Shown here: positions 1-64,000 of the stretch, piece by piece
Position numbering within the stretch: the first letter of the stretch is position 1
Layout of the letters: the number at the start of each line of letters is the position of its first letter
DNA from: Endobacter medicaginis
GTDB lineage: Bacteria; Pseudomonadota; Alphaproteobacteria; Acetobacterales; Acetobacteraceae
Direction: 5' to 3'
Length of the DNA: 64,000 nucleotides
Assembly (NCBI RefSeq): GCF_014192375.1
Contig: NZ_JACHXV010000004.1
Coordinates: 310,001 to 374,000 of the forward strand
Notes under the pieces: model-generated
The model's database searches: none
Told to the model about the DNA's origin: nothing
What the model saw: only the letters and a program-made list of their open reading frames with translations
Made by a program: the position numbers and the translations under genes

Positions 1-1
1 C

Positions 2-781
2 GGCTTCGAGTTCGTCTCCCTGCTGCTCGAACGCCAGGTGGACCGCTATGTCGACAGTGGCCAGAGCGTGCGCGCCGGACGCCTGCGCACCCTGCTGCCG
101 ATCATCCGCTCCGTCCTGCTGGTCGCACTTGGCATCATCGTGATCTTCACCGTGCTGTCGCAGATCGGCGTGAATGTCGCCCCCCTGCTGGCCGGGGCAA
201 GCATCATCGGCGTCGCCCTGGGCTTCGGCTCGCAGAAGCTGGTGCAGGACTTCATCACCGGCATCTTCCTGCTGCTGGAAAACGCCATGCAGGTCGGCGA
301 CACCGTCACCGCCGGCGGGCTGACCGGCGTGGTCGAGCACCTGTCGGTGCGCACGCTGCGACTGCGCGCCGGCGACGGCTCGGTGCACATCATCCCGTTC
401 AGCTCCGTCTCCACCGTCACCAACGTCAATCGCGGCCGCGGCAATGCGGCGGTCAGCTTCGACATCGCGCCGAGCGCCGACGTCGACCGCGCCGCCGACA
501 TCCTCAAGGCGATCGCGCTGGCGATGCGCACCGAGGACGATTTCCGCGACGGCATGCTGTCGGACCTGCAGTACTGGGGCGTGAACGCGGTCAGCGGCAC
601 CGCCGTCAACCTCGCCGGCCAGATCGTATGCACCGATTCCGCCCGCTGGGCAGTGCAGCGCGCGTTCAACCGGCGCGTCCTGCTGGCCTTCCGCGACAAG
701 GGCATCGAGCTCGCGAACACCATGCAGACCATCCAGCTTGTCGGCACCGATCCGGGGGCGCATGACGGCCCGCATGCCTGA
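2..781 (+). CDS. MscS-family mechanosensitive channel, C-terminal part
   Basis: This is the 3' portion of a small-conductance mechanosensitive channel; the 5' end lies outside the window. The visible 259 codons contain a membrane helix, then the pore-lining helix with the glycine/alanine-rich stretch PLLAGASIIGVALGFGSQ and the following LVQDFITGIFLLLEN, then the cytosolic beta domain (VGDTVTAGGLTGVVEHLSVR) and an alpha/beta C-terminal domain. These features are typical of MscS and of the larger MscK/YbdG-like relatives. Such channels sit in the inner membrane and open under hypo-osmotic tension. Whether the missing N-terminus carries a periplasmic domain cannot be seen. The gene probably overlaps the start of the next gene. 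Confidence 0.9.
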   Translation, partial: GFEFVSLLLERQVDRYVDSGQSVRAGRLRTLLPIIRSVLLVALGIIVIFTVLSQIGVNVAPLLAGASIIGVALGFGSQKLVQDFITGIFLLLENAMQVGDTVTAGGLTGVVEHLSVRTLRLRAGDGSVHIIPFSSVSTVTNVNRGRGNAAVSFDIAPSADVDRAADILKAIALAMRTEDDFRDGMLSDLQYWGVNAVSGTAVNLAGQIVCTDSARWAVQRAFNRRVLLAFRDKGIELANTMQTIQLVGTDPGAHDGPHA

Positions 782-1517
782 CGCACGTCCGCCCAGCCCC
801 CCTCTCGCCGCCGCCGGATCGGCGCTGATCCGCGATGGCTTCGCCTTTGCCCGCGCCGACGAGATGCGCACCGCCCTGGTGGAGGCGGGTGGGCGCGACT
901 GGGAGGGCTTCGCCGCCTCCTGGAACGATCTCGGACTCGACCGCTACATGGCCGATGGCGGCCGCTACCGCCGCCGCCGCCACGCCGCCTTCGCGCTGGC
1001 GGCGGACGGCACCATCACCCGCAAGCCGCACCAGCCGCATTATCAGAGTCGGGACTACAACGCCCTCAATGGCGGCGTGGAGCGCTGGTTCGCCCCCGTC
1101 ACCGATGCGGTCGGCACCCATCCGATGACGCTGGCCGTCCTGCGCATGGCACACGACCTGTTCACCCCCCGCACACCGCCCGAGCTGCGCCCGTCGAGCT
1201 GGCACGCCGAACTGCACCAGTTCCGCATCGAGGCCGAACCCGGCGGCGAGGGCCGTCCCACACCCGAGGGCATGCACCGCGACGGCGTCGACTGGGTGCT
1301 GGTGATGCTGATCGGCCGCATCAACGTCCGATCGGGCCTGACCACCATCCACGACCTCCGCCGCCGCGAGATCGGTCATTTCACCCTCGCCGAGCCGGGC
1401 GACACCGCTCTGGTGGACGATTTCCGCGTCTATCACGGCGTCACCGCCATCCACCCGCTCGACCCCGCCCTGCCCGCCCATCGCGACGTGCTGGTGCTGA
1501 CGCTCAGGCGGGGGTAG
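762..1517 (+). CDS. 2-oxoglutarate/Fe(II) oxygenase, L-isoleucine-dioxygenase-like family
   Basis: A 251-residue protein that looks like the 2OG-Fe(II) oxygenase family containing bacterial amino acid hydroxylases such as isoleucine dioxygenase (family knowledge). The visible iron ligands are His172 and Asp174 in the segment MHRDGVDW and His225 in VYHGVTAI; Arg241 (HRDVLVLT) is the probable 2-oxoglutarate anchor. The ATG at 762 is chosen because a GGGGG tract lies just upstream; a TTG at 738 in the same frame is possible. The start overlaps the end of the channel gene by 20 bases, so the two may be cotranscribed. The substrate cannot be read from the sequence. Confidence 0.75.
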   Translation: MTARMPDARPPSPPLAAAGSALIRDGFAFARADEMRTALVEAGGRDWEGFAASWNDLGLDRYMADGGRYRRRRHAAFALAADGTITRKPHQPHYQSRDYNALNGGVERWFAPVTDAVGTHPMTLAVLRMAHDLFTPRTPPELRPSSWHAELHQFRIEAEPGGEGRPTPEGMHRDGVDWVLVMLIGRINVRSGLTTIHDLRRREIGHFTLAEPGDTALVDDFRVYHGVTAIHPLDPALPAHRDVLVLTLRRG

Positions 1518-1571
1518 GCGCGGCGGAGATGAACGCCTAGACAGAAACCAGACCGCGCGAGGAGACACGGC

Positions 1572-2792
1572 ATGGCGGGCACGGCGACGTCAGCGGCGAC
1601 CTTCGGCCAGACCAGGCCCGCCAGGGGCACCATCTATCCGGTGCTCGGCGCGATCAGCGTCTGCCATCTGCTCAACGACATGCTGCAATCGCTGCTGCTG
1701 GCGATCTATCCGCTGCTCAAGGCCGGATTCGCGCTTGATTTCGGCCAGATCGGCCGGCTCACGCTGGTCTATCAGCTCACCGCCTCGATCCTGCAGCCGC
1801 TGATCGGCAACTACACCGACCGCCGGCCCCTGCCGTTCTCGCTGCCCTTCGGCATGGCCAGCACCGGGGCCGGGCTGATCCTGCTCGCCCTCGCACCGAA
1901 CTACGCCACCCTGCTGGCCGCAGCCGGGCTGATGGGCATCGGCTCGTCGATCTTCCATCCGGAATCCTCGCGCATCGCCCGCCTCGCCTCGGGTGGCGCG
2001 CACGGGCTCGCACAGTCGATCTTCCAGGTCGGCGGCAATCTCGGCTCCGCCCTCGGCCCGCTCGCCGCCGCACTGGTCATCCTGCCGCACGGACGAGGTG
2101 CGACCGCCTGGTTCGCGCTCGCCGCCCTGCTCGGCATCGTCATCCTGACCGGGCTCGGGCAATGGGTGCGCGCCGGCGGTCATGCGAAGCCGAGACCGAA
2201 AGGCACCCGTCACCCCGCCACCGGCCTGTCATGCCGGCAGACCATTACGGCCCTCGCCGTGCTGGTCGCGTTGGTGTTCTCGAAGTATTTCTACCTCACC
2301 TCGCTGAGCTCGTACTACACCTTCTTCCTGATGCACCGGTTCGGCATCCCGGTGCGCTCCGCGCAGCTCGACCTGTTCGTGTTCCTCGGCGCGGTGGCGG
2401 TGGGCACCATCGCCGGCGGTCCGATCGGCGACCGGATCGGACGCAAGAAGGTCATCTGGGGCTCGATCCTCGGCGTGCTGCCGTTCAGCCTCGCCCTGCC
2501 ACATGTCGGGCTGCACGCCACCATCCTCCTGTCGGCGATCATCGGCGTGGTGCTGGCCTCCGCCTTCTCGGCGATCCTGGTCTATGCCACCGAACTGCTG
2601 CCGGGCCGGGTCGGCATGGTGTCGGGGCTGTTCTTCGGGCTCGCCTTCGGCATGGGCGGCATCGGCGCCGCAGTGCTCGGCGATCTGGCCGATCACAGCT
2701 CGATCACCACCGTCTACCAGCTCTGCGCCTGGCTGCCGGCACTCGGATTGCTGACCGTGCTGCTGCCGGATGTGCGCAGGATGCCGGCCTGA
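1572..2792 (+). CDS. fsr: MFS efflux transporter, fosmidomycin-resistance (Fsr) type
   Basis: A 406-residue inner-membrane protein with about twelve hydrophobic segments. The N-terminal part (VCHLLNDMLQSLLLAIYPLL, then NYTDRRP) and the motif GDRIGRKK after the sixth helix match the Fsr branch of the major facilitator superfamily, proton-driven drug exporters first recognised through fosmidomycin resistance. The ATG at 1572 has a GAGGAG ribosome binding site. The stop at 2792 directly abuts the next open frame, which has no gap in which to hold its own promoter, so the downstream sensor gene may be translationally coupled. The real substrate is unknown. Confidence 0.85.
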   Translation: MAGTATSAATFGQTRPARGTIYPVLGAISVCHLLNDMLQSLLLAIYPLLKAGFALDFGQIGRLTLVYQLTASILQPLIGNYTDRRPLPFSLPFGMASTGAGLILLALAPNYATLLAAAGLMGIGSSIFHPESSRIARLASGGAHGLAQSIFQVGGNLGSALGPLAAALVILPHGRGATAWFALAALLGIVILTGLGQWVRAGGHAKPRPKGTRHPATGLSCRQTITALAVLVALVFSKYFYLTSLSSYYTFFLMHRFGIPVRSAQLDLFVFLGAVAVGTIAGGPIGDRIGRKKVIWGSILGVLPFSLALPHVGLHATILLSAIIGVVLASAFSAILVYATELLPGRVGMVSGLFFGLAFGMGGIGAAVLGDLADHSSITTVYQLCAWLPALGLLTVLLPDVRRMPA

Positions 2793-2800
2793 GCGGCGGA

Positions 2801-5182
2801 GTGCGCGCCCAGGAAATCATCGACCCGACCGGACGGCGACGGCGCGATCTCGGCCGGCGCGTGCGGCGCATCGTGCTGCCGATCGCCGCGGTCGCCCTGG
2901 TGATGGCGGCGATGGCGGCGGTCGGATGGCGCAGCTACGACATCGCGCGCCGCTCGATCGCGAAACTCTCCAACGCCGTGCTGGTCGCCACCCAGACCGC
3001 GATCGCCCAGGAGATGGCGACCTATCTGGTTCCGGCGACGCAAGGCCAGGCGATCGGCCTCGACATGGTCCAGCACGGCGCCCTCGCCCCCAGCGCCGGC
3101 ACGCTGGGCGCGAACAGCTTCCAGCGCTTCGCCGTCGCGCTGATGCGCCAGGACCCGCAGGTCGCGGCCTTCTATCTCGCCAATTCCGACGGCGATTTCG
3201 AGCTGGTGCAGCGTGCCGCCGAGGGCGCCACCGACACCATCGTGGTCACCGACAAGACGCCCGATCACGCCCGCACGCGCACCGAGACCCGCACCGACGA
3301 GTCCGGACGCGTCACCGCACAGCCGCCGCAGCCCAGCACCTACGACCCCAGAAAGAGCCCCTACTACCGCGGCGCGATGCGCCAGCCGGTCGAGGGCGGC
3401 TCGGCCTCGGTGCTGCCGGACGGCTCGACCGTCTACTGGTCGGCGCCCTACCTGTTCAAACCCACCTCGCAGCCGGTGATCACCGCCTCGATCGGCTACA
3501 CCGATCCCGGCGACAGCCGCGACCATGTGCTGGCCGTCAACATCGCGCTCGACCGGATGAGCGCCTTCCTCGCCCGGCTCAAGATCGGCGAGCACGGCCA
3601 TGCGATGATCCTCGACCGCGCCGGCCAGATCATCGCCGCCCCGCCGCTCGCCGACGCCCATGACGACCCCACCGCCTGGCGGCTCGACCACGGCATCACC
3701 GACCCCCGCCTCGCCGACGACGCCGACCTCGTACGTGCCTTCGACCTGTTCCGCGTGCAGGGGTTCGGCCCGCAATCCTTCGTCCTGCACGGCGTGCGCT
3801 ACATCTCGCTCGCCGCCCGACTGCCGGGTGCCGCACCCGACTGGGTGCTGCTGCTGAGCGTGCCGGCGCGCGACTTCGCCGCCTTCTCCGCCGCCGACAC
3901 CCGCTCCACCTTCGTCTCGCTGCTGGTGATCCTGCTGCTCGCGGCCGGGTTGGCCGGGGTGCTGATCTGGCAGGGGCTGCGCTCGGACCGCCTCGTCGCA
4001 GCACTCGATGCGCGCAACGCACGCGGTTCTGCCGAACGCGAGGCGCTGCACGCCTTGCTGTCCGAGCCGCATCTGCTCGATGCCGCGGTCGCCGCACCAG
4101 GCCTGACCGAGCGCCTCGCCGAGGCGGCGGGCGCGGCGCGCGCCTCGATCTGGCGGCTGGTGCATGACGGCACCGTGCTGCGCTGCGACGACCTTTATGA
4201 CGCGCGCAGCGACACCCATGCCGGCGGTGCCGAACTCCAGCTCGAATCGGAGGAGGATTTTGCCGACGCCCGCGCCCGCGAGGCCGGGTTCGCGGTCGAC
4301 GACGCCGCCGCCGACCCGCGCACCCGCCGATACTGGCGCCAGGTCATGCGGGCCGCCGAGACCCGGGCGCTGCTGGCGGTGCCGGTGACCGGCGCGGACC
4401 GCACCGCGGCGATGCTGCTGATCGAGAACCCGACCCGGATCGGCGAGACGGAAGGGCTGATCGACATGATCGGCGGCATCGTCGCCCTGCGCCTGCATGA
4501 CGAGGCCGAGCGCACCCCCGCCCCCACCCCCACCCCCGCCGGTGCGCTGCCGGCGACGCACGAGACGCGCACCGACCCGCTTGGCGACAACCTGCTGCTC
4601 GATCCGGGCGCCGACGGCGCGGCCCCGACCCCGGGCCTGTTCCCGTCGGTCGCGATCATGGTGCTGGCCTTCGGCGACAGCGGCGTCGAGGACACGCCCT
4701 CGACCGACCAGACCCTGCATCTCGTCGACGACATCGCCTCCGGCCTGCAGGACATCGCCCGCCGGCACGGGCTGTTCTCGGTCAAGGTCGCCGGCCACCG
4801 TCTCGTCGCCGCCGCCGGCTGCACACCCGAACCCGATCCGCAGGCGCCGATCCGGCTTGCCCTCGCCGCGATCGCCATCCGCGACTTGTGCCTGTCGCGA
4901 CTGAGTGCCGCCGATATCGACCCCGCCTTCCAGATCGGCCTCGATGTCGGCCCCACCTTCGGCGCCGAGCTCGGCCGCGAACCTTCGGTGTTCAACCTGT
5001 GGGGCGAGACGGTGCGCGTCGCCGAGGCGATGGCGCAGTCCAACCCGCAGCCCGGCTCGATCCAGGTCACCGAAGGCATGTACATCCTGCTGCGGCAGCA
5101 TTTCCTGTTCCGCACCCGCGGCAGCTTCTACACCCCGCGCGGCGGTGTTTCGCGCGCCTATATCCTGGCAGGCCGGCAGTGA
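2801..5182 (+). CDS. Membrane sensor: dCache, GAF and degenerate class III cyclase-like domain
   Basis: A sensor of about 793 residues. The order is: first membrane helix (residues about 24-44), a periplasmic Cache-like ligand domain (about 60-330), a second helix (about 370-393), a GAF-like domain (about 415-565) and a C-terminal class III nucleotide cyclase fold (about 610-790). The fold is recognisable from FNLWGETVRVAEAM (nt 4991 onward), but the residues that make cyclases active are gone. The first metal Asp region reads VAIMVLAF (nt 4646-4680), the second reads KVAGHRLVAAAG with His instead of Asp (nt 4781-4804), and the transition-state Asn and Arg are Arg and Ala. It is therefore probably a ligand-sensing pseudocyclase rather than an enzyme. 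The start is uncertain: GTG 2801 is the best candidate after the fsr stop, and a frame open farther upstream is dismissed as a shadow. The stop overlaps the next start by four bases. Confidence 0.75.
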   Translation: MRAQEIIDPTGRRRRDLGRRVRRIVLPIAAVALVMAAMAAVGWRSYDIARRSIAKLSNAVLVATQTAIAQEMATYLVPATQGQAIGLDMVQHGALAPSAGTLGANSFQRFAVALMRQDPQVAAFYLANSDGDFELVQRAAEGATDTIVVTDKTPDHARTRTETRTDESGRVTAQPPQPSTYDPRKSPYYRGAMRQPVEGGSASVLPDGSTVYWSAPYLFKPTSQPVITASIGYTDPGDSRDHVLAVNIALDRMSAFLARLKIGEHGHAMILDRAGQIIAAPPLADAHDDPTAWRLDHGITDPRLADDADLVRAFDLFRVQGFGPQSFVLHGVRYISLAARLPGAAPDWVLLLSVPARDFAAFSAADTRSTFVSLLVILLLAAGLAGVLIWQGLRSDRLVAALDARNARGSAEREALHALLSEPHLLDAAVAAPGLTERLAEAAGAARASIWRLVHDGTVLRCDDLYDARSDTHAGGAELQLESEEDFADARAREAGFAVDDAAADPRTRRYWRQVMRAAETRALLAVPVTGADRTAAMLLIENPTRIGETEGLIDMIGGIVALRLHDEAERTPAPTPTPAGALPATHETRTDPLGDNLLLDPGADGAAPTPGLFPSVAIMVLAFGDSGVEDTPSTDQTLHLVDDIASGLQDIARRHGLFSVKVAGHRLVAAAGCTPEPDPQAPIRLALAAIAIRDLCLSRLSAADIDPAFQIGLDVGPTFGAELGREPSVFNLWGETVRVAEAMAQSNPQPGSIQVTEGMYILLRQHFLFRTRGSFYTPRGGVSRAYILAGRQ

Positions 5183-6018
5183 GCGGCGCGACGGCCGAGC
5201 GCGCGCCCCTGCCGCTGCGGCTGCTGCCGGGCAGGCTGCGGCGCACCGCCGCGGCCGTCGGCCGGCAGACCCGCGCGATGCTGCGCTTCCTGCTCGCCCT
5301 GGTCGGCGCGAGCTACGGGGTGGCGCGCGAGGCGCTGCGTCCGACGAGCTGGCGGCGCACCACCCGCACCGAGTTCCGCACCACGCTGCGCCAGGCGGCC
5401 GGCGGCGGCGTGCTCGCCACCGTGCTGACCGGCATCCTGGTGGGGGCGGCGGCGGTGGCGCAGGCGATGTACTGGCTCGGCATCGCCGGGCTGGTGGAAA
5501 GCGGCGGCGTGCTGGTGATCAACGTGCTGCTGCGCGAGTTCGCCCCCATCCTCGTCGGCATCATCCTGCTCGGCCGCAGCGGCATGCCGATGGTCGCGGA
5601 GATCGCCCGTCTGGGCGCGTCCGGCCGGCTGCGCACGCTGGAGGCGGAAGGTGTGGACAGCTTCATCCTGCTGGTGCTGCCGCGCAGCCTCGCCTTCGCG
5701 GTCAGCGGCTTCACCCTCGGCATCGTGTTCGCCGTCGCCGCCCTGCTCTCGGCCTACGTCACCGGTATCGCCGAAGGGGTGGTCAACACGCCGCTGTGGA
5801 GCTTCATGGCGCATGTCTCGACCTCGATCGGGGCGCATTCCTATGTCGCGGTGCCGATCGAACTGGCCCTGGTCGGCTATCTGGTCGGGCTGTCGAGCTG
5901 CCTGACCGGGCTGGGGCTGGCCGGCGAGGACGGGCTGCTGCACCAGCTCGCCCACGGGTTCGGCCGCGGCATCCTCACCGTGATGACGGTCAGCATCCTG
6001 TTCGCGGTGTTCGCATGA
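5179..6018 (+). CDS. MlaE-family lipid transport permease
   Basis: A 279-residue integral membrane protein of the MlaE/YrbE (DUF140) family, the permease of MCE-type phospholipid transporters. Several hydrophobic helices are visible, with the family-like stretch REFAPILVGIILLGRSG followed by EIARLGASGRLRTLEAEGVD, equivalent to the cytosolic coupling region of MlaE. The start is GTG 5179, overlapping the stop of the sensor gene in a GTGA arrangement; the stop overlaps the next ATG in the same way. It probably sits in the inner membrane and works with the MCE protein encoded at 6734. No paired intact ATPase is present in the operon. Confidence 0.85.
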   Translation: MSGATAERAPLPLRLLPGRLRRTAAAVGRQTRAMLRFLLALVGASYGVAREALRPTSWRRTTRTEFRTTLRQAAGGGVLATVLTGILVGAAAVAQAMYWLGIAGLVESGGVLVINVLLREFAPILVGIILLGRSGMPMVAEIARLGASGRLRTLEAEGVDSFILLVLPRSLAFAVSGFTLGIVFAVAALLSAYVTGIAEGVVNTPLWSFMAHVSTSIGAHSYVAVPIELALVGYLVGLSSCLTGLGLAGEDGLLHQLAHGFGRGILTVMTVSILFAVFA

Positions 6019-6737
6019 GCGAGACCACCGCCCCGGCCAGCCGCGCGGTGCTCGAGCTGCGCGACCTGCGGCCCGATTTCCGCCTCAGCCAGCTCGCCCC
6101 GCACCCGGTCAACCTGCGCCTGCGTGCCGGCGAGTGCCTCCAGATCGTCACCCGCGGCTGGCGCGAGGCGGCCGCCTTCGCCGATCTGTGCGAGGGGCTG
6201 GTGGACCCGTTCGACGGCACCGTGCTGATGCAGGGGCTCGACTGGGCCGGGTTGCCGCGACGCGAGGCCGGCGCGCTGCGCGGGCGCATCGGACGCACCC
6301 ATCATCGCGGCGCCTTCAACGAACTCGCCCCCGTCGGCGAGGACATCCTGCTGCCGCAGCTGCACCACACGCGGATACCGCGCCCGAAGCTGATCGCCGC
6401 CGCCGAAGCGCTGTGCCTGCGTTTCGGCCTGCCGGGCCTGCCCACCGGCCTGCCCGGCGAGATCGGCGAGGCCGATCTTGCCCGCGCCAACTGCGTTCGC
6501 GCCTTTCTCGGCCACCCCGACCTGCTGCTGCTGGAGCCGCCGATGCTCACTGCCCCCGACCTGCTGCCGGCCTTCCTCGCCGCACTGACCGAGGCCCGAG
6601 ACCGGGGTGCTGCGGCGATCTGCTTCACCCGCCGGCTCGATCTCGGCGATGGCGCGGTGCGCCGCTCCTTCGGCGGCGTGTTCAGCCATCGCAGCCTGCT
6701 CGGCGATGACGGCCTGCGGCCGCTGCATCTCGCATGA
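6015..6737 (+). CDS. ABC ATPase-like protein with all nucleotide-binding motifs lost (MlaF position)
   Basis: A 240-residue protein in the place of MlaF between permease and MCE subunit. The overall ABC layout is readable: an early strand LELRDLRPDF, the sequence CLQIVTRGWREAAAF where the Walker A should be, DGTVLMQGLDWAGLP after it, a Q-loop region GRTHHRGAFNELAP, and LLLLEPP where Walker B should end in Asp-Glu. The Walker A glycines and lysine, the Q-loop Gln, the LSGG signature (here EIGEADLAR), the Walker B Asp and the H-loop His (FTRRLD) are all absent. It is probably a pseudo-ATPase with a structural or regulatory role. It overlaps both neighbours by four bases (ATGA). Confidence 0.75.
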   Translation: MSETTAPASRAVLELRDLRPDFRLSQLAPHPVNLRLRAGECLQIVTRGWREAAAFADLCEGLVDPFDGTVLMQGLDWAGLPRREAGALRGRIGRTHHRGAFNELAPVGEDILLPQLHHTRIPRPKLIAAAEALCLRFGLPGLPTGLPGEIGEADLARANCVRAFLGHPDLLLLEPPMLTAPDLLPAFLAALTEARDRGAAAICFTRRLDLGDGAVRRSFGGVFSHRSLLGDDGLRPLHLA

Positions 6738-7735
6738 CCCCCGAACGTCCCCCCGAGCTCCAGGCCGAACGCGCCCGCGACACCGTCGCGGCGGAGGCGA
6801 TCGCCGGGCATCGCAGCGGCCGCCTCACCCGGCGCCGCTACACCGACGAATGGGTCGGGCTGCTGGTGCTGGCCGCGATCGGCGTGTTCGCCGCCGCCGC
6901 GATCGAGGCCGGCATCCTGCACAACTGGCTGCAACCGCCCGGCCGGCTGCACATCCTGCTGCCGCAGACCGGGGTGGGCGGGCTGTCGCCGGGTGCCGAT
7001 GTCGAGGTGTTCGGCATCCATGCCGGCACCGTGCGCCATGTCCGCCTCAATCCCGATGGCGAGACCTGGGCGGAGGCCGAGATCGACCCGCAGGCCGAAC
7101 CCTTCATCCGCCGCGACAGCGCCGCCACCATCAAGCTGCGCTACGCGGTCGCGGGGGCGGCCTATGTCTCGCTGTCGCGCGGCAAGGGCGAGCCGATGGA
7201 CTGGCACTACGCCGTGGTCAAGGCGACCACCGACCCCAACCCGGTCGACATGATCACCGCCACCATCGCCGACATCCGCACCCATGTCCTGCCGATCCTC
7301 GACAACGCGCAGGCGATGACCGCCTCGCTCAAGGCCGTCGCCGCCGACCTCCAGCAGGGCCGCGGCAGCGCCGGCAAGCTGCTGACCGACGACACGCTGA
7401 TCCGACAGGCCGAGGCGACAGTGACGAAGCTCCAGGACACGATCGCGAAGCTCCAGCCGCAGATCGGCTCGGTGCTCGACCACGCCAACCGCACAATGAG
7501 CAACGTCCAGTCCGCCAGCCGCGACCTCAAGGCCGCCACCCCGCAGCTCCCGGCCATCACCCGCAACGCCCGCGACGCCACCGCCGAGCTGCCTGCCCTG
7601 CTGCTCCAGGCGCAGGCCACCACCCACGACCTGCAGGGCCTGATCACCCAGCTGCGCGGCCTGTGGCTGCTCGGCGGCGGCGGCACGCCCAAACCCGCCG
7701 ACCACCGCATCAGCCCCGCGCAGGTCGCCCCATGA
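6734..7735 (+). CDS. MCE/MlaD-family lipid-binding protein
   Basis: A 333-residue membrane-anchored protein. One N-terminal helix (WVGLLVLAAIGVFAAAAIEAG, about residues 37-57) is followed by a single MCE domain beginning HILLPQTGVGGLSPGADVEVFGIHAGTV. The remainder (about residues 170-310) is a long alpha-helical stretch with regularly spaced Leu/Ala, as in MlaD- and PqiB-like proteins that build periplasmic lipid conduits. ATG 6734 overlaps the previous stop by four bases and the stop overlaps the next gene likewise. It is expected to bind lipids in the periplasm, docked on the MlaE-like permease. Confidence 0.85.
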   Translation: MTPERPPELQAERARDTVAAEAIAGHRSGRLTRRRYTDEWVGLLVLAAIGVFAAAAIEAGILHNWLQPPGRLHILLPQTGVGGLSPGADVEVFGIHAGTVRHVRLNPDGETWAEAEIDPQAEPFIRRDSAATIKLRYAVAGAAYVSLSRGKGEPMDWHYAVVKATTDPNPVDMITATIADIRTHVLPILDNAQAMTASLKAVAADLQQGRGSAGKLLTDDTLIRQAEATVTKLQDTIAKLQPQIGSVLDHANRTMSNVQSASRDLKAATPQLPAITRNARDATAELPALLLQAQATTHDLQGLITQLRGLWLLGGGGTPKPADHRISPAQVAP

Positions 7736-8514
7736 GGCGCGCACCCGCAGCCCTCGCGCTCGCATTGCTGCTGCTGTCAGGCTGCGCGAGCCACCCCGCC
7801 CCGCCGCAGGACGATGCGATGGAGGTGGCGATCTCCGCCGGCCGCCAGGCGATGGACAACCACCAGCCCGCGCAGGCGATCCCCCGCTTCGAGGACGCGA
7901 ACCGCCGCGCCCTGCTGCGCGACGACGCCCCGGCCCTCGCCGATATCGGCTACGACCTCGCCGCCGCCCGCCTCGCCGACAACCACCCCGACGCCGCCCT
8001 GTCCGAACTCGCCCGCACCCGTGCCGCACTGTCCCTGCGCGGCCACCCCGCCCCGCCGGCACTCGATCTCGTCGCAGCCGCCGCCCTCGACCGCCTCGCC
8101 CGCCTCCCCGAAGCCCGCATCGCCGCCACCCGCGCCGCCACCAGCCCCGACCCGGCCATCGCCGCGCGCGCGCTCTTCCTGTCCGGCCTGATCGCCGACC
8201 ATGCCGGCGACCGCACGGGCGTCATCGACGCCAGCACCCGCCTCGACCACCTCGCCCCGGCGAAAGCCCTGCCCCGCTGGCGCCAGGCCGACCGCCTCGA
8301 ACTCGCCGCCCGCGCCGCCCTGGCCTCCGGCCACCCCGACACAGCCCTGGCCACCATACGCCAGGCCATCGACCTGCGCCGCGACGACACCGACTATCCC
8401 GCCCTGCGCCGCGGCCTGCGTCTCGCCGCGGCCGCGGCAGGCGCACTGGGGCAAACCAGTATGGCGGCAGCCTACGAAGCCCAGGCTACGCAGAGTCTCG
8501 ACGCGGCGAAGTGA
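7732..8514 (+). CDS. TPR-like outer-membrane lipoprotein of the MCE operon
   Basis: A 260-residue lipoprotein: the N-terminus is a short signal peptide ending in a lipobox (LLLLSGC, Cys at about residue 19). The mature part consists of alanine-rich paired helices (for example ISAGRQAMDNHQPAQAIPRFEDANRRAL and ALASGHPDTALATIRQAIDL) that resemble tetratricopeptide repeats. It occupies the place that MlaA/PqiC-type lipoproteins hold in other MCE operons but shares no obvious sequence with them. It overlaps the MCE gene by four bases and is the last gene before a repeat element with terminator-like hairpins. Confidence 0.75.
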   Translation: MRRAPAALALALLLLSGCASHPAPPQDDAMEVAISAGRQAMDNHQPAQAIPRFEDANRRALLRDDAPALADIGYDLAAARLADNHPDAALSELARTRAALSLRGHPAPPALDLVAAAALDRLARLPEARIAATRAATSPDPAIAARALFLSGLIADHAGDRTGVIDASTRLDHLAPAKALPRWRQADRLELAARAALASGHPDTALATIRQAIDLRRDDTDYPALRRGLRLAAAAAGALGQTSMAAAYEAQATQSLDAAK

Positions 8515-8516
8515 GC

Positions 8517-8611
8517 GTTCTTTCTTGAAAGAAAGAACCAAAGAACTTCTAAAAGATTTTTTCGTCAGTCGGATAAAAGTCTTTTTGCTTCTTTTTCTTC
8601 AGAAAAAGAAG
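8517..8611 (+). repeat. Composite palindromic repeat, copy 1 (modules A + B)
   Basis: Module A is a perfect 10-bp stem (8517-8526 with 8529-8538, based on GTTCTTTCTT). A linker CAAAGAACTTCT and a run GATTTTTTCG follow, then a variable spacer, then AAAGTCTTTTTG and module B, a perfect 11-bp stem (8588-8598 with 8601-8611, based on CTTCTTTTTCT). The same layout recurs inverted at 49724-49854. Lying between the convergent lipoprotein and ligase genes, both hairpins probably act as a two-way terminator. Its low GC contrasts sharply with its surroundings. Confidence 0.85.
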
Positions 8612-8616
8612 AACCC

Positions 8617-10221
8617 TTATGACGGGATCAGCCGCAACAGCGTCTCCAGCCGATCCGCCTCCTCGAACGGCTTGTCCGGCCGCAGCCGCGCGACACGCGG
8701 AAAGCGCAGCGCCACCCCCGATTTGTGCCGGTTCGAGCGCTGGGCGGCATCGAACGCGATCTCCAGCACCAGCCCGGGTGCGACCTCGCGCACGGGCCCG
8801 TAGCGACGGGTGGTGTTGTTGCGGATCCAGCGGTCCATCTGCGCCAGTTCCGCATCGGTGAAGCCCGAATACGCCTTGCCGACCGGGACCAGTTCCGCAC
8901 CTTCCGCACCGTCGCGCCACAGGCCGAACGTGTAGTCGGAATAAAACGAGCTGCGCTTGCCATGCCCACGCTGCGCATACATCACCACCGCGTCGATGGT
9001 CAGCGGATCGCGCTTCCATTTCCACCACAGACCCTTCGGCCGCCCGGCCACATAGGGGCTGTCACGGCGCTTGAGCATCACGCCCTCGATCGACGCCGCG
9101 CGTGCGCCATCGCGCAGGCTCGAGAGGGTGTCGAAATCCGCCGCCTCGATCACCGCCGAGAGATCCATCCTCGGCGGCCGATGCGTCGCGAACCACGCTT
9201 CCAGACGTGCCCGCCGCTGCTCAAAGGGCAACGCGCGCAGGTCCTCCCCTTCCTCGAACAGCAGGTCGTAGAGCCGCACGGCCACCGGATGCTGTTCCAT
9301 CAGCGCCACGCCGGGCACCTTGCGGTTCAGACGCTGCTGGAGGTCGGCGAAGGGGGCGACCTCGCCGTCGCGGATCACCAGCAATTCCCCGTCGAGCACC
9401 GCATCGAAGCCCATCGCCTCGACGATCTCCGGAAATGCCGCCGAGACGTCGTCCGACCCGCGCGAGTAGATGCGCCGCCCGCCCGGCACCGAAACGAGCT
9501 GCACGCGGATCCCGTCCCATTTCCACTCCGCGCAGTAGGCGGCGTAGTCGAGTGCGGCGATATCCGCCGCCTCCAGCGGCTGTGCCAGCATCGGCGAGCG
9601 GAACACCGGCGCATCCTGCGGATCGGGCCGCGGCCCGCGCGCCTCGAGCCAGTCGAACAGCTCGGCATAGGGTGGAGCGAGCCCGTGCCAGACCTCCTCG
9701 ATCTCGTCGACGCTCACGCTGCCGCCGGCCAGTTCCGCCAACGCCGTCTTCGCCAGCCGCGCCGATGCACCCACGCGCAGCGCTCCGGTCATCAGCTTGA
9801 GAATCGCATAGCGGACCGGCGGATCGGAGGCATCGAGCCAGCCCTCGAGAAGGGCGGGAAGCTCCGCCTTCGGCGTATGCATCAGCCCGTCCACCACCTC
9901 GGCCAGCATCGGCGGCGTGCGCACGCTGTTGCGGCCGAACGCGTCGTCACGCGCGGGCCAGATCAGCGACACCGTCTCGGCGAGATCGCCGACATAGTCA
10001 CACGACCATTCGAACAGCACCGGATCGGTGCGCGCCTGCGCGAGCGCACGGATCAGCGCGGGCTTGGCGAGCGGAAACGACAGCGTGCCGGTCAGCGCCG
10101 CCAGCCCCCAGCCGCGATCGGGATCAGGCTCGGTGCGGAAGAATTCCCGCAGCAGTGCGAGCTTGGCCAGCCGCCCCGGCGTCAGTGTCAGCCGCTCCAG
10201 CAGGGTGGCGAAGGCGATCAT
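8617..10221 (-). CDS. ATP-dependent DNA ligase of the exonuclease-associated type
   Basis: A 534-residue ATP-dependent DNA ligase. The nucleotidyl-transfer motif I is EWKWDGIRV with the adenylated lysine at about residue 234; motif III (VLDGELLV), motif IV (EGVMLKRRDSPYVAGR) and motif V (WWKWKRDPLTIDAVVMYA) follow, then an OB-fold domain ending with a RFPRVARLRPDKP motif VI region. The N-terminal 200 residues form the DNA-binding domain. This is the ligase found next to an MBL-fold exonuclease in many proteobacteria, part of a DNA repair set (family knowledge). ATG 10221 overlaps the exonuclease stop by four bases. The helicase and phosphoesterase partners of that set are not nearby. Confidence 0.9.
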   Translation of the reverse strand: MIAFATLLERLTLTPGRLAKLALLREFFRTEPDPDRGWGLAALTGTLSFPLAKPALIRALAQARTDPVLFEWSCDYVGDLAETVSLIWPARDDAFGRNSVRTPPMLAEVVDGLMHTPKAELPALLEGWLDASDPPVRYAILKLMTGALRVGASARLAKTALAELAGGSVSVDEIEEVWHGLAPPYAELFDWLEARGPRPDPQDAPVFRSPMLAQPLEAADIAALDYAAYCAEWKWDGIRVQLVSVPGGRRIYSRGSDDVSAAFPEIVEAMGFDAVLDGELLVIRDGEVAPFADLQQRLNRKVPGVALMEQHPVAVRLYDLLFEEGEDLRALPFEQRRARLEAWFATHRPPRMDLSAVIEAADFDTLSSLRDGARAASIEGVMLKRRDSPYVAGRPKGLWWKWKRDPLTIDAVVMYAQRGHGKRSSFYSDYTFGLWRDGAEGAELVPVGKAYSGFTDAELAQMDRWIRNNTTRRYGPVREVAPGLVLEIAFDAAQRSNRHKSGVALRFPRVARLRPDKPFEEADRLETLLRLIPS

Positions 10222-11264
10222 GCCGCCGCCCCCTCACCCTCCGCGGCCGGCGCCTCCTCCTCGTCGCCATAGCCGAGCAGACGCAGCGCGCGCCCGGTGC
10301 GCCCCGAACCCTCGATCCAGTGGATCAGCGCCTCCTCCCGCCCGTGCGTCACCCAGATTTCCGGCGCATCCACCTCGTCGATGGTGCGACAGAGCTCGTC
10401 CCAGTCGGCATGATCCGAGATCACCAGCGGCAGTTCCACACCGCGCGCCTTCGCCCGCTGCCGCACCCGCATCCATCCCGAGGCCAGCCCCACCACCGGA
10501 TCGGCGAGCCGCCGCGCCCAGCGATCGGCGATCGCCCCCGGCGGAGCGAGCACGATCGCGCCCGCCAGCTCCGCCCTCGCCCGCCCTGTCGCCGCACGCA
10601 GATCACCCAAAGGGACACCCAACCGCTCATAGGTGTCGCAGACCGACATCAGCGCACCATGCAGATAGATCGGTCCGTCCCACCCTGCCTCGCGCAGCAG
10701 CAGGATCAGCCTCTGGCACTTGCCCAGCGCATAGCACCCCACGACATGCGTGCGCTCGGCAAACAGCCGCACGCTGTCGAGCAGCCTGCCGATTTCGCCG
10801 CGCGGATCGGGATGGCGGAACACCGGCAGGCCGAAGGTCGCCTCGGTGACGAACACGTCGCACGCCACCGGCACGAACGGCGCACAGCTCGGATCGGCGA
10901 CGCGCTTGTAATCGCCGCTCACCACCGCGCGACTGCCGCGATACTCCATCACCACCTGCGCACTGCCCAGCACATGCCCGGCCGGCTCCAGCCGCACCTC
11001 GACATCGCCGATGCGCAGGCCCTCGCCATAGCGCAGTTCCTGCTGCTCGCGCGCCGGTCGATCCTCGCCCATCCGGGTGCGCATGATCGCCAGGCTTTCC
11101 GGCGTGGTCAGCACATGCTCGTGGCCGGGCCGCGCATGATCGGCATGGGCATGGGTGACGATCGCATGCGCCACCGGCTGCACCGGGTCGATATGGAATC
11201 CTCCCGGCGCGCACCACAGCCCTTCCGGACGCGGCGTCAGCCAGCCCGACGGATGCGGCGTCAT
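10218..11264 (-). CDS. Ligase-associated MBL-fold DNA exonuclease
   Basis: A 348-residue metallo-beta-lactamase-fold protein with beta-CASP character. The metal site THAHADHARPGH lies at residues 37-48; VVSGDYKRVADP and a later ISDHADWDEL supply further metal ligands. The pattern matches the exonuclease encoded beside ATP-dependent ligases, proposed to trim DNA ends before sealing (family knowledge, related to SNM1/Artemis enzymes). ATG 11264 overlaps the GMC dehydrogenase stop by four bases, and its own stop overlaps the ligase start, so all are translated as one unit. A longer frame upstream is only an extension into the dehydrogenase gene. Confidence 0.88.
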   Translation of the reverse strand: MTPHPSGWLTPRPEGLWCAPGGFHIDPVQPVAHAIVTHAHADHARPGHEHVLTTPESLAIMRTRMGEDRPAREQQELRYGEGLRIGDVEVRLEPAGHVLGSAQVVMEYRGSRAVVSGDYKRVADPSCAPFVPVACDVFVTEATFGLPVFRHPDPRGEIGRLLDSVRLFAERTHVVGCYALGKCQRLILLLREAGWDGPIYLHGALMSVCDTYERLGVPLGDLRAATGRARAELAGAIVLAPPGAIADRWARRLADPVVGLASGWMRVRQRAKARGVELPLVISDHADWDELCRTIDEVDAPEIWVTHGREEALIHWIEGSGRTGRALRLLGYGDEEEAPAAEGEGAAA

Positions 11265-12790
11265 CGCGCCGCGAGGAAGGCGCGCGCGGTGCGCAGCGAC
11301 AGCGCCATGATCGTCAGCGCCGGATTGGCCGCCAGCGCGCTCGGAAACACCGAGTTGTCGCAGATCCACAGATTGTCGATATCAAAACTCCGCCCGGCCG
11401 GATCGACGACGTTGCGATCCCCGCTCCTTCCCATCCGGCAGGTGCCGATCGTATGCGCCACACGCGGCAGCACCTGGATGTCGCTCGCCCCCGCCTGCTG
11501 CCAGATCGCCCGCATCACCTTCGTCGCATGGGCATCGAGCGCGCGTTCGTTGTCGTGATAGGAAAAACGGATCAGCGGCCTGGCCATGCCGCTCTCATCG
11601 GTCTCGTCCGACAACACCAGCACGTTGTCGTCATGCGGCAGCGTCTCGCCATTGATGCCGATCCCGGCGGCATGGTTGTAGCGTGACAGCAGATCGACCA
11701 ATGCGGCTCCGCGCACACCGCCGCGCGACAGCATGTTGGCCCAGGTCACCGGCAGCACGCCGAGGCTCTGGATCAGATAGCCCCCGGCGAAATCCGCATC
11801 GTCGGGGCGGACGAAATCCTCCGTGATCAGCGCGGACGGATAGCCCTTGTTCATCCGCATCTCGTCGTCGAATATCCCCCACACCTGGGTCGCGACATGC
11901 GCCATGTAGTTCCGCCCGACCTGGCCGGAGGAATTGGCAAGCCCCGTATGCAGCAGCAGACGCGGCGTCTCCACCGCGCCGGCGCAGACAAACACCTGCC
12001 CGCACGCCTGACGGTAACGCACCCCGTCGCGCAGATAGACGACATCGCTGATCCTGCCGGACGAATCACGGACGAGATCGATCACCATGCATCCGTCGCG
12101 GATCTCCGCGCCATGCGCGGTGGCGATGCGCAGCCAGGTATTGGCGGTGCTGGCCTTGGCATCGTTGCGACAGCCTTGGTGACAGTGCCCGCAACTGATG
12201 CAGGCCTGACGGGTGAAGCCGTCGGGTTCGACCCGGTCGGCGGTCAGCACCGCGGCCGGCGACGTCGCATGGCGGATGCCAAGCGCATCGCAGCCGCGCT
12301 GCATGACCTGCGCCGGCGCGTTCAGCGCGACCGGCGGCAGACGGTAGCGGCGATCGGCGTCCCACGGATACTCCCTGGGCCCCGACACGCCGATCACCGC
12401 CTCGACGGTCTCGTAAAGTGGCGTCAGTTCATCGAGACCGAACGGCCAGTCCTCGCCACCCTCCGCCGCCATGCGCAAGTCGCGCGCATCGGCCCGCGGC
12501 GTGAACGCGCCCCAGTGCAGGGTGGAGCCACCCACACCGATGCCGCTGTTGTTGCCCCCGAACGCCTCCGGCGTCGCCCCGCCCGAGAGACGCTCCGACA
12601 GCCAGTAGATCGGGTCGGCGGCCAGTTCGTCAGCGACGAAATCGCGCGGGTCCCAGGCACGGCCGGCTTCCAGCGCCACCACCCGCACCCCGGCGCGCGC
12701 CAGCTCCGCCAGCAGCGGCGCGCCCCCCGCACCGGTGCCGATCACCACCACATCGACCGCCTCCGGGGTCGCCCCGATGGCGGCACTCAC
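11261..12790 (-). CDS. GMC-family FAD dehydrogenase with a cysteine-rich (Fe-S type) motif
   Basis: A 509-residue flavoprotein. The FAD-binding glycines are in VVVIGTGAGGAPLLAELARAG (GxGxxG at residues 18-23), and the C-terminal catalytic region contains HTIGTCRMG and AANPALTIMALSLR, as in GMC alcohol/sugar oxidoreductases. Four cysteines at 197, 200, 203 and 207 (CISCGHCHQGC) match the gluconate 2-dehydrogenase and FAD-glucose-dehydrogenase branch, where such cysteines bind an iron-sulfur cluster (family knowledge). GTG 12790 is chosen because it overlaps the upstream stop as GTGA. The partner small subunit is encoded by the 3' part of the upstream fusion gene. Substrate is unknown; no cytochrome subunit is adjacent. 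Confidence 0.85.
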   Translation of the reverse strand: MSAAIGATPEAVDVVVIGTGAGGAPLLAELARAGVRVVALEAGRAWDPRDFVADELAADPIYWLSERLSGGATPEAFGGNNSGIGVGGSTLHWGAFTPRADARDLRMAAEGGEDWPFGLDELTPLYETVEAVIGVSGPREYPWDADRRYRLPPVALNAPAQVMQRGCDALGIRHATSPAAVLTADRVEPDGFTRQACISCGHCHQGCRNDAKASTANTWLRIATAHGAEIRDGCMVIDLVRDSSGRISDVVYLRDGVRYRQACGQVFVCAGAVETPRLLLHTGLANSSGQVGRNYMAHVATQVWGIFDDEMRMNKGYPSALITEDFVRPDDADFAGGYLIQSLGVLPVTWANMLSRGGVRGAALVDLLSRYNHAAGIGINGETLPHDDNVLVLSDETDESGMARPLIRFSYHDNERALDAHATKVMRAIWQQAGASDIQVLPRVAHTIGTCRMGRSGDRNVVDPAGRSFDIDNLWICDNSVFPSALAANPALTIMALSLRTARAFLAAR

Positions 12791-14118
12791 CGCCACACAC
12801 TCCCCGCCGGCGGCTCCCACGGCTCCACCACCCCGATCCCGACCGGCGCGAACCCCGGCAGGCGCGGCGTATCGCCGCCATAGGCGGGCCCATCATACCC
12901 CATTTCCGCCATCTGCTGTGGACGCGCGACATGCAGCCGCGCCAGCGCCGCCTGCACATCGGCCACAAACGCCGCCTCGCGCGAGACCGCCACGTCCCCC
13001 GACGCGATCTCGTCGAGCAGCCGATCGCGCGCCCGCGCATCGAGCCCGGCGAGCGCGCCGCCGGCACGCCGATCCAGCGCGGCCACGCCCTCGCGCCAGG
13101 CCTGCGCATCGGGCGGCAGGATCGCGAACCGCCAGCCATCGCCACCCCCCTCGCAAGCCGCCACCGCCGCACGCACCAGCCCCTCGGCCGCCACCCCAGG
13201 CAGGCACCAGCCGGCCACAGCCTCCAGACACGCCGCCATCGCCTCGGGTGCCGGCGGCGGCTCGGCCTGCACCCGCGCCTGCAACACCGCCCGCGTCCCC
13301 GCGCTGACCCGCACACCATCGATCAGCGCGCGAAAGTCGCGCCGATCGGCCGGCATCGCGATCGGCGCCGCCTCGAATTCCGCCATCCACGCGCCGATCA
13401 CCTGCGCCAGCACTGCGCTGCGCTCCAGATGCAGCAGATGCGCCGCCCCCCGCAGCACCACGAACCGCGCATTCGGCAGATGCGGCAGCATATGCTCCGC
13501 CTGCGCCTGCGGACCGAGCGCCCCATCCTCGTCCCCCGCCACCACCAGAGCCGGGACATCGAGCCGCCCGATCCGCTCGCGCCAGTCCTCCTCCAGCCCC
13601 GCCGCCAGCCATGCCCACCAGGCCTCGGGATGGCTGCGCAGCACCGCCGCGACCGCCGCCGCGCGCTCGGCTTCCGGCAGCGGGCCTGCGCTGTTGGCGT
13701 CCACGAACTGCTCCGCCTGCGCGCGGCTGTCGTCGGGATGGCCACGAAACCAGCCCAACATGTCCTCGCGTGCCTGCGCATCGATCGGTTCGGGCGCCGG
13801 CGGCGAGCCAGCCAGCAGCACCAGCCCCTGCAGCCCCGCCAGGCGCGCATCGCCATCCTGCGCCGCACGCGCCACCGCGAGCGCGATCTTCGCGCCCATG
13901 CTCTGCCCCATCAGCCAGAACCGCGCGCGTCCCGACAGCGCGTCGATCACATGGTCGCGCATCGCCGCCACGTCCCGCCGCCCCAGCGGCGCGGCGCTGC
14001 CGAACCCCGGCAGGTCGATCCCCTCCACATGCAGGCCTCCGCCCGCGTCGCGGTCGAGGGACGCCCAGGCCGTCGAGTCGCCGCCGAGGCCGTGCAGGCC
14101 GATCAGGTTTTCTGTCAT
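12787..14118 (-). CDS. Fusion: alpha/beta hydrolase + gluconate 2-dehydrogenase small-subunit domain
   Basis: A 443-residue two-part protein. Residues 1-255 are an alpha/beta hydrolase with oxyanion region HGLGGDSTAW, nucleophile Ser73 in GQSMG, Asp196 in VVAGDEDG and His227 in RGAAHLLHLE. Residues about 260-443 resemble the gluconate 2-dehydrogenase subunit 3 family, recognisable from the helical part and the ending MGYDGPAYGG...GIGVVEPWEPP. In other bacteria that subunit is a separate Tat-exported protein that carries its GMC partner; here no export signal is visible and the domain is fused to an apparently cytosolic hydrolase. It is the first gene of the - strand operon continuing into the GMC dehydrogenase, exonuclease and ligase. 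Confidence 0.78.
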   Translation of the reverse strand: MTENLIGLHGLGGDSTAWASLDRDAGGGLHVEGIDLPGFGSAAPLGRRDVAAMRDHVIDALSGRARFWLMGQSMGAKIALAVARAAQDGDARLAGLQGLVLLAGSPPAPEPIDAQAREDMLGWFRGHPDDSRAQAEQFVDANSAGPLPEAERAAAVAAVLRSHPEAWWAWLAAGLEEDWRERIGRLDVPALVVAGDEDGALGPQAQAEHMLPHLPNARFVVLRGAAHLLHLERSAVLAQVIGAWMAEFEAAPIAMPADRRDFRALIDGVRVSAGTRAVLQARVQAEPPPAPEAMAACLEAVAGWCLPGVAAEGLVRAAVAACEGGGDGWRFAILPPDAQAWREGVAALDRRAGGALAGLDARARDRLLDEIASGDVAVSREAAFVADVQAALARLHVARPQQMAEMGYDGPAYGGDTPRLPGFAPVGIGVVEPWEPPAGSVWR

Positions 14119-14242
14119 GCGCTGCTATCGCGCGAGGCAAGGCAGGGATGCGTCCGGCGCGTGCGACCTGCGGATTTTGTGATGTTCGCCCCACTGCCGC
14201 ACCGGCGTTGTCGTGCAGGTCTACAGCACGGAGGAGACACGC

Positions 14243-14542
14243 ATGGCCAGCCTTCACGTCATCGCCACCATCATCGCCAAGGACGGACAGCAGGAGGCGC
14301 TGCGCGAGGCCCTGCTGCCGGCGGTGCACGCCTTCCGCACCGAAGACGGCTGCGAGGGCTACAGCGTGTTCGAGGATCGCGACCGCCCCGGCCGTATCAT
14401 GACCCACGAGATCTGGCGCGACGCGGCGGCTCTGGACGCGCACATGAATTCGCCCACCATGCAGTCGCTCAAGCCGCGCCTGCCGGAGCTGCTCGCCGCG
14501 CCGTTCGAGGTCATCGTGCTCGACGCGCTGCTGACCCTCTGA
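14243..14542 (+). CDS. Antibiotic-biosynthesis-monooxygenase (ABM) domain protein
   Basis: A 99-residue single-domain protein of the dimeric alpha/beta-barrel fold. The opening LHVIATIIAKDGQQEALREALL and the central CEGYSVFEDRDRPGRIMTHEIWRD are typical of small quinol/heme monooxygenase-like proteins such as YgiN (family knowledge). The ATG at 14243 has an excellent GGAGGAG ribosome binding site. It stands alone, with a GC-rich hairpin at 14543-14563 after its stop. The substrate cannot be predicted. Confidence 0.8.
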   Translation: MASLHVIATIIAKDGQQEALREALLPAVHAFRTEDGCEGYSVFEDRDRPGRIMTHEIWRDAAALDAHMNSPTMQSLKPRLPELLAAPFEVIVLDALLTL

Positions 14543-14563
14543 CGCCCGCCTCCCTCGCGGGCG
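14543..14563 (+). terminator. GC hairpin after the ABM gene
   Basis: CGCCCGC at 14543-14549 pairs perfectly with GCGGGCG at 14557-14563 around a seven-base loop, immediately after the ABM stop codon. There is no T-tract after it, so termination strength is doubtful. No TPP riboswitch is visible ahead of thiE. Confidence 0.4.
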
Positions 14564-14585
14564 GAGGATGGGGTAGAACGCGGGC

Positions 14586-15215
14586 ATGACCCGACCCTGC
14601 CAGCTCTATCTGATCACCCCGCCCGCGCTGGTCGCCGCCACCTTCGCCGACACGCTGGCGCGCGCCCTCGATGCGGGCGAGGTCGCCGCGGTCCAGCTCC
14701 GACTCAAGGATGTCGGCGACGACGAGTTGCTGCGTGCGATCGACATCCTGCGCCCCGTCGCCCAGTCGCGCGACGTCGCGTTTTTGCTCAACGACCGCGC
14801 CGACCTCGCCGCGCGTTCCGGCTGCGACGGCGCGCATGTCGGCGCGTCCGACGGCGACGTGGCCACCGCCCGCCGCCTGCTCGGCCCCGACCTCCAGCTT
14901 GGCGTGTCCTGCTACGACAGCCGCGAACTGGCGATGCTGGCCGGCGAGGCCGGCGCGGACTACGTCGCCTTCGGCGCGATCTACGAAAGCCCCACCAAGC
15001 AGACCGACATCCGTGCCGACCTCTCGCTGCTGGGCTGGTGGTCGGAGCTGATGGAACTGCCCTGCGTGGCCATCGGCGGCCTCACGCCGGCCAACTGCGC
15101 CCCCGTGGTGCAGGCGGGTGCGGATTTCCTCGCCGTCGTCAGCGCGGTGTGGTCACACCCCGATGGTGCTGCCGCCGGGGTGAGGGCCATGCTGGCGGCA
15201 ATCCACGCCGCCTGA
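14586..15215 (+). CDS. thiE: Thiamine-phosphate synthase
   Basis: A 209-residue TIM-barrel enzyme that joins hydroxymethylpyrimidine diphosphate to thiazole phosphate. The expected signatures are in order: LYLITP, VQLRLKD, FLLNDRADLA, GAHVGASDGD, LGVSCYDS, DYVAFGAIYES, CVAIGGLTP and FLAVVSAVW. Two other thiamine genes are in the window, tenA at 25042 and thiD at 31679, but they are not linked to it. It runs convergently into the SDR gene with a six-base gap. Confidence 0.92.
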   Translation: MTRPCQLYLITPPALVAATFADTLARALDAGEVAAVQLRLKDVGDDELLRAIDILRPVAQSRDVAFLLNDRADLAARSGCDGAHVGASDGDVATARRLLGPDLQLGVSCYDSRELAMLAGEAGADYVAFGAIYESPTKQTDIRADLSLLGWWSELMELPCVAIGGLTPANCAPVVQAGADFLAVVSAVWSHPDGAAAGVRAMLAAIHAA

Positions 15216-15221
15216 CCGCAC

Positions 15222-15962
15222 CTACCTGACCGCGCGCGCCATGCCACCATCGACGGTGATCGTCGTGCCGGTGACATAGGAGGCCCGCTCGGAAGCGAGG
15301 AACACCGCGACCGCGGCCAGTTCCTCAGGATCGCCGAACCGCCCGAGCGGGATGTTGTCGGCGATGAAGCGCGCCCGCTCCGCCTCGTCGGGATGGATGC
15401 GGTTGCGAATCTGCTCGCTCCACAGCCGCCCCGGCGCGATGGCATTGACCGTCACCCCGTCGGAGGCGACCTCGCTCGCCGCCCCCTTCGACCAGAAGGT
15501 CAGCGCCGCCTTGGCCGCCCCGGCGGTGTTGAGCCCGTGCGTCTCGTTGTTGCCGGTCAGGCTGATCACCCGCCCCCAGCCCCGCGACCGCATCGCCGGC
15601 AGCAGCCGCTCGGCCAGCCGCCGCGGCGCGGTGAAGTTGAGCGCGAAATCGCGCGCCCACACGGCGTCGTCCCCGCCCAGCCCGATCGGTCCCGCCGCAC
15701 CGGCGGCGTTGACGAGGATGTCGATGCCGCCGAGCGCCGCGGCGGCCGCATCCGCGCCACGATCGAGCGCGTCCGGATCGGCGATGTCGCACATGATGGC
15801 CGCGGCACCGTGACGCGCCACGAACCCCTGCAGCGGCACCTCGCGCCGCGCCATCACCGCCAGCCGCACCCCTTCCTGTGCGAGGGCCTCGGCAATCGCC
15901 GCCCCCAGCCCTGCGCTCGCTCCGGTGACGAGCGCGCGCTTTCCTGACAGTCCCAGTTCCAT
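15222..15962 (-). CDS. Short-chain dehydrogenase family protein lacking the catalytic tyrosine
   Basis: A 246-residue Rossmann-fold SDR protein. The coenzyme site TGASAGLG (residues 13-20), VNAAGAAGPIG, Asn109 and the lysine of the active site (Lys151) are present, as is the C-terminal DGGMARAV. However the YxxxK motif reads AGAAK: Ala147 replaces the tyrosine that donates the proton in ordinary SDRs. It may be inactive, use another residue, or act as a binding protein. ATG 15962 has the ribosome binding site GGGAGG. It is divergent from a LysR-type regulator gene that probably controls it. Confidence 0.85.
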   Translation of the reverse strand: MELGLSGKRALVTGASAGLGAAIAEALAQEGVRLAVMARREVPLQGFVARHGAAAIMCDIADPDALDRGADAAAAALGGIDILVNAAGAAGPIGLGGDDAVWARDFALNFTAPRRLAERLLPAMRSRGWGRVISLTGNNETHGLNTAGAAKAALTFWSKGAASEVASDGVTVNAIAPGRLWSEQIRNRIHPDEAERARFIADNIPLGRFGDPEELAAVAVFLASERASYVTGTTITVDGGMARAVR

Positions 15963-16021
15963 GATCGGCCTCCCTGACCGCATCGTCGATGCCCATGCCG
16001 ATCTGGGACGTCTTGAAGGGT

Positions 16022-16036
16022 GACGGAATAACCGTC
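16022..16036. promoter_or_regulatory. Likely LysR-regulator operator between SDR and regulator genes
   Basis: GACGG-AATAA-CCGTC is a perfect five-base inverted repeat with a five-base AT-rich centre, six bases before the chosen start of the LysR gene and 60 bases before the SDR start. LysR-type regulators usually bind such interrupted palindromes in the divergent region they share with their target (family knowledge). Confidence 0.45.
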
Positions 16037-16042
16037 TTACTC

Positions 16043-16996
16043 ATGGCATCGATGAGATGGAGTTCACCAATCCGTCCCGGCCTCGCCACTCTGGAAGCCT
16101 TCGCCGCCGTCGCCCGCCTCGGCAGCTTCCGAGCCGCCGCCACCGCGCGCGGCGTGACCCCCTCGGCGCTGAGCCACCTCATCCGCGGCCTGGAGACAGG
16201 GTTGGGCACGCGACTGTTCCACCGCACCACCCGCAGCCTGCGCCTCACCGATGCCGGCGAGCGCCTGCTCGACAGGATCGGTCCGGCACTCGGCGAGATC
16301 GACGACGCCCTCACCTGCCTTGGCGCCGCGGCCACACGCCCGTCCGGCCGGCTCCGGCTGAACGTGCCGCGCAGCGCCGTGCCGCTGGTCATCGCCCCGC
16401 TGCTGCCGCGGTTTCTCGCGGACTATCCAGAGGTCACGCTCGAGGTGGTCGGCGACGACCGGCTGGTCGATATCGTCTCGGGCGGGTTCGACGCCGGCAT
16501 CCGCCTCGCCACCCGCCTCGCACCGGGGATGGTGGCGGTCAAGCTGTCGCCCCGGCGGCGATTCGCCGTGGTCGGCTCGCCCGCCTATCTCGCCACCCAC
16601 GGCAGGCCCCGCACGCCGTTCGACCTGTCGGCGCAGGCCTGCATCTGCCGACGCTATCCGGCCGGCGGCCGCTATGCCTGGGAGTTCGTCAACCCCGCTG
16701 ACGGCGAGGTGGTCGAGATCGATGTCGATGGCCGCATCGTCACCACGGAGGTCAGCCTGATGCGCGCAGCCTGTGTGGCCGGGGCCGGCCTCGCCCACCT
16801 GTTCGAGCATGACGTCGCCGACCTGCTCGCATCAGGCGCGCTGGTCAGGGTGCTGGAGGACTGGTGCCCGCCACTGGCCGGCTTCTCGCTGTATTACCCG
16901 AGCCGCCGCCACCCGCCGGCCGCCCTGCGTGCCTTCATCGACACGGCACGCGAGGTGCTGTCCGCCGCTCAGCCGGCAACCGGCCGGATCGGCTGA
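16043..16996 (+). CDS. LysR-family transcriptional regulator
   Basis: A regulator of about 317 residues. The winged helix-turn-helix is plain: LEAFAAVARLGSFRAAATARGVTPSALSHLIRGLETGLGTRLFHRTTRSLRLTDAGERLL. The rest is a periplasmic-binding-protein-like effector domain (LRLNVPRSAVPLVIAPLLPRFLADYPEVTLEVV onward). ATG 16043 is preferred; in-frame starts at 15989 add an unlikely leader. It is divergent from the SDR gene, which is its likely target. Its 3' end overlaps the convergent fasciclin lipoprotein gene by 28 bases. Confidence 0.88.
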   Translation: MASMRWSSPIRPGLATLEAFAAVARLGSFRAAATARGVTPSALSHLIRGLETGLGTRLFHRTTRSLRLTDAGERLLDRIGPALGEIDDALTCLGAAATRPSGRLRLNVPRSAVPLVIAPLLPRFLADYPEVTLEVVGDDRLVDIVSGGFDAGIRLATRLAPGMVAVKLSPRRRFAVVGSPAYLATHGRPRTPFDLSAQACICRRYPAGGRYAWEFVNPADGEVVEIDVDGRIVTTEVSLMRAACVAGAGLAHLFEHDVADLLASGALVRVLEDWCPPLAGFSLYYPSRRHPPAALRAFIDTAREVLSAAQPATGRIG

Positions 16997-17580
16997 TCGA
17001 GCCCGTAGAGCGTGCCGTTCGAGGTCGGCACGCTGACGATCACCGGCGACTGCGTCAGGCCGGTGCCGTCGGTGAACAGCAGCCGGTTGGTGGCCGGATC
17101 GATGCGCACGGTGATGGTGTCATGCTTGTAGAAGGTCCGCAGCACCACCGCGCCATGGTTCCTGCGGATCGCCTGGAACAGTTTCTCGATCGGCCAGTCG
17201 CCCTCGATCACCGTATAGCCGAGATAGCGGCGCAGCGCCGAGCGGTAAGGAACGGTGCGCACCCGGTCGAGGGCCTCGGCCGGCACGCTCTCGATACCCT
17301 GGTTGGTCACCGCCAGTACCGTGAACGGGCCGCGGCCGCGCAACGTGCCGTAGAGCCCGGATTCCTGCATCAATTCCTGGTAGTCGGCGAACACCAGCGT
17401 CTCGCTGAGCCCCTCGGCGAGCGGCCGGTCACGATAGACGGCGACATCGCCGATCATCGTGCTGCGGTTGGCGTTGGCGGTCAGATACGGGTCCTGCCGG
17501 ATGCCGCTGGTGCAGCCCGAAAGGGCCGCACCGATCAGGCCGCCGGCCAGGATCAAGCTTGCCGCGCGCCAGATAGCCAT
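16969..17580 (-). CDS. Fasciclin-domain lipoprotein
   Basis: A 203-residue exported protein. Residues 1-22 are a signal peptide with lipobox ALSGC (Cys at about 23). The mature protein is one fasciclin (FAS1) domain: QELMQESGLYGTLRGRGPFTVLAVTNQGI, then LRRYLGYTVIEGDWP and a C-terminal TDGTGLTQSPVIVSVPTSNGTLYGLDQPI, the usual closing of FAS1 domains, where a secreted product reports an adhesive fold. It is probably anchored in the outer membrane. It overlaps the convergent LysR gene. Confidence 0.8.
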   Translation of the reverse strand: MAIWRAASLILAGGLIGAALSGCTSGIRQDPYLTANANRSTMIGDVAVYRDRPLAEGLSETLVFADYQELMQESGLYGTLRGRGPFTVLAVTNQGIESVPAEALDRVRTVPYRSALRRYLGYTVIEGDWPIEKLFQAIRRNHGAVVLRTFYKHDTITVRIDPATNRLLFTDGTGLTQSPVIVSVPTSNGTLYGLDQPIRPVAG

Positions 17581-17644
17581 GGACCGGTCACTCCGCAGAC
17601 GAATCGTCGTCTGTGTCTATGAACGAGCCCCGCCCGTCAGGCAA

Positions 17645-18124
17645 CTAGCAGCCGTCGCCGCGCAGCTTCCAGCTCGCCACCTTGCCGGAATCGATCTCGA
17701 AGGTGGTGGTGCAGGTCGAGGTGTAGGCCATCGGCGGAATGCCGCCGAAGCCGCCGCCCCAGCCCGGACCCCAGCCACCGCCCCAGCCGCCCCAGCCGCC
17801 GCCCCAGCCACCACCCCAGCCGCAGCCCCAGCCCCAGCCCCAGCCGGGCGTGCCGGGCGAATAGTTGGTGTCGCGCTGCTCATAGGCGACGAAACGGGCC
17901 ACCCCGGTCTGGTAGACCCGGGTCGGCACGCCGAAGGTCCGCACCAGGGTGGTCTCGTCCTGGCCGATCATCGAGTTCAGTTTCGCGCGCTGTTCGGGGC
18001 TCGGCACCTCGCAGGCGGCCAGCGCGCACAGCGCCACCAGCGCCACCCCGCCCATCGCCCGCTTCGCCACGCGTTGCGTCGAAAGGCGGGAGTTGCCGTC
18101 CTGCCGTTCCGTCTCGAATGCCAT
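17645..18124 (-). CDS. Glycine/tryptophan-repeat lipoprotein
   Basis: A 159-residue exported protein with a hydrophobic stretch and lipobox (VALCALAAC). After a small N-terminal domain (EQRAKLNSMIGQDETTLVRTFGVPTRVYQTG), which resembles the SmpA/BamE-like fold that senses or scaffolds envelope proteins, comes a low-complexity segment of about 35 residues made of WG, WGGG and WGWG units. A short C-terminal part with YTSTCTTTFEIDSGKVASWKLRGDGC follows. ATG 18124 is selected; an internal ATG just before the hydrophobic stretch is possible. Function is unknown. Confidence 0.7.
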   Translation of the reverse strand: MAFETERQDGNSRLSTQRVAKRAMGGVALVALCALAACEVPSPEQRAKLNSMIGQDETTLVRTFGVPTRVYQTGVARFVAYEQRDTNYSPGTPGWGWGWGCGWGGGWGGGWGGWGGGWGPGWGGGFGGIPPMAYTSTCTTTFEIDSGKVASWKLRGDGC

Positions 18125-18213
18125 CGCCGATGCTCCATGCTGGCCGCGCCGCAGGAATCGGCACGGACCTCTTATGAATACGAAACAGACTACGATCCGG
18201 ACGGTTGCGCCAC

Positions 18214-19194
18214 TTACGACATGTTTAATCCAAGCCACAGTATGTCACCGATGCGCCGCACCCCGGTGGCCAGCATCACCAGCCGGTCGAAACCGAGCGC
18301 GATTCCCGAACAGGGCGGCATCGCCTCCAGCACCGACAGCAGCGCCTCGTCGATCGGCCACTCCTGCCCCCCCAGGGCGGCGCGACGCGCCCGGTCGGCC
18401 ATGAAGCGCGCCCGCTGCTCGGTCGCATCGGTCAGTTCCTCGAACGCATTGGCCAGCTCCAGCCCCTCGGCATAGAGCTCGAAGCGAAGCGCGGCGCGCG
18501 GATCGCAAGGATCGCGACGCGCGAGTGCCGCCTGCGGCGCCGGCCAGTGCGTCAGGAAGGTCGGCCGGTCGCGCCCGATCGCCGGCTCAACACGCTCCAG
18601 CAGCAGGCGGAAGAACAGCGCCTCCCAGTCCTCGCCCTCGCGCAGCGTCACCCCCGCCTGCGCCGCCAGCGCGCCCGCATCCCCCTGGCTCGCCAGCACG
18701 TCGGCACCCACATGGCGCGCGAACGCCTGCGCCATCGTCAGCCGCTCGAACGGCCCGTCCACCCGGCACCCCCCCGCCAGCACCGGCGGCAGGGTGGCGC
18801 GCAGCAGCGCCTCGGTCTCGTCCATCAGCGACGCCATCGACGCACCGGGGCGATACCATTCCAGCATGGTGAACTCGGCGCTGTGCGTATGGCTGGCCTC
18901 GCCGTTGCGCCACACCCGCGCGAGCTGGAAGATCGGCCCCGAACCCGCCGCCAGCAGGCGCTTCATCGCGAATTCCGGACTGGTATGCAGATACCGTAAA
19001 TCCCGCCGCCCGTCCGGCGCCTCCCACTCGGTCGCGAACGCCCGCAGATGCACCTCCTCGCCCGGGGTCGCCACCACATAGGGCGTCTCCGCCTCCAGAT
19101 AGCCGCGGCTCTCGAAGAACGCGCGGACCGCCCGCGCGACCAGCGCGCGACGACGCAGCAGGGGCAGGCGATCGGTCAGCGGCGACAGGCTCAT
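18214..19194 (-). CDS. epmA: Elongation factor P--(R)-beta-lysine ligase
   Basis: A 326-residue class II lysyl-tRNA-synthetase paralogue without the anticodon-binding domain (PoxA/GenX). It activates beta-lysine and attaches it to EF-P. The class II motifs are visible: FFESRGYLEAETPYVVATPG near the N-terminus, YLHTSPEFAMKRLLAAG with FQLARVWRNGE (motif 2 region), HTHSAEFTMLEWYR and the C-terminal GIALGFDRLVMLATG (motif 3). It is divergent from epmB, and efp follows epmB, giving a complete modification set. Confidence 0.93.
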   Translation of the reverse strand: MSLSPLTDRLPLLRRRALVARAVRAFFESRGYLEAETPYVVATPGEEVHLRAFATEWEAPDGRRDLRYLHTSPEFAMKRLLAAGSGPIFQLARVWRNGEASHTHSAEFTMLEWYRPGASMASLMDETEALLRATLPPVLAGGCRVDGPFERLTMAQAFARHVGADVLASQGDAGALAAQAGVTLREGEDWEALFFRLLLERVEPAIGRDRPTFLTHWPAPQAALARRDPCDPRAALRFELYAEGLELANAFEELTDATEQRARFMADRARRAALGGQEWPIDEALLSVLEAMPPCSGIALGFDRLVMLATGVRRIGDILWLGLNMS

Positions 19195-19241
19195 CAGGCT
19201 TATCTTGCGTCGGCGGCGCGTGGCGCGCTACCAGCCTGCCG

Positions 19242-20273
19242 ATGTCCCCACCCACGCTGCGCACCGCGTCGGCGCTGATCGCGGCCGGGCTCGCCCCCGC
19301 CGCGGCGCGCGAGACGCTCGACGCCGTCGCCGAGCGCTACGCGACCGCCATCCCGCCCGCCCTCGCAGCCCTGATCGACCATCCCGACGACCCGATCGGC
19401 CGCCAGTTCGTCCCGCATCCCGACGAGCTGCACACCGCCGCGCACGAACGCCTCGACCCGATCGGCGACGACGCGTTCTCGCCGGTGCCCGGCATCGTGC
19501 ACCGCTACGCCGACCGCGCCCTGCTCAAGCCGCTGCTGGTCTGCCCGGTCTACTGCCGGTTCTGCTTCCGCCGCGAGCATGTCGGGCCGGAGGGCGGCCT
19601 GCTGGACGACACGCAGCTCGACCGCGCCCTGGCCTGGCTCGCCGCCAACCCGCAGATCGGCGAGGTGATCCTCACCGGCGGCGATCCGCTCGCGCTGTCG
19701 CCGCGCCGCCTGGCCCGCATCCTCGCCGCCCTCGACGCGATGGCGCATGTCCACACCATCCGCATCCACACCCGCGTCCCCGTCGCCACCCCCGAGCGCA
19801 TCGACACCGCCCTGCTCGACGCGCTCGAGACCGAGACCCCGCTGTGGGTGGTGCTGCACGCCAATCACGCACGCGAACTCACCCCCGCCGCCCGCACCGC
19901 CCTGCGCGCGCTGTCGCGGCGCGGCATCCCGCTGCTCGGCCAGTCGGTGCTGCTGCGCGGCGTCAACGACAGCCCCGAGGCACTCGAGGACCTGCTGCGC
20001 GCCCTGCTCGCCGCCCGGGTGAAGCCGTACTACCTGCATCAGCTCGACGCCGCCCCCGGCACGCAGCGCTTCCACGTGCCGATCGCCGAGGGCCGCCGCC
20101 TGCTCGCCGACCTGCGCGGCCGCGTCACCGGCCTCGCCTGGCCGACCTACGTGCTCGACATCCCCGGCGGCGCGGGCAAGGTGCCGATCGGACCGGACTA
20201 TCTCGACGGCAACAGGGTACGCGACCCTGCCGGGATGTGGCACGAGGTTGCCGATCCGGCCCCGGCGGGATAG
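19242..20273 (+). CDS. epmB: EF-P lysine 2,3-aminomutase (radical SAM)
   Basis: A 343-residue radical-SAM, PLP-dependent enzyme that turns alpha-lysine into beta-lysine for EF-P. The iron-sulfur motif CPVYCRFC has cysteines at 101, 105 and 108, and the PLP-binding lysine is Lys313 in IPGGAGKVPIGP. The region EVILTGGDPLALS is the usual SAM-binding strand. It is divergent from epmA with only 47 bases between them and lies 45 bases before efp, so expression of the three is probably linked. Confidence 0.93.
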   Translation: MSPPTLRTASALIAAGLAPAAARETLDAVAERYATAIPPALAALIDHPDDPIGRQFVPHPDELHTAAHERLDPIGDDAFSPVPGIVHRYADRALLKPLLVCPVYCRFCFRREHVGPEGGLLDDTQLDRALAWLAANPQIGEVILTGGDPLALSPRRLARILAALDAMAHVHTIRIHTRVPVATPERIDTALLDALETETPLWVVLHANHARELTPAARTALRALSRRGIPLLGQSVLLRGVNDSPEALEDLLRALLAARVKPYYLHQLDAAPGTQRFHVPIAEGRRLLADLRGRVTGLAWPTYVLDIPGGAGKVPIGPDYLDGNRVRDPAGMWHEVADPAPAG

Positions 20274-20318
20274 AAGCCCGCCACTCCGACACAAAAAGCA
20301 CGAACGAGCCCAGTACCC

Positions 20319-20885
20319 ATGAAACAGCAGGCGAACCTGATCCGCGCCGGCCAGGTGATCGAGCATGACGGTCGCCGCTGGACCGTGCTCAAGCAGCAGA
20401 TCATCATCCCCGGCAAGGGCAACGCCATCATCCAGGTCGAGATGCGCGACCTCAAGACCGGCAACAAGTCCAACGAGCGCTGGCGCACCGCCGACACCGT
20501 CGAGCGGCTGATGACCGAGGAAAAGGAGTACACCTACTCCTATACCGACGGCGAGAACCTGATCCTGATGGATCCGGAGACCTTCGAGCAGTTCCCCGTC
20601 CCCGTCGGCATCCTCGGCGACGCCGCCCCCTTTCTGCAGGACAACATGGAAGTGGTGGTCTATCTCGTCGAGGGCGACCCGGTCTCCATCCAGCTCCCCG
20701 CCCAGGTGACGCTGAAGATCATCGAGGCCGACCCGGTGACCAAGGGCCAGACCGCCACCTCCTCCTACAAGCCGGCGATCCTCGAGAACGGTGTGAAGGT
20801 GATGGTTCCGCCCTTCATCGAGGCCGGCGAGAGCATCGTGGTGCGCACCGAGGACTCCACCTACGTCGAACGCGCCAAGGGCTAG
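20319..20885 (+). CDS. efp: Elongation factor P
   Basis: A 188-residue three-domain translation factor that rescues ribosomes stalled on proline runs. The modification loop IIIPGKGNAII carries Lys33, the residue expected to be beta-lysylated by EpmA/EpmB. The rest (DTVERLMTEEKEYTYSYTDGENLILMDPETFEQFPV and the C-terminal VPPFIEAGESIVVRTEDSTYVERAKG) fits the family throughout. Its stop codon lies inside the left end of a MITE-like inverted-repeat element. Confidence 0.95.
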   Translation: MKQQANLIRAGQVIEHDGRRWTVLKQQIIIPGKGNAIIQVEMRDLKTGNKSNERWRTADTVERLMTEEKEYTYSYTDGENLILMDPETFEQFPVPVGILGDAAPFLQDNMEVVVYLVEGDPVSIQLPAQVTLKIIEADPVTKGQTATSSYKPAILENGVKVMVPPFIEAGESIVVRTEDSTYVERAKG

Positions 20886-20984
20886 CAGGCCGGCTGAAGA
20901 ACCGGACGGGTCGGCTGAGCGGCGCCTTTGCGCGCAGGATTCGCTCGCTCATCCTCAGCCGCCAGTTCCTCGGCAGCCTGCTAG
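20882..20984. repeat. MITE-like element with long imperfect terminal inverted repeats
   Basis: The left end 20882-20905 (CTAGCAGGCCGGCTGAAG..) and the right end 20962-20984 (..CTCGGCAGCCTGCTAG) are inverted copies matching at roughly 19 of 24 positions, enclosing 56 bases. The outer eight bases CTAGCAGG/CCTGCTAG are identical. The left end supplies the efp stop codon, so the element lies directly at the gene's 3' end, where it may now help terminate transcription. No transposase is encoded. It could be an old MITE or a degenerate insertion-sequence end pair. Confidence 0.55.
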
Positions 20985-21022
20985 TCTCTCCTTCCTGACG
21001 TCCACACGATAAGGGTTTGCCG

Positions 21023-21874
21023 ATGGCTCCGCGCCTGTCGCCGCACATGACCGTCATGCAGAACGCCGCGCAGAAGGCCGCCCGCCGCCTGCTGCGCGAC
21101 TTCGCCGAGGTCGAGCAGCTGCAGGTCAGCATCAAGGGGCCATCGGACTTCGTCTCCGCCGCCGACCTGCGCGCCGAGACCACCATCCGCGAGGAGCTCG
21201 AACGCGCCCGCCCCGGCTACGGCATGCTGGCCGAGGAGGGCGGCGAGTCCGGCAGCCAGAAATGGGACTGGCGCTGGGTCGTCGACCCGCTCGACGGCAC
21301 CACCAACTTCCTGCACGGCATCCCGCACTGGGCAATCTCGATCGCACTGCAGAAGCGCGCGCCCGACGGCAGCGCCGAGATCGTCGCCGGCATGATCTAC
21401 AACCCGGCCGGCAACGAGATGTTCTGGGCCGAGAAGGGCATCGGCGCCTATCTCAACGATCGCCGCCTGCGCGTCTCCGCACGTCGCGAGATGAGCGAGG
21501 CTCTGCTCGCCACCGGCATCCCGTTCGGCGCCTCCAGCCCCCGCGCGCGCCTGCCCTTCGCCCGCACGCTCGGCACGCTGATGCCGCAGGTCGCCGGCAT
21601 CCGCCGCTTCGGCTCGGCCGCGCTCGACCTCGCCTGGGTCGCCGCCGGCCGCTACGACGGCTACTGGGAGCTCGGCGTGAAGGCCTGGGACGTCGCCGCC
21701 GGCGTGCTGATGGTGCGCGAGGCCGGCGGCTACGCCTCCGACGCCGGCGGCGCCGAGATCCAGGCCCTCGACACCGAGATCCCCACCGTCGTCGCCGCCA
21801 ACACCCAGCTCCATGTGAAACTGCGCACCCTGGTCGCCGAGGGCGTGGAGACCACCGCCACGCCGAACGCATAG
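21023..21874 (+). CDS. suhB: Inositol-1-monophosphatase family protein
   Basis: A 283-residue Mg-dependent phosphatase. The metal site is complete: LAEEGGESG, WVVDPLDGTTNFLHGIP (the DPLDGTTNF signature) and WELGVKAWDVAAGVLMVREAGG (the second signature). Members dephosphorylate inositol phosphates and in E. coli (SuhB) also help rRNA transcription antitermination (family knowledge). ATG 21023 has AAGGG upstream. It stands alone between the element after efp and the OmpA-like gene. Confidence 0.88.
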   Translation: MAPRLSPHMTVMQNAAQKAARRLLRDFAEVEQLQVSIKGPSDFVSAADLRAETTIREELERARPGYGMLAEEGGESGSQKWDWRWVVDPLDGTTNFLHGIPHWAISIALQKRAPDGSAEIVAGMIYNPAGNEMFWAEKGIGAYLNDRRLRVSARREMSEALLATGIPFGASSPRARLPFARTLGTLMPQVAGIRRFGSAALDLAWVAAGRYDGYWELGVKAWDVAAGVLMVREAGGYASDAGGAEIQALDTEIPTVVAANTQLHVKLRTLVAEGVETTATPNA

Positions 21875-21923
21875 ACGCAGGCGGCGATTCCCTTGCCGCC
21901 GGTTTTGCTCTAGCGTCCGGCGC

Positions 21924-22778
21924 ATGCTTCGACCTCACGCTTCCGTCATCACGCGCGGCCTGCTGCTCGCCGGGTTCGCCCTCGCCGCGGGCACCGGCCC
22001 GGCCCTCGCCCAGGTGACCACCAACAGCAACGCGCTCGACGCGCTGGGCGGCGCGCCAGCACCTGCCGCCGCGCCCGCCCCGCACGACAGAAGCACCGCC
22101 CCGGCCGCGCAGCCCCACAGGAACCACCCAAGGACCGCGCCGGCCGCACCGCGGACCGCGCCGCCGTCTCCGATCGCCACCGCCGCCCCGCCCCGCCCCG
22201 CCCCACTGCTGCCGCCCGCCCTGGTCGGCCCGCCGCCGCCCGCGCCGGTGCTGGCCGCACCCGTGGTCAACGTGCCGCTGCATCCCGCCCCGATGCCGCC
22301 CTCCCCCGCCTTCGAGGCGGACGGACCGGGCGAGCAGAACCGCCTCGCCGGTGATCGCGGCCTGCGGCTGAGCTATGCGCCCGGCAGTGCGGCGCTCAAC
22401 AACGTCACCAACGGCGCCATCGTCGGCTACCTGGTACCGCTGCTCAGGGCCCACCCACAGAGCCGCATCGAGATCGACGCCTTCGCCCCCGCTGTCGCCA
22501 ATGACGAGAGCGCCGCGCGCCGGCTGTCGCTCCAGCGCGGTCTCGGCGTGCGCTCGGTGCTGATGCACGAGGGCATCCCCGCCACGCGCATCTATGTCCG
22601 TGCCCTCGGCAACACGCAGCCGCCCGGCCTGCCCGGCGAGACCGGCGCCAATCATCGCACCGACCTGCCGCCCGACCGGGTGGAGGCGGCACTGGTCGGT
22701 GAAGACGCCGCGGTCCCCGCGCAGTCCGCCGCCCAGGACAAGGCCGCCGGCGACCTGAAATCGGGAAACCCCACCTGA
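21924..22778 (+). CDS. Exported OmpA-like protein of a stator-like module
   Basis: A 284-residue periplasmic protein with a signal peptide (ALAAGTGPALAQ). A proline/alanine-rich linker of about 90 residues is followed by an OmpA/MotB-like domain (RLSYAPGSAALNN.. then ARRLSLQRGLGVRSVLMHEGIPATRIYVRALG), which in the family binds peptidoglycan. It is the first gene of a three-gene unit with a TolQ/MotA-like and a MotB-like protein: the next ATG shares a base with its stop. It probably contributes an extra cell-wall contact to the complex. Confidence 0.75.
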   Translation: MLRPHASVITRGLLLAGFALAAGTGPALAQVTTNSNALDALGGAPAPAAAPAPHDRSTAPAAQPHRNHPRTAPAAPRTAPPSPIATAAPPRPAPLLPPALVGPPPPAPVLAAPVVNVPLHPAPMPPSPAFEADGPGEQNRLAGDRGLRLSYAPGSAALNNVTNGAIVGYLVPLLRAHPQSRIEIDAFAPAVANDESAARRLSLQRGLGVRSVLMHEGIPATRIYVRALGNTQPPGLPGETGANHRTDLPPDRVEAALVGEDAAVPAQSAAQDKAAGDLKSGNPT

Positions 22779-23902
22779 TGACCCGCCCCACCGGCTACCT
22801 GCTGCGCATGGTGGTGTTCCTCGCCATCGTCGCCGGCTTCGCGGCCCTGCTCTGGCCCACCCTGGTCACCGCCTTCGCCAACAACCCGGTGCTGGACGGG
22901 CTGATCCTCGCCGTGCTCGCCCTCGGCATCCTGTGGAACATCCTGCAGGTGGTGCGTCTCGGCCCCGAGGTGCGCTGGCTCCAGCAGCTCCAGCAGCCGC
23001 GCGCCGGCCTTGCCCCGCCCACCCCGCCGAAACTGCTCGCGCCGATGGCCTCGATGCTGGCCGCGCGCAACCGCGCCGACCGGCTGGTGCTCTCCACCCC
23101 CGCGATGCGCTCCCTGCTCGACAGCCTCGCCGCCCGTCTCGACGAGAGCCGCGAGCTGTCGCGCTACATGACGCAGCTGCTGATCTTCCTCGGCCTGCTC
23201 GGCACGTTCTACGGCCTGCTGCTCACCGTCAGCTCGATCTCCGGCGTGATCGGCGATCTCTCCGTCGGCTCCGGCGACGTCACGCAGATGTTCGACCAGC
23301 TCAAGGCCGGGCTGGCCAAGCCGCTGCACGGCATGGGCACCGCGTTCTCCGGCTCGATGTTCGGCCTCGCCGGCGCGCTGGTGCTCGGCTTCCTCGATCT
23401 GACCGCCGGCCAGGCGCAGAACCGCTTCTTCAACGAGCTGGAGGAATGGCTCGCCGGCATCACCCGCTTCGGCGGCGGCGGCATCGGCGAATCGGGCGAG
23501 GCCCCGCTGCCCGCCTACGTCCAGGGCCTGCTCGAACAGACCGCCGAGAACCTCGACGCACTCCAGCGCGCCCTCGCCCGTGGCGAGGAAGACCGCACCG
23601 CCCAGACCCGCGCCATCGCCGCCCTCGCCGACCGCCTCGGCGGCATCGGCGACATGCTGCGCACCAACCAGCAGCTCATGCTGCGCGTCGCCGAGGGCCA
23701 CGCCGCCCTCGCCCCGGCCCTCGCCCGCCTCGCCGACCGGCCCGACGACAGTGCCGAGCTGCGCACCCATCTGCGCAACATCGAGACCTCCGCCTCGCGG
23801 CTCGAATCCGGCCACACCCAGGGCATCGCCGAATTGCGCTCCGACATCCGCCTGCTGACCCGCACGCTGGCGGCCCTCGGCGGCGGCACCCCGGCGGCCT
23901 GA
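22778..23902 (+). CDS. MotA/TolQ/ExbB-type channel protein
   Basis: A 374-residue membrane protein. Two N-terminal helices (about residues 7-27 and 36-56), a cytosolic segment, and two further helices (about 130-150 and 180-205) give the four-helix layout of proton-channel stators. The third contains LLIFLGLLGTFYGLLLTVSSIS and the fourth GTAFSGSMFGLAGALVLGFLDL, both in the MotA/TolQ style. The C-terminal 130 residues are helical and charged, longer than in TolQ. TGATG overlap with the upstream gene. It is the motor partner of the MotB-like protein downstream. Confidence 0.82.
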   Translation: MTRPTGYLLRMVVFLAIVAGFAALLWPTLVTAFANNPVLDGLILAVLALGILWNILQVVRLGPEVRWLQQLQQPRAGLAPPTPPKLLAPMASMLAARNRADRLVLSTPAMRSLLDSLAARLDESRELSRYMTQLLIFLGLLGTFYGLLLTVSSISGVIGDLSVGSGDVTQMFDQLKAGLAKPLHGMGTAFSGSMFGLAGALVLGFLDLTAGQAQNRFFNELEEWLAGITRFGGGGIGESGEAPLPAYVQGLLEQTAENLDALQRALARGEEDRTAQTRAIAALADRLGGIGDMLRTNQQLMLRVAEGHAALAPALARLADRPDDSAELRTHLRNIETSASRLESGHTQGIAELRSDIRLLTRTLAALGGGTPAA

Positions 23903-23908
23903 GCGGGA

Positions 23909-24871
23909 ATGGCACGCCGCCGGCGCAACCACGGCAGCGGGCTCGACGCCTGGCCCGGCTATGTGGACGCACTGTCCACGCTGCTGATGGTCATCACCTT
24001 CGTGCTGCTGGTGTTTGTGCTCGCCCAGGCCTTCCTGTCGGTGGCCCTGAGCAAGCGCCAGCAGGTGCTCGAACAGCTCAACCACCAGATGGCCGAACTC
24101 AGCCAGATGCTCGGTCTCGAACAGGCGAAGAACAAGTCGCTCGAACTGCGCGTCGCCACCCTCGGCACCACGCTTGGCACGCTGACCTCCGAGCGCGACA
24201 CGCTCCGCGGCCAGCTCGACAGCGCCCAGAAACTCACCACCGATCAGGCCGCCCAGGTCGCCACCCTCGACCAGCAGCTCGACCAGCTCCGCGCCCAGAT
24301 GACCGCGATCGCCCAGGCCCTCGACATCTCGCAGAAGACCCTCGCCGACCGAGACGCGAAGATCGCCGATCTCGGCAACAAGCTGAACATCGCGCTCGCC
24401 GACCGCGTCAACGAGCTCAAGCGCTACCGCAGCGAGTTCTTCGGCAAGCTCAGCGAGGTGCTGAAGAACCGCCCCGGCATCCGTGTGGTCGGCGACCGCT
24501 TCGTCTTTCAGTCCGAGGTGCTGTTCCCGCCCGGCAGTGCCGAGCTGTCACCGCAGGGCACGGTCGAACTCGACAAGTTCGCCACCGCCCTGAGGGACAT
24601 CAGCAAGGAAATCCCCGCCGACCTGCCCTGGATCCTGCGCGTCGACGGCCACGCCGACCACGACCCGATCTCCAGCACCCGCTTCGCCTCGAACTGGGAG
24701 CTGTCGGCCGCCCGCGCCATCAGCGTGGTGAAGCTGCTCATCGCCCGCGGCATCCCCGCCAACCGCCTCGCCGCCACCGGGTTTGCCGACACCCAGCCGC
24801 TGGACGCAGGACACACCGCTGAGGCCTACGCGAAGAACCGGCGCATCGAGATGCGGCTGACGGACAGGTGA
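23909..24871 (+). CDS. MotB-like peptidoglycan-binding stator protein
   Basis: A 320-residue protein: one N-terminal membrane helix with an early aspartate (WPGYVDALSTLLMVITFVLL, Asp at about 20), equivalent to the proton-carrying Asp of MotB, then a long predicted coiled coil (about 50-175, Gln/Leu-rich) and a C-terminal OmpA domain (VFQSEVLFPPGSAELSPQG .. VDGHADHDPI .. WELSAARAISVVKLLIARGIPANRLAATGFA). It pairs with the MotA-like gene six bases upstream. It is not part of a flagellar cluster, and Zorya genes C and D are absent. Confidence 0.85.
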   Translation: MARRRRNHGSGLDAWPGYVDALSTLLMVITFVLLVFVLAQAFLSVALSKRQQVLEQLNHQMAELSQMLGLEQAKNKSLELRVATLGTTLGTLTSERDTLRGQLDSAQKLTTDQAAQVATLDQQLDQLRAQMTAIAQALDISQKTLADRDAKIADLGNKLNIALADRVNELKRYRSEFFGKLSEVLKNRPGIRVVGDRFVFQSEVLFPPGSAELSPQGTVELDKFATALRDISKEIPADLPWILRVDGHADHDPISSTRFASNWELSAARAISVVKLLIARGIPANRLAATGFADTQPLDAGHTAEAYAKNRRIEMRLTDR

Positions 24872-24880
24872 GCCGGAAAC

Positions 24881-24917
24881 CTTCTTTTTCTGAAGAAAAA
24901 GAAGCAAAAAGACTTCT
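24881..24917 (-). repeat. Composite palindromic repeat, partial copy 2 (module B only)
   Basis: A perfect 11-bp stem (24881-24891 with 24894-24904, based on CTTCTTTTTCT) followed by CAAAAAGACTTCT. It is the inverse orientation of module B in copy 1. It sits nine bases after the stop of the MotB-like gene, where the hairpin with following A/T bases may terminate transcription. Confidence 0.8.
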
Positions 24918-24983
24918 GGCCGTTTGACTGGTCGTCCAGGCGGGGAATTGATGGCGACCTTCGCCGATATCGAGGCGCCCGGG

Positions 24984-25044
24984 TTAAGCCCCCTGCCGCA
25001 CGGCCCCCGGCCTCGACTGAGCCGGCGCGCGGGCGGGGGGCTTA
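24984..25044. terminator. Long GC hairpin between convergent stator module and tenA
   Basis: AAGCCCCC at 24986-24993 is the exact complement of GGGGGCTT at 25036-25043, with an inner stem of CCGGC (25007-25011) and GCCGG (25021-25025). The outer arm overlaps the stop codon of tenA. The symmetry suggests a two-way terminator for the convergent genes. The rest of 24918-24983 holds nothing that I can recognise. Confidence 0.5.
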
Positions 25045-25683
25045 GTCGGCGTAGGCGTCGTCGAAGAAGCGCTTCTCGAGACCGACCGCACGACGGAAGA
25101 AATCATGACACAGGGCGGCCTGCTCCGGCCCCACCCGGTCGAGCTCGCCGCGCAGGGTGGCAACCAGATCGCGGAACGCCGGATTGTCATGCAGCGTGAT
25201 CCACTCCGCCTGCACGAAATCCTCCGGCAGGGACGCAGGCGCGCGCATCGCCCAGTCGAGATAGAGCCATTCCGCCACACACAGCACCGACAGGATCGCC
25301 GCATAGCATCGCGTCTCGGCCGCCTCCTCCATCAACGCCTTGAACCCGGCGGTCGACGCCGCATCCGGCATCCCCTCGCGTGAGCGCTCATCGACGCCCA
25401 GCGCGGCAAACGCCCGCAGGAAATAGGTATTCTCCTCGCCTGCCACGACGCCTGCGAACCGGCCCAGCCGCAGACGCGGCTCGAGCCGGTCCGCAGTCGC
25501 GATCGCCGCCCCGAGCAGACGAAGGAAACTGTCCAGAAAACGATAGTCCTGGATCAGATACCGGCCCATCACCTCCGGTGCGACCCGACCCGCATGCAGC
25601 TCGCCGACGAACCGATGCGTGACGGCCTGCGACCAATGCGGCTCGCTCGCCTGCCGCAACTGCTCGGTGAAACGCTCGGCCAT
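25042..25683 (-). CDS. tenA: TenA-family aminopyrimidine hydrolase (thiaminase II)
   Basis: A 213-residue all-helical enzyme that salvages thiamine breakdown products. Family features are the N-terminal SVTHRFVGELHAG-like region (here HWSQAVTHRFVGELHAGRVAPEVMGRYLIQDYRFLDSF), the central AILSVLCVAEWLYLDW with the catalytic cysteine, and the C-terminal LEKRFFDDAY with the conserved glutamate. ATG 25683 is preferred because the upstream extension is an arginine-rich leader. It is separate from thiE and thiD, without a TPP riboswitch in front. Confidence 0.85.
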   Translation of the reverse strand: MAERFTEQLRQASEPHWSQAVTHRFVGELHAGRVAPEVMGRYLIQDYRFLDSFLRLLGAAIATADRLEPRLRLGRFAGVVAGEENTYFLRAFAALGVDERSREGMPDAASTAGFKALMEEAAETRCYAAILSVLCVAEWLYLDWAMRAPASLPEDFVQAEWITLHDNPAFRDLVATLRGELDRVGPEQAALCHDFFRRAVGLEKRFFDDAYAD

Positions 25684-25739
25684 GAGACAGAATCCTCGTC
25701 GCGATCGCTCCGTCCGCCCGTCAACGCGGCCGCACACCC

Positions 25740-26321
25740 TCAGGTTGGCGCGCCGTTCGCCTTGAGATCGAGCGCCTTCGCGCGCGCCTGCGCCCCATCG
25801 GTCTTCGGATCGAGCTCCAGCAGCTTCTGCCAGGCGCGTAGCGCCGCCGCATCGTCGTGGCGGCTCTCCTCGATCATCGACAGGTCGCGCCAGGCGAAGA
25901 TGTTGCGCGGCTCGCGCGACAGCGCCCCGCCCAGCGAGCGGATCGCCGCATCGTCATCACCCGCCTCCGCCTGTGCGAGTGCCAGGCGCCGCCAAAGCTC
26001 CGATTCGCCGGGCTGCATCGCCAGCGTGTCGTTCAGATCGGCCACCGCATCGCCATAGCGATGATCGCCGATCTCGCGCTCCGCCCGCCGCGTCATCAGC
26101 CGCGCGGTCGGCGACAGCCGGTCGGTCCAGACCGCGAGCAGCTGCGCCTCCAGATCGCGCGCGCTCCCCGTATCCGGCGCATGCGCGAGCCGGTCGAGCA
26201 GCGGTGCCGCCTTGTCCTCGACCGTCGGCGCCGCAACGGCCACAGGTGCGGCACCCAGCGCCAGCCCCAACAGAAAAGGGCGCACCCGGAGGCGCGCCCT
26301 TCTGATCCACACGGACGGCAT
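25740..26321 (-). CDS. Secreted TPR-repeat protein
   Basis: A 193-residue protein with a signal peptide (PFLLGLALGAAPVAVAA). The mature part has two or three tetratricopeptide units: EIGDHRYGDAVADLNDTLAMQPGESELWRRLALAQAEAGDDDAAIRSLGGALSREP and a following WRDLSMIEESRHDDAAALRAWQKLLELDP. Such proteins act as periplasmic docking scaffolds, but no partner is indicated. It ends 56 bases before tenA and starts 11 bases after the stop of rpmJ, so it may be read through from the ribosomal gene. Confidence 0.75.
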   Translation of the reverse strand: MPSVWIRRARLRVRPFLLGLALGAAPVAVAAPTVEDKAAPLLDRLAHAPDTGSARDLEAQLLAVWTDRLSPTARLMTRRAEREIGDHRYGDAVADLNDTLAMQPGESELWRRLALAQAEAGDDDAAIRSLGGALSREPRNIFAWRDLSMIEESRHDDAAALRAWQKLLELDPKTDGAQARAKALDLKANGAPT

Positions 26322-26332
26322 CGAGAGCTGGA

Positions 26333-26458
26333 TCAGCCCTGACGTACCTTCATGCGCGGGTTCTTCTTGTTGATGACATACACCTTGCCGTGGCGACGCA
26401 CGACGCGGCAGTTCTTGTCGCGCACCTTGGCCGACTTCAGGCTGTTACGAACTTTCAT
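26333..26458 (-). CDS. rpmJ: 50S ribosomal protein L36
   Basis: A 41-residue ribosomal protein read on the - strand: it begins [20 protein letters not shown] and continues [21 protein letters not shown]. It has just one cysteine, so it is the zinc-independent (C-minus) form common in alphaproteobacteria, slightly longer than the 38-residue zinc form. L36 is a small late-assembling component of the large subunit. The gene was found by translation by eye because it is very short. The start ATG is at 26456-26458. Upstream, 26459-26591 shows no further gene. Confidence 0.93.
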
Positions 26459-26591
26459 GACCCTCGACCTCTAACCCCGACACGACCGCCGGGGCGCGCG
26501 CGAGGCACATCCGAACGGCGAAAAGAGGCGCGTCCTTACCAATCCGACCGGGCGAATGTCAAGCAATCCGGACCATGTCCGGATGCAGGAT

Positions 26592-26963
26592 CTACGCCGG
26601 CACGGAAGCGCCAAGCAGCAGATCGGCGGGAATTTTCCACGCACGGCTGAGCTTGCCGATCATGTCCTTCGACAGCTCGCGCCGGCCGGACAGCACCTCC
26701 GACGCCCGTGGCCTGGACCCGAGCAGTTCGGCCAGATCGGCCTGCGTGCGCCCGGTCTGCTCCATCACCAGCCTGATCACGCCCACCGGATCGGCGGCCT
26801 CGATCGGACAGGCGCGTGCCTCATACGCCCCGATCAGGGTGGCGAGCACATCGAAGCGGTCGCCCTCCGGCGTACCGGGCTCCGGCTCGTCAAGAAAATA
26901 GGGCTCAATCTGACCAAGCGCCCACGCATACGACCCTTCGTCATTGACTGGTCGGACATCCAT
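26592..26963 (-). CDS. higA: HigA-type antitoxin
   Basis: A 123-residue antitoxin. The N-terminal part (DEGSYAWALGQIEPYFLDEPEPGTPEGDRFDVLATLI) is the toxin-binding region, and the C-terminal half is a helix-turn-helix of the XRE type (MEQTGRTQADLAELLGSRPRASEVLSGRRELSKDMIGKLS). ATG 26963 shares one base with the toxin stop (TGATG) and has GGAG about seven bases upstream; a GTG at 26966 is an alternative. Together with the toxin it should bind two palindromes at 27274-27288 and 27299-27313 and repress the pair. Confidence 0.9.
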   Translation of the reverse strand: MDVRPVNDEGSYAWALGQIEPYFLDEPEPGTPEGDRFDVLATLIGAYEARACPIEAADPVGVIRLVMEQTGRTQADLAELLGSRPRASEVLSGRRELSKDMIGKLSRAWKIPADLLLGASVPA

Positions 26964-27256
26964 CACACGGTCTCCGGATCGATCCTGTCGTACTCCGCAT
27001 GCGTACCAACGAACTTGATCAGCACGCGCCGGTATCGATAGGCGACATGACAGATGATACGGTAGCGATTGCCGCTGATATCGAAGATGACACGGCTGTC
27101 ACCGACGAAATCCGCGGCGTTGAACATGGCTCGCACATCGGCCGGGCTGGACCACTCGGCCTTCGACACCAGATGGTACCAGGCCCGCAACGGCGTCTCG
27201 GCGCGAGGGTGACACGTCCAGAACTCCCGCAAGGTCCGGACAGCAATCACCTGCAT
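26963..27256 (-). CDS. higB: HigB-type mRNA interferase toxin
   Basis: A toxin of about 97 residues of the HigB (RelE-like) group, ribosome-dependent mRNA endonucleases. The sequence starts MQVIAVRTLREFWTCHP, continues HLVSKAEWSSPADVRAMFNAADFVG and ends RYRIICHVAYRYRRVLIKFVGTHAEYD, all typical of HigB. An ATG at 27265 would add three residues. Toxin before antitoxin is the classic higBA order. Confidence 0.9.
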   Translation of the reverse strand: MQVIAVRTLREFWTCHPRAETPLRAWYHLVSKAEWSSPADVRAMFNAADFVGDSRVIFDISGNRYRIICHVAYRYRRVLIKFVGTHAEYDRIDPETV

Positions 27257-27273
27257 GCCGACCATCTACCCCG

Positions 27274-27313
27274 TTCCCACGACGGAAACAACATATAATT
27301 CCCATAACGGGAA
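27274..27313 (-). promoter_or_regulatory. higBA promoter with two operator palindromes
   Basis: O1 TTCCCACGACGGAAA (27274-27288) and O2 TTCCCATAACGGGAA (27299-27313) are variants of one interrupted palindrome, with centres 25 bases apart. The AT-rich ACATATAA between them (TTATATGT in transcription direction) is a likely -10 element, so a repressor on O1 and O2 would cover the promoter. This is the expected design for autorepression by HigA (family knowledge). Confidence 0.7.
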
Positions 27314-27365
27314 CCATCGTCCACCGCGGACGCCCACGTGCCGAGCTCGAGCACCACCGCCTCTC

Positions 27366-28295
27366 TCAGCCGGCCTGGATCACCGGCCGACGCAGGCCCC
27401 GCGCCAGCCGCGCGGCAAAGGCGCGCAGCGCGTCCGCCTGCGCATCGCCGCTGCGAAACGCCAGCGCGATCGTCCGCCACGCCCCGCCCGCATCGCCCCC
27501 CGACAGCGGCCGCACCGCCAGCCCGTCCGCCAGCCCGGCATCGACCGCCAGCTTGGGCAGCAACGTCACCCCGAGCCCCGCCGCGACCATGCGCGTCAGC
27601 ATGTGCAGCCCCGTCGCCGCGAACCCCTCGCCCGACTCCGACAGATCCCACCCGCTCTGCTCGCGGCACGCGGTCAGCACATGGTCGCGCAGGCAGTGGC
27701 CATCCTCCAGCAGCAGCATCGGCTCGTCGCGCAGCATCGCCATCGACAGGCTCTCCTGCCCGGCCAGGCGATGCGCCTGCGGCAGCGCCACCACCAGCTC
27801 GTCGCGCAGCACCGGCACCGTCTCCAGCCCACGGCAGTCGCACGGCACCGCCAGCAGCGCGGCATCGAGCCGCTGCGCTTCCAGACCCCGCAGCAGCCGG
27901 TCGGTGACATCCTCGCGCAACGACAGCCGCAGCCGCTCGCCCCGCGCCGCCAGCAGCCTGTCGAGCACGAAGGGCCCGATGGTCGGGATCAGGCCGAGTC
28001 GCAGATCGGCGATCTCCACCGCCTCCGCCTGACCGACCGATGCGGCCACCGATTCGAGCGCAGCCAGCGCCGTCCGCGCCCGCCGCACCACCTCCTCGCC
28101 CTCGGTGGTGAACACCACGCCGCGACTGCCCTCGCGCTGCAGCAGGCTCGCCCCGAGCTGGCGTTCGAGGGCGATCACCCCCGCAGACAGCGTCGACTGC
28201 GTCACCGCACACACCGCCGCCGCGCGGCCGAAATGCCGCGCCTCGGCCAGCGCGACCAGATAGCGAAGCTGTTGCGGCGAGGGCAGTGGCGGCAT
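27366..28295 (-). CDS. oxyR: OxyR-type peroxide-sensing LysR regulator
   Basis: A 309-residue LysR regulator: helix-turn-helix in LRYLVALAEARHFGRAAAVCAVTQSTLSAGVIALERQLGASLLQRE, then an effector domain with the redox pair Cys201 and Cys210 in LLEDGHCLRDHVLTAC, corresponding to the two OxyR cysteines that form a disulfide with peroxide. It is divergent from ahpC, whose promoter lies in the shared region 28296-28465. Frames on the opposite strand and other offsets are shadows. Confidence 0.93.
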   Translation of the reverse strand: MPPLPSPQQLRYLVALAEARHFGRAAAVCAVTQSTLSAGVIALERQLGASLLQREGSRGVVFTTEGEEVVRRARTALAALESVAASVGQAEAVEIADLRLGLIPTIGPFVLDRLLAARGERLRLSLREDVTDRLLRGLEAQRLDAALLAVPCDCRGLETVPVLRDELVVALPQAHRLAGQESLSMAMLRDEPMLLLEDGHCLRDHVLTACREQSGWDLSESGEGFAATGLHMLTRMVAAGLGVTLLPKLAVDAGLADGLAVRPLSGGDAGGAWRTIALAFRSGDAQADALRAFAARLARGLRRPVIQAG

Positions 28296-28348
28296 GGGCG
28301 GGCAAATCCTTGATCGACGGGTTCGATCGAACGTTCAGGAATTATTCA

Positions 28349-28376
28349 TTGGATCGAAAATCAACTGCACTACATA
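28349..28376 (+). promoter_or_regulatory. Predicted ahpC promoter in the oxyR-ahpC intergenic region
   Basis: TTGGAT (28349-28354) and TACATA (28371-28376) are separated by 16 bases in an AT-rich stretch that stands out in this GC-rich window. A palindrome TTCGATCGAA (28322-28331) just upstream and further GATCGA copies on both sides are candidates for OxyR contacts. There is about 90 bases of leader before the ahpC ATG. Confidence 0.5.
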
Positions 28377-28465
28377 TTTTGTGCCGTGCCGCAAATGCGA
28401 CCGCCCGATGCGCCTCGCCGCGCAGACCGGCGCGCCGCTGGCCCCAAATCCGAAGGAGCACCGTC

Positions 28466-29017
28466 ATGCTGACCGTTGGCGATCGTTTTCCCAGCTTCGA
28501 CCTCACCGCGGTGAAAGGCGGCGAAGCCGGCCTGAACCTCAAGGACGCCTTCACCCAGATTTCCGACACCACCGATGCCGGCAAGTGGAAGCTGGTGTTC
28601 TTCTGGCCGAAGGACTTCACCTTCGTCTGCCCGACCGAGATCGTGGCCTTCGGCAAGCTCGCCTCCGATTTCGCCGACCGCGACACCGTGGTCTACGGCG
28701 TCTCGACCGACAGCGAGTTCGTGCACGTCAACTGGCGCCTGCACCATGACGATCTGCGCACCCTGCAGATCCCGATGCTCGCCGACATCAAGCGCGAGCT
28801 CTCCGAGGGCCTCGGCGTGCTCGACCGCGACGCCGGTGTCGCCAAGCGCGCCACCTTCCTCGTCGATCCCGACGGCATCATCCGCTTCGTCGACGTGACC
28901 GACATGTCGGTCGGCCGCAACCCGCAGGAAGTGCTGCGCGTGCTCGACGCGCTGCAGAGCGACGAGCTGTGCCCGTGCAACTGGAACAAGGGCGACGAGC
29001 ACCTCAAGGCCGCCTGA
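28466..29017 (+). CDS. ahpC: Alkyl hydroperoxide reductase, peroxiredoxin subunit
   Basis: A 183-residue two-cysteine peroxiredoxin. The peroxidatic Cys55 is in FTFVCPTE; the resolving cysteines are at about 169 and 171 (DELCPCNW). It reduces hydrogen peroxide and organic hydroperoxides. ATG 28466 has an AAGGAG site. It is followed by a strong hairpin at 29030-29054 and then ahpD, its reductant partner; no ahpF is present. Regulation by the divergent OxyR is expected. Confidence 0.95.
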   Translation: MLTVGDRFPSFDLTAVKGGEAGLNLKDAFTQISDTTDAGKWKLVFFWPKDFTFVCPTEIVAFGKLASDFADRDTVVYGVSTDSEFVHVNWRLHHDDLRTLQIPMLADIKRELSEGLGVLDRDAGVAKRATFLVDPDGIIRFVDVTDMSVGRNPQEVLRVLDALQSDELCPCNWNKGDEHLKAA

Positions 29018-29029
29018 TCCCTTCCCGCA

Positions 29030-29054
29030 GGGGGCGACCATCCAGGTCGCCCCC
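29030..29054 (+). terminator. Hairpin between ahpC and ahpD (attenuator-like)
   Basis: GGGGGCGACC (29030-29039) and GGTCGCCCCC (29045-29054) form a perfect 10-bp stem around ATCCA, followed only by GTTT. This may be a partial terminator or a stabiliser that makes ahpC transcripts more abundant than ahpC-ahpD transcripts. Confidence 0.6.
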
Positions 29055-29081
29055 GTTTCCGACAGATAAGAAAGAACCGCC

Positions 29082-29630
29082 ATGTCGATCGAGGCGCTGA
29101 AGAACCGGGTCCCCGACTACGCCAAGGACCTCAAGCTCAACATCGGCTCGCTGGCCAACGAGACCCTGCTCACCCCGCAGCAGGTCGCAGGCACCTTCGT
29201 CGCCTCCGCGCTCGCCTCGCGCAACGCCGAGGTGACCCGCGAGGTGCTCGAGGAATTCGGCCCGAAGCTCTCGCCAGAGGCGCTCGCCGCCGCCAAGGCC
29301 GCGGCCTCGATCATGGGCATGAACAACGTCTACTACCGCTTCGTGCACATGATCGGCGGTGATTACGCGAACCTGCCGGCACGACTGCGGATGAACGTCA
29401 TCGGCAAGCCCGGCGTCGACAAGGTCGATTTCGAGCTGTGGTCGCTGGCCGTCTCGGCCGTCAACGGCTGCGGCATGTGCGTCGAGAGCCATGAGAAACA
29501 GGTCCGCGCCGGCGGGCTGAGCACCGAGCAGGTGCAGGCCGCGGTCCGCATCGCCGCGGTAGTGCATGCCGTCGCCGCCACGCTGGACGGCGAGGACGCG
29601 CTCGCCCGCGAGACCGCCGCAGCGGCCTGA
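29082..29630 (+). CDS. ahpD: Alkyl hydroperoxide reductase AhpD
   Basis: A 182-residue all-helical protein with the active motif CGMCVESHE (Cys130, Cys133, His137), the disulfide/proton relay of AhpD, which recycles oxidised AhpC with electrons from lipoamide-type partners (family knowledge). It follows ahpC by 64 bases and has AAGAAAG near its ATG. The CrcB fusion gene lies 150 bases downstream with a separate riboswitch control. Confidence 0.93.
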
Positions 29631-29688
29631 GCCCGGGCCGTTTCCGGACCGCTTGAGCCCCGTCCCGTGCCGCTGTTAGGCTCGGCGG

Positions 29689-29758
29689 AAACGGGATGGG
29701 GTTCCCCGGTCAACCGCTCCTGCGCCCTGCCGGCGTTCGAGATGATGACTCCTGCATC
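29689..29758 (+). promoter_or_regulatory. Fluoride riboswitch (crcB motif) with ribosome-binding-site hairpin
   Basis: The conserved blocks of the crcB/fluoride aptamer are present in order: GATGGGGTTCCCC (29695-29707), AACCGC (29712-29717), and GATGATGACTCCTGC (29741-29755). GGGGT can pair with ACTCC as in known fluoride aptamers. The 3' end CTCCTGC (29749-29755) is the exact complement of GCAGGAG (29771-29777), the ribosome binding site of the following crcB fusion. Without fluoride this 7-bp stem would hide the site; binding of fluoride holds CTCC in the aptamer and frees it. Mechanism is inferred, the motif match is direct. Confidence 0.88.
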
Positions 29759-29782
29759 ATATTCGTCCCCGCAGGAGACCCC

Positions 29783-30733
29783 ATGCTGCTCAACTACGCC
29801 CTTGTCGCCCTCGGCGGCGCGCTCGGCTCCATGCTCCGCGCCTGGGGGGTGGTCGCCGTCCAGACCCTCACCGGCGCCGCCCTGCCCTGGGGCACCATCG
29901 CGATCAACGTCATCGGCTCGTTCGTCATCGGCTTCTTCGGCACGCTGACCGCCAATGACGGGCGCTTCGCCGCCCCCCACGACCTGCGCACCTTCGTCAT
30001 GGTCGGCATCTGCGGCGGCTTCACCACCTTCTCCTCGTTCAGCCTGCAGACGCTGGAGCTGATCCGCGACGGCCGCCCCGCCGCCGCACTCGGCAATGTC
30101 GCGCTGTCGCTGGTGCTCTGTCTCGCCTCCGTCGCCGCCGGCTACGGCGCCGCGGTCGCCCTGCGCGGCGCGCCCGTCGGGCTGAACCTGTCCGACAACG
30201 CCCGCCACATGGTCGTCGCCATCGCCCGGCCGGTGCCGTCCGACACCGGCGTGCTCGCCTTCGCCCGACGCCTCGCACCCCAGGACGGCGGCCGGCTCAC
30301 CCTGATCGCCATCGAGAGCGGCCAGCGCGACCTGGTCCCCAGCGTCGACATCCCCGCCACCCGCCTCCGCGCCCGCTGGATCGCCGAAGCAAGGTCCGAA
30401 CTCGACACCTGGATCGCCTCCTGCCGCAACGACGGCATCGACGCCCGCCTCGTCACCGTGCGCGGCAGCGGCGCGCTCGCCCTGCTCGAACACGGCCGCA
30501 GCACGCACCTGCTGCTGCTCGACGCCGACAGTGCACGCGGCCATGCCAGACTGTTCGCCCTGGCGGCGAGAACGCGACGGCCGGTACTGCTGGTGCCGCA
30601 CGACAGCGTGGTGCCGGACGGGTTGCAGGCCGGGCAGCAGGGCTGCGAACTCGCCACCTTGCCGGGTATGCGTCGAATCGATCGGCGCCAGTCCGGCGAC
30701 GCCACGACCACCGCGCTCGTCTGGCAGGCCTGA
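29783..30733 (+). CDS. crcB: CrcB/Fluc fluoride channel fused to a Usp-like domain
   Basis: A 316-residue fusion. Residues 1-128 are a four-helix fluoride channel: GGALGSMLRAW, GTIAINVIGSFVIGFFGTL with the conserved Asn, and GGFTTFSSFSLQ, the CrcB signature. Residues about 141-285 form a domain like universal stress proteins (MVVAIARPVPSDTGVLAFARRLA .. GALALLEHGRSTHLLLLDAD .. ARTRRPVLLVPHD). The usual ATP-binding glycine motif near its end is not clear, so it may not bind nucleotide. ATG 29783 has AGGAG five bases upstream, controlled by the riboswitch. The fusion could tie fluoride export to a regulatory domain. Confidence 0.88.
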   Translation: MLLNYALVALGGALGSMLRAWGVVAVQTLTGAALPWGTIAINVIGSFVIGFFGTLTANDGRFAAPHDLRTFVMVGICGGFTTFSSFSLQTLELIRDGRPAAALGNVALSLVLCLASVAAGYGAAVALRGAPVGLNLSDNARHMVVAIARPVPSDTGVLAFARRLAPQDGGRLTLIAIESGQRDLVPSVDIPATRLRARWIAEARSELDTWIASCRNDGIDARLVTVRGSGALALLEHGRSTHLLLLDADSARGHARLFALAARTRRPVLLVPHDSVVPDGLQAGQQGCELATLPGMRRIDRRQSGDATTTALVWQA

Positions 30734-30739
30734 ACGCCG

Positions 30740-31543
30740 TCAGGACGGTTCCGGCGCGAGGCCGTACAGGCCCAGGACCTCCGCATCTTTCAAGACCGCC
30801 TCGATGAACGGATGCATGTCGGCGCCGATCAGCAACGGAATGAATCGATCGACGAGTGCGTCCGGCCAGTCCCACCAGCGTACCTTGAGCAGGAACTCGA
30901 CCACCTCCGGCGCGAACCGTGTCGAGCGGACCCGGCCCGGATTGCCGACACAGATGCTGTAGGGCGGGATGGTCCCCGAAACGATCGTGCCCGCGCCGAT
31001 CACGCAGCCATCCCCGATGCGTGCCCCCGGCAGGATGATGGCCTGGTGTCCGATCCAGACATCGTTGCCGATGACGACATCGCGGGCGACGTGATCGATG
31101 CCGCCCACTGCGGTTCCGGGCCAGTCGAACCACAGGGTCATGAAGGGATAGGTGCTCGGCGTGCGGACGGTATGATTGCCGAGAATGATCGACGGATCGG
31201 CCAGCGAGCAGTAGCGCCCGATCGTGAGCCTGCCGAGGCTCGGTTCCAGGATCAGCGGTCGGCCGTAGGTCTTCTCGCCGATGCTCCAGCCGAACATCTG
31301 GATCTGCTGCGACAGGAGATCCGCGGTATAGCTGCCGAAGCGCTGGATGCGCGTGCGGCTGTACTCGCGGACCAGATCGATGAAACGGCCGCGCGCCACC
31401 GGATCCGACCGCAGCCAGGCTTGCCGGACCTCCGCGGGATCGAGGTTCTCGATCAGGGCCGCCAGCGCCGGCTGGCCGTCATCGGGGCCTTCCAGCAGCG
31501 ATTGCACCGCACTGATCGACGGTGAGACGTCCTGAGGCAACAT
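30740..31543 (-). CDS. Left-handed beta-helix acetyltransferase (CatB/XAT-like)
   Basis: A 267-residue acyltransferase. The hexapeptide repeat region starts near LGRLTIGRYCSLADPSIILGNH, has the loop FMTLWFDWP, then DVVIGNDVWIGHQAIILPGARIGDGCVIGAGTIVSGTIPPYSICVGNPGRVRSTRF, as in xenobiotic acetyltransferases and related streptogramin/chloramphenicol resistance proteins. The first 85 residues are an extra helical extension. ATG 31543 is used because AAGGGA lies nine bases upstream; an ATG at 31552 is possible. The substrate is open; similarity to VatD/CatB does not prove drug resistance. Confidence 0.82.
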   Translation of the reverse strand: MLPQDVSPSISAVQSLLEGPDDGQPALAALIENLDPAEVRQAWLRSDPVARGRFIDLVREYSRTRIQRFGSYTADLLSQQIQMFGWSIGEKTYGRPLILEPSLGRLTIGRYCSLADPSIILGNHTVRTPSTYPFMTLWFDWPGTAVGGIDHVARDVVIGNDVWIGHQAIILPGARIGDGCVIGAGTIVSGTIPPYSICVGNPGRVRSTRFAPEVVEFLLKVRWWDWPDALVDRFIPLLIGADMHPFIEAVLKDAEVLGLYGLAPEPS

Positions 31544-31678
31544 CGGCCGCATTCCCTTCCGGGGTTCCGTTCCGCCGACGCCGGTCAAGGCTTGCTCACC
31601 GCGTCGGACATTCCGAAACCGGAACGATATCGCATCGGCAGGATTTGTCGATACGCACGCTCCGCGCGGCCGGCCGGA

Positions 31679-32485
31679 CTATCCGACCAGCGGATCGCAC
31701 CGTGTGGTAACGGCGTGATCGAGCGGACCCGCCCCCGACCCATACCCGGGTGCGGCCGCGATCGCCCGCTGCAGATACGATCGCGCGCGCGCAATCGCCG
31801 CAGGCAGGGCCAGCCCCTGCGCCAGCCCACAGGCAATCGCGCTGGCCAGCGTGCAGCCAGTGCCGTGGGTGTGGCGCGTGGCGATGCGCGGGGCGGTGAA
31901 TTCCTCGATCCCATCTGCGGTAAACAGCAGGTCGGTGAGCACGTCGCCGGGCAGATGGCCGCCCTTGAGCAGCACCGCGCCGGCCCCCAGCGCGAACAGC
32001 CGCCGCCCGACCGCCTCCATCTGCCCGACATGGTCGAGCGGCAGCCCGGCGAGCAGCGCGGCTTCCGGCGCATTCGGCGTCAGCAGGCTGGCCATCGGCA
32101 GCAACTCAGAGCGCAGCACCCCGATCGCCGCCGAATCGAGCAGCGAGGCCCCGCCTTTGGCCACCATCACCGGATCCAGCACGAAGGGCACCGTGGGGCG
32201 CGCCCGCAGTGCGTCGCGAACGGTACGGATGGTGGCGATGTCGCCCAGCATGCCGGTCTTGACCGCATCCGTACCGAGATCGTCCCACACGCAGTCGATC
32301 TGCCGGCGGATGAAGCCGGGCGCGACCGGCACGATGTCGTGCACGCCGAGCGTGTCCTGCGCGGTCAGCGCGGTGAGAGCCGTCATCGCGAAACCGCCCA
32401 GCGCGGTGATCGCCTTGATGTCGGCCTGGATGCCCGCCCCGCCGCCGGAATCGCTGCCCGCAATGACCAGGACGCGGCCCTTCAC
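31679..32485 (-). CDS. thiD: Hydroxymethylpyrimidine/phosphomethylpyrimidine kinase
   Basis: A 268-residue ribokinase-like enzyme that phosphorylates HMP and HMP-P in thiamine synthesis. Signatures: VLVIAGSDSGGGAGIQADIKAITALGG (substrate site), ALTAQDTLGV, LDPVMVAKGGASLLD, LTPNAPEAALLAG, and the C-terminal THGTGCTLASAIACGLAQG anion hole. The start lies four bases after the stop of glmM, so it is the last gene of the folP-glmM-thiD operon. Confidence 0.94.
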   Translation of the reverse strand: MKGRVLVIAGSDSGGGAGIQADIKAITALGGFAMTALTALTAQDTLGVHDIVPVAPGFIRRQIDCVWDDLGTDAVKTGMLGDIATIRTVRDALRARPTVPFVLDPVMVAKGGASLLDSAAIGVLRSELLPMASLLTPNAPEAALLAGLPLDHVGQMEAVGRRLFALGAGAVLLKGGHLPGDVLTDLLFTADGIEEFTAPRIATRHTHGTGCTLASAIACGLAQGLALPAAIARARSYLQRAIAAAPGYGSGAGPLDHAVTTRCDPLVG

Positions 32486-32489
32486 CTCC

Positions 32490-33842
32490 TCAGGCCGCCT
32501 GGCTGACGTGCTCGATGGTCTCGCACAGCCGGTCCACCACGCTCTCGACCAGCGCGCGGTCCTCGCCCTCGGCCATCACCCGCACCAGCGGCTCGGTGCC
32601 GCTCTCGCGCAGCAGCAGCCTCCCCTGCCCGGCGAGCTCCGTCTCGGCGAGGCGCACCTGCGCACGCACGCTGTCGGCACGCAGCGGCGACGGGCCGGTG
32701 AAGCGGACATTCTTGAGCACCTGCGGCAACGGCTGGAACAGCCGGCACACCTCGGAGGCCGGCCGCCCCTGCTCGACGATCACCGACAGCACCTGCAACG
32801 CCGCGATCAGCCCATCGCCGGTGGTGCCGTAATCCGACAGGATCATGTGGCCCGACTGCTCGCCGCCGACATTGTAGCCGCCGGTCCGCATCCGCTCGGC
32901 GACATAGCGATCACCCACCGCGGTCCGCTCCAGACGCAGCCCCTCGCCCTCGAGGAACCGCTCCAGCCCGAGATTGGACATCACGGTCGCCACCACGCCG
33001 CCGCCCTTGAGCCGCCCGTCGCGCCCCCAGGCACGCGCGATCAGGGCGAGGATCTGGTCGCCATCGACGATCTGGCCGCGCTCGTCGCAGATCATCACCC
33101 GGTCGGCATCGCCGTCGAGCGCGATGCCGAGATCGGCGCGGTGTGCCACCACCTTCGCACACAGCGTCTGCGGCACGGTGGAGCCGCATTCGCGATTGAT
33201 GTTGAGCCCGTCCGGCGAGGTGCCGATCCGGTGCAGGTCCGCGCCCAGCTCCCACAGCGCGGTGGGCGCGACCCGATAGGCGGCGCCATGCGCGCAGTCG
33301 AGCACGATCTTGAGCCCGTCCAGCCGCCGGCCGCGCGGGAACGAGGATTTCGCACTCTCGATATAGCGCCCGGCGGCGTCGTTGAGGCGCGAGGCGCGAC
33401 CGATCGCCGCCGGCGTCGCCAGCCGCCCGGAGAGATCGGAATTGACCAGCGCCTCGATCGCGTCCTCGACCTCGTCCGACAGCTTGAACCCGTCCGGCCC
33501 GAAGAACTTGATGCCGTTATCCTCGAACGGGTTGTGCGAGGCCGAGATCATCACGCCGAGATCGGCGCGCAGGCTCCGCGTCAGCATGGCGATCGCCGGC
33601 GTCGGCAGCGGACCCACGAACGTCACGTCCATGCCGGCGGAGAGGAACCCCGACACCAGCGCCGACTCGATCATGTAGCCCGATAGCCGCGTGTCCTTAC
33701 CGATCACCACCCGGTGGCGATGGTTGCCGCGGATGAAGTGCAGCCCGGCCGCCTGACCGAGCCGCATCGCGGTCTCAACACTCATCGAGCCCTTGTTGGC
33801 GGTGCCGCGCACCCCGTCGGTGCCGAACAGACGACGCTTCAC
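32490..33842 (-). CDS. glmM: Phosphoglucosamine mutase
   Basis: A 450-residue enzyme that converts glucosamine-6-phosphate to glucosamine-1-phosphate for peptidoglycan and lipid A. It opens [15 protein letters not shown]; the phosphoserine loop is [15 protein letters not shown] (Ser102), the metal loop ALDGDADR, the sugar loop GGEQSGH, and the phosphate loop [15 protein letters not shown] 33842 is chosen because it overlaps the folP stop as GTGA; an extension upstream is not supported. Confidence 0.96.
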
Positions 33843-34909
33843 TTGCCGAACTTCCCGATTCCCTGGGGGCCGATGACCCCTTCTACCACGCCATGCAGCG
33901 CAGACCACATCCGCAGGGCCTCGACGGTCTGGGCCACGTCATGCACACGCAGGATCACATCGCCGAACGCCAGCCCCGGCAGGGCGGCCACGATCGACCC
34001 CACCGCGCGCCGATCCGCCCGCGCCTGCCCGGTGGCCGCCCCCACGAACCCCTTGCGCGACACCCCCAGCAGCACCCGGCAGCCGAGATTGGCGAGCGCC
34101 GGCAGCCCGCGCAGCAGCACGAGATTGTGCTCGGCGGTCTTGGCGAAACCGATGCCCGGATCGACGATGATCCGCTCGCGCCCGACCCCCGCCGCCACCG
34201 CCCGCCCGATCGCCGCATCCAGCTCGTCGAGCACCTCGGCCATCACGTCGCCATAGGCCGCATGCGCATCCATCGTCTGCGGCGTGCCGCGCATGTGCAT
34301 CAGCACCACCGGCGCCTGCGCCTGTGCGACGATCTCCGCCGCGCCCGGATCGGCCAGCGCGCTGACATCGTTGATCACCGTCGCCCCGGCTTCGAGCACC
34401 GCCGCCATCGTCGCCGCATGCCGCGTATCGACGCTGACGCAAACCCCCTCGGCCGCGAGCCGCGACACCACCGGCAGCACCCGCGCGATCTCGTCGGCAG
34501 GCGTCACCGCGACCCCGCCCGGCCGCGTACTCTCACCACCGACATCGACCAGCCCGGCGCCCGCCGCCACCAGCCCCCGCCCGGCCCCGATCGCCGCCTC
34601 CGGATCGGTGCGTCCGCCATCGGAAAAACTGTCGGGGGTCACGTTGAGGATCCCCATCACCAGCATTCCGCCCGGCAGTCCGGCCAGCGGCGGCCGCGCG
34701 GTCAGCCGGTCGAGCACCTCCGACCAGGCCGCCGGCGCCTCGACCGCCCTGACGAAGGCACCCCCCACCCCGAGCTCACGCAGCAGGGCGAACGCCGCCC
34801 CGCCGCCGCCGGCCAGCGGCAGGGCATCCCCGGCCCGGACCGCGTCCGCGGCCTGGCAGCCGAACAGCAGACCGGAGGGTTCGAGCCAGAGAGATCGCGC
34901 ACAGGACAT
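33839..34909 (-). CDS. folP: Dihydropteroate synthase
   Basis: A 356-residue enzyme of folate synthesis, joining p-aminobenzoate to the pterin. The TIM barrel begins near residue 80 with [18 protein letters not shown] and contains [16 protein letters not shown]-like sequence (here [16 protein letters not shown]), [41 protein letters not shown] and [10 protein letters not shown]. The N-terminal 75 residues are a family extension of unclear role. Last gene to precede it in the block is a phosphoesterase 79 bases upstream. Confidence 0.94.
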
Positions 34910-34988
34910 GACCCCGGTTCAAGCACCGATCGCCCGACACGGCCAGCGCCGAACTGCCGACGCTTCCTCAGTCACATCAGAGCCTGTC

Positions 34989-36425
34989 TCAGAGTTCGAG
35001 ACCGAGCACCTTGAAGCCGTTGGCCCTGGCATAGCCTTGCAACATCTTGATGTCGTCGAGATGATGGTCATGTCCGGCGCCGCGCACCTGCGCCTCGCTC
35101 AGGATCACCGGGGCGGCGGCCGGCACCGCGAAACCCGGCGGCACCGAGGTATCGACCTGGTCGCGCGGCAGCAGGGCGGAGGCGATCGAGCCGGACGTGG
35201 CCGCACGGATACCGAGCGGGGCGAGGCCGAAGCGCGTGCAGATGAAGTTCAGGATCGCATTGGGATCATACTGGTTCCTGACCACCGTGCCCGTGCCGTT
35301 GCGACGCGCCCGCGGCCCGATCAGCACGAACGGCACCCTTATGCCGAGGCGGCCGTCATTGCCGCCGCCGGCCAGATTGGCCTCGCGTGCGCTCACCGGC
35401 GCCATCGGCGGCGCGACATGATCGGCAAATCCGCCCCACTCGTCATAATTGATGATCAGCAGCGTGTTCGCCCAGGCCGGGCTGAGGCGCAGGGTCTCGT
35501 AGATCGAGTTCAGAAACGCCTGACCGTTGCGCACATCGGCGATCGGATGGTCGTCGTTCGACAACCCCAGCGCCTCGCCGATGAAGGCGGGGTCGATGAA
35601 CGAGATCGCCGGCAGGCTGCCGCTCAGCGCATCGAGGGCGAACTGGGCGACGGGCTTCGAGATACCGAGCAGGCGCGTGCCCCACAGCGCGGTCATCGGC
35701 GCATCGGAATAGTAATAGCGCGCCGACACCCCGGCCTCCGCCGCACGATCCCAGATCGTCGGCAGGGTGCTCAGCAGGCCGGAATGGTCTGCAGGCGTGC
35801 CGCCCGTGGACAGCCGGTCGCACTCCCCGGCATGCATGTAGATCCGGTTCGGCCAGGTCGGCCCCATCAGTCCGGTGAAATAGCGATCGCCGATGGTGAA
35901 GAGGCTCGCCGCCGCCGAATAGAACGGCACCTGCTCGCGAGAGAAATAGCCCAGCGGAAACGGGTCCGCCTGCAGCAGCGAGGGCAGGCCGTTGACGGTG
36001 ACATCCTCCGACCGCAGGAAGCCGTCCATCGCGCCATTGTTGAAGCAGGTCCGCCCGGCATCGTAGCCATGCACCGGATCGCCGCCGAGCAGGTTCCAGG
36101 TGTCGGGCAGGCGATAGCTGCCGAACGACTGGCCGTGGGTGTTGGTGAAGCTCCGCCCGGCCTGCACGCCATCCGCGCCCGGCACCCAGCCGAGCATGTG
36201 ATCGAAGGAGCGGTTTTCCATCATCAGCACGATGACATGCCTGATGTCGGAGAAATCGTCCGCGACGCCGGGTGTCGCCTGGGCGAAGGCGCGGCCGGGA
36301 AGCCGGCTCGCGGCCGCGGTCGCGGCGAGCCCGGCGAGCAGCCGGCGGCGGTCACGGTCGATGCCATCGGCGGTCATCGCCGGATCGGAGGTGCCATCGC
36401 CATCGCCGGTGTCGTCGAACATCAT
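34989..36425 (-). CDS. Tat-exported acid phosphatase / phospholipase C-like enzyme
   Basis: A 478-residue exported phosphoesterase. A twin-arginine signal (DRRRLLAGLAATAAAS) ends near AFAQ. The catalytic start is IRHVIVLMMENRSFDHMLGW, the metal-binding opening of the AcpA/phospholipase C (PLC) family; PTWPNRIYMHAGEC, TIWDRAAEAGVSARYYYSD, NTLLIINYDEWGGFADHVAPP and GIRVPFVLIGPRAR follow, as in the family. It probably hydrolyses phosphomonoesters or phospholipids in the periplasm. It lies next to a Tat-exported nucleoside hydrolase, which suggests nucleotide scavenging. Confidence 0.85.
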   Translation of the reverse strand: MMFDDTGDGDGTSDPAMTADGIDRDRRRLLAGLAATAAASRLPGRAFAQATPGVADDFSDIRHVIVLMMENRSFDHMLGWVPGADGVQAGRSFTNTHGQSFGSYRLPDTWNLLGGDPVHGYDAGRTCFNNGAMDGFLRSEDVTVNGLPSLLQADPFPLGYFSREQVPFYSAAASLFTIGDRYFTGLMGPTWPNRIYMHAGECDRLSTGGTPADHSGLLSTLPTIWDRAAEAGVSARYYYSDAPMTALWGTRLLGISKPVAQFALDALSGSLPAISFIDPAFIGEALGLSNDDHPIADVRNGQAFLNSIYETLRLSPAWANTLLIINYDEWGGFADHVAPPMAPVSAREANLAGGGNDGRLGIRVPFVLIGPRARRNGTGTVVRNQYDPNAILNFICTRFGLAPLGIRAATSGSIASALLPRDQVDTSVPPGFAVPAAAPVILSEAQVRGAGHDHHLDDIKMLQGYARANGFKVLGLEL

Positions 36426-36527
36426 CGCCGTCTGTCGCCCCTTCGGTGAAGAACGGGGCGGACCCTAACCCCGCCTGGCGGCGGGGCGGAACGGGCTCGG
36501 GGTCTTTGTCTTCAAAACATCATCGGC

Positions 36528-37610
36528 TCAGCCGCGCTGCAGCGCACGGAACACGACATCGCGAAAACGCTGGCCGCCACCATGGGCGGCGATCGCGGCG
36601 TTCGGGGGCAGCAGCTCGCCGGTGTAGAGATGCGTCCCGCCGAACACATAGGCGCCGCGCGTCTCCGTGCCGTTGAGTTCCACGGCGACATGCACCTGCT
36701 CGAAGCGGTCGATGATCGCTGGGTCGAGCAGCATCGCGGCCGCCAGCGGGTCGTTGTAGGTGGCGCCGGGCTTGTGCCGTGTCTGCATCTCGAAGCGCAG
36801 CCGCTCGGTGTTGGAGCGCAGGAAGATCTCGCTTCGCCTGGTATGAAGACCCCCGATCCGCTCGAAATCGGCAGGGCCGAGCATCGCGTCCGGCCCGAGA
36901 TCGCCGGTCATCACGATCGGTGCTCCGGACCTCATGACGATGTCGGCCGCCTCCGGATCGACCATCGAATTGAAGCTGACATTGGTGCCGATCCCCTCGT
37001 AGCGACCACCGACCAGCACGATCCCGCGCAGCTTGCCGGCGATGGCAGGATCGACGATCAGGGCCGAGGCGATATTGGTCAGCCCGCCCAGCCCGAGCAG
37101 CACCACCTCGCCGGGAAATCTCGACACGATATCGACGATCGCCGTCGCCGCATGTCCGGCCGCGGCCGGCGCGCCACCATCCGGCACGACGAGTTCGCCG
37201 AGCCCGGAGGCGCCGTGGATGAACCCGGCATGGGGATAAGACCGGTTGAGCAGCGGATGACCCAGCCCGCGGAAGACGGGAATCGTCCCGTTGCCGAACA
37301 GTCGCGCCACATACAGCGCGTTGCGAACCTCCTGGTCATACTCGACATTCCCCGGAGCAACGGTAATCGCCTCGATGCCGAGCCCAGGCGCACCGAGCAG
37401 CATCAGCAGCGCCAGCAGATCATCGGTGCCCGGATCGGTGTCGACGATGACGCGGCGCACACCGTTCAGCCAGTCGACGGACGGCACCGGCTGGCCCAGG
37501 GCGGTCCACGCCGCCTGACCGCGCGCGCCCTTCACCGCTGCTCCCGCGACCAGCGCGGCCGCGCCACCGAAAATGAACCCGCGCCGACCGACGCGGCAGG
37601 ATCGGCTCAT
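36528..37610 (-). CDS. Tat-exported nucleoside hydrolase
   Basis: A 360-residue nucleoside hydrolase preceded by a twin-arginine signal (GRRGFIFGGAAALVAGAAVKGARG). The catalytic aspartates are in VIVDTDPGTDDLLALLML; VAPGNVEYDQEVRNALYVA, LLGLGGLTNIASAL, VLVGGRYEG and SFNSMVDPEAADIVMRSG match the family. It cleaves the N-glycosidic bond of ribonucleosides; here outside the cytoplasm, unlike typical RihA/B enzymes. ATG 37610 is favoured because it places the twin arginine at residues 8-9; a GTG at 37658 is possible. It lies 72 bases after ftsH. Confidence 0.85.
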   Translation of the reverse strand: MSRSCRVGRRGFIFGGAAALVAGAAVKGARGQAAWTALGQPVPSVDWLNGVRRVIVDTDPGTDDLLALLMLLGAPGLGIEAITVAPGNVEYDQEVRNALYVARLFGNGTIPVFRGLGHPLLNRSYPHAGFIHGASGLGELVVPDGGAPAAAGHAATAIVDIVSRFPGEVVLLGLGGLTNIASALIVDPAIAGKLRGIVLVGGRYEGIGTNVSFNSMVDPEAADIVMRSGAPIVMTGDLGPDAMLGPADFERIGGLHTRRSEIFLRSNTERLRFEMQTRHKPGATYNDPLAAAMLLDPAIIDRFEQVHVAVELNGTETRGAYVFGGTHLYTGELLPPNAAIAAHGGGQRFRDVVFRALQRG

Positions 37611-37682
37611 ACCCGCTGCAGCCCCGTCATCGAACGAATGCAATCCATGCGCGGACACGAGGCAGGGCGCGCGGCGTGCGGA

Positions 37683-39599
37683 TCAGCCTGCCGCCGGGGC
37701 CGGCTCGGCCGGCGGCTCCTCCTGCCGCTTGCCCGTGCTGGGCACCGAGGCGCGACGGTTCTCGACCATCGGCTCGTCCACCACCCGCTTGATCACCGGC
37801 TCGCCGCGCAGGACGGTACGGATCTCGTCGCCGGACAAGGTCTCGTATTCGAGCAGGCCGCGCGCGAGACGATGCAACTCCTCGACATTGTCGCTCAGCA
37901 GCGTGCGGGCGTGGTTATAGGCATTGTCGATGATCGAGCGGATCTCGCTGTCCACCTCGCGCGCGGTGGCCTCGGAGACGTTCTTGTTCTGCTGGACCGA
38001 ATGGCCGAGGAACAGCTCCTGGCTGTTATCGCCATAGGCCATCATGCCGAGCTTCTCGCTCATACCCCATTCGGTCACCATCCGGCGCGCCTGGTCGGTG
38101 GCCATCTTGATGTCGCCCGACGCACCCGACGAGACCTTGTCGGCGCCGAAGATGATCTCCTCGGCCGCACGCCCGCCCATCGCCATCACCAGCTCGGACA
38201 GCAGCTTGGACTTGCTCTTCGAGTAGCGATCACCCTCCGGCAGGCTCATCACCAGGCCGAGCGCCCGGCCGCGCGGGATGATGGTCGCCTTGTGGACCGG
38301 GTCACATTCCGGCAGGTGCATCGCGCAGAGCGCGTGGCCGCCCTCGTGATAGGCGGTCATCCGCTTCTCGGCATCGCTCATCACCAGCGAGCGGCGCTCC
38401 GCCCCCATCAGCACCTTGTCCTTGGCGTTCTCGAACTCGAGCATCGCCACGGTACGCTTGCCGAGGCGGGCGGCGAGCAAAGCTGCCTCATTGACGAGAT
38501 TGGCCAGATCGGCGCCCGAGAAGCCGGGCGTACCACGGGCGATGGTCTTGGGGTCGACATCGGAGGCAAGCGGCACCTTGCGCATGTGCACGCGCAGGAT
38601 CTTCTCGCGACCGGCGACGTCGGGATTGGGCACCACGACCTGACGGTCGAAGCGGCCCGGACGCAACAGGGCGGGGTCGAGCACGTCGGGACGGTTGGTG
38701 GCGGCAATCAGGATCACGCCCTCGTTGCTCTCGAACCCATCCATCTCGACCAGCATCTGGTTGAGCGTCTGCTCGCGCTCGTCATTGCCGCCGCCCAGGC
38801 CGGCGCCGCGATGGCGCCCCACCGCGTCGATCTCATCGATGAAGATGATGCAGGGCGCGCTCTTCTTGCCCTGCTCGAACATGTCGCGCACGCGCGAGGC
38901 ACCGACGCCGACGAACATCTCGACGAAATCCGAGCCGGAAATGGTGAAGAACGGCACGTTGGCCTCGCCGGCGATGGCACGGGCCAGCAGCGTCTTGCCG
39001 GTGCCGGGTGGGCCGACCAGCAGCACGCCCTTGGGGATCTTGCCGCCGAGACGCTGGAATTTCTGCGGGTCGCGCAGGAAATCGACGATCTCCTGCAGCT
39101 CGCCCTTGGCCTCGTCGATGCCTGCGACGTCATCGAAGGTGATGCGGCCCTGCTTCTCGGTCAGCATCTTCGCGCGCGATTTGCCAAACCCCATCGCCCG
39201 GCCGCCACCGGACTGCATCTGGCGCATCACGAACAGCCAGGCGCCGAAGAACAGCAGCGTCGGCAGCCAGCCGATCAGGATTCGCAGCAGCGGCGAGGTG
39301 TCGGATTCGAGCGGCTTGGCGATCACCTGCACCTTGTGATCGAGCAGGCGGGAGACCAGGCCGGGATCGCTCGGCGCATAGGTCTCGAAGGCGGTGCCAT
39401 TGGTGAGCTGGCCGGAGACGTTGTGCTCCTGGATCACCACGCTGCGCACCTGCCCGGAATCGACGTCGCTGATGAAGTCGGAGAAGGCGAGCTGCTGCGC
39501 GAGGTGCTGGTTGCTGGCCGGTTGAAGCATCTCGAAGACCAGCGCCAGCACGAGGGCGACGATGATCCACGGGGCCAGCAGACGTCCGAAATTACCCAT
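37683..39599 (-). CDS. ftsH: ATP-dependent membrane metalloprotease FtsH
   Basis: A 638-residue AAA protease. An N-terminal helix (about 11-26), a periplasmic part and a second helix (about 107-125) precede the ATPase: Walker A GPPGTGKT (196-203), Walker [12 protein letters not shown], second region [20 protein letters not shown]. The zinc site HEGGH is at 418-422. It degrades membrane and short-lived regulatory proteins. ATG 39599 is preferred because AAGGA lies just upstream; 39611 would add four residues. An upstream open frame is a shadow over tilS. Confidence 0.96.
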
Positions 39600-39732
39600 C
39601 TCTTCCTTCATCCGTGGCCAGGAGGGTGCGGCGGCAGCCCGGCATCCCGACCAGTCCTCAACATAGGATGCCCGACAAAGGTAAACAGCCCCTTTCTGTG
39701 CAGATCGGCCACAGTACGGGATGATTTTTATG

Positions 39733-41001
39733 TCAGGGCCACAGGGCCCGGCCCAGCAGCGGATCGCGCCAGACGGGTTCGACGCCCAGATCCGCGTATC
39801 CCGGCTCGAAGAATCCGAGATGAGGCACGGCGACCAGCCGCGCCCCCTGGCGCAGGGCCGGAATCGCGGCCCGCAGTGCCGGCTTCGGCCAGGGATGGGC
39901 GACGACGCGCGGGGGCGGTTGGGCGCCGAGCGCGCCGAGAGTGACGCCGTCGCCCGGCCTGCCGCGCAGGCGGAAGCGCGCATCCCAGACCGCGCCGTCC
40001 GCAGCCGCGACCGGCGCGGCACAGGCGGCGGGCTCGCGCACCAGCCAGACCGCACCCGCGGAACGCACGGCGCGCACACCGCCGAGCGTCGCACCCGCGG
40101 CCGCCCTGGCGGCAAATGTCGCCAGGGCGTTCGTGCCGGGTGCGAACGCCCCCGCCCCCACCCAGCGCACCAGTGCCGACAGCGCGGCCGGGCTGAGCCG
40201 GGCCGGGGCGACACGCAGGGCCACCGCACCATAGGCCGTCGGCGCGCAGCAGGCGGCGAGTTCATCGGCGAGCGCCGCCTCGCCGCGCATCCTGGCCGAT
40301 CCGGCCGCAGCGGCACGCGCCAGCAGCGCGGCGATGGCGTCGGGATCGTCGCGCAGCCCGGCACGCAGGCGGGCGCGGGTGTGACGGTGATCGGCGTTGG
40401 ACGGATCCTCCACCCAGCCGAGTCCCGCCGCGCGCAGCACCTCGCGCAGCCCCTGCGGCGGGCAGCCGAGCAGCGGGCGCACCAGGCGAAGGTCGCGCTG
40501 CTCGGCGATCGTCGCCATTGCCGCGAGACCGCGCTCCCGGCTGCCGGCCCGTTCACGCATCGCCACCGTCTCGGCCTGGTCCAGCCGGTGATGGGCGAGC
40601 AGCAGGTCGATCGCGCCGGCCTCGCGACACGCTGCAAACAGCGCCGTGTAGCGGGCCGCGCGGGCACGGGCGGCGATCGCCGGACCCGGGCCGAGATTGT
40701 CGAGCCGCAGGATGCGGGACTCGACGCCGATCGCGGCCAGGCGCCGCGCGGTCAGCGCCGCCTCGTCGGCCGATTCCGGGCGCAGGCGATGATCGACGAT
40801 CAGCCCGAGCAGGCGATCGGGCCGCCCTTGCGCGGTCCCGGCCTGCCAGCGCTGTGTCAGCCACGCCAGCGCGAGGCTGTCGGCGCCGCCCGAGACCGCG
40901 AGGGCGACGGGGCCGCCGGCCCAAGGACCGAGCCCGGCCATCCGCCCGGCGAACCAGGCGGCGTCGGGCGGTGCAGCGTCAGTGGCAGGCGCTGCGGGCA
41001 C
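39733..41001 (-). CDS. tilS: tRNA(Ile)-lysidine synthase
   Basis: A 422-residue enzyme that converts the wobble cytidine of the AUA tRNA into lysidine. The PP-loop is [19 protein letters not shown] (SGGADS at 37-42), and [21 protein letters not shown] and [32 protein letters not shown] follow. The C-terminal domain is poorly conserved. GTG 41001 overlaps the cpoB stop by 23 bases, which is somewhat long; a later start is not obvious. The cpoB-tilS-ftsH order is typical of the group. Confidence 0.9.
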
Positions 41002-41848
41002 GCAGGGCGCTCGCCGCCCCCTTGACCTTGGCCGAGGCGGCGGGGAATTCGCTCCTGAGCTTGCCGAGCGCCTCGCAGGCCGAGTTGTGGTCGCCGAGCG
41101 CGGTCATCGCATAACCGACCCCGAGCAGCGCGTCCGGCGCGCGCGGGCCGCGCGGCGCGCGCTGGTAGGCGTCGTAATAGGCGAGTGCCGCCTGCTGGTA
41201 CTGACGCTCGCCGGTCAGCGCCTGGCCGAGCAGGAACTGTGCGGAAACCGAACTGCCGGCCGCGCGGGCGGATTGCTCGGCGGCGGCGTAGTCGTGACGC
41301 GCGAGGGCGGCGTTGCCATCGCGCAGGGCCTGTTCCGGGGTCGCCGCGCGCGGCGCAGGCGGGGCGGCCGGCGTCTTCACCGCCGGCCCGGCGACGGCCG
41401 GCGCGACCGCGGCACCGGCAGCAGCGCCGGCCGCGGCTGCGTTGCCCCCGCCCTGCTGAAGCTGAAAGCCCAGATCGCTGACCTGCTTCGACAGGGTGGC
41501 GGTCTGCGTCTGCACCTGGTTGGTCAGATCATCGACGCGACCACGCAGCTCACGCACCTGATCCTCGAGCCGGGAGACGCGGTCGAGCAGCTGCGCGGTC
41601 AGCCCACCCGTCGCGGCACCGCCGGCATCCGGAGCGCCCTGCGGCACCGGCGCGGGCAGGCCGCCACCGGAACCGCCCTGGGTCTGCTGGAGCTGCTGCA
41701 CTTCCTGCCGCAGTTCGAGAATCTGGTTCTGCAGGGCGATCGCGTCACGCGAGTCCATCTGCGCGCGGGCGGCGGGAGCGGCGAGCAGGCAGGTCGCGGC
41801 CAGTGCCGGCAGCGGCAGCAGGCGCAGGAAATCGAAACGGACGGTCAC
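40979..41848 (-). CDS. cpoB: Tol-Pal associated periplasmic coordinator (YbgF/CpoB)
   Basis: A 289-residue exported protein: signal peptide ending APAARAQ, a coiled coil (QNQILELRQEVQQLQQTQ and LLDRVSRLEDQVRELRGRVDDLTNQVQTQTATLSKQVSDLG), an alanine-rich linker and C-terminal tetratricopeptide repeats with the YbgF ending (LGVGYAMTALGDHNSACEALGKLRSEFP). It links peptidoglycan synthesis to outer-membrane constriction (family knowledge). It is separated from pal by a terminator but preceded by a -35-like TTGACA. Confidence 0.9.
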   Translation of the reverse strand: MTVRFDFLRLLPLPALAATCLLAAPAARAQMDSRDAIALQNQILELRQEVQQLQQTQGGSGGGLPAPVPQGAPDAGGAATGGLTAQLLDRVSRLEDQVRELRGRVDDLTNQVQTQTATLSKQVSDLGFQLQQGGGNAAAAGAAAGAAVAPAVAGPAVKTPAAPPAPRAATPEQALRDGNAALARHDYAAAEQSARAAGSSVSAQFLLGQALTGERQYQQAALAYYDAYQRAPRGPRAPDALLGVGYAMTALGDHNSACEALGKLRSEFPAASAKVKGAASALRARSACH

Positions 41849-41906
41849 GTCGGGCTCCGCAGCAGACAGATCGGATGCGCCAGAGACAGGGTAAGCCGGC
41901 GCCTCC

Positions 41907-41912
41907 TGTCAA
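41907..41912 (-). promoter_or_regulatory. Candidate -35 element for cpoB-tilS
   Basis: On the - strand the sequence TTGACA, a perfect sigma-70 -35, lies between the pal terminator and the cpoB start. A good -10 is less obvious (CTGTCT at 17 bases). It would allow cpoB, tilS and possibly ftsH to be expressed despite the terminator. Confidence 0.35.
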
Positions 41913-41923
41913 GGCAGAGTCGC

Positions 41924-41952
41924 AAAAAGGGCGGAGCCTCGCGGCCCCGCCC
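41924..41952 (-). terminator. Intrinsic terminator after pal
   Basis: In transcription direction: GGGCGGGGCC, a four-base loop (GCGA), GGCTCCGCCC (10-bp stem with one wobble or mismatch), then TTTTT. It begins 33 bases after the pal stop codon. This is the clearest intrinsic terminator in the block and closes the tolQRAB-pal unit. Confidence 0.82.
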
Positions 41953-41985
41953 CTCGTCTTCGTTCGCAGAAGCGAAACCCCGGTC

Positions 41986-42471
41986 TCAGCGGACCGAGGT
42001 GATCGCGTTGCGGTTCTGCGACCACGCCTCTTCGGTATCGCCCGGATCGGTCGGACGATCCTTGCCGTAGCTGATGGTGCTCAGACGGTCGGCGCTGACA
42101 CCCTTGGCGACCAGATAGTCGCGCGCGGCGTTGGCGCGGCGGTTGCCGAGCGCGAGGTTGTATTCCTCGGTGCCGCGATCGTCGCAGTTGCCGGCGATCT
42201 GCACGGCAACCTGCGGGTAGCGCGCCAGCCAGTCGGCCTGGCGGTCCAGCGTCGACTGCGCGTCGGACGACAGGCTGTTCTGGTTGAACGCGAAATAGAC
42301 GCGATCGCCGACATTGGCGACCAGGTCCTGCTCGCTGCCCGGAACCGGGCCGGCGGTGCCGGTCGTGGCCGCACCCGTGCCGCCTGCGGCGCCGGTGTTG
42401 GCAGTGTTGTCGGACGAACAGGCGGCGAGCAGGGCGGCGAGGCCGAGAACGCCGAGGACCTTCAGGCGCAT
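41986..42471 (-). CDS. pal: Peptidoglycan-associated lipoprotein Pal
   Basis: A 161-residue outer-membrane lipoprotein: signal peptide with lipobox LLAAC (Cys18), a Gly/Thr-rich linker, then the OmpA domain with RVYFAFNQNSLSSDAQSTLDRQADWL, VAVQIAGNCDDRGTEEYNLALGNRRANAARDYLVAKGV and ISYGKDRP. It binds peptidoglycan and TolB. ATG 42471 has GAGGAA upstream. The gap to tolB (42472-42648) contains a motif also found ahead of tolQ. Confidence 0.95.
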   Translation of the reverse strand: MRLKVLGVLGLAALLAACSSDNTANTGAAGGTGAATTGTAGPVPGSEQDLVANVGDRVYFAFNQNSLSSDAQSTLDRQADWLARYPQVAVQIAGNCDDRGTEEYNLALGNRRANAARDYLVAKGVSADRLSTISYGKDRPTDPGDTEEAWSQNRNAITSVR

Positions 42472-42648
42472 GAGTGCGATTCCTCGAATGGACGAAGTTG
42501 AAACGAGCGTCCCGTCAGCGCCGGGCGCAGCGCAATAGTCCCATTGCCCCGGAAGATGATTCCGGTAGCGATTCGGACACGAAACGCGCAATGCGCCCAC
42601 CGGTTGCCCCGGTCAAGACGACCCGGGCCGGCTAATCGTTATTTAATC

Positions 42649-44052
42649 CTACCCCGCGAGCGGCGACCATGCCGGACCCGACGCACCGCCCGGGGTCGAC
42701 ATCCGCCGCTGGTTGAACCCGGCGATGTCGATCTGCGACAGCCACGACGAGAACCCGCCCCCGCCCGACCCCGCCGCCGACTGCTCGCAATAGGCGATGA
42801 CGCGCCCGTTGGGGCAGAAGCTCGCCCCCTCGACGGTGAAGCCGGAGGTCAGCGTACGCTCGCCGCTGCCATCGGGATTCATCACCCCCAGCGCGAAACC
42901 GCCGCCGCCGATGCGCGAGAACGCGATCAGGTCCCCCCGCGGCGACCACACCGGCGATTCGTACTGACCCTTGCCATAGGAGATGCGCTTCGCACCGCCG
43001 CCACCCGCCCCCATCACATAGAGCTGCGGGCTGCCGTCGCGATCCGAGCAGAACACGATCTGCGACCCATCGGGGCTGTAGCAGGGCGAGACATCGATCG
43101 CGCCGGAATTGGTGAGCTGCGTGCGCCCGCCGCCCAGGGACACGCGCCAGATGTCGGACCCGCCACCGCGCGTGACCGCCATCAGCACCGAACCGCCATC
43201 GGGGCTGAAGCGCGGCGAGAACGACATGCCCGGGAACTCGCCCAGCACCCGCTGCCGGCCGCTGCCGAGGTCATAGAGATAGACGCGCGGGCGGTTGTTG
43301 GCGAAGCTCATGAAGGCGATCTGGTCGGCATGCGGCGCGAAGCGCGGCGACAGCACCAGCCACTCGCCGCCGGTCAGCACGCGGTTGTTCGCACTGTCCT
43401 GGTCCATGATCGCCAGCCGCGTCACCGGGCTGCTGCGCGACCCGCTGCGCGCCACATAGCAGATGCGGGTATCGAAATAGCCGCTCTCGCCCAGCATGCG
43501 CGAATAGATCACGTCGGCGATCATGTGCGCGATGCGTCGCCAGTTCGCGCCACTGGTGGTGAACGCCGTGCCCTGGAGCTGCTGGCCCGCATTGACGTCC
43601 CACAGCCGGAACTCGACCCGCGCGTTCGACCCGCCGCCCTGCGCCGAGCCGGTGACCAGCGCACGCGCGCCCATCGCCTTGTAGGTGGCGAAATCGGGCA
43701 TGCCCGAGCCACCACCGGCGGAAGCCGCGGCACCCAGCGGACGGAACAGCCCGCAACCGGCGAGATCGTTGTTGATCACCGAGGTGATCTGATCGCCCAG
43801 ACCCGGACCGAAGGACGGGATCGCGATCGGAATCGGCTCCTGACGCGCACCGGCCACCGAAATCTCCGCCGCCCCCGGCGCATTCGGGTTCGCCCCCTGG
43901 GCCGAGGCGCGCGGTGCCAGCAGCGGCACCGCGGCGATGCCACCGAACACGCCGCCGGCCAGTGCGATGGCCTGGCGACGGGCCAGACCGCGCCGGTCGG
44001 CAGCCAGATCGGCCAGGCCTTGGGCGGTATCGTCATCAAGCAGGTGCGACAT
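42649..44052 (-). CDS. tolB: Tol-Pal translocation protein TolB, with a twin-arginine-like leader
   Basis: A 467-residue periplasmic beta-propeller. After an unusual long leader (about 50 residues with Arg-Arg at 25-26: LARRQAIALAGGVFGGIAAVPLLAPRASAQ) comes the N-terminal domain (IPIAIPSFGPGLGDQITSVINNDLAGCGLFRPL) and six propeller blades with repeated FSPDG-type motifs (SPRFSPDGGSVLMAVTRGGGSDIW and others). TolB links Pal, TolA and the outer membrane. The leader looks Tat-like rather than a plain Sec signal. ATG 44052 has GAGGAAAG upstream. Confidence 0.93.
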   Translation of the reverse strand: MSHLLDDDTAQGLADLAADRRGLARRQAIALAGGVFGGIAAVPLLAPRASAQGANPNAPGAAEISVAGARQEPIPIAIPSFGPGLGDQITSVINNDLAGCGLFRPLGAAASAGGGSGMPDFATYKAMGARALVTGSAQGGGSNARVEFRLWDVNAGQQLQGTAFTTSGANWRRIAHMIADVIYSRMLGESGYFDTRICYVARSGSRSSPVTRLAIMDQDSANNRVLTGGEWLVLSPRFAPHADQIAFMSFANNRPRVYLYDLGSGRQRVLGEFPGMSFSPRFSPDGGSVLMAVTRGGGSDIWRVSLGGGRTQLTNSGAIDVSPCYSPDGSQIVFCSDRDGSPQLYVMGAGGGGAKRISYGKGQYESPVWSPRGDLIAFSRIGGGGFALGVMNPDGSGERTLTSGFTVEGASFCPNGRVIAYCEQSAAGSGGGGFSSWLSQIDIAGFNQRRMSTPGGASGPAWSPLAG

Positions 44053-44082
44053 GACTTTCCTCGATCCTTGCTTTCCCGGCAC

Positions 44083-45051
44083 TCACGGCCGGAACACGAA
44101 TTTGAGCTGCTGGGTACGGCCCAGCAGGTTCGGCGGCATCGGCAGATGCGCGCATTGCGGGCTCAATACCGCCGCACGCGCCCGCTCGGCCAACGCCCGA
44201 TAGCCGGGATCGGACGCCATCCGCGCCGCGTCCCCCGGCGAGAACGACACCATCCGCGCCTCCCCCGACGCATCCACCGTGACCGTCAGATGCGCCGAAA
44301 ATTGGGCATAATCGCGCGCCTCGGTGTCTTCGGTGTAGCAACGCTTCACCGAATTGCCGATCGCCGCCTGCTGCCCCTGGGTGAGCTGGCCCGTCACGTT
44401 GGCGAGCGAGCCGCGCGCCTGGTCGGGATTGGCCTGCGCGCTCGGCGCATGGGTCTGCTTCTGGTCGGCGCGGAACTTCTCCAGCGTCGCCATCAGCGAA
44501 TGCGAATCCACCGCCGTGTTCTTCGTCGGGTTCGGCTGCGTGATGTGACTCGCGACCGGCGGGCTCGGCAGCGCGGGCAGCGGATTGGGCGTCGGCGGCG
44601 CGATCGTCTTTGCCGGCGAGGGCGGCGAGGGCGTCGGCGGCGTCTGCACCGCCTCCGGCGACGGCGTGTCCTGCTTCGGCGGCGTGGGCAGCGGCTCGAT
44701 CTTGGCCGGCGTCACCTCGGGCGGCGGCGGCTGCGGGGTCGGCGGCGGCGGTGGCGGCGGCGGTTCCTCGATCGGCTTGAGCTCGGGCGGGGTGGGCGAG
44801 GGCTGCGCCTCATGCGGTACCGGATCGGCGACCGGCGCCACCTTGGAGACCGGCTTCGCCTCCGATTTCTCCGGCGTGGTCGCCGCCGACCCGCCGGTGA
44901 ACTCCATCTCCACCGAAGGCGGCTCCTCGGGCTCCGGCGCCTTCGGCACCGGCAGCACGATCAGCAGCGACAGCAGCACAAGCAGATGCGCGCCCGCCGA
45001 ATACAGCAGGCCACGTCGCAGAACCCTGTCGTCATCGCGGAGGCGACGCAC
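44083..45051 (-). CDS. tolA: TolA-like / TonB-family protein
   Basis: A 322-residue inner-membrane-anchored protein: one N-terminal helix (GLLYSAGAHLLVLLSLLIVLPVP), a proline-rich periplasmic spacer of about 130 residues, and a C-terminal TonB/TolA-like domain (TGQLTQGQQAAIGNSVKRCYTEDTEARDYAQFSAHLTVTVDASGEARMVSFSPGDAARMASDPGYRALAERARAAVLSPQC). It couples the TolQR motor to TolB/Pal. GTG 45051 starts eight bases after the tolR stop; the start is uncertain because the frame is open further. Confidence 0.85.
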   Translation of the reverse strand: MRRLRDDDRVLRRGLLYSAGAHLLVLLSLLIVLPVPKAPEPEEPPSVEMEFTGGSAATTPEKSEAKPVSKVAPVADPVPHEAQPSPTPPELKPIEEPPPPPPPPTPQPPPPEVTPAKIEPLPTPPKQDTPSPEAVQTPPTPSPPSPAKTIAPPTPNPLPALPSPPVASHITQPNPTKNTAVDSHSLMATLEKFRADQKQTHAPSAQANPDQARGSLANVTGQLTQGQQAAIGNSVKRCYTEDTEARDYAQFSAHLTVTVDASGEARMVSFSPGDAARMASDPGYRALAERARAAVLSPQCAHLPMPPNLLGRTQQLKFVFRP

Positions 45052-45058
45052 CGGTCGC

Positions 45059-45523
45059 CTACTTCGTCGGCGCGCTGGTCGGCTGTTGCGCCAGCAGGGC
45101 CACGCGGGTGAAGCCACCCTGGGTAATGCGGCCCATCACCTCCATCACCTTGCCGTAGTCGATATGCTGGTCGCCACGCACGAAGATGCGATGCGTCGGA
45201 TCGTTCTGGCTCATCGCCTGGAGCTTGGCCACCAGCTCGTCGAGGCTGACCACCTGATCGCCGATATAGGTCGAGCCATCGGCCTTGATCGACACGGTGA
45301 TCGGCTTGTTGTCGGAATTGACCGGGGTGGCGTCGGTCTTCGGCAGATCGACATTCACCCCCGTGGTCATCATCGGCGCGGTGACCATGAACACGATCAG
45401 CAGCACCAGCATCACGTCGACCAGCGGGGTGACGTTGATGTCGGCCATCGGCCGGTAGCGCGACCGCGCGCCCAGCGGGCCGCGACCGCCGCCGCCCGAG
45501 GAAGGTCCGAGCCCGCCGGCCAC
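45059..45523 (-). CDS. tolR: Tol-Pal inner membrane protein TolR
   Basis: A 154-residue stator subunit. The single helix MADINVTPLVDVMLVLLIVFMVTAPMM contains the proton-binding Asp36. A periplasmic domain follows (VDLPKTDATPVNSDNKPITVSIKADGSTYIGDQVVSLDELVAKLQAM). It works with TolQ as the proton-driven motor of the Tol system. The start lies three bases after the tolQ stop. Confidence 0.95.
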   Translation of the reverse strand: MAGGLGPSSGGGGRGPLGARSRYRPMADINVTPLVDVMLVLLIVFMVTAPMMTTGVNVDLPKTDATPVNSDNKPITVSIKADGSTYIGDQVVSLDELVAKLQAMSQNDPTHRIFVRGDQHIDYGKVMEVMGRITQGGFTRVALLAQQPTSAPTK

Positions 45524-45526
45524 CGT

Positions 45527-46252
45527 TCAGCTCCGCTCTTCGGACTGGCGCGACAGGATCGCACCGAACTCGGTGCCGAACGTCTCCAGCCGGGTCGCGA
45601 AACGCGTCATCTTGGCATTGATGGTGTTGTAGGCGATCACCGCCGGGATGGCGGCGATCAGGCCGATCGCGGTCGCGAACAGCGATTCCGCAATACCGGG
45701 GGCCACCACCGCGAGGTTGGTGTTGTGCATCTTCGCAATCGCCGAGAAGCTGGACATGATGCCCCAGACGGTGCCGAACAGGCCGATGAACGGTGCGTTG
45801 GCGCCGACGGTGGCGAGAAACACCATCCACCGCTCCAGCCGCTCCATCTCGCGGGCGATGGTGATGCCCATCGCCCGATCCACCCGGTCGCGCACCGAGC
45901 CGCGCGCCAGGTCGGGCGAGACCCGCGCGCTGCGCCGCCACTCGCCCATCGCCGCACCGAACACCGCCGCCATCGGATGCGAGGTGCGCACGCCTTCCTG
46001 CTCGTAGAGGTCGTCGAGACTGCCGCCCGACCAGAACCGCTCCTCGAACGCATCCGCCTGGGCATTCACCCGGCGCAGCAGCATCAGCTTCTGGTAGACG
46101 ATCGCATAGACCCACACGCTGGCGACGATCAGCCCGACCATCACCAGCTTGACGACGATCGACGCCTGCAGGAACAGCCCCCACAGCGAGAGGTCGCCGC
46201 CCGAGGCCGCAGCGCCCATGTTCACCGCATCCACAGCCCGATCCAAGGCCAT
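45527..46252 (-). CDS. tolQ: Tol-Pal channel protein TolQ
   Basis: A 241-residue inner-membrane protein of the ExbB/MotA family. One N-terminal helix (IVVKLVMVGLIVASVWVYAIVYQ), a cytosolic loop, then two closing helices FLATVGANAPFIGLFGTVWGIMSSFSAIA and GIAESLFATAIGLIAAIPAVIAYN with the family's channel residues. It forms the proton channel with TolR. The 124-base gap upstream to ybgC includes the 13-base palindrome GTCCGATTCGGAC. Confidence 0.96.
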   Translation of the reverse strand: MALDRAVDAVNMGAAASGGDLSLWGLFLQASIVVKLVMVGLIVASVWVYAIVYQKLMLLRRVNAQADAFEERFWSGGSLDDLYEQEGVRTSHPMAAVFGAAMGEWRRSARVSPDLARGSVRDRVDRAMGITIAREMERLERWMVFLATVGANAPFIGLFGTVWGIMSSFSAIAKMHNTNLAVVAPGIAESLFATAIGLIAAIPAVIAYNTINAKMTRFATRLETFGTEFGAILSRQSEERS

Positions 46253-46376
46253 ACTCCCACCAACAGGCGTCCGATTCGGACGAAAACCGCGCTTCGTTTA
46301 GCCGCCTTTCAAGCGGAATTGAAGAAGCACGGCACAGAAGATTGTTCGCATTACGTTTTCGTGAGGTCCAACGGCC

Positions 46377-46790
46377 TCATTCGCCGCTGCGCATCCCCTC
46401 CAGCACCTCGCGCCAGCGTTGCGGAATGCGCGTCGGCGAGCCGTTGGGGCGCACGCAGGCCAGCGTCACCTCCAGCCGCGCCACCGCCACGCCGTCGCGT
46501 TCGAGGATCTGGTTCAGCTTGACGGTCGCCCCACCGAGGGCCGTCACCCCGCTGACCACGGTGATCAGATCGTCCAGCACCACCGGCTTGAGGCAGTCGA
46601 GCGAGACATGGCGCACCACGAAGCCGCAGCCATGCAGCCGCACCATCTCGGCGACACTCGCCCCCTCCGTGCGCAGCGCCTCGGTGCGCCCGCGCTCCGC
46701 ATAGGCAAGATACTGGGCGTAATACATCACGCCGAGCGCATCGGTATCCTCGTAATAGACGCGATAGGTGGCGCGGTGATGTCTGGGCAA
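46377..46790 (-). CDS. ybgC: Acyl-CoA thioesterase of the Tol-Pal cluster
   Basis: A 137-residue hot-dog-fold thioesterase. The catalytic region is YRVYYEDTDALGVMYYAQYLAYAERGRTEAL (Asp17). YbgC hydrolyses short or medium acyl-CoA and is encoded with tol-pal in many proteobacteria, with a possible role in phospholipid metabolism (family knowledge). It lies 17 bases after the ruvB stop, so it belongs to the same transcript. Confidence 0.94.
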   Translation of the reverse strand: MPRHHRATYRVYYEDTDALGVMYYAQYLAYAERGRTEALRTEGASVAEMVRLHGCGFVVRHVSLDCLKPVVLDDLITVVSGVTALGGATVKLNQILERDGVAVARLEVTLACVRPNGSPTRIPQRWREVLEGMRSGE

Positions 46791-46807
46791 GGCTGAAATG
46801 TCCCTCT

Positions 46808-47856
<1,049 letters not shown>

Positions 47857-47860
<4 letters not shown>

Positions 47861-48462
47861 CGGGCAAGTTCCTTGAGACTGTCACGGATGATGCGGTCGA
47901 GCCCCGCCCCCTCGCCGAGGCGCTCCATCACCCGCCCCACCACCGGCTGCGCCTCGATGCGCCGGAACCCCAGACCCGCCAGGGCGAGCAGCGCATCCGT
48001 CTCCAGCCCCGCCCCCGCACCGACCACCCCGGCCGGCACCGACGCCCCGCCCGACGGCATCGCCCCGGCCTTGTCGCGCAGTTCGCTCAGGATTCGCTCC
48101 GCCAGCCGCGCCCCCACCCCCGGCGCGCGGGTGATCGACGCCCGGTCGCCGGCCGCGATCGCCGCGATCAGGTCGCGCGGCGACAGCGCCGACAGGATCG
48201 CCAGCGCCACCTTCGCCCCCACCCCCTGCACCGTGGTCAGCAGCCGGAACCAGTCGCGCTCCGCACTCTCGGCAAATCCGTACAGCGTGATCGACTCCTC
48301 GCGCACCAGCGTCTCGACCAGCAGCCGCGCCACCTCCGGCGCGCGCGGCAGGGCCGCCAGGGTGCGGGTCGACGCCATCACCAGATAGCCGACGCCGTTC
48401 ACATCGACGACGCAGGACGCCGCATCGGTCTGCACCACCAGCCCGGTCAGCAGCGCGATCAT
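47857..48462 (-). CDS. ruvA: Holliday junction binding protein RuvA
   Basis: A 201-residue protein with an OB-fold ([31 protein letters not shown]), two helix-hairpin-helix motifs ([22 protein letters not shown] and [22 protein letters not shown]) and a C-terminal RuvB-binding domain ([21 protein letters not shown]). It holds the junction for RuvB. It overlaps ruvC by four bases. Confidence 0.96.
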
Positions 48463-48965
48463 GCCATGCGTGTCCCGGTGGCGACCTTCAGCGCGGAGGT
48501 GCGGTGATGGGCGTGGCAGATGGCGACCGCGAGCGCATCCGATGCGTCCGCGCGACGGATCACCGCGCCGGGCAGCAGCCGCCGCACCATCATCTCCACC
48601 TGCTCCTTGGTCGCCGCCCCGGTGCCGACCACCGCGCGTTTAACCGCCATCGCACCGTATTCTGAGACCGGAATGTCGTGCAGCGCCGGTGCCAGCAACG
48701 CGACCCCGCGCGCATAGCCGAGCTTCAGCGTCGACGACCCGTTGCGGTTGACATAGGTCTCCTCGACCGCCGCCTCCTCCGGCGCATAGGTCGAGAACAG
48801 CCCCACCAGCGCATCGTGCAGCACCCGCAGCCGGTCCGGCACCGGCAGTTCGCCATCCGTGGCGATCACCCCGTCCGCGACATGGCGCAGCCGGTTGCCG
48901 ATCGCGTCGATCACCCCCCAGCCGGTGAAACGCAGGCCCGGATCGAGTCCGAGCAGCCGCGTCAC
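48459..48965 (-). CDS. ruvC: Holliday junction endonuclease RuvC
   Basis: A 168-residue resolvase of the RNase H fold. The acidic residues are Asp8 in [17 protein letters not shown], Glu in [13 protein letters not shown] and Asp in [22 protein letters not shown] 48965 overlaps the yebC stop as GTGA and sets the true start; a 16-residue extension to 49013 is rejected. With ruvA and ruvB it completes junction processing. Confidence 0.96.
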
Positions 48966-49711
48966 GCCGACAGCTTCTCGGCGACCGCATCCGGCAGGTC
49001 GAAATTCGCCCACACGTTCTGCACGTCGTCATTCTCGTCGAGCACATCGACGAGCTTGAGCACCGAGACCGCCTTCTCCTCGTCGAGCGTGACCGACAGG
49101 TTCGGCCGCCACTCGAACGCCGAGCGCGCCGGCGCCCCGAACCGCGCCTCCAGCGCATCGCGCACCCCGAACAGCGCCTCCACCGTGCAGGTGATCTCGT
49201 GCCCCTCGGCATCACTGGTGACGTTGTCCGCCCCCGCCTCGATCGCCGCCTCCAGCATGTCGTCCTCGCTCGCCGCCCCGGCCGGATAGACCACCACCCC
49301 GATGCGGTCGAACATGAACGACACCGAATTGGTCTCGCCGAGATTGCCGCCATGCTTGGAGAACGCCGCCCGCACGTCCGACGCCGTGCGGTTGCGGTTG
49401 TCGGTCAGCGCCTCGACGATCACCGCCACACCCGCCGGACCGTAGCCCTCGTAGCGCACCTCGACGTAATCCTCGCCGCCCCCCGCGCCGCTCGCCTTCT
49501 TGATCGCCCGATCGACCGTGTCCTTGGGCATGTTGACCTCACGCGCCGCCACGATCGCGGCCCGCAGGCGCGGATTGGCGGCCGGGTCGGGCAGGCCGGA
49601 GCGCGCCGCCACCGTGATCTCGCGGATCACCTTGGCGAACTGACGCGCACGGCGGGCGTCCTGCGCGCCCTTGCGGTGCATGATGTTCTTGAATTGCGAA
49701 TGGCCGGCCAT
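48962..49711 (-). CDS. yebC: YebC-family translation/transcription factor
   Basis: A 249-residue protein starting [21 protein letters not shown], the family hallmark, continuing with [27 protein letters not shown] and ending in the [23 protein letters not shown] motif. Members help ribosomes at proline-rich stretches or regulate genes (family knowledge). ATG 49711 has GGGGAAAA upstream; a 69-residue upstream extension runs through the repeat at 49724-49854 and is rejected. Confidence 0.95.
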
Positions 49712-49723
49712 TTTTCCCCTGTC

Positions 49724-49854
49724 CTTCTTTTTCTGAAGAAAAAGAAGCAAAAAGACGTCTATCCGTTTCTGGACGGTCAGGAGGTGCTGGCACCGTCCCG
49801 AACCACCCCGAAAAAATCCAGAAGTTCTTTGGTTCTTTCTTTCAGGAAAGAACC
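49724..49854 (-). repeat. Composite palindromic repeat, inverted full copy 3
   Basis: Module B (perfect stem 49724-49734 with 49737-49747, based on CTTCTTTTTCT) is followed by CAAAAAGACGTCT, a spacer of about 60 bases, GAAAAAATC, AGAAGTTCTTTG and module A (GGTTCTTTC 49831-49839 with GAAAGAACC 49846-49854). Read on the - strand the order of parts is identical to copy 1. It lies between the secA end and the yebC start and probably terminates secA transcripts. Confidence 0.85.
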
Positions 49855-49863
49855 AAAACTTCG

Positions 49864-52593
<2,730 letters not shown>

Positions 52594-52714
52594 CAGGGCC
52601 TTCCGAGCAGGCGCGCTCCGCGCCCTCTCGCCCGGCAGGACTGGATCGGCCCCTCCAGCGGAAGGGAACGGGCCACGGAGGAACCGGGATCAAGGGTGGA
52701 ACGCGCGCCGCTGT

Positions 52715-52743
52715 GAGATAGGACCCGCGCCCAGCGTGGTCAA
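52715..52743 (-). promoter_or_regulatory. Predicted secA promoter
   Basis: On the - strand TTGACC (52743-52738) and TATCTC (52720-52715) are separated by exactly 17 bases, a near-consensus sigma-70 pair. The expected start of transcription is about 115 bases before the secA ATG. The shared region 52594-52852 to the divergent isomerase gene shows no gene. Confidence 0.6.
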
Positions 52744-52827
52744 CAACCGCGAGCCCGACCCCTTGCCGAAGGGCCGGGTTTGACGCATGGATGCCGCCCG
52801 AACACCGCCTATCCCGCCTGTTTCCGG

Positions 52828-52840
52828 CTTGTATCACAAG
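52828..52840. promoter_or_regulatory. Palindrome ahead of the parvulin gene
   Basis: CTTGT-ATC-ACAAG is a perfect five-base palindrome with a three-base centre, 12 bases before the chosen ATG. It may be an operator or part of a 5' leader hairpin. Confidence 0.3.
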
Positions 52841-52852
52841 GTCCATCGCTCC

Positions 52853-53809
52853 ATGCGCCTGTCCCGCCCGGCTTCCGCCCTCGCGGCAACCGCCCTGCTC
52901 GCCACCGCGCTGACCCCCGCGGTCGGCCTCGCCGCGCCCAAGCCCGCCGAATCGGCCCCGGCCGCCGCGCCCTCGCCGCAGGACACCGCCAACAAGGTGC
53001 TGGCCACCGTCAACGGCGAGAAGATCACCGTCGCCGATGTCGAGCAGCTCGCCAACTCGTTGCCGCCGCAGCTCCGCCAGCAGGACCCCAGCCAGCTCCT
53101 GCCGAAGCTGATCGACGCGCTGGTGGTGCGCAAGTCGCTGCTCATCGCGGCCCAGAAGGACAAGCTCGGCAACGACCCCAAGGTGAAGGCCGAGATCGTC
53201 CGCGCCCAGCAGCAGGCCGCCGATTCCGTGCTCCAGGCCGCCTACATGACCAACGCGCTCAAGCCGATGGTCACCGACGCCGCCATCCAGCAGGCCTATG
53301 ACCAGTTCAAGGCCAACTTCAAGGGCGAGCCCGAGGTCCATGCCCGCCACATCCTCGTCAAGACCGAGGCCGAGGCCAACGACATCATCAAGCAGCTCAA
53401 GGGCGGTGCGGATTTCGCCGCCCTGGCCAAGAAATACAGCACCGACAAGGGCAGCGCCGACACCGGCGGCGGCGATCTCGGCTGGTTCAAGAAGGGCGAC
53501 ATGCTGCCGGAGTTCTCCGACGCCGCCTTCGCGATGAAGAAGGGCGAGACCTCGTCCAAGCCCGTCAAGACCCAGTACGGCTACCACGTGATCCAGGTGC
53601 TCGACACCCGCACCGAGCCCGCGCCCACGCTGGACCAGGTCCGCGACCAGATCCGCGCCCAGCTCGAGCGCCAGGATGCCCAGCAGGTCGCCGACAAGAC
53701 CGTCAGCCAGATGAAGGTCGTGCGCTACAACCTCGACGGCAGCGTCGTGCAGCCCGCCCCGGCGACCCCGCCCGCCGCCCCGGCCACCCCCGCGCCCGCC
53801 GGCAAGTAA
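52853..53809 (+). CDS. Periplasmic parvulin-type peptidyl-prolyl isomerase
   Basis: A 318-residue exported protein: signal peptide ending near VGLAAP, an N-terminal SurA-like chaperone region (VLATVNGEKITVADVEQLANSLPPQLRQQDPSQLLPKLIDALVVRKSLLIAAQ), and a parvulin domain (VHARHILVKTEAEANDIIKQLKGGADFAALAKKYSTDKGSADTGGGDLGWFKKGDMLPEFSDAAFAM .. VKTQYGYHVIQVLD). It folds outer-membrane or periplasmic proteins. The ATG at 52853 follows a palindrome; a longer frame from 52787 is less likely. secA, this gene and argJ form a common order in the group. Confidence 0.88.
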   Translation: MRLSRPASALAATALLATALTPAVGLAAPKPAESAPAAAPSPQDTANKVLATVNGEKITVADVEQLANSLPPQLRQQDPSQLLPKLIDALVVRKSLLIAAQKDKLGNDPKVKAEIVRAQQQAADSVLQAAYMTNALKPMVTDAAIQQAYDQFKANFKGEPEVHARHILVKTEAEANDIIKQLKGGADFAALAKKYSTDKGSADTGGGDLGWFKKGDMLPEFSDAAFAMKKGETSSKPVKTQYGYHVIQVLDTRTEPAPTLDQVRDQIRAQLERQDAQQVADKTVSQMKVVRYNLDGSVVQPAPATPPAAPATPAPAGK

Positions 53810-53816
53810 CATCGCG

Positions 53817-55034
53817 ATGGCCGCGCTGGCGCGTTCCCCGCTCGCCGTCGACCTGCCGGAGCTGCCCCCGCTCGCGGGCGTCCGCTTCGCGTCGGGCGAG
53901 GCGGGGATCCGCTATCGCGGCCGCACCGATCTGGTCCTTGCCACCTTCGCCCCCGGCACCACGGTCGCAGGTGTGTTCACCTCCAACCGCTGCCCCGGCG
54001 CGCCGGTGGACTGGTGCCGGCGCATCCTCCCCGGCGGCACCGCCCGCGCGCTGGTGGTCAATGCCGGCAACGCCAACGTCTTCACCGGCCGTGCCGGCGT
54101 CGAGACCGTCGAACAGACCGCCTCTGCCGCCGCCACGCTGGCCGGCTGTGACCCGTCGGAGGTGTTCATCGCCTCGACCGGCGTGATCGGCGAGGTCCTG
54201 CCCGTCGAGAAGATCACCGCCGCCCTGCCCGCCCTCGCCGGACAGCTGTCCGAGACCGGCTGGGCCGACGCCGCCCGCGGCATCATGACCACCGACACCT
54301 TCCCCAAAGGTGCGGTCCGCACCGCCACGATCGGCGGCACCCCCGTGCGCATCCAGGGCATCGCCAAGGGCAGCGGCATGATCGCCCCCGACATGGCGAC
54401 CATGCTGTGCTTCATCGCCACCGACGCCGCCCTGCCCGCCCCCGAGCTGCAGGCACTTCTCTCAGCCGGCGTGCGCGGCTCGTTCAACCGCACCACGGTC
54501 GATTCCGACACCTCCACCTCCGACACCGTGCTGCTGTTCGCGACCGGTGGCGCCGCCAACCCGGCCGGCGCCGATCTGGCCGATTTCCGCGCCGCCCTCG
54601 ACGACCTGCTGCTCGATCTCGCCCTGCAGGTGGTCCGCGACGGCGAGGGGGCCCGCAAGCTGATCCGCATCGACGTGCACGGCGCCGAGACCGACGCCTC
54701 CGCCGGCCGCATCGCGATGGCGATCGCCAACTCGCCGCTGGTCAAGACCGCGATCGCCGGCGAGGACGCCAACTGGGGCCGCATCGTGATGGCGGTCGGC
54801 AAGTCCGGCGAGCCCGCCGACCGCGACCGCCTCTGCATCGCCGTCGGCGGCACCTGGATGGCCCGCGCCGGCACCGTCGTGCCCGGCTACGACGAAACCC
54901 CGGTGGTCGCCCACATGCAGGGCGGCGAGATCGACATCGCCGTCGACCTCGGCCTCGGCACAGGGCGCGCGACCGCCTGGACCTGCGATCTCACCCACGG
55001 CTACATCGACATCAACGGCTCCTACCGATCCTGA
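53817..55034 (+). CDS. argJ: Bifunctional ornithine acetyltransferase / N-acetylglutamate synthase
   Basis: A 405-residue enzyme of arginine synthesis that moves the acetyl group from N-acetylornithine to glutamate. It is self-cleaved before Thr195 in IAPDMATMLCFIATDA. Other signatures: VVNAGNANVFTGRAGVETVEQTA, FIASTGVIGEVLPVEKI, FNRTTVDSDTSTSDTVLLFATG and ANSPLVKTAIAGEDANWGRIVMAVGKSGE. It starts seven bases after the isomerase stop. Confidence 0.96.
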   Translation: MAALARSPLAVDLPELPPLAGVRFASGEAGIRYRGRTDLVLATFAPGTTVAGVFTSNRCPGAPVDWCRRILPGGTARALVVNAGNANVFTGRAGVETVEQTASAAATLAGCDPSEVFIASTGVIGEVLPVEKITAALPALAGQLSETGWADAARGIMTTDTFPKGAVRTATIGGTPVRIQGIAKGSGMIAPDMATMLCFIATDAALPAPELQALLSAGVRGSFNRTTVDSDTSTSDTVLLFATGGAANPAGADLADFRAALDDLLLDLALQVVRDGEGARKLIRIDVHGAETDASAGRIAMAIANSPLVKTAIAGEDANWGRIVMAVGKSGEPADRDRLCIAVGGTWMARAGTVVPGYDETPVVAHMQGGEIDIAVDLGLGTGRATAWTCDLTHGYIDINGSYRS

Positions 55035-55127
55035 GCGCGCCCGTAGCGGCCAGTTCGGGCTCGACATGACCCGCGCCGACTGACTACGAACAGCTCTGTT
55101 CCACTGTCGATCCAAAGGGCGCGTCGC

Positions 55128-57464
55128 ATGACTTGCAGTCTCAGGGGCGCGATGCTGTCGATCCCGGCGCTGACCGGGCTGGTCTCCGGGTCAGCCGGCG
55201 CGCAATCCGTGACCCATGCCCCTGATCCGGCGATACCCGCGATCGACATGGCCACCGACGACACCCTGCCGGTCGAGGAGCGCATCACCGTCGAGGGCCA
55301 TGCCTTCAACGTCCTCAAGCAGCCGCTCGGCATCTCGCGCCTGCCCAACGACGTGCTGCACACCCCGCAGCAGATCAACGTCGTGCCGCAGGCGCTGATC
55401 CGGCAGCAGAACATCACCACCGTCGACCAGGCGCTGCGCGACGTCCCCGGCGTCACCGCGTCGATCGGCGAGGGTGCGAGCGGCATGGCGGGCGACCAGT
55501 TCCTCATCCGCGGCTTCACCGCACAGAACGACCTCTACGAGGACGGGCTGCGCGATTTCGGCGTCTACACCCGCGACTCCTTCGACCTCGAATCGGTCGA
55601 CGTCATCAAGGGCCCCTCCTCGGAGGTGTTCGGCAATGGCACCACCGGTGGCGCGATCAACATGACCACCAAGTCCCCACGCCTGACCAACCATGCCGAG
55701 GCAGGCTTTACCGGCGGCTCCGCCAATTTCCATCGCGGCACGTTCGACTTCAACCAGCGCCTCGACGCGTCCACCGCGCTGCGCATCGAGGGCATGGGCA
55801 CCGAGGCCGACACGGTCGGGCGGAACTTCATCTATTCGCACCGCTGGGGCATCGCCCCCTCGATCGCCTTCGGTCTCGGTCGCCGTTCGACACTGATCCT
55901 GCAATACGTGCACCAGTCCGAGAACTCGATCCCCGATTACGGCACGCCGCTGATCCTCGGGCCCGGCACACACGTCTACAGGCCGGTCACCGAATACGGC
56001 GTCGACCGCGCCAATTTCTACGGCATGGACATCGACCAGAACGCCACCAGCGACAACAAGCAGACGGCCCGCTTCTCCTACCGGCTGACGCCCCACATCA
56101 CGCTCTACGACGACCTGCGCGGCGAAGCGTTCTTCCGCCAGTTCGCCGCCTCCAAGATCGTCTGCGACGCGACCTGCACGGCGAACTTCTTCGGCCCCCA
56201 CCCCGAACGCGCGCTGGTCGCACGCTCGGGCGCCGATACCGGGGGTGCGGGCAACGGTGCGAGCGGCGGCTCGACCAAGCAGCCGCTGCCCTACGACCAG
56301 AGAAGCTGGTCGGTGCAGAACGTCGCCTCCCTGGTCGCCGAATTCTCGACCTTCCACCTCCACCATCAACTGATCAGCGGACTCGACATCAGCCGGGTCG
56401 GCAACGTGCTCGCCTCGTCGGTCTACCTCAAGGCGCGTCCGTTCGCGAACCTGCTCGCGCCCGACCCGCATGTCGGCGATCTCGGCCTCGTGCCCGGCCA
56501 GCAGGACATCCCCGGCCTGGTGAACTATTCGGGCATCGGTGCGAAGGACAACTACAACGGCTACGGCTTCGACACCGGCGCCTTTCTCTCCGACCAGATC
56601 GAGCTGACGCGCTGGCTCTCGCTCAAGGGCGGCCTGCGCTGGGACCGCTGGCAGACGAGCTACAACGCGCTCGGCGGCAATCTCCGCCTCTACCCCGACC
56701 TGCATTTCCACAACGTCACCAACGTCATCAACCCATCCGTCAGCCTGCTGGTCACGCCGGACGAGCACCAGACCTACTACTTCACCTGGGGAGCGGCGAC
56801 GACGCCGGCCGGCATCTACGTCACCAACACGCTGTTTCCGATCCGACCGCCCGCCGGCGACATCTCCGCGCCGGAACATTCGCATCTCTACGAGATCGGC
56901 GCCAAGTACAGCCTCGCCCATGACCGCCTCGGCCTCACCGCCGCGCTGTTCCGGCTGGACAAGGACAACGCGGTGTCCACCGATCCCTCGACGGGGCTTG
57001 CGACCAGCACCGGCGACGAACAGCGCAACCAGGGTCTCGAACTTTCAGCAACCGGCCTGATCCTGCCGCACTGGAACATCAGCGCCACCTATGCGCTCTA
57101 CGATGACGAGACCACCGCCTCGCTGACGGCGTCGAATGTCGGCCGCCGCATCCCCTATGTCGCCCACAACCAGGCGACCCTATGGTCGGTCTACGAGGCC
57201 TTCGCCGACCGGCCGTGGAACCTCGCCTTCGGCGGCGGTGTGATCTGGCGCCAGCATGTCTGGCTCGACGCCGCCAATACCGCACGCGTCCCCGCCACGC
57301 TGGATTTCAGCGGCACCGTCTCGCACCATTTCGGCGCACACTGGAAGATTGCGCTCAACGGCTACAATCTCGGCAACCGTCTGAACTATTCCAGCCTGTT
57401 CACCAACCGTGCGACGCCCGCACCCGGGCGCACCTTCCTCGGCCAGATCAACTACAGCTATTGA
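55128..57464 (+). CDS. TonB-dependent catecholate-siderophore receptor (Fiu/PiuA type)
   Basis: A 778-residue outer-membrane receptor. A signal peptide (about 1-25) precedes the plug (LPNDVLHTPQQINVVPQALIRQQNITTVDQALRDVPGVTASIGEG .. FLIRGFTAQNDLYEDGLRDFG .. VDVIKGPSSEVFGNGTTGGAINMTTK) and a 22-strand barrel ending in an aromatic terminal strand (FLGQINYSY). It imports iron-siderophore complexes using TonB energy. A convergent PiuC hydroxylase, common next to this receptor type, ends nine bases away. No Fur box is obvious in 55035-55127. Confidence 0.92.
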   Translation: MTCSLRGAMLSIPALTGLVSGSAGAQSVTHAPDPAIPAIDMATDDTLPVEERITVEGHAFNVLKQPLGISRLPNDVLHTPQQINVVPQALIRQQNITTVDQALRDVPGVTASIGEGASGMAGDQFLIRGFTAQNDLYEDGLRDFGVYTRDSFDLESVDVIKGPSSEVFGNGTTGGAINMTTKSPRLTNHAEAGFTGGSANFHRGTFDFNQRLDASTALRIEGMGTEADTVGRNFIYSHRWGIAPSIAFGLGRRSTLILQYVHQSENSIPDYGTPLILGPGTHVYRPVTEYGVDRANFYGMDIDQNATSDNKQTARFSYRLTPHITLYDDLRGEAFFRQFAASKIVCDATCTANFFGPHPERALVARSGADTGGAGNGASGGSTKQPLPYDQRSWSVQNVASLVAEFSTFHLHHQLISGLDISRVGNVLASSVYLKARPFANLLAPDPHVGDLGLVPGQQDIPGLVNYSGIGAKDNYNGYGFDTGAFLSDQIELTRWLSLKGGLRWDRWQTSYNALGGNLRLYPDLHFHNVTNVINPSVSLLVTPDEHQTYYFTWGAATTPAGIYVTNTLFPIRPPAGDISAPEHSHLYEIGAKYSLAHDRLGLTAALFRLDKDNAVSTDPSTGLATSTGDEQRNQGLELSATGLILPHWNISATYALYDDETTASLTASNVGRRIPYVAHNQATLWSVYEAFADRPWNLAFGGGVIWRQHVWLDAANTARVPATLDFSGTVSHHFGAHWKIALNGYNLGNRLNYSSLFTNRATPAPGRTFLGQINYSY

Positions 57465-57473
57465 GGGCGCGCG

Positions 57474-58160
57474 CTACAGCTCGCACCACTGCCGCATCAG
57501 GTTGTGATACACCTTGACCAGGCTGAGCACGGCCGCGTCGTCGTCTGGCAGCCGGCGACGCAGGTCGATGATCGCCTGGTCGAGGTCGAACAGCATCTCG
57601 CGCGCACCCGCGTCGCGCACCATCGACTGGGTCCAGAAGAACGACGCCCAGCGGCTGCCGCGACTGATCGGTGCGACACCATGCAGCACGGTGGTGTCGT
57701 AGACGATCATGTCGCCCGCCGGCAGCTTCACCGGCTGCACCCCGCGCGCCTCGTACATCAGCAGCTCGCCGCCGTCATACTCGGCTGGATCGGTCAGGAA
57801 CAACGTCGACGACACGTCGGTGCGGACCCGCGCGCCACCTGACGGACCGATCGGCCGGATGGCGTTGTCGACATGCACGTCGAACCGCATCCCCACATCG
57901 TAACGGTTGAACAGCGGCGGCACCACGCGCAGCGGCAGCACCGCGGAATTGAACAGCGCGTTGCGCCCCAGCGCACGCAGCACCACCTCACCAAGGGCCC
58001 GATGTGCCGGATGATCGAGCGGCACCTGAAGATTGTGCTTCGCCTTCGCCGACTGCTTCCCGGCCGTCGCCTTGCCGTCCCCCCAGTCGGCCGCCGCCAG
58101 CCCTTCGCGGATATCGATGAGTTCCTCCGGGCTCAGCACGCCCCGAACATGCAGCAACAT
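57474..58160 (-). CDS. piuC: PKHD-type Fe(II)/2OG hydroxylase PiuC
   Basis: A 228-residue iron/2-oxoglutarate hydroxylase. The start MLLHVRGVLSPEELIDIREGL is typical; iron ligands are His96 and Asp98 (DVHVDNA) and His160 (TTVLHGVAPI), and Arg170 (RGSRWASFFW) binds 2-oxoglutarate. The C-terminal VYHNLMRQWCEL is family-typical. It is found beside TonB receptors and is iron-regulated in other bacteria (family knowledge). ATG 58160 has GGAGG upstream. It is divergent from the flavodoxin gene across 84 bases. Confidence 0.92.
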   Translation of the reverse strand: MLLHVRGVLSPEELIDIREGLAAADWGDGKATAGKQSAKAKHNLQVPLDHPAHRALGEVVLRALGRNALFNSAVLPLRVVPPLFNRYDVGMRFDVHVDNAIRPIGPSGGARVRTDVSSTLFLTDPAEYDGGELLMYEARGVQPVKLPAGDMIVYDTTVLHGVAPISRGSRWASFFWTQSMVRDAGAREMLFDLDQAIIDLRRRLPDDDAAVLSLVKVYHNLMRQWCEL

Positions 58161-58244
58161 GCGCGTCCGCCTCCTCCGCCGGCCCTTGTCATCCGCGCCA
58201 GGACGACGAATATCGGCACCGTGCAGATCCGCATGGGAACCGTC

Positions 58245-58799
58245 ATGACCGACATCATCGTCATCTACCATTCAGGCTATGGCCACACAAAGGTCGTCGC
58301 GGAACACGTCGCCCGCGGCGCAGGTGCCACACTCATCGCCATCAGCCCCGAAGGCGACATCACCGAGGCCGACTGGGCAGCCCTCGACAAGGCGGATGCG
58401 ATCGTGTTCGGCTCGCCGACCTACATGGGCAACGTGAGCTGGCAGTTCAAGAAGTTCGCCGATGCCACCTCGAAGAAATGGTTCACCCAGGCCTGGAAGG
58501 ACAAGGTGTTCGCAGGCTTCACCAACTCCGCCAGCCCCAGCGGCGACAAGCAGGTCAGCCTGATCGCCCTGCAGACGCTGGCCTCCCAGCACGGCGGCAT
58601 CTGGGTCAGTCTCGGCCTGCTGCCGAACAACAAGAAGGCCGCGACCCCGGCCGACCCCAACAATCTCGGCGGCTCGGTGGGGCTTCTCGCCCGCTCGCCC
58701 GCCGATGCCAGCGTCGAGGAAATCCACACCGGCGATCTCGAGACGGCCGAACTCTACGGCGCGCGCATCGCCGCCATCACCGCCCGGCTCAAGGCCTGA
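58245..58799 (+). CDS. WrbA/flavodoxin-like FMN protein
   Basis: A 184-residue flavoprotein of the NAD(P)H:quinone reductase (WrbA-like) kind. The FMN phosphate loop is IVIYHSGYGHTKVVAEHV, followed by ADAIVFGSPTYMGNVSWQFKKFADATS and KVFAGFTNSASPSGDKQVSLIALQTLASQHGGIWVSLGLLP, characteristic of the group. ATG 58245 is used; 58233 is possible. It probably protects against quinone or oxidative stress. Confidence 0.85.
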   Translation: MTDIIVIYHSGYGHTKVVAEHVARGAGATLIAISPEGDITEADWAALDKADAIVFGSPTYMGNVSWQFKKFADATSKKWFTQAWKDKVFAGFTNSASPSGDKQVSLIALQTLASQHGGIWVSLGLLPNNKKAATPADPNNLGGSVGLLARSPADASVEEIHTGDLETAELYGARIAAITARLKA

Positions 58800-58817
58800 C
58801 CGAATCTCTGTAACATT

Positions 58818-58864
58818 GCGTAACCTCCGCTCGCGGCAACCGCGCCGCCGGCGGAGCGTAACCT
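58818..58864. promoter_or_regulatory. Repeated GCGTAACCT motif ahead of cyoA
   Basis: GCGTAACCT occurs at 58818-58826 and again at 58856-58864, flanking an inverted pair CTCCGC/GCGGAG (near 58825 and 58851). A further TAAC lies just upstream. This could be a regulatory site for the cyo operon. Confidence 0.35.
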
Positions 58865-58906
58865 GTCCGATCGGCCCCGTGGCCGCGGCTGGTTCAGGAT
58901 GACGCG

Positions 58907-59806
58907 ATGCCGAGACAGCGTGTGTGGAGACGCATGCTTCGTCTGTCGCCGCTGATCGCACTATGCCCGCTTCTGGGCGGCTGCCTGCCGGCAGGCGGCA
59001 GCCTGCTCGATCCCGCCGGACCCGTCGCCCTGCAGCAGCGCGCCTGGCTGATCGAGATCACGCTGTGGATGATGATCGTCATCCTGCCGGTCTTCATCCT
59101 CGTCCCCCTGGTCGCCTGGCGCTACCGCCGCCGCCGCCGCGCCGATTACGCGCCGGGCTGGACCTTCTCCTGGCCGCTCGAGTTCATCGTCTGGGGCGTC
59201 CCCTGCCTGGTCGTCGCCGGCATGGCGTGGCTGATCCTCGCACGCGAGCAGCCGCTGGGCCCTGCCCGCCCGCTGCCGGGCGACGCCCCGCCGCTGCAGG
59301 TCGAGGTGGTGGCGCTGGACTGGAAATGGCTGTTCATCTACCCGCAATCCGGCCTCGCGACGGTGGACCGGCTGGTCATCCCGCGCGGCCGGCAGGTGGC
59401 GCTGCACCTGACCTCCGACGCCACCATGCAGTCCTTCTTCATCCCCGCGCTGGGCAGCCAGATCTACGCGATGGCCGGCATGGTCACCTCGCTGCACCTG
59501 CGCGCCGACCGCCCCGGCACGCTGTCGGGAATGAACACCCAGTTCAACGGCATGAAGTTCCAGGACGACCGCTTCGAGGTCGACGTGCTCGATCCCGACG
59601 CCTGGCAGGCCTGGCAGGCCGCACACGCCGGCGCCCCCGCCCTCGATGCGCACGCCTACCGGGTGCTGACCAACCCCGGCGACCTGAAACAGACCCTGCA
59701 CGATTTCGGTCAACCGCCCGACGCCCGGCTGGCCTTCACCGCGCCGAACGGACTGTTCGCCAGCATCGTCGCCCATTCCGCCCAGATGCCCGGAGAGATG
59801 AAATGA
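58907..59806 (+). CDS. cyoA: Cytochrome bo3 ubiquinol oxidase subunit II
   Basis: A 299-residue lipoprotein subunit: signal and lipobox LLGGC (Cys26), two membrane helices (ITLWMMIVILPVFILVPLVAW and FIVWGVPCLVVAGMAWLIL) and a periplasmic cupredoxin-like domain (VVALDWKWLFIYPQSGLATVDRLVIPRG .. FFIPALGSQIYAMAGMVTSLHL). The CuA ligands of cytochrome c oxidases are absent, so it is a quinol oxidase. It overlaps cyoB by four bases. Confidence 0.95.
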   Translation: MPRQRVWRRMLRLSPLIALCPLLGGCLPAGGSLLDPAGPVALQQRAWLIEITLWMMIVILPVFILVPLVAWRYRRRRRADYAPGWTFSWPLEFIVWGVPCLVVAGMAWLILAREQPLGPARPLPGDAPPLQVEVVALDWKWLFIYPQSGLATVDRLVIPRGRQVALHLTSDATMQSFFIPALGSQIYAMAGMVTSLHLRADRPGTLSGMNTQFNGMKFQDDRFEVDVLDPDAWQAWQAAHAGAPALDAHAYRVLTNPGDLKQTLHDFGQPPDARLAFTAPNGLFASIVAHSAQMPGEMK

Positions 59807-61857
59807 GCCTGTGGCACGCGCTCTTCGGCAAGCTCGGCTACGACGCGCTGCCATTCTACAGCGCCATCGCAACCGGGGCGGCGTCGATGGTGGTGATCGG
59901 CGCGCTGGTCACCGTGGCGGGGCTGACCTGGTTCGGCGCCTGGGGGACGCTGTGGCGTGAGTGGCTGACCTCGGTCGATCACAAGCGCATCGGGATCATG
60001 TATGTCGTGATCGCGCTGGTGATGCTCAGCCGCGCGCTGATCGAAGGCTGCCTGATGCGCGCGCAGCAGGCCGTCGCCTACGACCAGAAGGGGTTCCTCA
60101 CCCCCGACCATTTCTCGCAGCTCTTCTCCACCCACGGCACGATCATGATCTTCTTCATGGCGATGCCGTTCCTGATCGGCGTGATCAATTTCGTCATGCC
60201 GCTGCAGATCGGCGCGCGCGACGTGTCGTTTCCGGTGCTCAATTCCGTCAGCCTCGCACTCACCGCCGCCGGTGCCGCGCTGCTGATGGTGTCGCTGTGC
60301 CTGGGCAAGTTCTCCACCGGCGGCTGGAGCGGCTATCCGCCCTATACCGAGATCGCCTACAGCCCCGGCGTGGGTGTCGATTACTGGATCTGGGCGCTCA
60401 GCCTGAGCTCGATCGGCACCACGATGACGGGGCTCAACTTCGCCGTCACCATCTACAAGAAACGCGCCCCCGGCCTGACCCTGATGCGCATGCCGCTGTT
60501 CGTCTGGGCCGCACTGTGCACCGCGATCCTGATGGTGTTCGCCATGCCGCCGCTGACGGTCGCCACCAGCCTGCTCGCGCTGGACCGCTATGCGGGCGCG
60601 CATTTCTTCACCAATGGCGGCGGCGGCAACATGATGAACTACGTCAACCTGTTCTGGCTGTTCGGCCACCCCGAGGTCTACATCCTGATTCTGCCGGCGT
60701 TCGGCGTGTTCTCCGAGGTGTTCTCGACCTTCTCGGCCAAGGCGCTGTACGGCTACACCTCGCTGGTGATCGCGGTGATGGCGATCGCGGTGCTGTCCTT
60801 CACCGTCTGGCTGCACCATTTCTTCACCATGGGCCAGGGTGCGGACGTCAACTCCGCCTTCGGCATCGCCACCATGCTGATCGGCATCCCGACCGGGGTG
60901 AAGATCTACGACTGGATCGCGACGATGTATCGCGGCCGCGTGCGCTTCTCCGTGCCGCTGCTCTACGCGCTCGCCTTTTTGATCCTGTTCGCCGTCGGCG
61001 GCCTGTCCGGCATCCTGCTCGCCAATCCCGGTGTCGACTACCAGGTCCACAACACGGTGTTCCTGGTGGCGCATTTCCACAACGTCATCATCCCCGGCGT
61101 GCTGTTCGGCATGCTCGCCGCCTATCACTACTGGTTTCCCAAGGCCTTCGGTTTCCGGCTCGACGAGCGCTGGGGGCGCATCTCGTGCGCGCTGTGGACG
61201 GCGGGTTTCCTGCTCGCCTTCATGCCGCTCTACGTGCTCGGCGCCATGGGCCTGCCGCGCCGCACCGTCAGCTACACCGAAGCCGCCTACCACCCCTGGA
61301 CGCTGATCGCCGCCGGCGGCGCAGCCCTGCTGTTCGCCGCCCTCGCCAGCCTCATCATCCAGCTCGTCGTCAGCATCCGCCACCGCGCGGCCCTCGCCGT
61401 CCCCGCCGGCGACCCGTGGGACGGACGCAATCTCGAATGGTCGGTCGCCGCCCCACCGCCCGAGTACAATTTCGCCACCCTCCCCCATGTCGACGGCATC
61501 GACGCCTTCGCCCGCCGCAAGTCCGCCCACGACGCCTACCCCGCACCGCCCGCCTACGAGGACATCGAGATCCCGCGCCCCAGCGCCCTCGGACCGGCGA
61601 TCGGCATCGCCGGCGTGGCTGCCGGCTTCGGTCTGACCTGGCATATCTGGTGGATGGCCGGCCTCGGCCTGCTGCTCGCGATCGGCGCGGTGATCGCCCG
61701 CAGCTTCGTGCGCGAGACGATCGAGGTCATCGACGCCGCCACCGTGGCCGCCGAGGATCGCGCATGGCGCGCCCTGCTGGCGAGCGAACCGGCCGTCGAT
61801 CGCGACGCGGAATGCGCGTCGGCCAATCGCGGCCTCGCCCTGCCGGAGGCGGTGTGA
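59803..61857 (+). CDS. cyoB: Cytochrome bo3 ubiquinol oxidase subunit I
   Basis: A 684-residue heme-copper oxidase core with about 15 helices. Ligand regions are visible: FSTHGTIMIFFMAMPFLIG (heme His), NLFWLFGHPEVYILILPAFGVFSEV (CuB His and Tyr), WLHHFFTMG (CuB His pair) and VAHFHNVIIPGVLFG (heme His pair). It reduces oxygen and pumps protons. ATG 59803 sits inside the end of cyoA. Confidence 0.97.
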   Translation: MSLWHALFGKLGYDALPFYSAIATGAASMVVIGALVTVAGLTWFGAWGTLWREWLTSVDHKRIGIMYVVIALVMLSRALIEGCLMRAQQAVAYDQKGFLTPDHFSQLFSTHGTIMIFFMAMPFLIGVINFVMPLQIGARDVSFPVLNSVSLALTAAGAALLMVSLCLGKFSTGGWSGYPPYTEIAYSPGVGVDYWIWALSLSSIGTTMTGLNFAVTIYKKRAPGLTLMRMPLFVWAALCTAILMVFAMPPLTVATSLLALDRYAGAHFFTNGGGGNMMNYVNLFWLFGHPEVYILILPAFGVFSEVFSTFSAKALYGYTSLVIAVMAIAVLSFTVWLHHFFTMGQGADVNSAFGIATMLIGIPTGVKIYDWIATMYRGRVRFSVPLLYALAFLILFAVGGLSGILLANPGVDYQVHNTVFLVAHFHNVIIPGVLFGMLAAYHYWFPKAFGFRLDERWGRISCALWTAGFLLAFMPLYVLGAMGLPRRTVSYTEAAYHPWTLIAAGGAALLFAALASLIIQLVVSIRHRAALAVPAGDPWDGRNLEWSVAAPPPEYNFATLPHVDGIDAFARRKSAHDAYPAPPAYEDIEIPRPSALGPAIGIAGVAAGFGLTWHIWWMAGLGLLLAIGAVIARSFVRETIEVIDAATVAAEDRAWRALLASEPAVDRDAECASANRGLALPEAV

Positions 61858-61859
61858 CG

Positions 61860-62534
61860 ATGACGGCGAGTGCGACCCGACGTCATCCCGGCCTCAATCT
61901 CGATCACGGCGACGAGGCCGCACAGCTGCAGACCGAGGAGCTGATGTTCGGCTTCTGGATCTTCCTGATGAGCGATCTGGTGCTGTTCGCGCTGCTGTTC
62001 GCCACCTTCGGCACGCTGCGCCACGCCCTCGCCGGCGGTCCCGGACCGCAGACCCTGTTCGAGCTCGGCAGTGCGGCGAAGGAAACCGCCCTGCTGCTCG
62101 CCTCCAGCTTCACCTTCGGCCTCGCCACCCTGTCGATGAAACACGAGCACGCCACCGGCGCGGTGCTCGGCTGGATGGGCCTGACCCTGCTGCTCGGCGC
62201 CGGCTTCCTCGGCCTGGAAGTGCATGATTTCGTCTCGATGACCGACAAGGGCGGCGGCATCGACCGCTCGGCCTTCACCGCCGCGACCTTCGCACTGGTC
62301 GGCACGCACGGGCTGCACGTCACCTTCGGCAGCCTGTGGATCGTGGTGATGATGATCCAGGTCGGGCTGATCGGCCATCGGCGCGACGACTCCCCAACCC
62401 ACGCCGCCGGTCGCCGCAAGCTGGTCGATCGCGTGCACAACCGCATGCTCCGCCTCGCCCTGTTCTGGCATTTCCTCGACATCGTCTGGATCGGCATCTT
62501 CTCCTTCGTCTATCTCGGAGGGCTCGCCCGATGA
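61860..62534 (+). CDS. cyoC: Cytochrome bo3 ubiquinol oxidase subunit III
   Basis: A 224-residue membrane protein with five helices: ELMFGFWIFLMSDLVLFALLFATF, LLLASSFTFGLATLSM, GWMGLTLLLGAGFLGLEVHDF, ATFALVGTHGLHVTFGSLWIVVMMIQVG and FWHFLDIVWIGIFSFVYLGG. ATG 61860 follows GGAGG at ten bases; a GTG at 61854 is an alternative. The stop overlaps cyoD by four bases. Confidence 0.95.
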   Translation: MTASATRRHPGLNLDHGDEAAQLQTEELMFGFWIFLMSDLVLFALLFATFGTLRHALAGGPGPQTLFELGSAAKETALLLASSFTFGLATLSMKHEHATGAVLGWMGLTLLLGAGFLGLEVHDFVSMTDKGGGIDRSAFTAATFALVGTHGLHVTFGSLWIVVMMIQVGLIGHRRDDSPTHAAGRRKLVDRVHNRMLRLALFWHFLDIVWIGIFSFVYLGGLAR

Positions 62535-62854
62535 GCAAGGCCCCCGGCTACCGCGACGAACTTCGCAGCTACGTCGTCGGCATCGTGCTCGCGGTGCTGC
62601 TGAGCGGGGTGTCCTTCGCCCTCGTCGCCTGGCATCCCGCCAGCCTGCGCACCACGCTGTGGGTGATCTCCGTCGCCGCCGCACTGCAGGCGCTGGTGCA
62701 TTTCCGCTGCTTCCTGCACATCGACCTGTCCCGCCAGAAGCGCGACGACCTCTCGCTGATCGTGTTCTCCGTGCTGGTGATCCTGCTGATGGTGGGCGGC
62801 AGTTTCTGGATCTACGACAGCCAGATGAGCCTGATGCAGCCCTCCGCGGCGTGA
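62531..62854 (+). CDS. cyoD: Cytochrome bo3 ubiquinol oxidase subunit IV
   Basis: A 107-residue three-helix subunit: YVVGIVLAVLLSGVSFALVAW, LWVISVAAALQALVHFRCFLHIDLS and LIVFSVLVILLMVGGSFWIYDSQ, all family-typical. It helps assemble CuB in subunit I. The stop overlaps the start of the next gene as GTGA. cyoE is not in the window. Confidence 0.94.
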   Translation: MSKAPGYRDELRSYVVGIVLAVLLSGVSFALVAWHPASLRTTLWVISVAAALQALVHFRCFLHIDLSRQKRDDLSLIVFSVLVILLMVGGSFWIYDSQMSLMQPSAA

Positions 62855-64000
62855 CCGGCGCCCAGACCCTCGCCATCGGTGCGCATGGCCGCGACGGTGG
62901 CGACATGCCGATCGAGCACTACGCCGCACTGGGCGACGGGCGCTCCGTCGCGCTGCTCGCCGCCGATGGTGCGATCGACTGGTGGTGCCTGCCCGGGATG
63001 GCCGACATGCCCGCCTTCGGCGCGCTGCTCGCGGGCGAGCCGGGCGGCGGCTGCCTGACCGTCGCCCCGAGCGGCCCGTTCAGCGTCATCCGCCGCTACG
63101 TGCCCGACAGCAACGTCGTCGAACACGTCTACGAAACCGCAGGCGGCCGGCTGCGCGCCACCTTCGCGCTCAATGGCGGCATCGCCGGACGCCTGCCCTG
63201 GTCGGAGCTGGCGATCCGGCTGGACGCGATCGAGGGCGAGGTGCCGATGCGCGTCGAGCTGCGCCCCGCCCTGCGCGTCGGCCGCGCCACCAGCTGGCGC
63301 GAGGACACGCCGTCGGGCCCGGTGCTGCATCTCGACGGGCTGATGCTGGCGCTGCGCAGCACCTTCGCCACCCGCCCGGCCCGCGACGACGATGCCGGCG
63401 TCAGTGCCACCGTCACCGTCCGCGATGGCGAACGCCATCTCGTCGCCGTGATCGCGACGTCGCACGCACCGCTGGTGCTGCCCCCCATCGCGGACATCGA
63501 CCGGCGCATCGACCGCACCATCGCCGCCTGGCGCGAATGGCTGGCCGCGCGCAGCCTGCCCGGCCCCTGGCGCGATGCGGTCGCGCGCAGCGCACTCGCG
63601 CTGAAGCTGCTGCTGTATGCACCCACCGGCGCCATCGCCGCCGCGGCCACCAACGGCCTGCCGGAACGCATCGGCGGCGACAGGAACTACGACTATCGCT
63701 ATGCCTGGGTGCGCGACGCAGCCCTCAGCATCAACGCGCTGCTGCGCATCGGCGCCTATGAGGAAACCCAGGCCGCGTTCGCCTGGCTCGCACAGACCGT
63801 GGCCCGGCACGGCGAGATCCGCACCATGTACGGGCTCGAGGGCGACCTCGCCCCCGAACAGACCGAACTCGACCTGCCCGGCTGGCGCGGCAGCCGCCCG
63901 GTGCTGCACGGCAACCGCGCCCGCTCGCAGCTCCAGCTCGGCGTCTATGGCGACCTGCTCAACACCGCCTCGCTGCTCGTCGAGGCCGGACATGTGATGG
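62851..64000 (+). CDS. GH15-family glycoside hydrolase (glucoamylase/trehalase type), N-terminal part
   Basis: The first 383 codons of a GH15 protein cut by the window end. It has the N-terminal beta domain (PIEHYAALGDGRSVALLAADGAIDWWCLPGMADMPAFGALLAG .. RYVPDSNVVEHVYETAGGRLRATFALN) and the start of the (alpha/alpha)6 catalytic barrel (AIAAAATNGLPERIGGDRNYDYRYAWVRDAALSINALLRIG). GH15 includes glucoamylases, glucodextranases and alpha,alpha-trehalases; the subtype is not decidable here. The GTG start overlaps cyoD as GTGA, so the gene is coupled to the oxidase operon; an ATG at 62905 is possible. Confidence 0.85.
   Translation, partial: MTGAQTLAIGAHGRDGGDMPIEHYAALGDGRSVALLAADGAIDWWCLPGMADMPAFGALLAGEPGGGCLTVAPSGPFSVIRRYVPDSNVVEHVYETAGGRLRATFALNGGIAGRLPWSELAIRLDAIEGEVPMRVELRPALRVGRATSWREDTPSGPVLHLDGLMLALRSTFATRPARDDDAGVSATVTVRDGERHLVAVIATSHAPLVLPPIADIDRRIDRTIAAWREWLAARSLPGPWRDAVARSALALKLLLYAPTGAIAAAATNGLPERIGGDRNYDYRYAWVRDAALSINALLRIGAYEETQAAFAWLAQTVARHGEIRTMYGLEGDLAPEQTELDLPGWRGSRPVLHGNRARSQLQLGVYGDLLNTASLLVEAGHVM

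Follow-up and report, generated by a model that had tools for sequence, protein, structure and literature searches.

How an MCE-type lipid transporter could operate when the protein in the MlaF position carries no ATPase motifs, and why its operon should begin with a cyclase-like receptor, are the questions raised by five genes in the window (the whole 64,000-nucleotide stretch of Endobacter medicaginis DNA analyzed here; Table 1). The first-pass annotation had described these genes as overlapping by four bases from the sensor through the lipoprotein and as working together. All four junctions were found, with coordinates and reading frames correct, and the genes form a real operon whose five-gene order recurs at homologous loci. 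Pfam searches returned, above cut-off, dCache_1, GAF and Guanylate_cyc domains in the sensor, MlaE in the second gene product and MlaD (MCE) in the fourth; they gave no match for the third product and none above cut-off for the fifth. No STAS (MlaB-type) match was detected in the five proteins in Pfam at E up to 1, nor was any Pfam PqiA match. Flanking genes were shared by at most 5 of the 22 loci compared (several of them on short contigs), which delimits the module to these five genes and leaves no further conserved neighbor as a member. The upstream MFS gene was rejected as a sixth member, since the window MFS query had no match in the 69 named loci.

Table 1. Genes of the operon and their junctions (positions in the window).
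Feature	Coordinates	Strand	Product	Remarks
Sensor gene	2801..5182	+	793 aa	dCache-GAF-cyclase-like
MlaE-type permease gene	5179..6018	+	279 aa	Pfam MlaE PF02405, E 2.7e-25, above cut-off
Pseudo-MlaF gene	6015..6737	+	240 aa	ABC nucleotide-binding-domain fold without ATP motifs
MCE protein gene	6734..7735	+	333 aa	Pfam MlaD (MCE) PF02470, E 1.5e-11, above cut-off
Lipoprotein gene, TPR-like	7732..8514	+	260 aa	LLLSGC lipobox, judged by eye
Sensor/mlaE overlap	5179..5182	+		4 bases, GTGA
mlaE/pseudo-mlaF overlap	6015..6018	+		4 bases, ATGA
Pseudo-mlaF/MCE gene overlap	6734..6737	+		4 bases, ATGA
MCE gene/lipoprotein gene overlap	7732..7735	+		4 bases, ATGA

The closest PDB sequence match of pseudo-MlaF is Acinetobacter MlaF (7d06; E = 1.8e-10). 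Its AlphaFold2 model (pLDDT 90.0, pTM 0.88) adopts an ABC ATPase fold, with E. coli MlaF ranked first by Foldseek (6xbd_I; E = 1.8e-16), and on the basis of this model the protein would supply the ABC-fold subunit of an Mla-type transporter. The motifs of a working ATPase (Walker A and B, Q-loop, signature and H-loop) are missing. Alignment with the two canonical MlaF proteins of the same genome revealed TRGWREAA in place of GGSGSGKS at Walker A, His in place of Gln at the Q-loop, no signature, EP in place of DE at Walker B and Arg in place of His at the H-loop, which confirms the earlier reading that Walker A, the Q-loop, the signature, the Walker B Asp and the H-loop His are all lacking. The motifs are not displaced to another part of the protein either, as GK[ST] occurs nowhere in any of 87 pseudo-MlaF homologues versus 22 of 22 canonical MlaF proteins. 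Among these 87 homologues (counts that leave out rows L131, L140 and L142, which are truncated or have a mis-set start), the Walker A Lys and the Walker B Asp are never present (the latter position being Glu in 86), the D-loop Asp is found once and the H-loop His twice, each of the four residues being present in 22/22 canonical MlaF; the signature Ser persists in 54. Judged from these residues, ATP hydrolysis by the operon's own subunit is very unlikely, the protein may bind nucleotide without hydrolyzing it, and the module is probably driven or gated otherwise than by its own ATPase.

The five-gene system is widespread and present in two phyla. In the Acetobacteraceae sample, 136 of 397 genomes and 38 of 102 genera gave a match, and the module is also carried by a second family of Alphaproteobacteria, by Skermanella and by Desulfobacterales-type MAGs related to sulfate reducers, these last amounting to 9 of the 146 genomes sampled in one order. 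All five genes, in order and on one strand, were found in 65 of the 69 named loci and in 9 of 10 further loci, two of which (L222 and L223) resemble the contigs of L126 and L124. Both the gene order and the motif loss, sought in related genomes as had been proposed, are conserved across the two phyla, and a search for homologues with intact motifs at the same locus found none in any copy read. Since the losses in the ATPase and in the cyclase-like domain are conserved in homologues, they are not a sequencing error. Omega, estimated with a rough counting script, was 0.025-0.33 for the pseudo-ATPase in 12 pairs, all 12 well below 1, and the same comparison gave ranges of 0.007-0.29 (MlaE) and 0.018-0.21 (MCE gene). 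The pseudo-ATPase is under purifying selection, and these values together with the conservation in homologues rule out both a sequencing error and a pseudogene. In a tree, 45 pseudo-ATPases were monophyletic (100/100) relative to 20 canonical MlaF proteins of one orthologous group only, and the Desulfobacterales-type rows branched among those from Alphaproteobacteria at modest support values (91/83, 90/84). A possible ancestral form, in which this sensor would stand next to an ATPase with its motifs intact, was sought and not found. Weak profile matches in the phylum sample (73-82 bits) did not qualify as such a form, having within about 1.5 kb neither a sensor match nor a pseudo-system MlaE match that beat the canonical one; one of them, L168, is a canonical MlaE-MlaF pair.

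The second gene product is an MlaE-family permease with particular changes in its coupling helix, where the window protein has Gly and Arg at the positions of two canonical Asp residues. In a comparison that leaves out rows outside 255-350 aa and the canonical MlaE of L174 and L186 (where sequence extension ended immediately), the first Asp that is near-invariant in canonical MlaE is Gly in 68/68 pseudo-system proteins and the second is Arg in 65/68, and the helix carries an invariant pattern of its own. The entire helix was rejected as a divergence hot spot, since its identity to canonical MlaE is 0.253 versus 0.215 for the rest of the protein and only certain residues are changed. As the helix overall is no more diverged than the rest of MlaE, an ABC ATPase may still dock there.

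The sensor comprises a transmembrane segment (residues ~20-44), a dCache domain, a second hydrophobic stretch (~364-382), a GAF domain (435-556) and, toward the C-terminus (635-789), a homology domain of class III cyclases in degenerate form. The last of these was recognized by sequence, with PF00211 matching the window sensor (E = 3.9e-11) and 17 of 17 homologues scanned, and its closest relatives in sequence are adenylate cyclases of bacteria and mammals. This domain had been said to lack both metal aspartates and the transition-state Asn/Arg pair of class III cyclases. In the window, the second metal Asp is indeed His and the Asn/Arg pair is Arg/Ala, while the first metal Asp depends on the register: aligned with mammalian cyclases, a register read for homologue L130 only, the position is Arg, and 61 of the 69 homologues retain an Asp three residues beyond it (FGD in the window). 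The transition-state Arg, a catalytic residue of class III cyclases, is absent from 68 of 69 sensors and present in one, and the adenine-binding Asp is present in none. The loss is uneven, as 18 of 69 sensors retain the transition-state Asn and 7 retain the second metal Asp, six of these 7 also having the FxD Asp. In the samples searched, full-length sensor homologues occur only in genomes with the pseudo-ATPase, and sensor matches outside carrier genomes span the Cache part only. The exception is G844, a genome with the pseudo-ATPase in which no sensor was matched at 1e-40 and tblastn recovered only a stretch of 191 aa; carrier G960 is absent among the sensor matches listed.

The fourth gene encodes an MCE-domain protein with one N-terminal transmembrane segment (37-63), a single MCE domain (~70-166), a helical arm (170-315) and a conserved WxLGG...P tail at its C-terminus. 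In its model (pLDDT 75.7, pTM 0.50) the helical arm has block pLDDT values of 54-77, and the top Foldseek matches are Mce1 subunits and MlaD, with low TM-scores. The lipoprotein, recovered in 66 of the 69 named loci when its window sequence served as query, gave only weak TPR and BamD-like matches.

Comparison with described systems places the operon nearest to Mla (MlaFEDB of E. coli, Acinetobacter and P. aeruginosa), which likewise unites MlaE, an MCE-domain protein and a protein of ABC ATPase fold in a single operon, and whose MlaF is the nearest relative of pseudo-MlaF by sequence and the first by Foldseek. Unlike Mla, the window system lacks the ATPase motifs and a STAS match, has changed coupling-helix residues, and adds a dCache-GAF-cyclase-like sensor and a TPR-like lipoprotein. 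Pqi and Let (PqiA/LetA) are MCE systems without an ATPase domain whose MCE protein spans the periplasm (PMC12436622), and in this lies their likeness; the membrane base of the window system, in contrast, is MlaE-type and its MCE protein has a single MCE domain. Mycobacterial Mce systems resemble it in joining an MCE domain to a long helical arm. Their ATPase, MceG, is intact, and we know of no pseudo-ATPase in mycobacterial Mce operons, whereas one sits in the window operon. MceG is shared by several Mce permeases (PMC9947336) and is a precedent for an ATPase encoded at another locus. Brucella Mpc and Veillonella Mla, as far as the accessible sections of the sources describe them, combine MlaE/MlaF with a long MCE protein that bridges the periplasm, Mpc including an outer-membrane lipoprotein; their ATPase is conserved and MlaF-like, and those sections mention no sensor gene (PMC12436622, PMC10665443). 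On that description they share with the window system MlaE, the long MCE protein and, in Brucella, the lipoprotein, and differ from it in that the window ATPase is motif-less and a sensor gene lies in the operon. Class III cyclase receptors also have Cache, GAF and cyclase domains, but the window-type sensors almost always lack the transition-state Arg and always the adenine Asp, and their gene belongs to a transporter operon. In agreement with the first-pass annotation, which knew of no system of this design, the literature searched, from which most subscription papers and preprints were absent, yielded no account of an MCE operon whose ATPase lacks its motifs or which carries a cyclase-like sensor.

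There is debate over the energy use of MCE systems and even over which way the lipid flows. The reading we favor, to which we give about an even chance, is that the operon encodes a self-contained MCE module acting as a sensor-gated, ATP-free lipid conduit, whose ABC subunit has become a dedicated pseudo-ATPase. We propose this because the motifs are lost in 87 homologues while the fold is kept, omega is low and the five-gene order is maintained, and because full-length sensors are confined to carriers, the coupling helix has its own pattern and the cyclase residues are lost. The membrane base would consist of two MlaE and two pseudo-MlaF subunits, and the MCE protein, a hexamer by analogy, would form a ring with its helical arm directed toward the outer membrane, where the lipoprotein may cap it. 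Instead of ATP being bound and hydrolyzed, a periplasmic signal would be read by the dCache sensor, and a cytosolic dimer of its GAF and cyclase-like domains would contact the region where pseudo-MlaF meets the MlaE coupling helix, opening or closing a path along which lipid diffuses. The role of the cyclase-like domain would then be protein-protein signaling and not the making of cAMP. Somewhat more tentatively, the operon could represent a widespread class of MCE transporters that evolved away from ATP, in which a dedicated pseudo-ATPase and a pseudo-cyclase receptor form a signal-gated diffusive path between the two membranes, its state set by a periplasmic ligand and not by ATP. Such a natural system, with permease, MCE protein and ATPase fold and no ATP hydrolysis of its own, would allow docking by MlaF to be told apart from catalysis by MlaF; it also ties a receptor to a lipid transporter through operon structure.

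Several observations count against the sensor-gated conduit, namely the intact ATPases of the own genome, able to act in trans, the other MlaE genes in carriers, the ordinary overall divergence of the coupling helix, the block pLDDT of the MCE arm, the non-uniform loss of cyclase residues and the lack of a full-length sensor in G844.

It is rather unlikely, though a reading to be taken seriously, that an intact MlaF from elsewhere powers the transporter by binding the operon's MlaE, with pseudo-MlaF regulating it or replacing it at rest. The own genome encodes two canonical MCE sets, both with an intact MlaF, at least two MlaE matches were found in 136/136 carriers of the family sample, the operon's MlaE retains a recognizable coupling helix, and MceG shows that one ATPase can serve several permeases; against this, the near-invariant Asp residues of that helix are replaced. 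ATP sites of ABC dimers are formed head-to-tail, and since pseudo-MlaF lacks Walker A and the signature, neither site of a mixed dimer would be complete. Other MlaE genes were found in 13 of 14 carriers examined individually. In MAG G890 the only MlaE match is that of the operon, which also speaks against powering in trans; this MAG is possibly incomplete, and MlaF-like ATPases with 39-41% identity are present in it.

The coexisting MlaE genes and the presence of a sensor in the operon would also suit a module that moves no lipid itself but monitors the envelope and adjusts the activity of the canonical MCE systems, for instance through mixed complexes. We consider this improbable, as purifying selection maintains a permease, an MCE protein and a lipoprotein in the operon, beyond the needs of a brake, and no second MlaE was seen in G890. 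An unusual activity of the cyclase-like domain, the pseudo-ATPase or both, with non-canonical use of nucleotide, is more improbable still: the Glu at the Walker B position, the retained signature Ser and the sensors that keep a second metal Asp, mostly with the FxD Asp, would fit it, but no P-loop Lys or GK[ST] occurs in 87 homologues and a single sensor has the transition-state Arg. A decaying operon or an assembly error, to which only the long branch of the window pseudo-ATPase in the tree (0.88) might point, can practically be dismissed given the same losses in two phyla and the 12 low omega values.

It should be noted that Pfam ABC_tran matches only 9 of the 36 pseudo-MlaF members scanned, and since the other 27 escape it, Pfam-based surveys easily miss this system. 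Its carriers include Gluconobacter, Komagataeibacter and Acetobacter, which are tractable and thus make direct testing possible.

Coordinates and Pfam domains confirmed the five-gene MCE operon with 4-base overlaps proposed in the first-pass annotation, which comprises a sensor, an MlaE permease, a pseudo-ATPase in the MlaF position (gene 3), an MCE protein and a lipoprotein (see the table). The sensor starts 8 bases after the stop of an MFS transporter gene; the latter was excluded as part of the conserved module, which occurs without it.

Features of the window and of the canonical MCE-ABC sets of the same genome
Feature	Position	Strand	Description
2OG-Fe dioxygenase and MFS transporter genes	738-2792		directly upstream of the operon
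MCE operon	2801-8514	+	five genes, four 4-base overlaps
Sensor (gene 1)			dCache_1, GAF, Guanylate_cyc, each above its own Pfam cut-off
MlaE permease (gene 2)			MlaE domain (Pfam)
Pseudo-ATPase (gene 3)			no Pfam match
Walker B Asp position	6534-6536		in gene 3
MCE protein (gene 4)			MlaD/MCE domain (Pfam); one TM, one MCE domain, helical arm at residues 170-315
MCE C-terminal tail	7649-7732		WxLGG...P, conserved in both phyla
Lipoprotein (gene 5)			lipobox by eye; TPR and BamD-like matches weak only
Near-palindrome	8589-8610, 24882-24903, 49725-49746		TTCTTTTTCTTCAGAAAAAGAA, 22 bases
ATP-dependent DNA ligase and beta-lactamase-fold protein	8617-11369	-	adjoining; end-processing pair by appearance
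Long open frame	36582-39944		1120 aa, without a Pfam match; a second long frame lies opposite
Canonical set 1	L033:3908-5532		intact MlaF
Canonical set 2	L034:2709-6149		intact MlaF; longer MlaE; small lipoprotein gene; STAS-like, ABC-auxiliary-like by appearance

The loss of ATPase motifs in gene 3, first noticed in the window, was borne out by counts across 87 pseudo-ATPase homologues and 22 canonical (intact) MlaF proteins. The Walker A pattern is present in 0/87 homologues versus 22/22 canonical MlaF, and the Walker A Lys in 0/87. Among the homologues, the Q-loop Gln is found in 12/87, the catalytic Glu in 9/87, the H-loop His in 2/87 and the D-loop Asp in 1/87, while the signature Ser occurs in 54/87 and the two signature glycines in 3/87 and 5/87. 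The Walker B Asp is found in 0/87, with Glu at that position in 86, a strict change that looks selected rather than lost. The stretches LRGRIGR, QLHHT, FGLPGLP and RAFLG are conserved instead of the ATPase motifs. Judging from these residues, ATP hydrolysis by gene 3 through any ABC mechanism known to us is very unlikely.

The best solved sequence relative of gene 3 was Acinetobacter MlaF (7d06, E 1.8e-10), followed by OppF and then E. coli MlaF. With an AlphaFold2 model (36-row alignment; pLDDT 90.0, pTM 0.88), Foldseek ranked E. coli MlaF first (6xbd_I, E 1.8e-16, TM 0.76), and re-alignment with VIA-align gave Z 24.2 for LolD against 22.3 for MlaF. The modelled fold is thus that of the ABC class, while for the assignment to MlaF most of the weight lies on the sequence and the operon. 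In the tree, 45 pseudo-ATPases split from 20 canonical MlaF, which form one orthologous group, with support 100/100, and the window protein clusters with Acetobacteraceae sequences. Because Pfam ABC_tran matches just 9 of 36 members scanned, Pfam-domain surveys, such as the neighbourhood survey described in the available text of PMC5561183, may miss the pseudo-ATPase.

The module is conserved. Profile scores in 60 genomes, including that of E. medicaginis (3.63 Mb), gave ten at or above 132 bits, the next being 52; the nine other genomes carry sensor, MlaE, pseudo-ATPase and MCE genes in order (9/9) and, at our threshold, the lipoprotein in 8/9. At E 1e-20, 136/397 genomes and 38/102 genera of the family sample matched, as did 16/398 genomes of the phylum sample, where six are true carriers (>=244 bits) and ten matches are ordinary ABC ATPases (<=82 bits). 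Two peptide patterns recovered 69 loci in named genomes, a lower bound, from Acetobacter, Gluconobacter, Asaia, Komagataeibacter, Gluconacetobacter, Novacetimonas and others, one Skermanella, and MAGs labelled Desulfobacterales, Desulfosarcina, Desulfobacteraceae and Deltaproteobacteria. The five-gene order seen at first pass holds across these loci: order and strand of the genes present are kept in 69/69 and all five genes occur in 65/69, the lipoprotein match being missing at L081 and L126 while L106 and L129 end at contig ends. When gene starts were assigned by a simple rule, the 4-base overlap recurred at the sensor-MlaE junction in 40/69 and at the MCE-lipoprotein junction in 49/69.

Ten further loci were read (L222 and L223 resemble the contigs of L126 and L124); nine have five genes, one stops at a contig end, and GK[ST] occurs in gene 3 of 0/10. 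Inspection by eye of 20 divergent family loci likewise showed gene 3 without the motifs; neighbours are present as far as contigs extend, lipoprotein or sensor matches being weak or missing in several. The module is carried by 9/146 genomes of the order to which the L130 genome belongs; in the Desulfobacterales order sample, one genome (G931) has it on two contigs (L224, L225). Pairwise omega was 0.025-0.33 for the pseudo-ATPase (12 pairs), 0.007-0.29 for MlaE and 0.018-0.21 for the MCE protein.

Full-length sensors were found only in carriers of the module, in 5/270 class genomes (in two pieces in G145) and 6/142 order genomes; one further carrier sensor (G890) is cut at a contig end, the carrier G844 has no full-length match, and other hits in these samples reach the Cache part only. 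The cyclase-like domain had been called dead for lacking both metal aspartates and the transition-state Asn/Arg pair. Across 69 domains, with residue roles that we assume from class III cyclases, this stands for the Arg (present in 1/69) and the second metal Asp (7/69) and less so for the Asn, still in 18/69; the adenine-recognition Asp is Asn in 69/69. In our reading this domain is a conserved pseudo-cyclase, the first metal Asp calling for some reserve.

According to the available text of PMC7790496 and PMC8241846, a coupling helix links MlaE to MlaF. Two near-invariant Asp of this helix in canonical MlaE (19/20 and 20/20) are replaced in the module by Gly (68/68) and Arg (65/68); overall, the helix shows no unusual divergence, its identity to canonical MlaE being 0.253 versus 0.215 for the rest. 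We infer that an ABC-like partner would still dock on MlaE, via a changed surface. In the model of the MCE protein, the arm comprises 138 helical residues in three segments. Mce1 subunits of mycobacteria and MlaD were the top Foldseek matches of this model, although TM-scores over the query were low. If extended (1.5 A per residue), the arm would span ~22 nm, on the order of the periplasm's width. The tail of the MCE protein has invariant W, L, G and final P residues across 29 rows from both phyla, and a docking site for the lipoprotein is possible there.

The module shares permease, MCE protein and ATPase fold with MCE transporters, and the catalytic feature of their ATPase subunit was tested and is absent; it is thus a variant MCE transporter. 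Pqi and Let are already known as ATP-free MCE systems, but their membrane base differs. No description of such a system was found in the limited library searched.

As for the energy source, we give roughly an even chance to a diffusive lipid conduit that the sensor would gate. Alternatively, a homodimer of intact MlaF would act in trans, or the module would regulate canonical MCE systems. The E. medicaginis genome holds two canonical MCE-ABC sets, and at least two MlaE matches occur in each of the family-sample carriers (136/136; some perhaps fragments in G149 and G350). Among 14 carrier genomes reached individually, one (G890), a MAG of unstated completeness, has a single MlaE match, its own, together with MlaF-like ATPases at 39-41% identity. 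A heterodimer with intact MlaF is weakened, since in ABC dimer geometry the loss of both Walker A and signature leaves a mixed dimer without a complete site.

Elsewhere in the window, the 1120-aa frame is probably a high-GC antisense artefact. The near-palindrome occurs three times where none is expected and 38 times in the genome (35 identical); AT-rich in a GC-rich genome, it may be a terminator or an intergenic repeat element.
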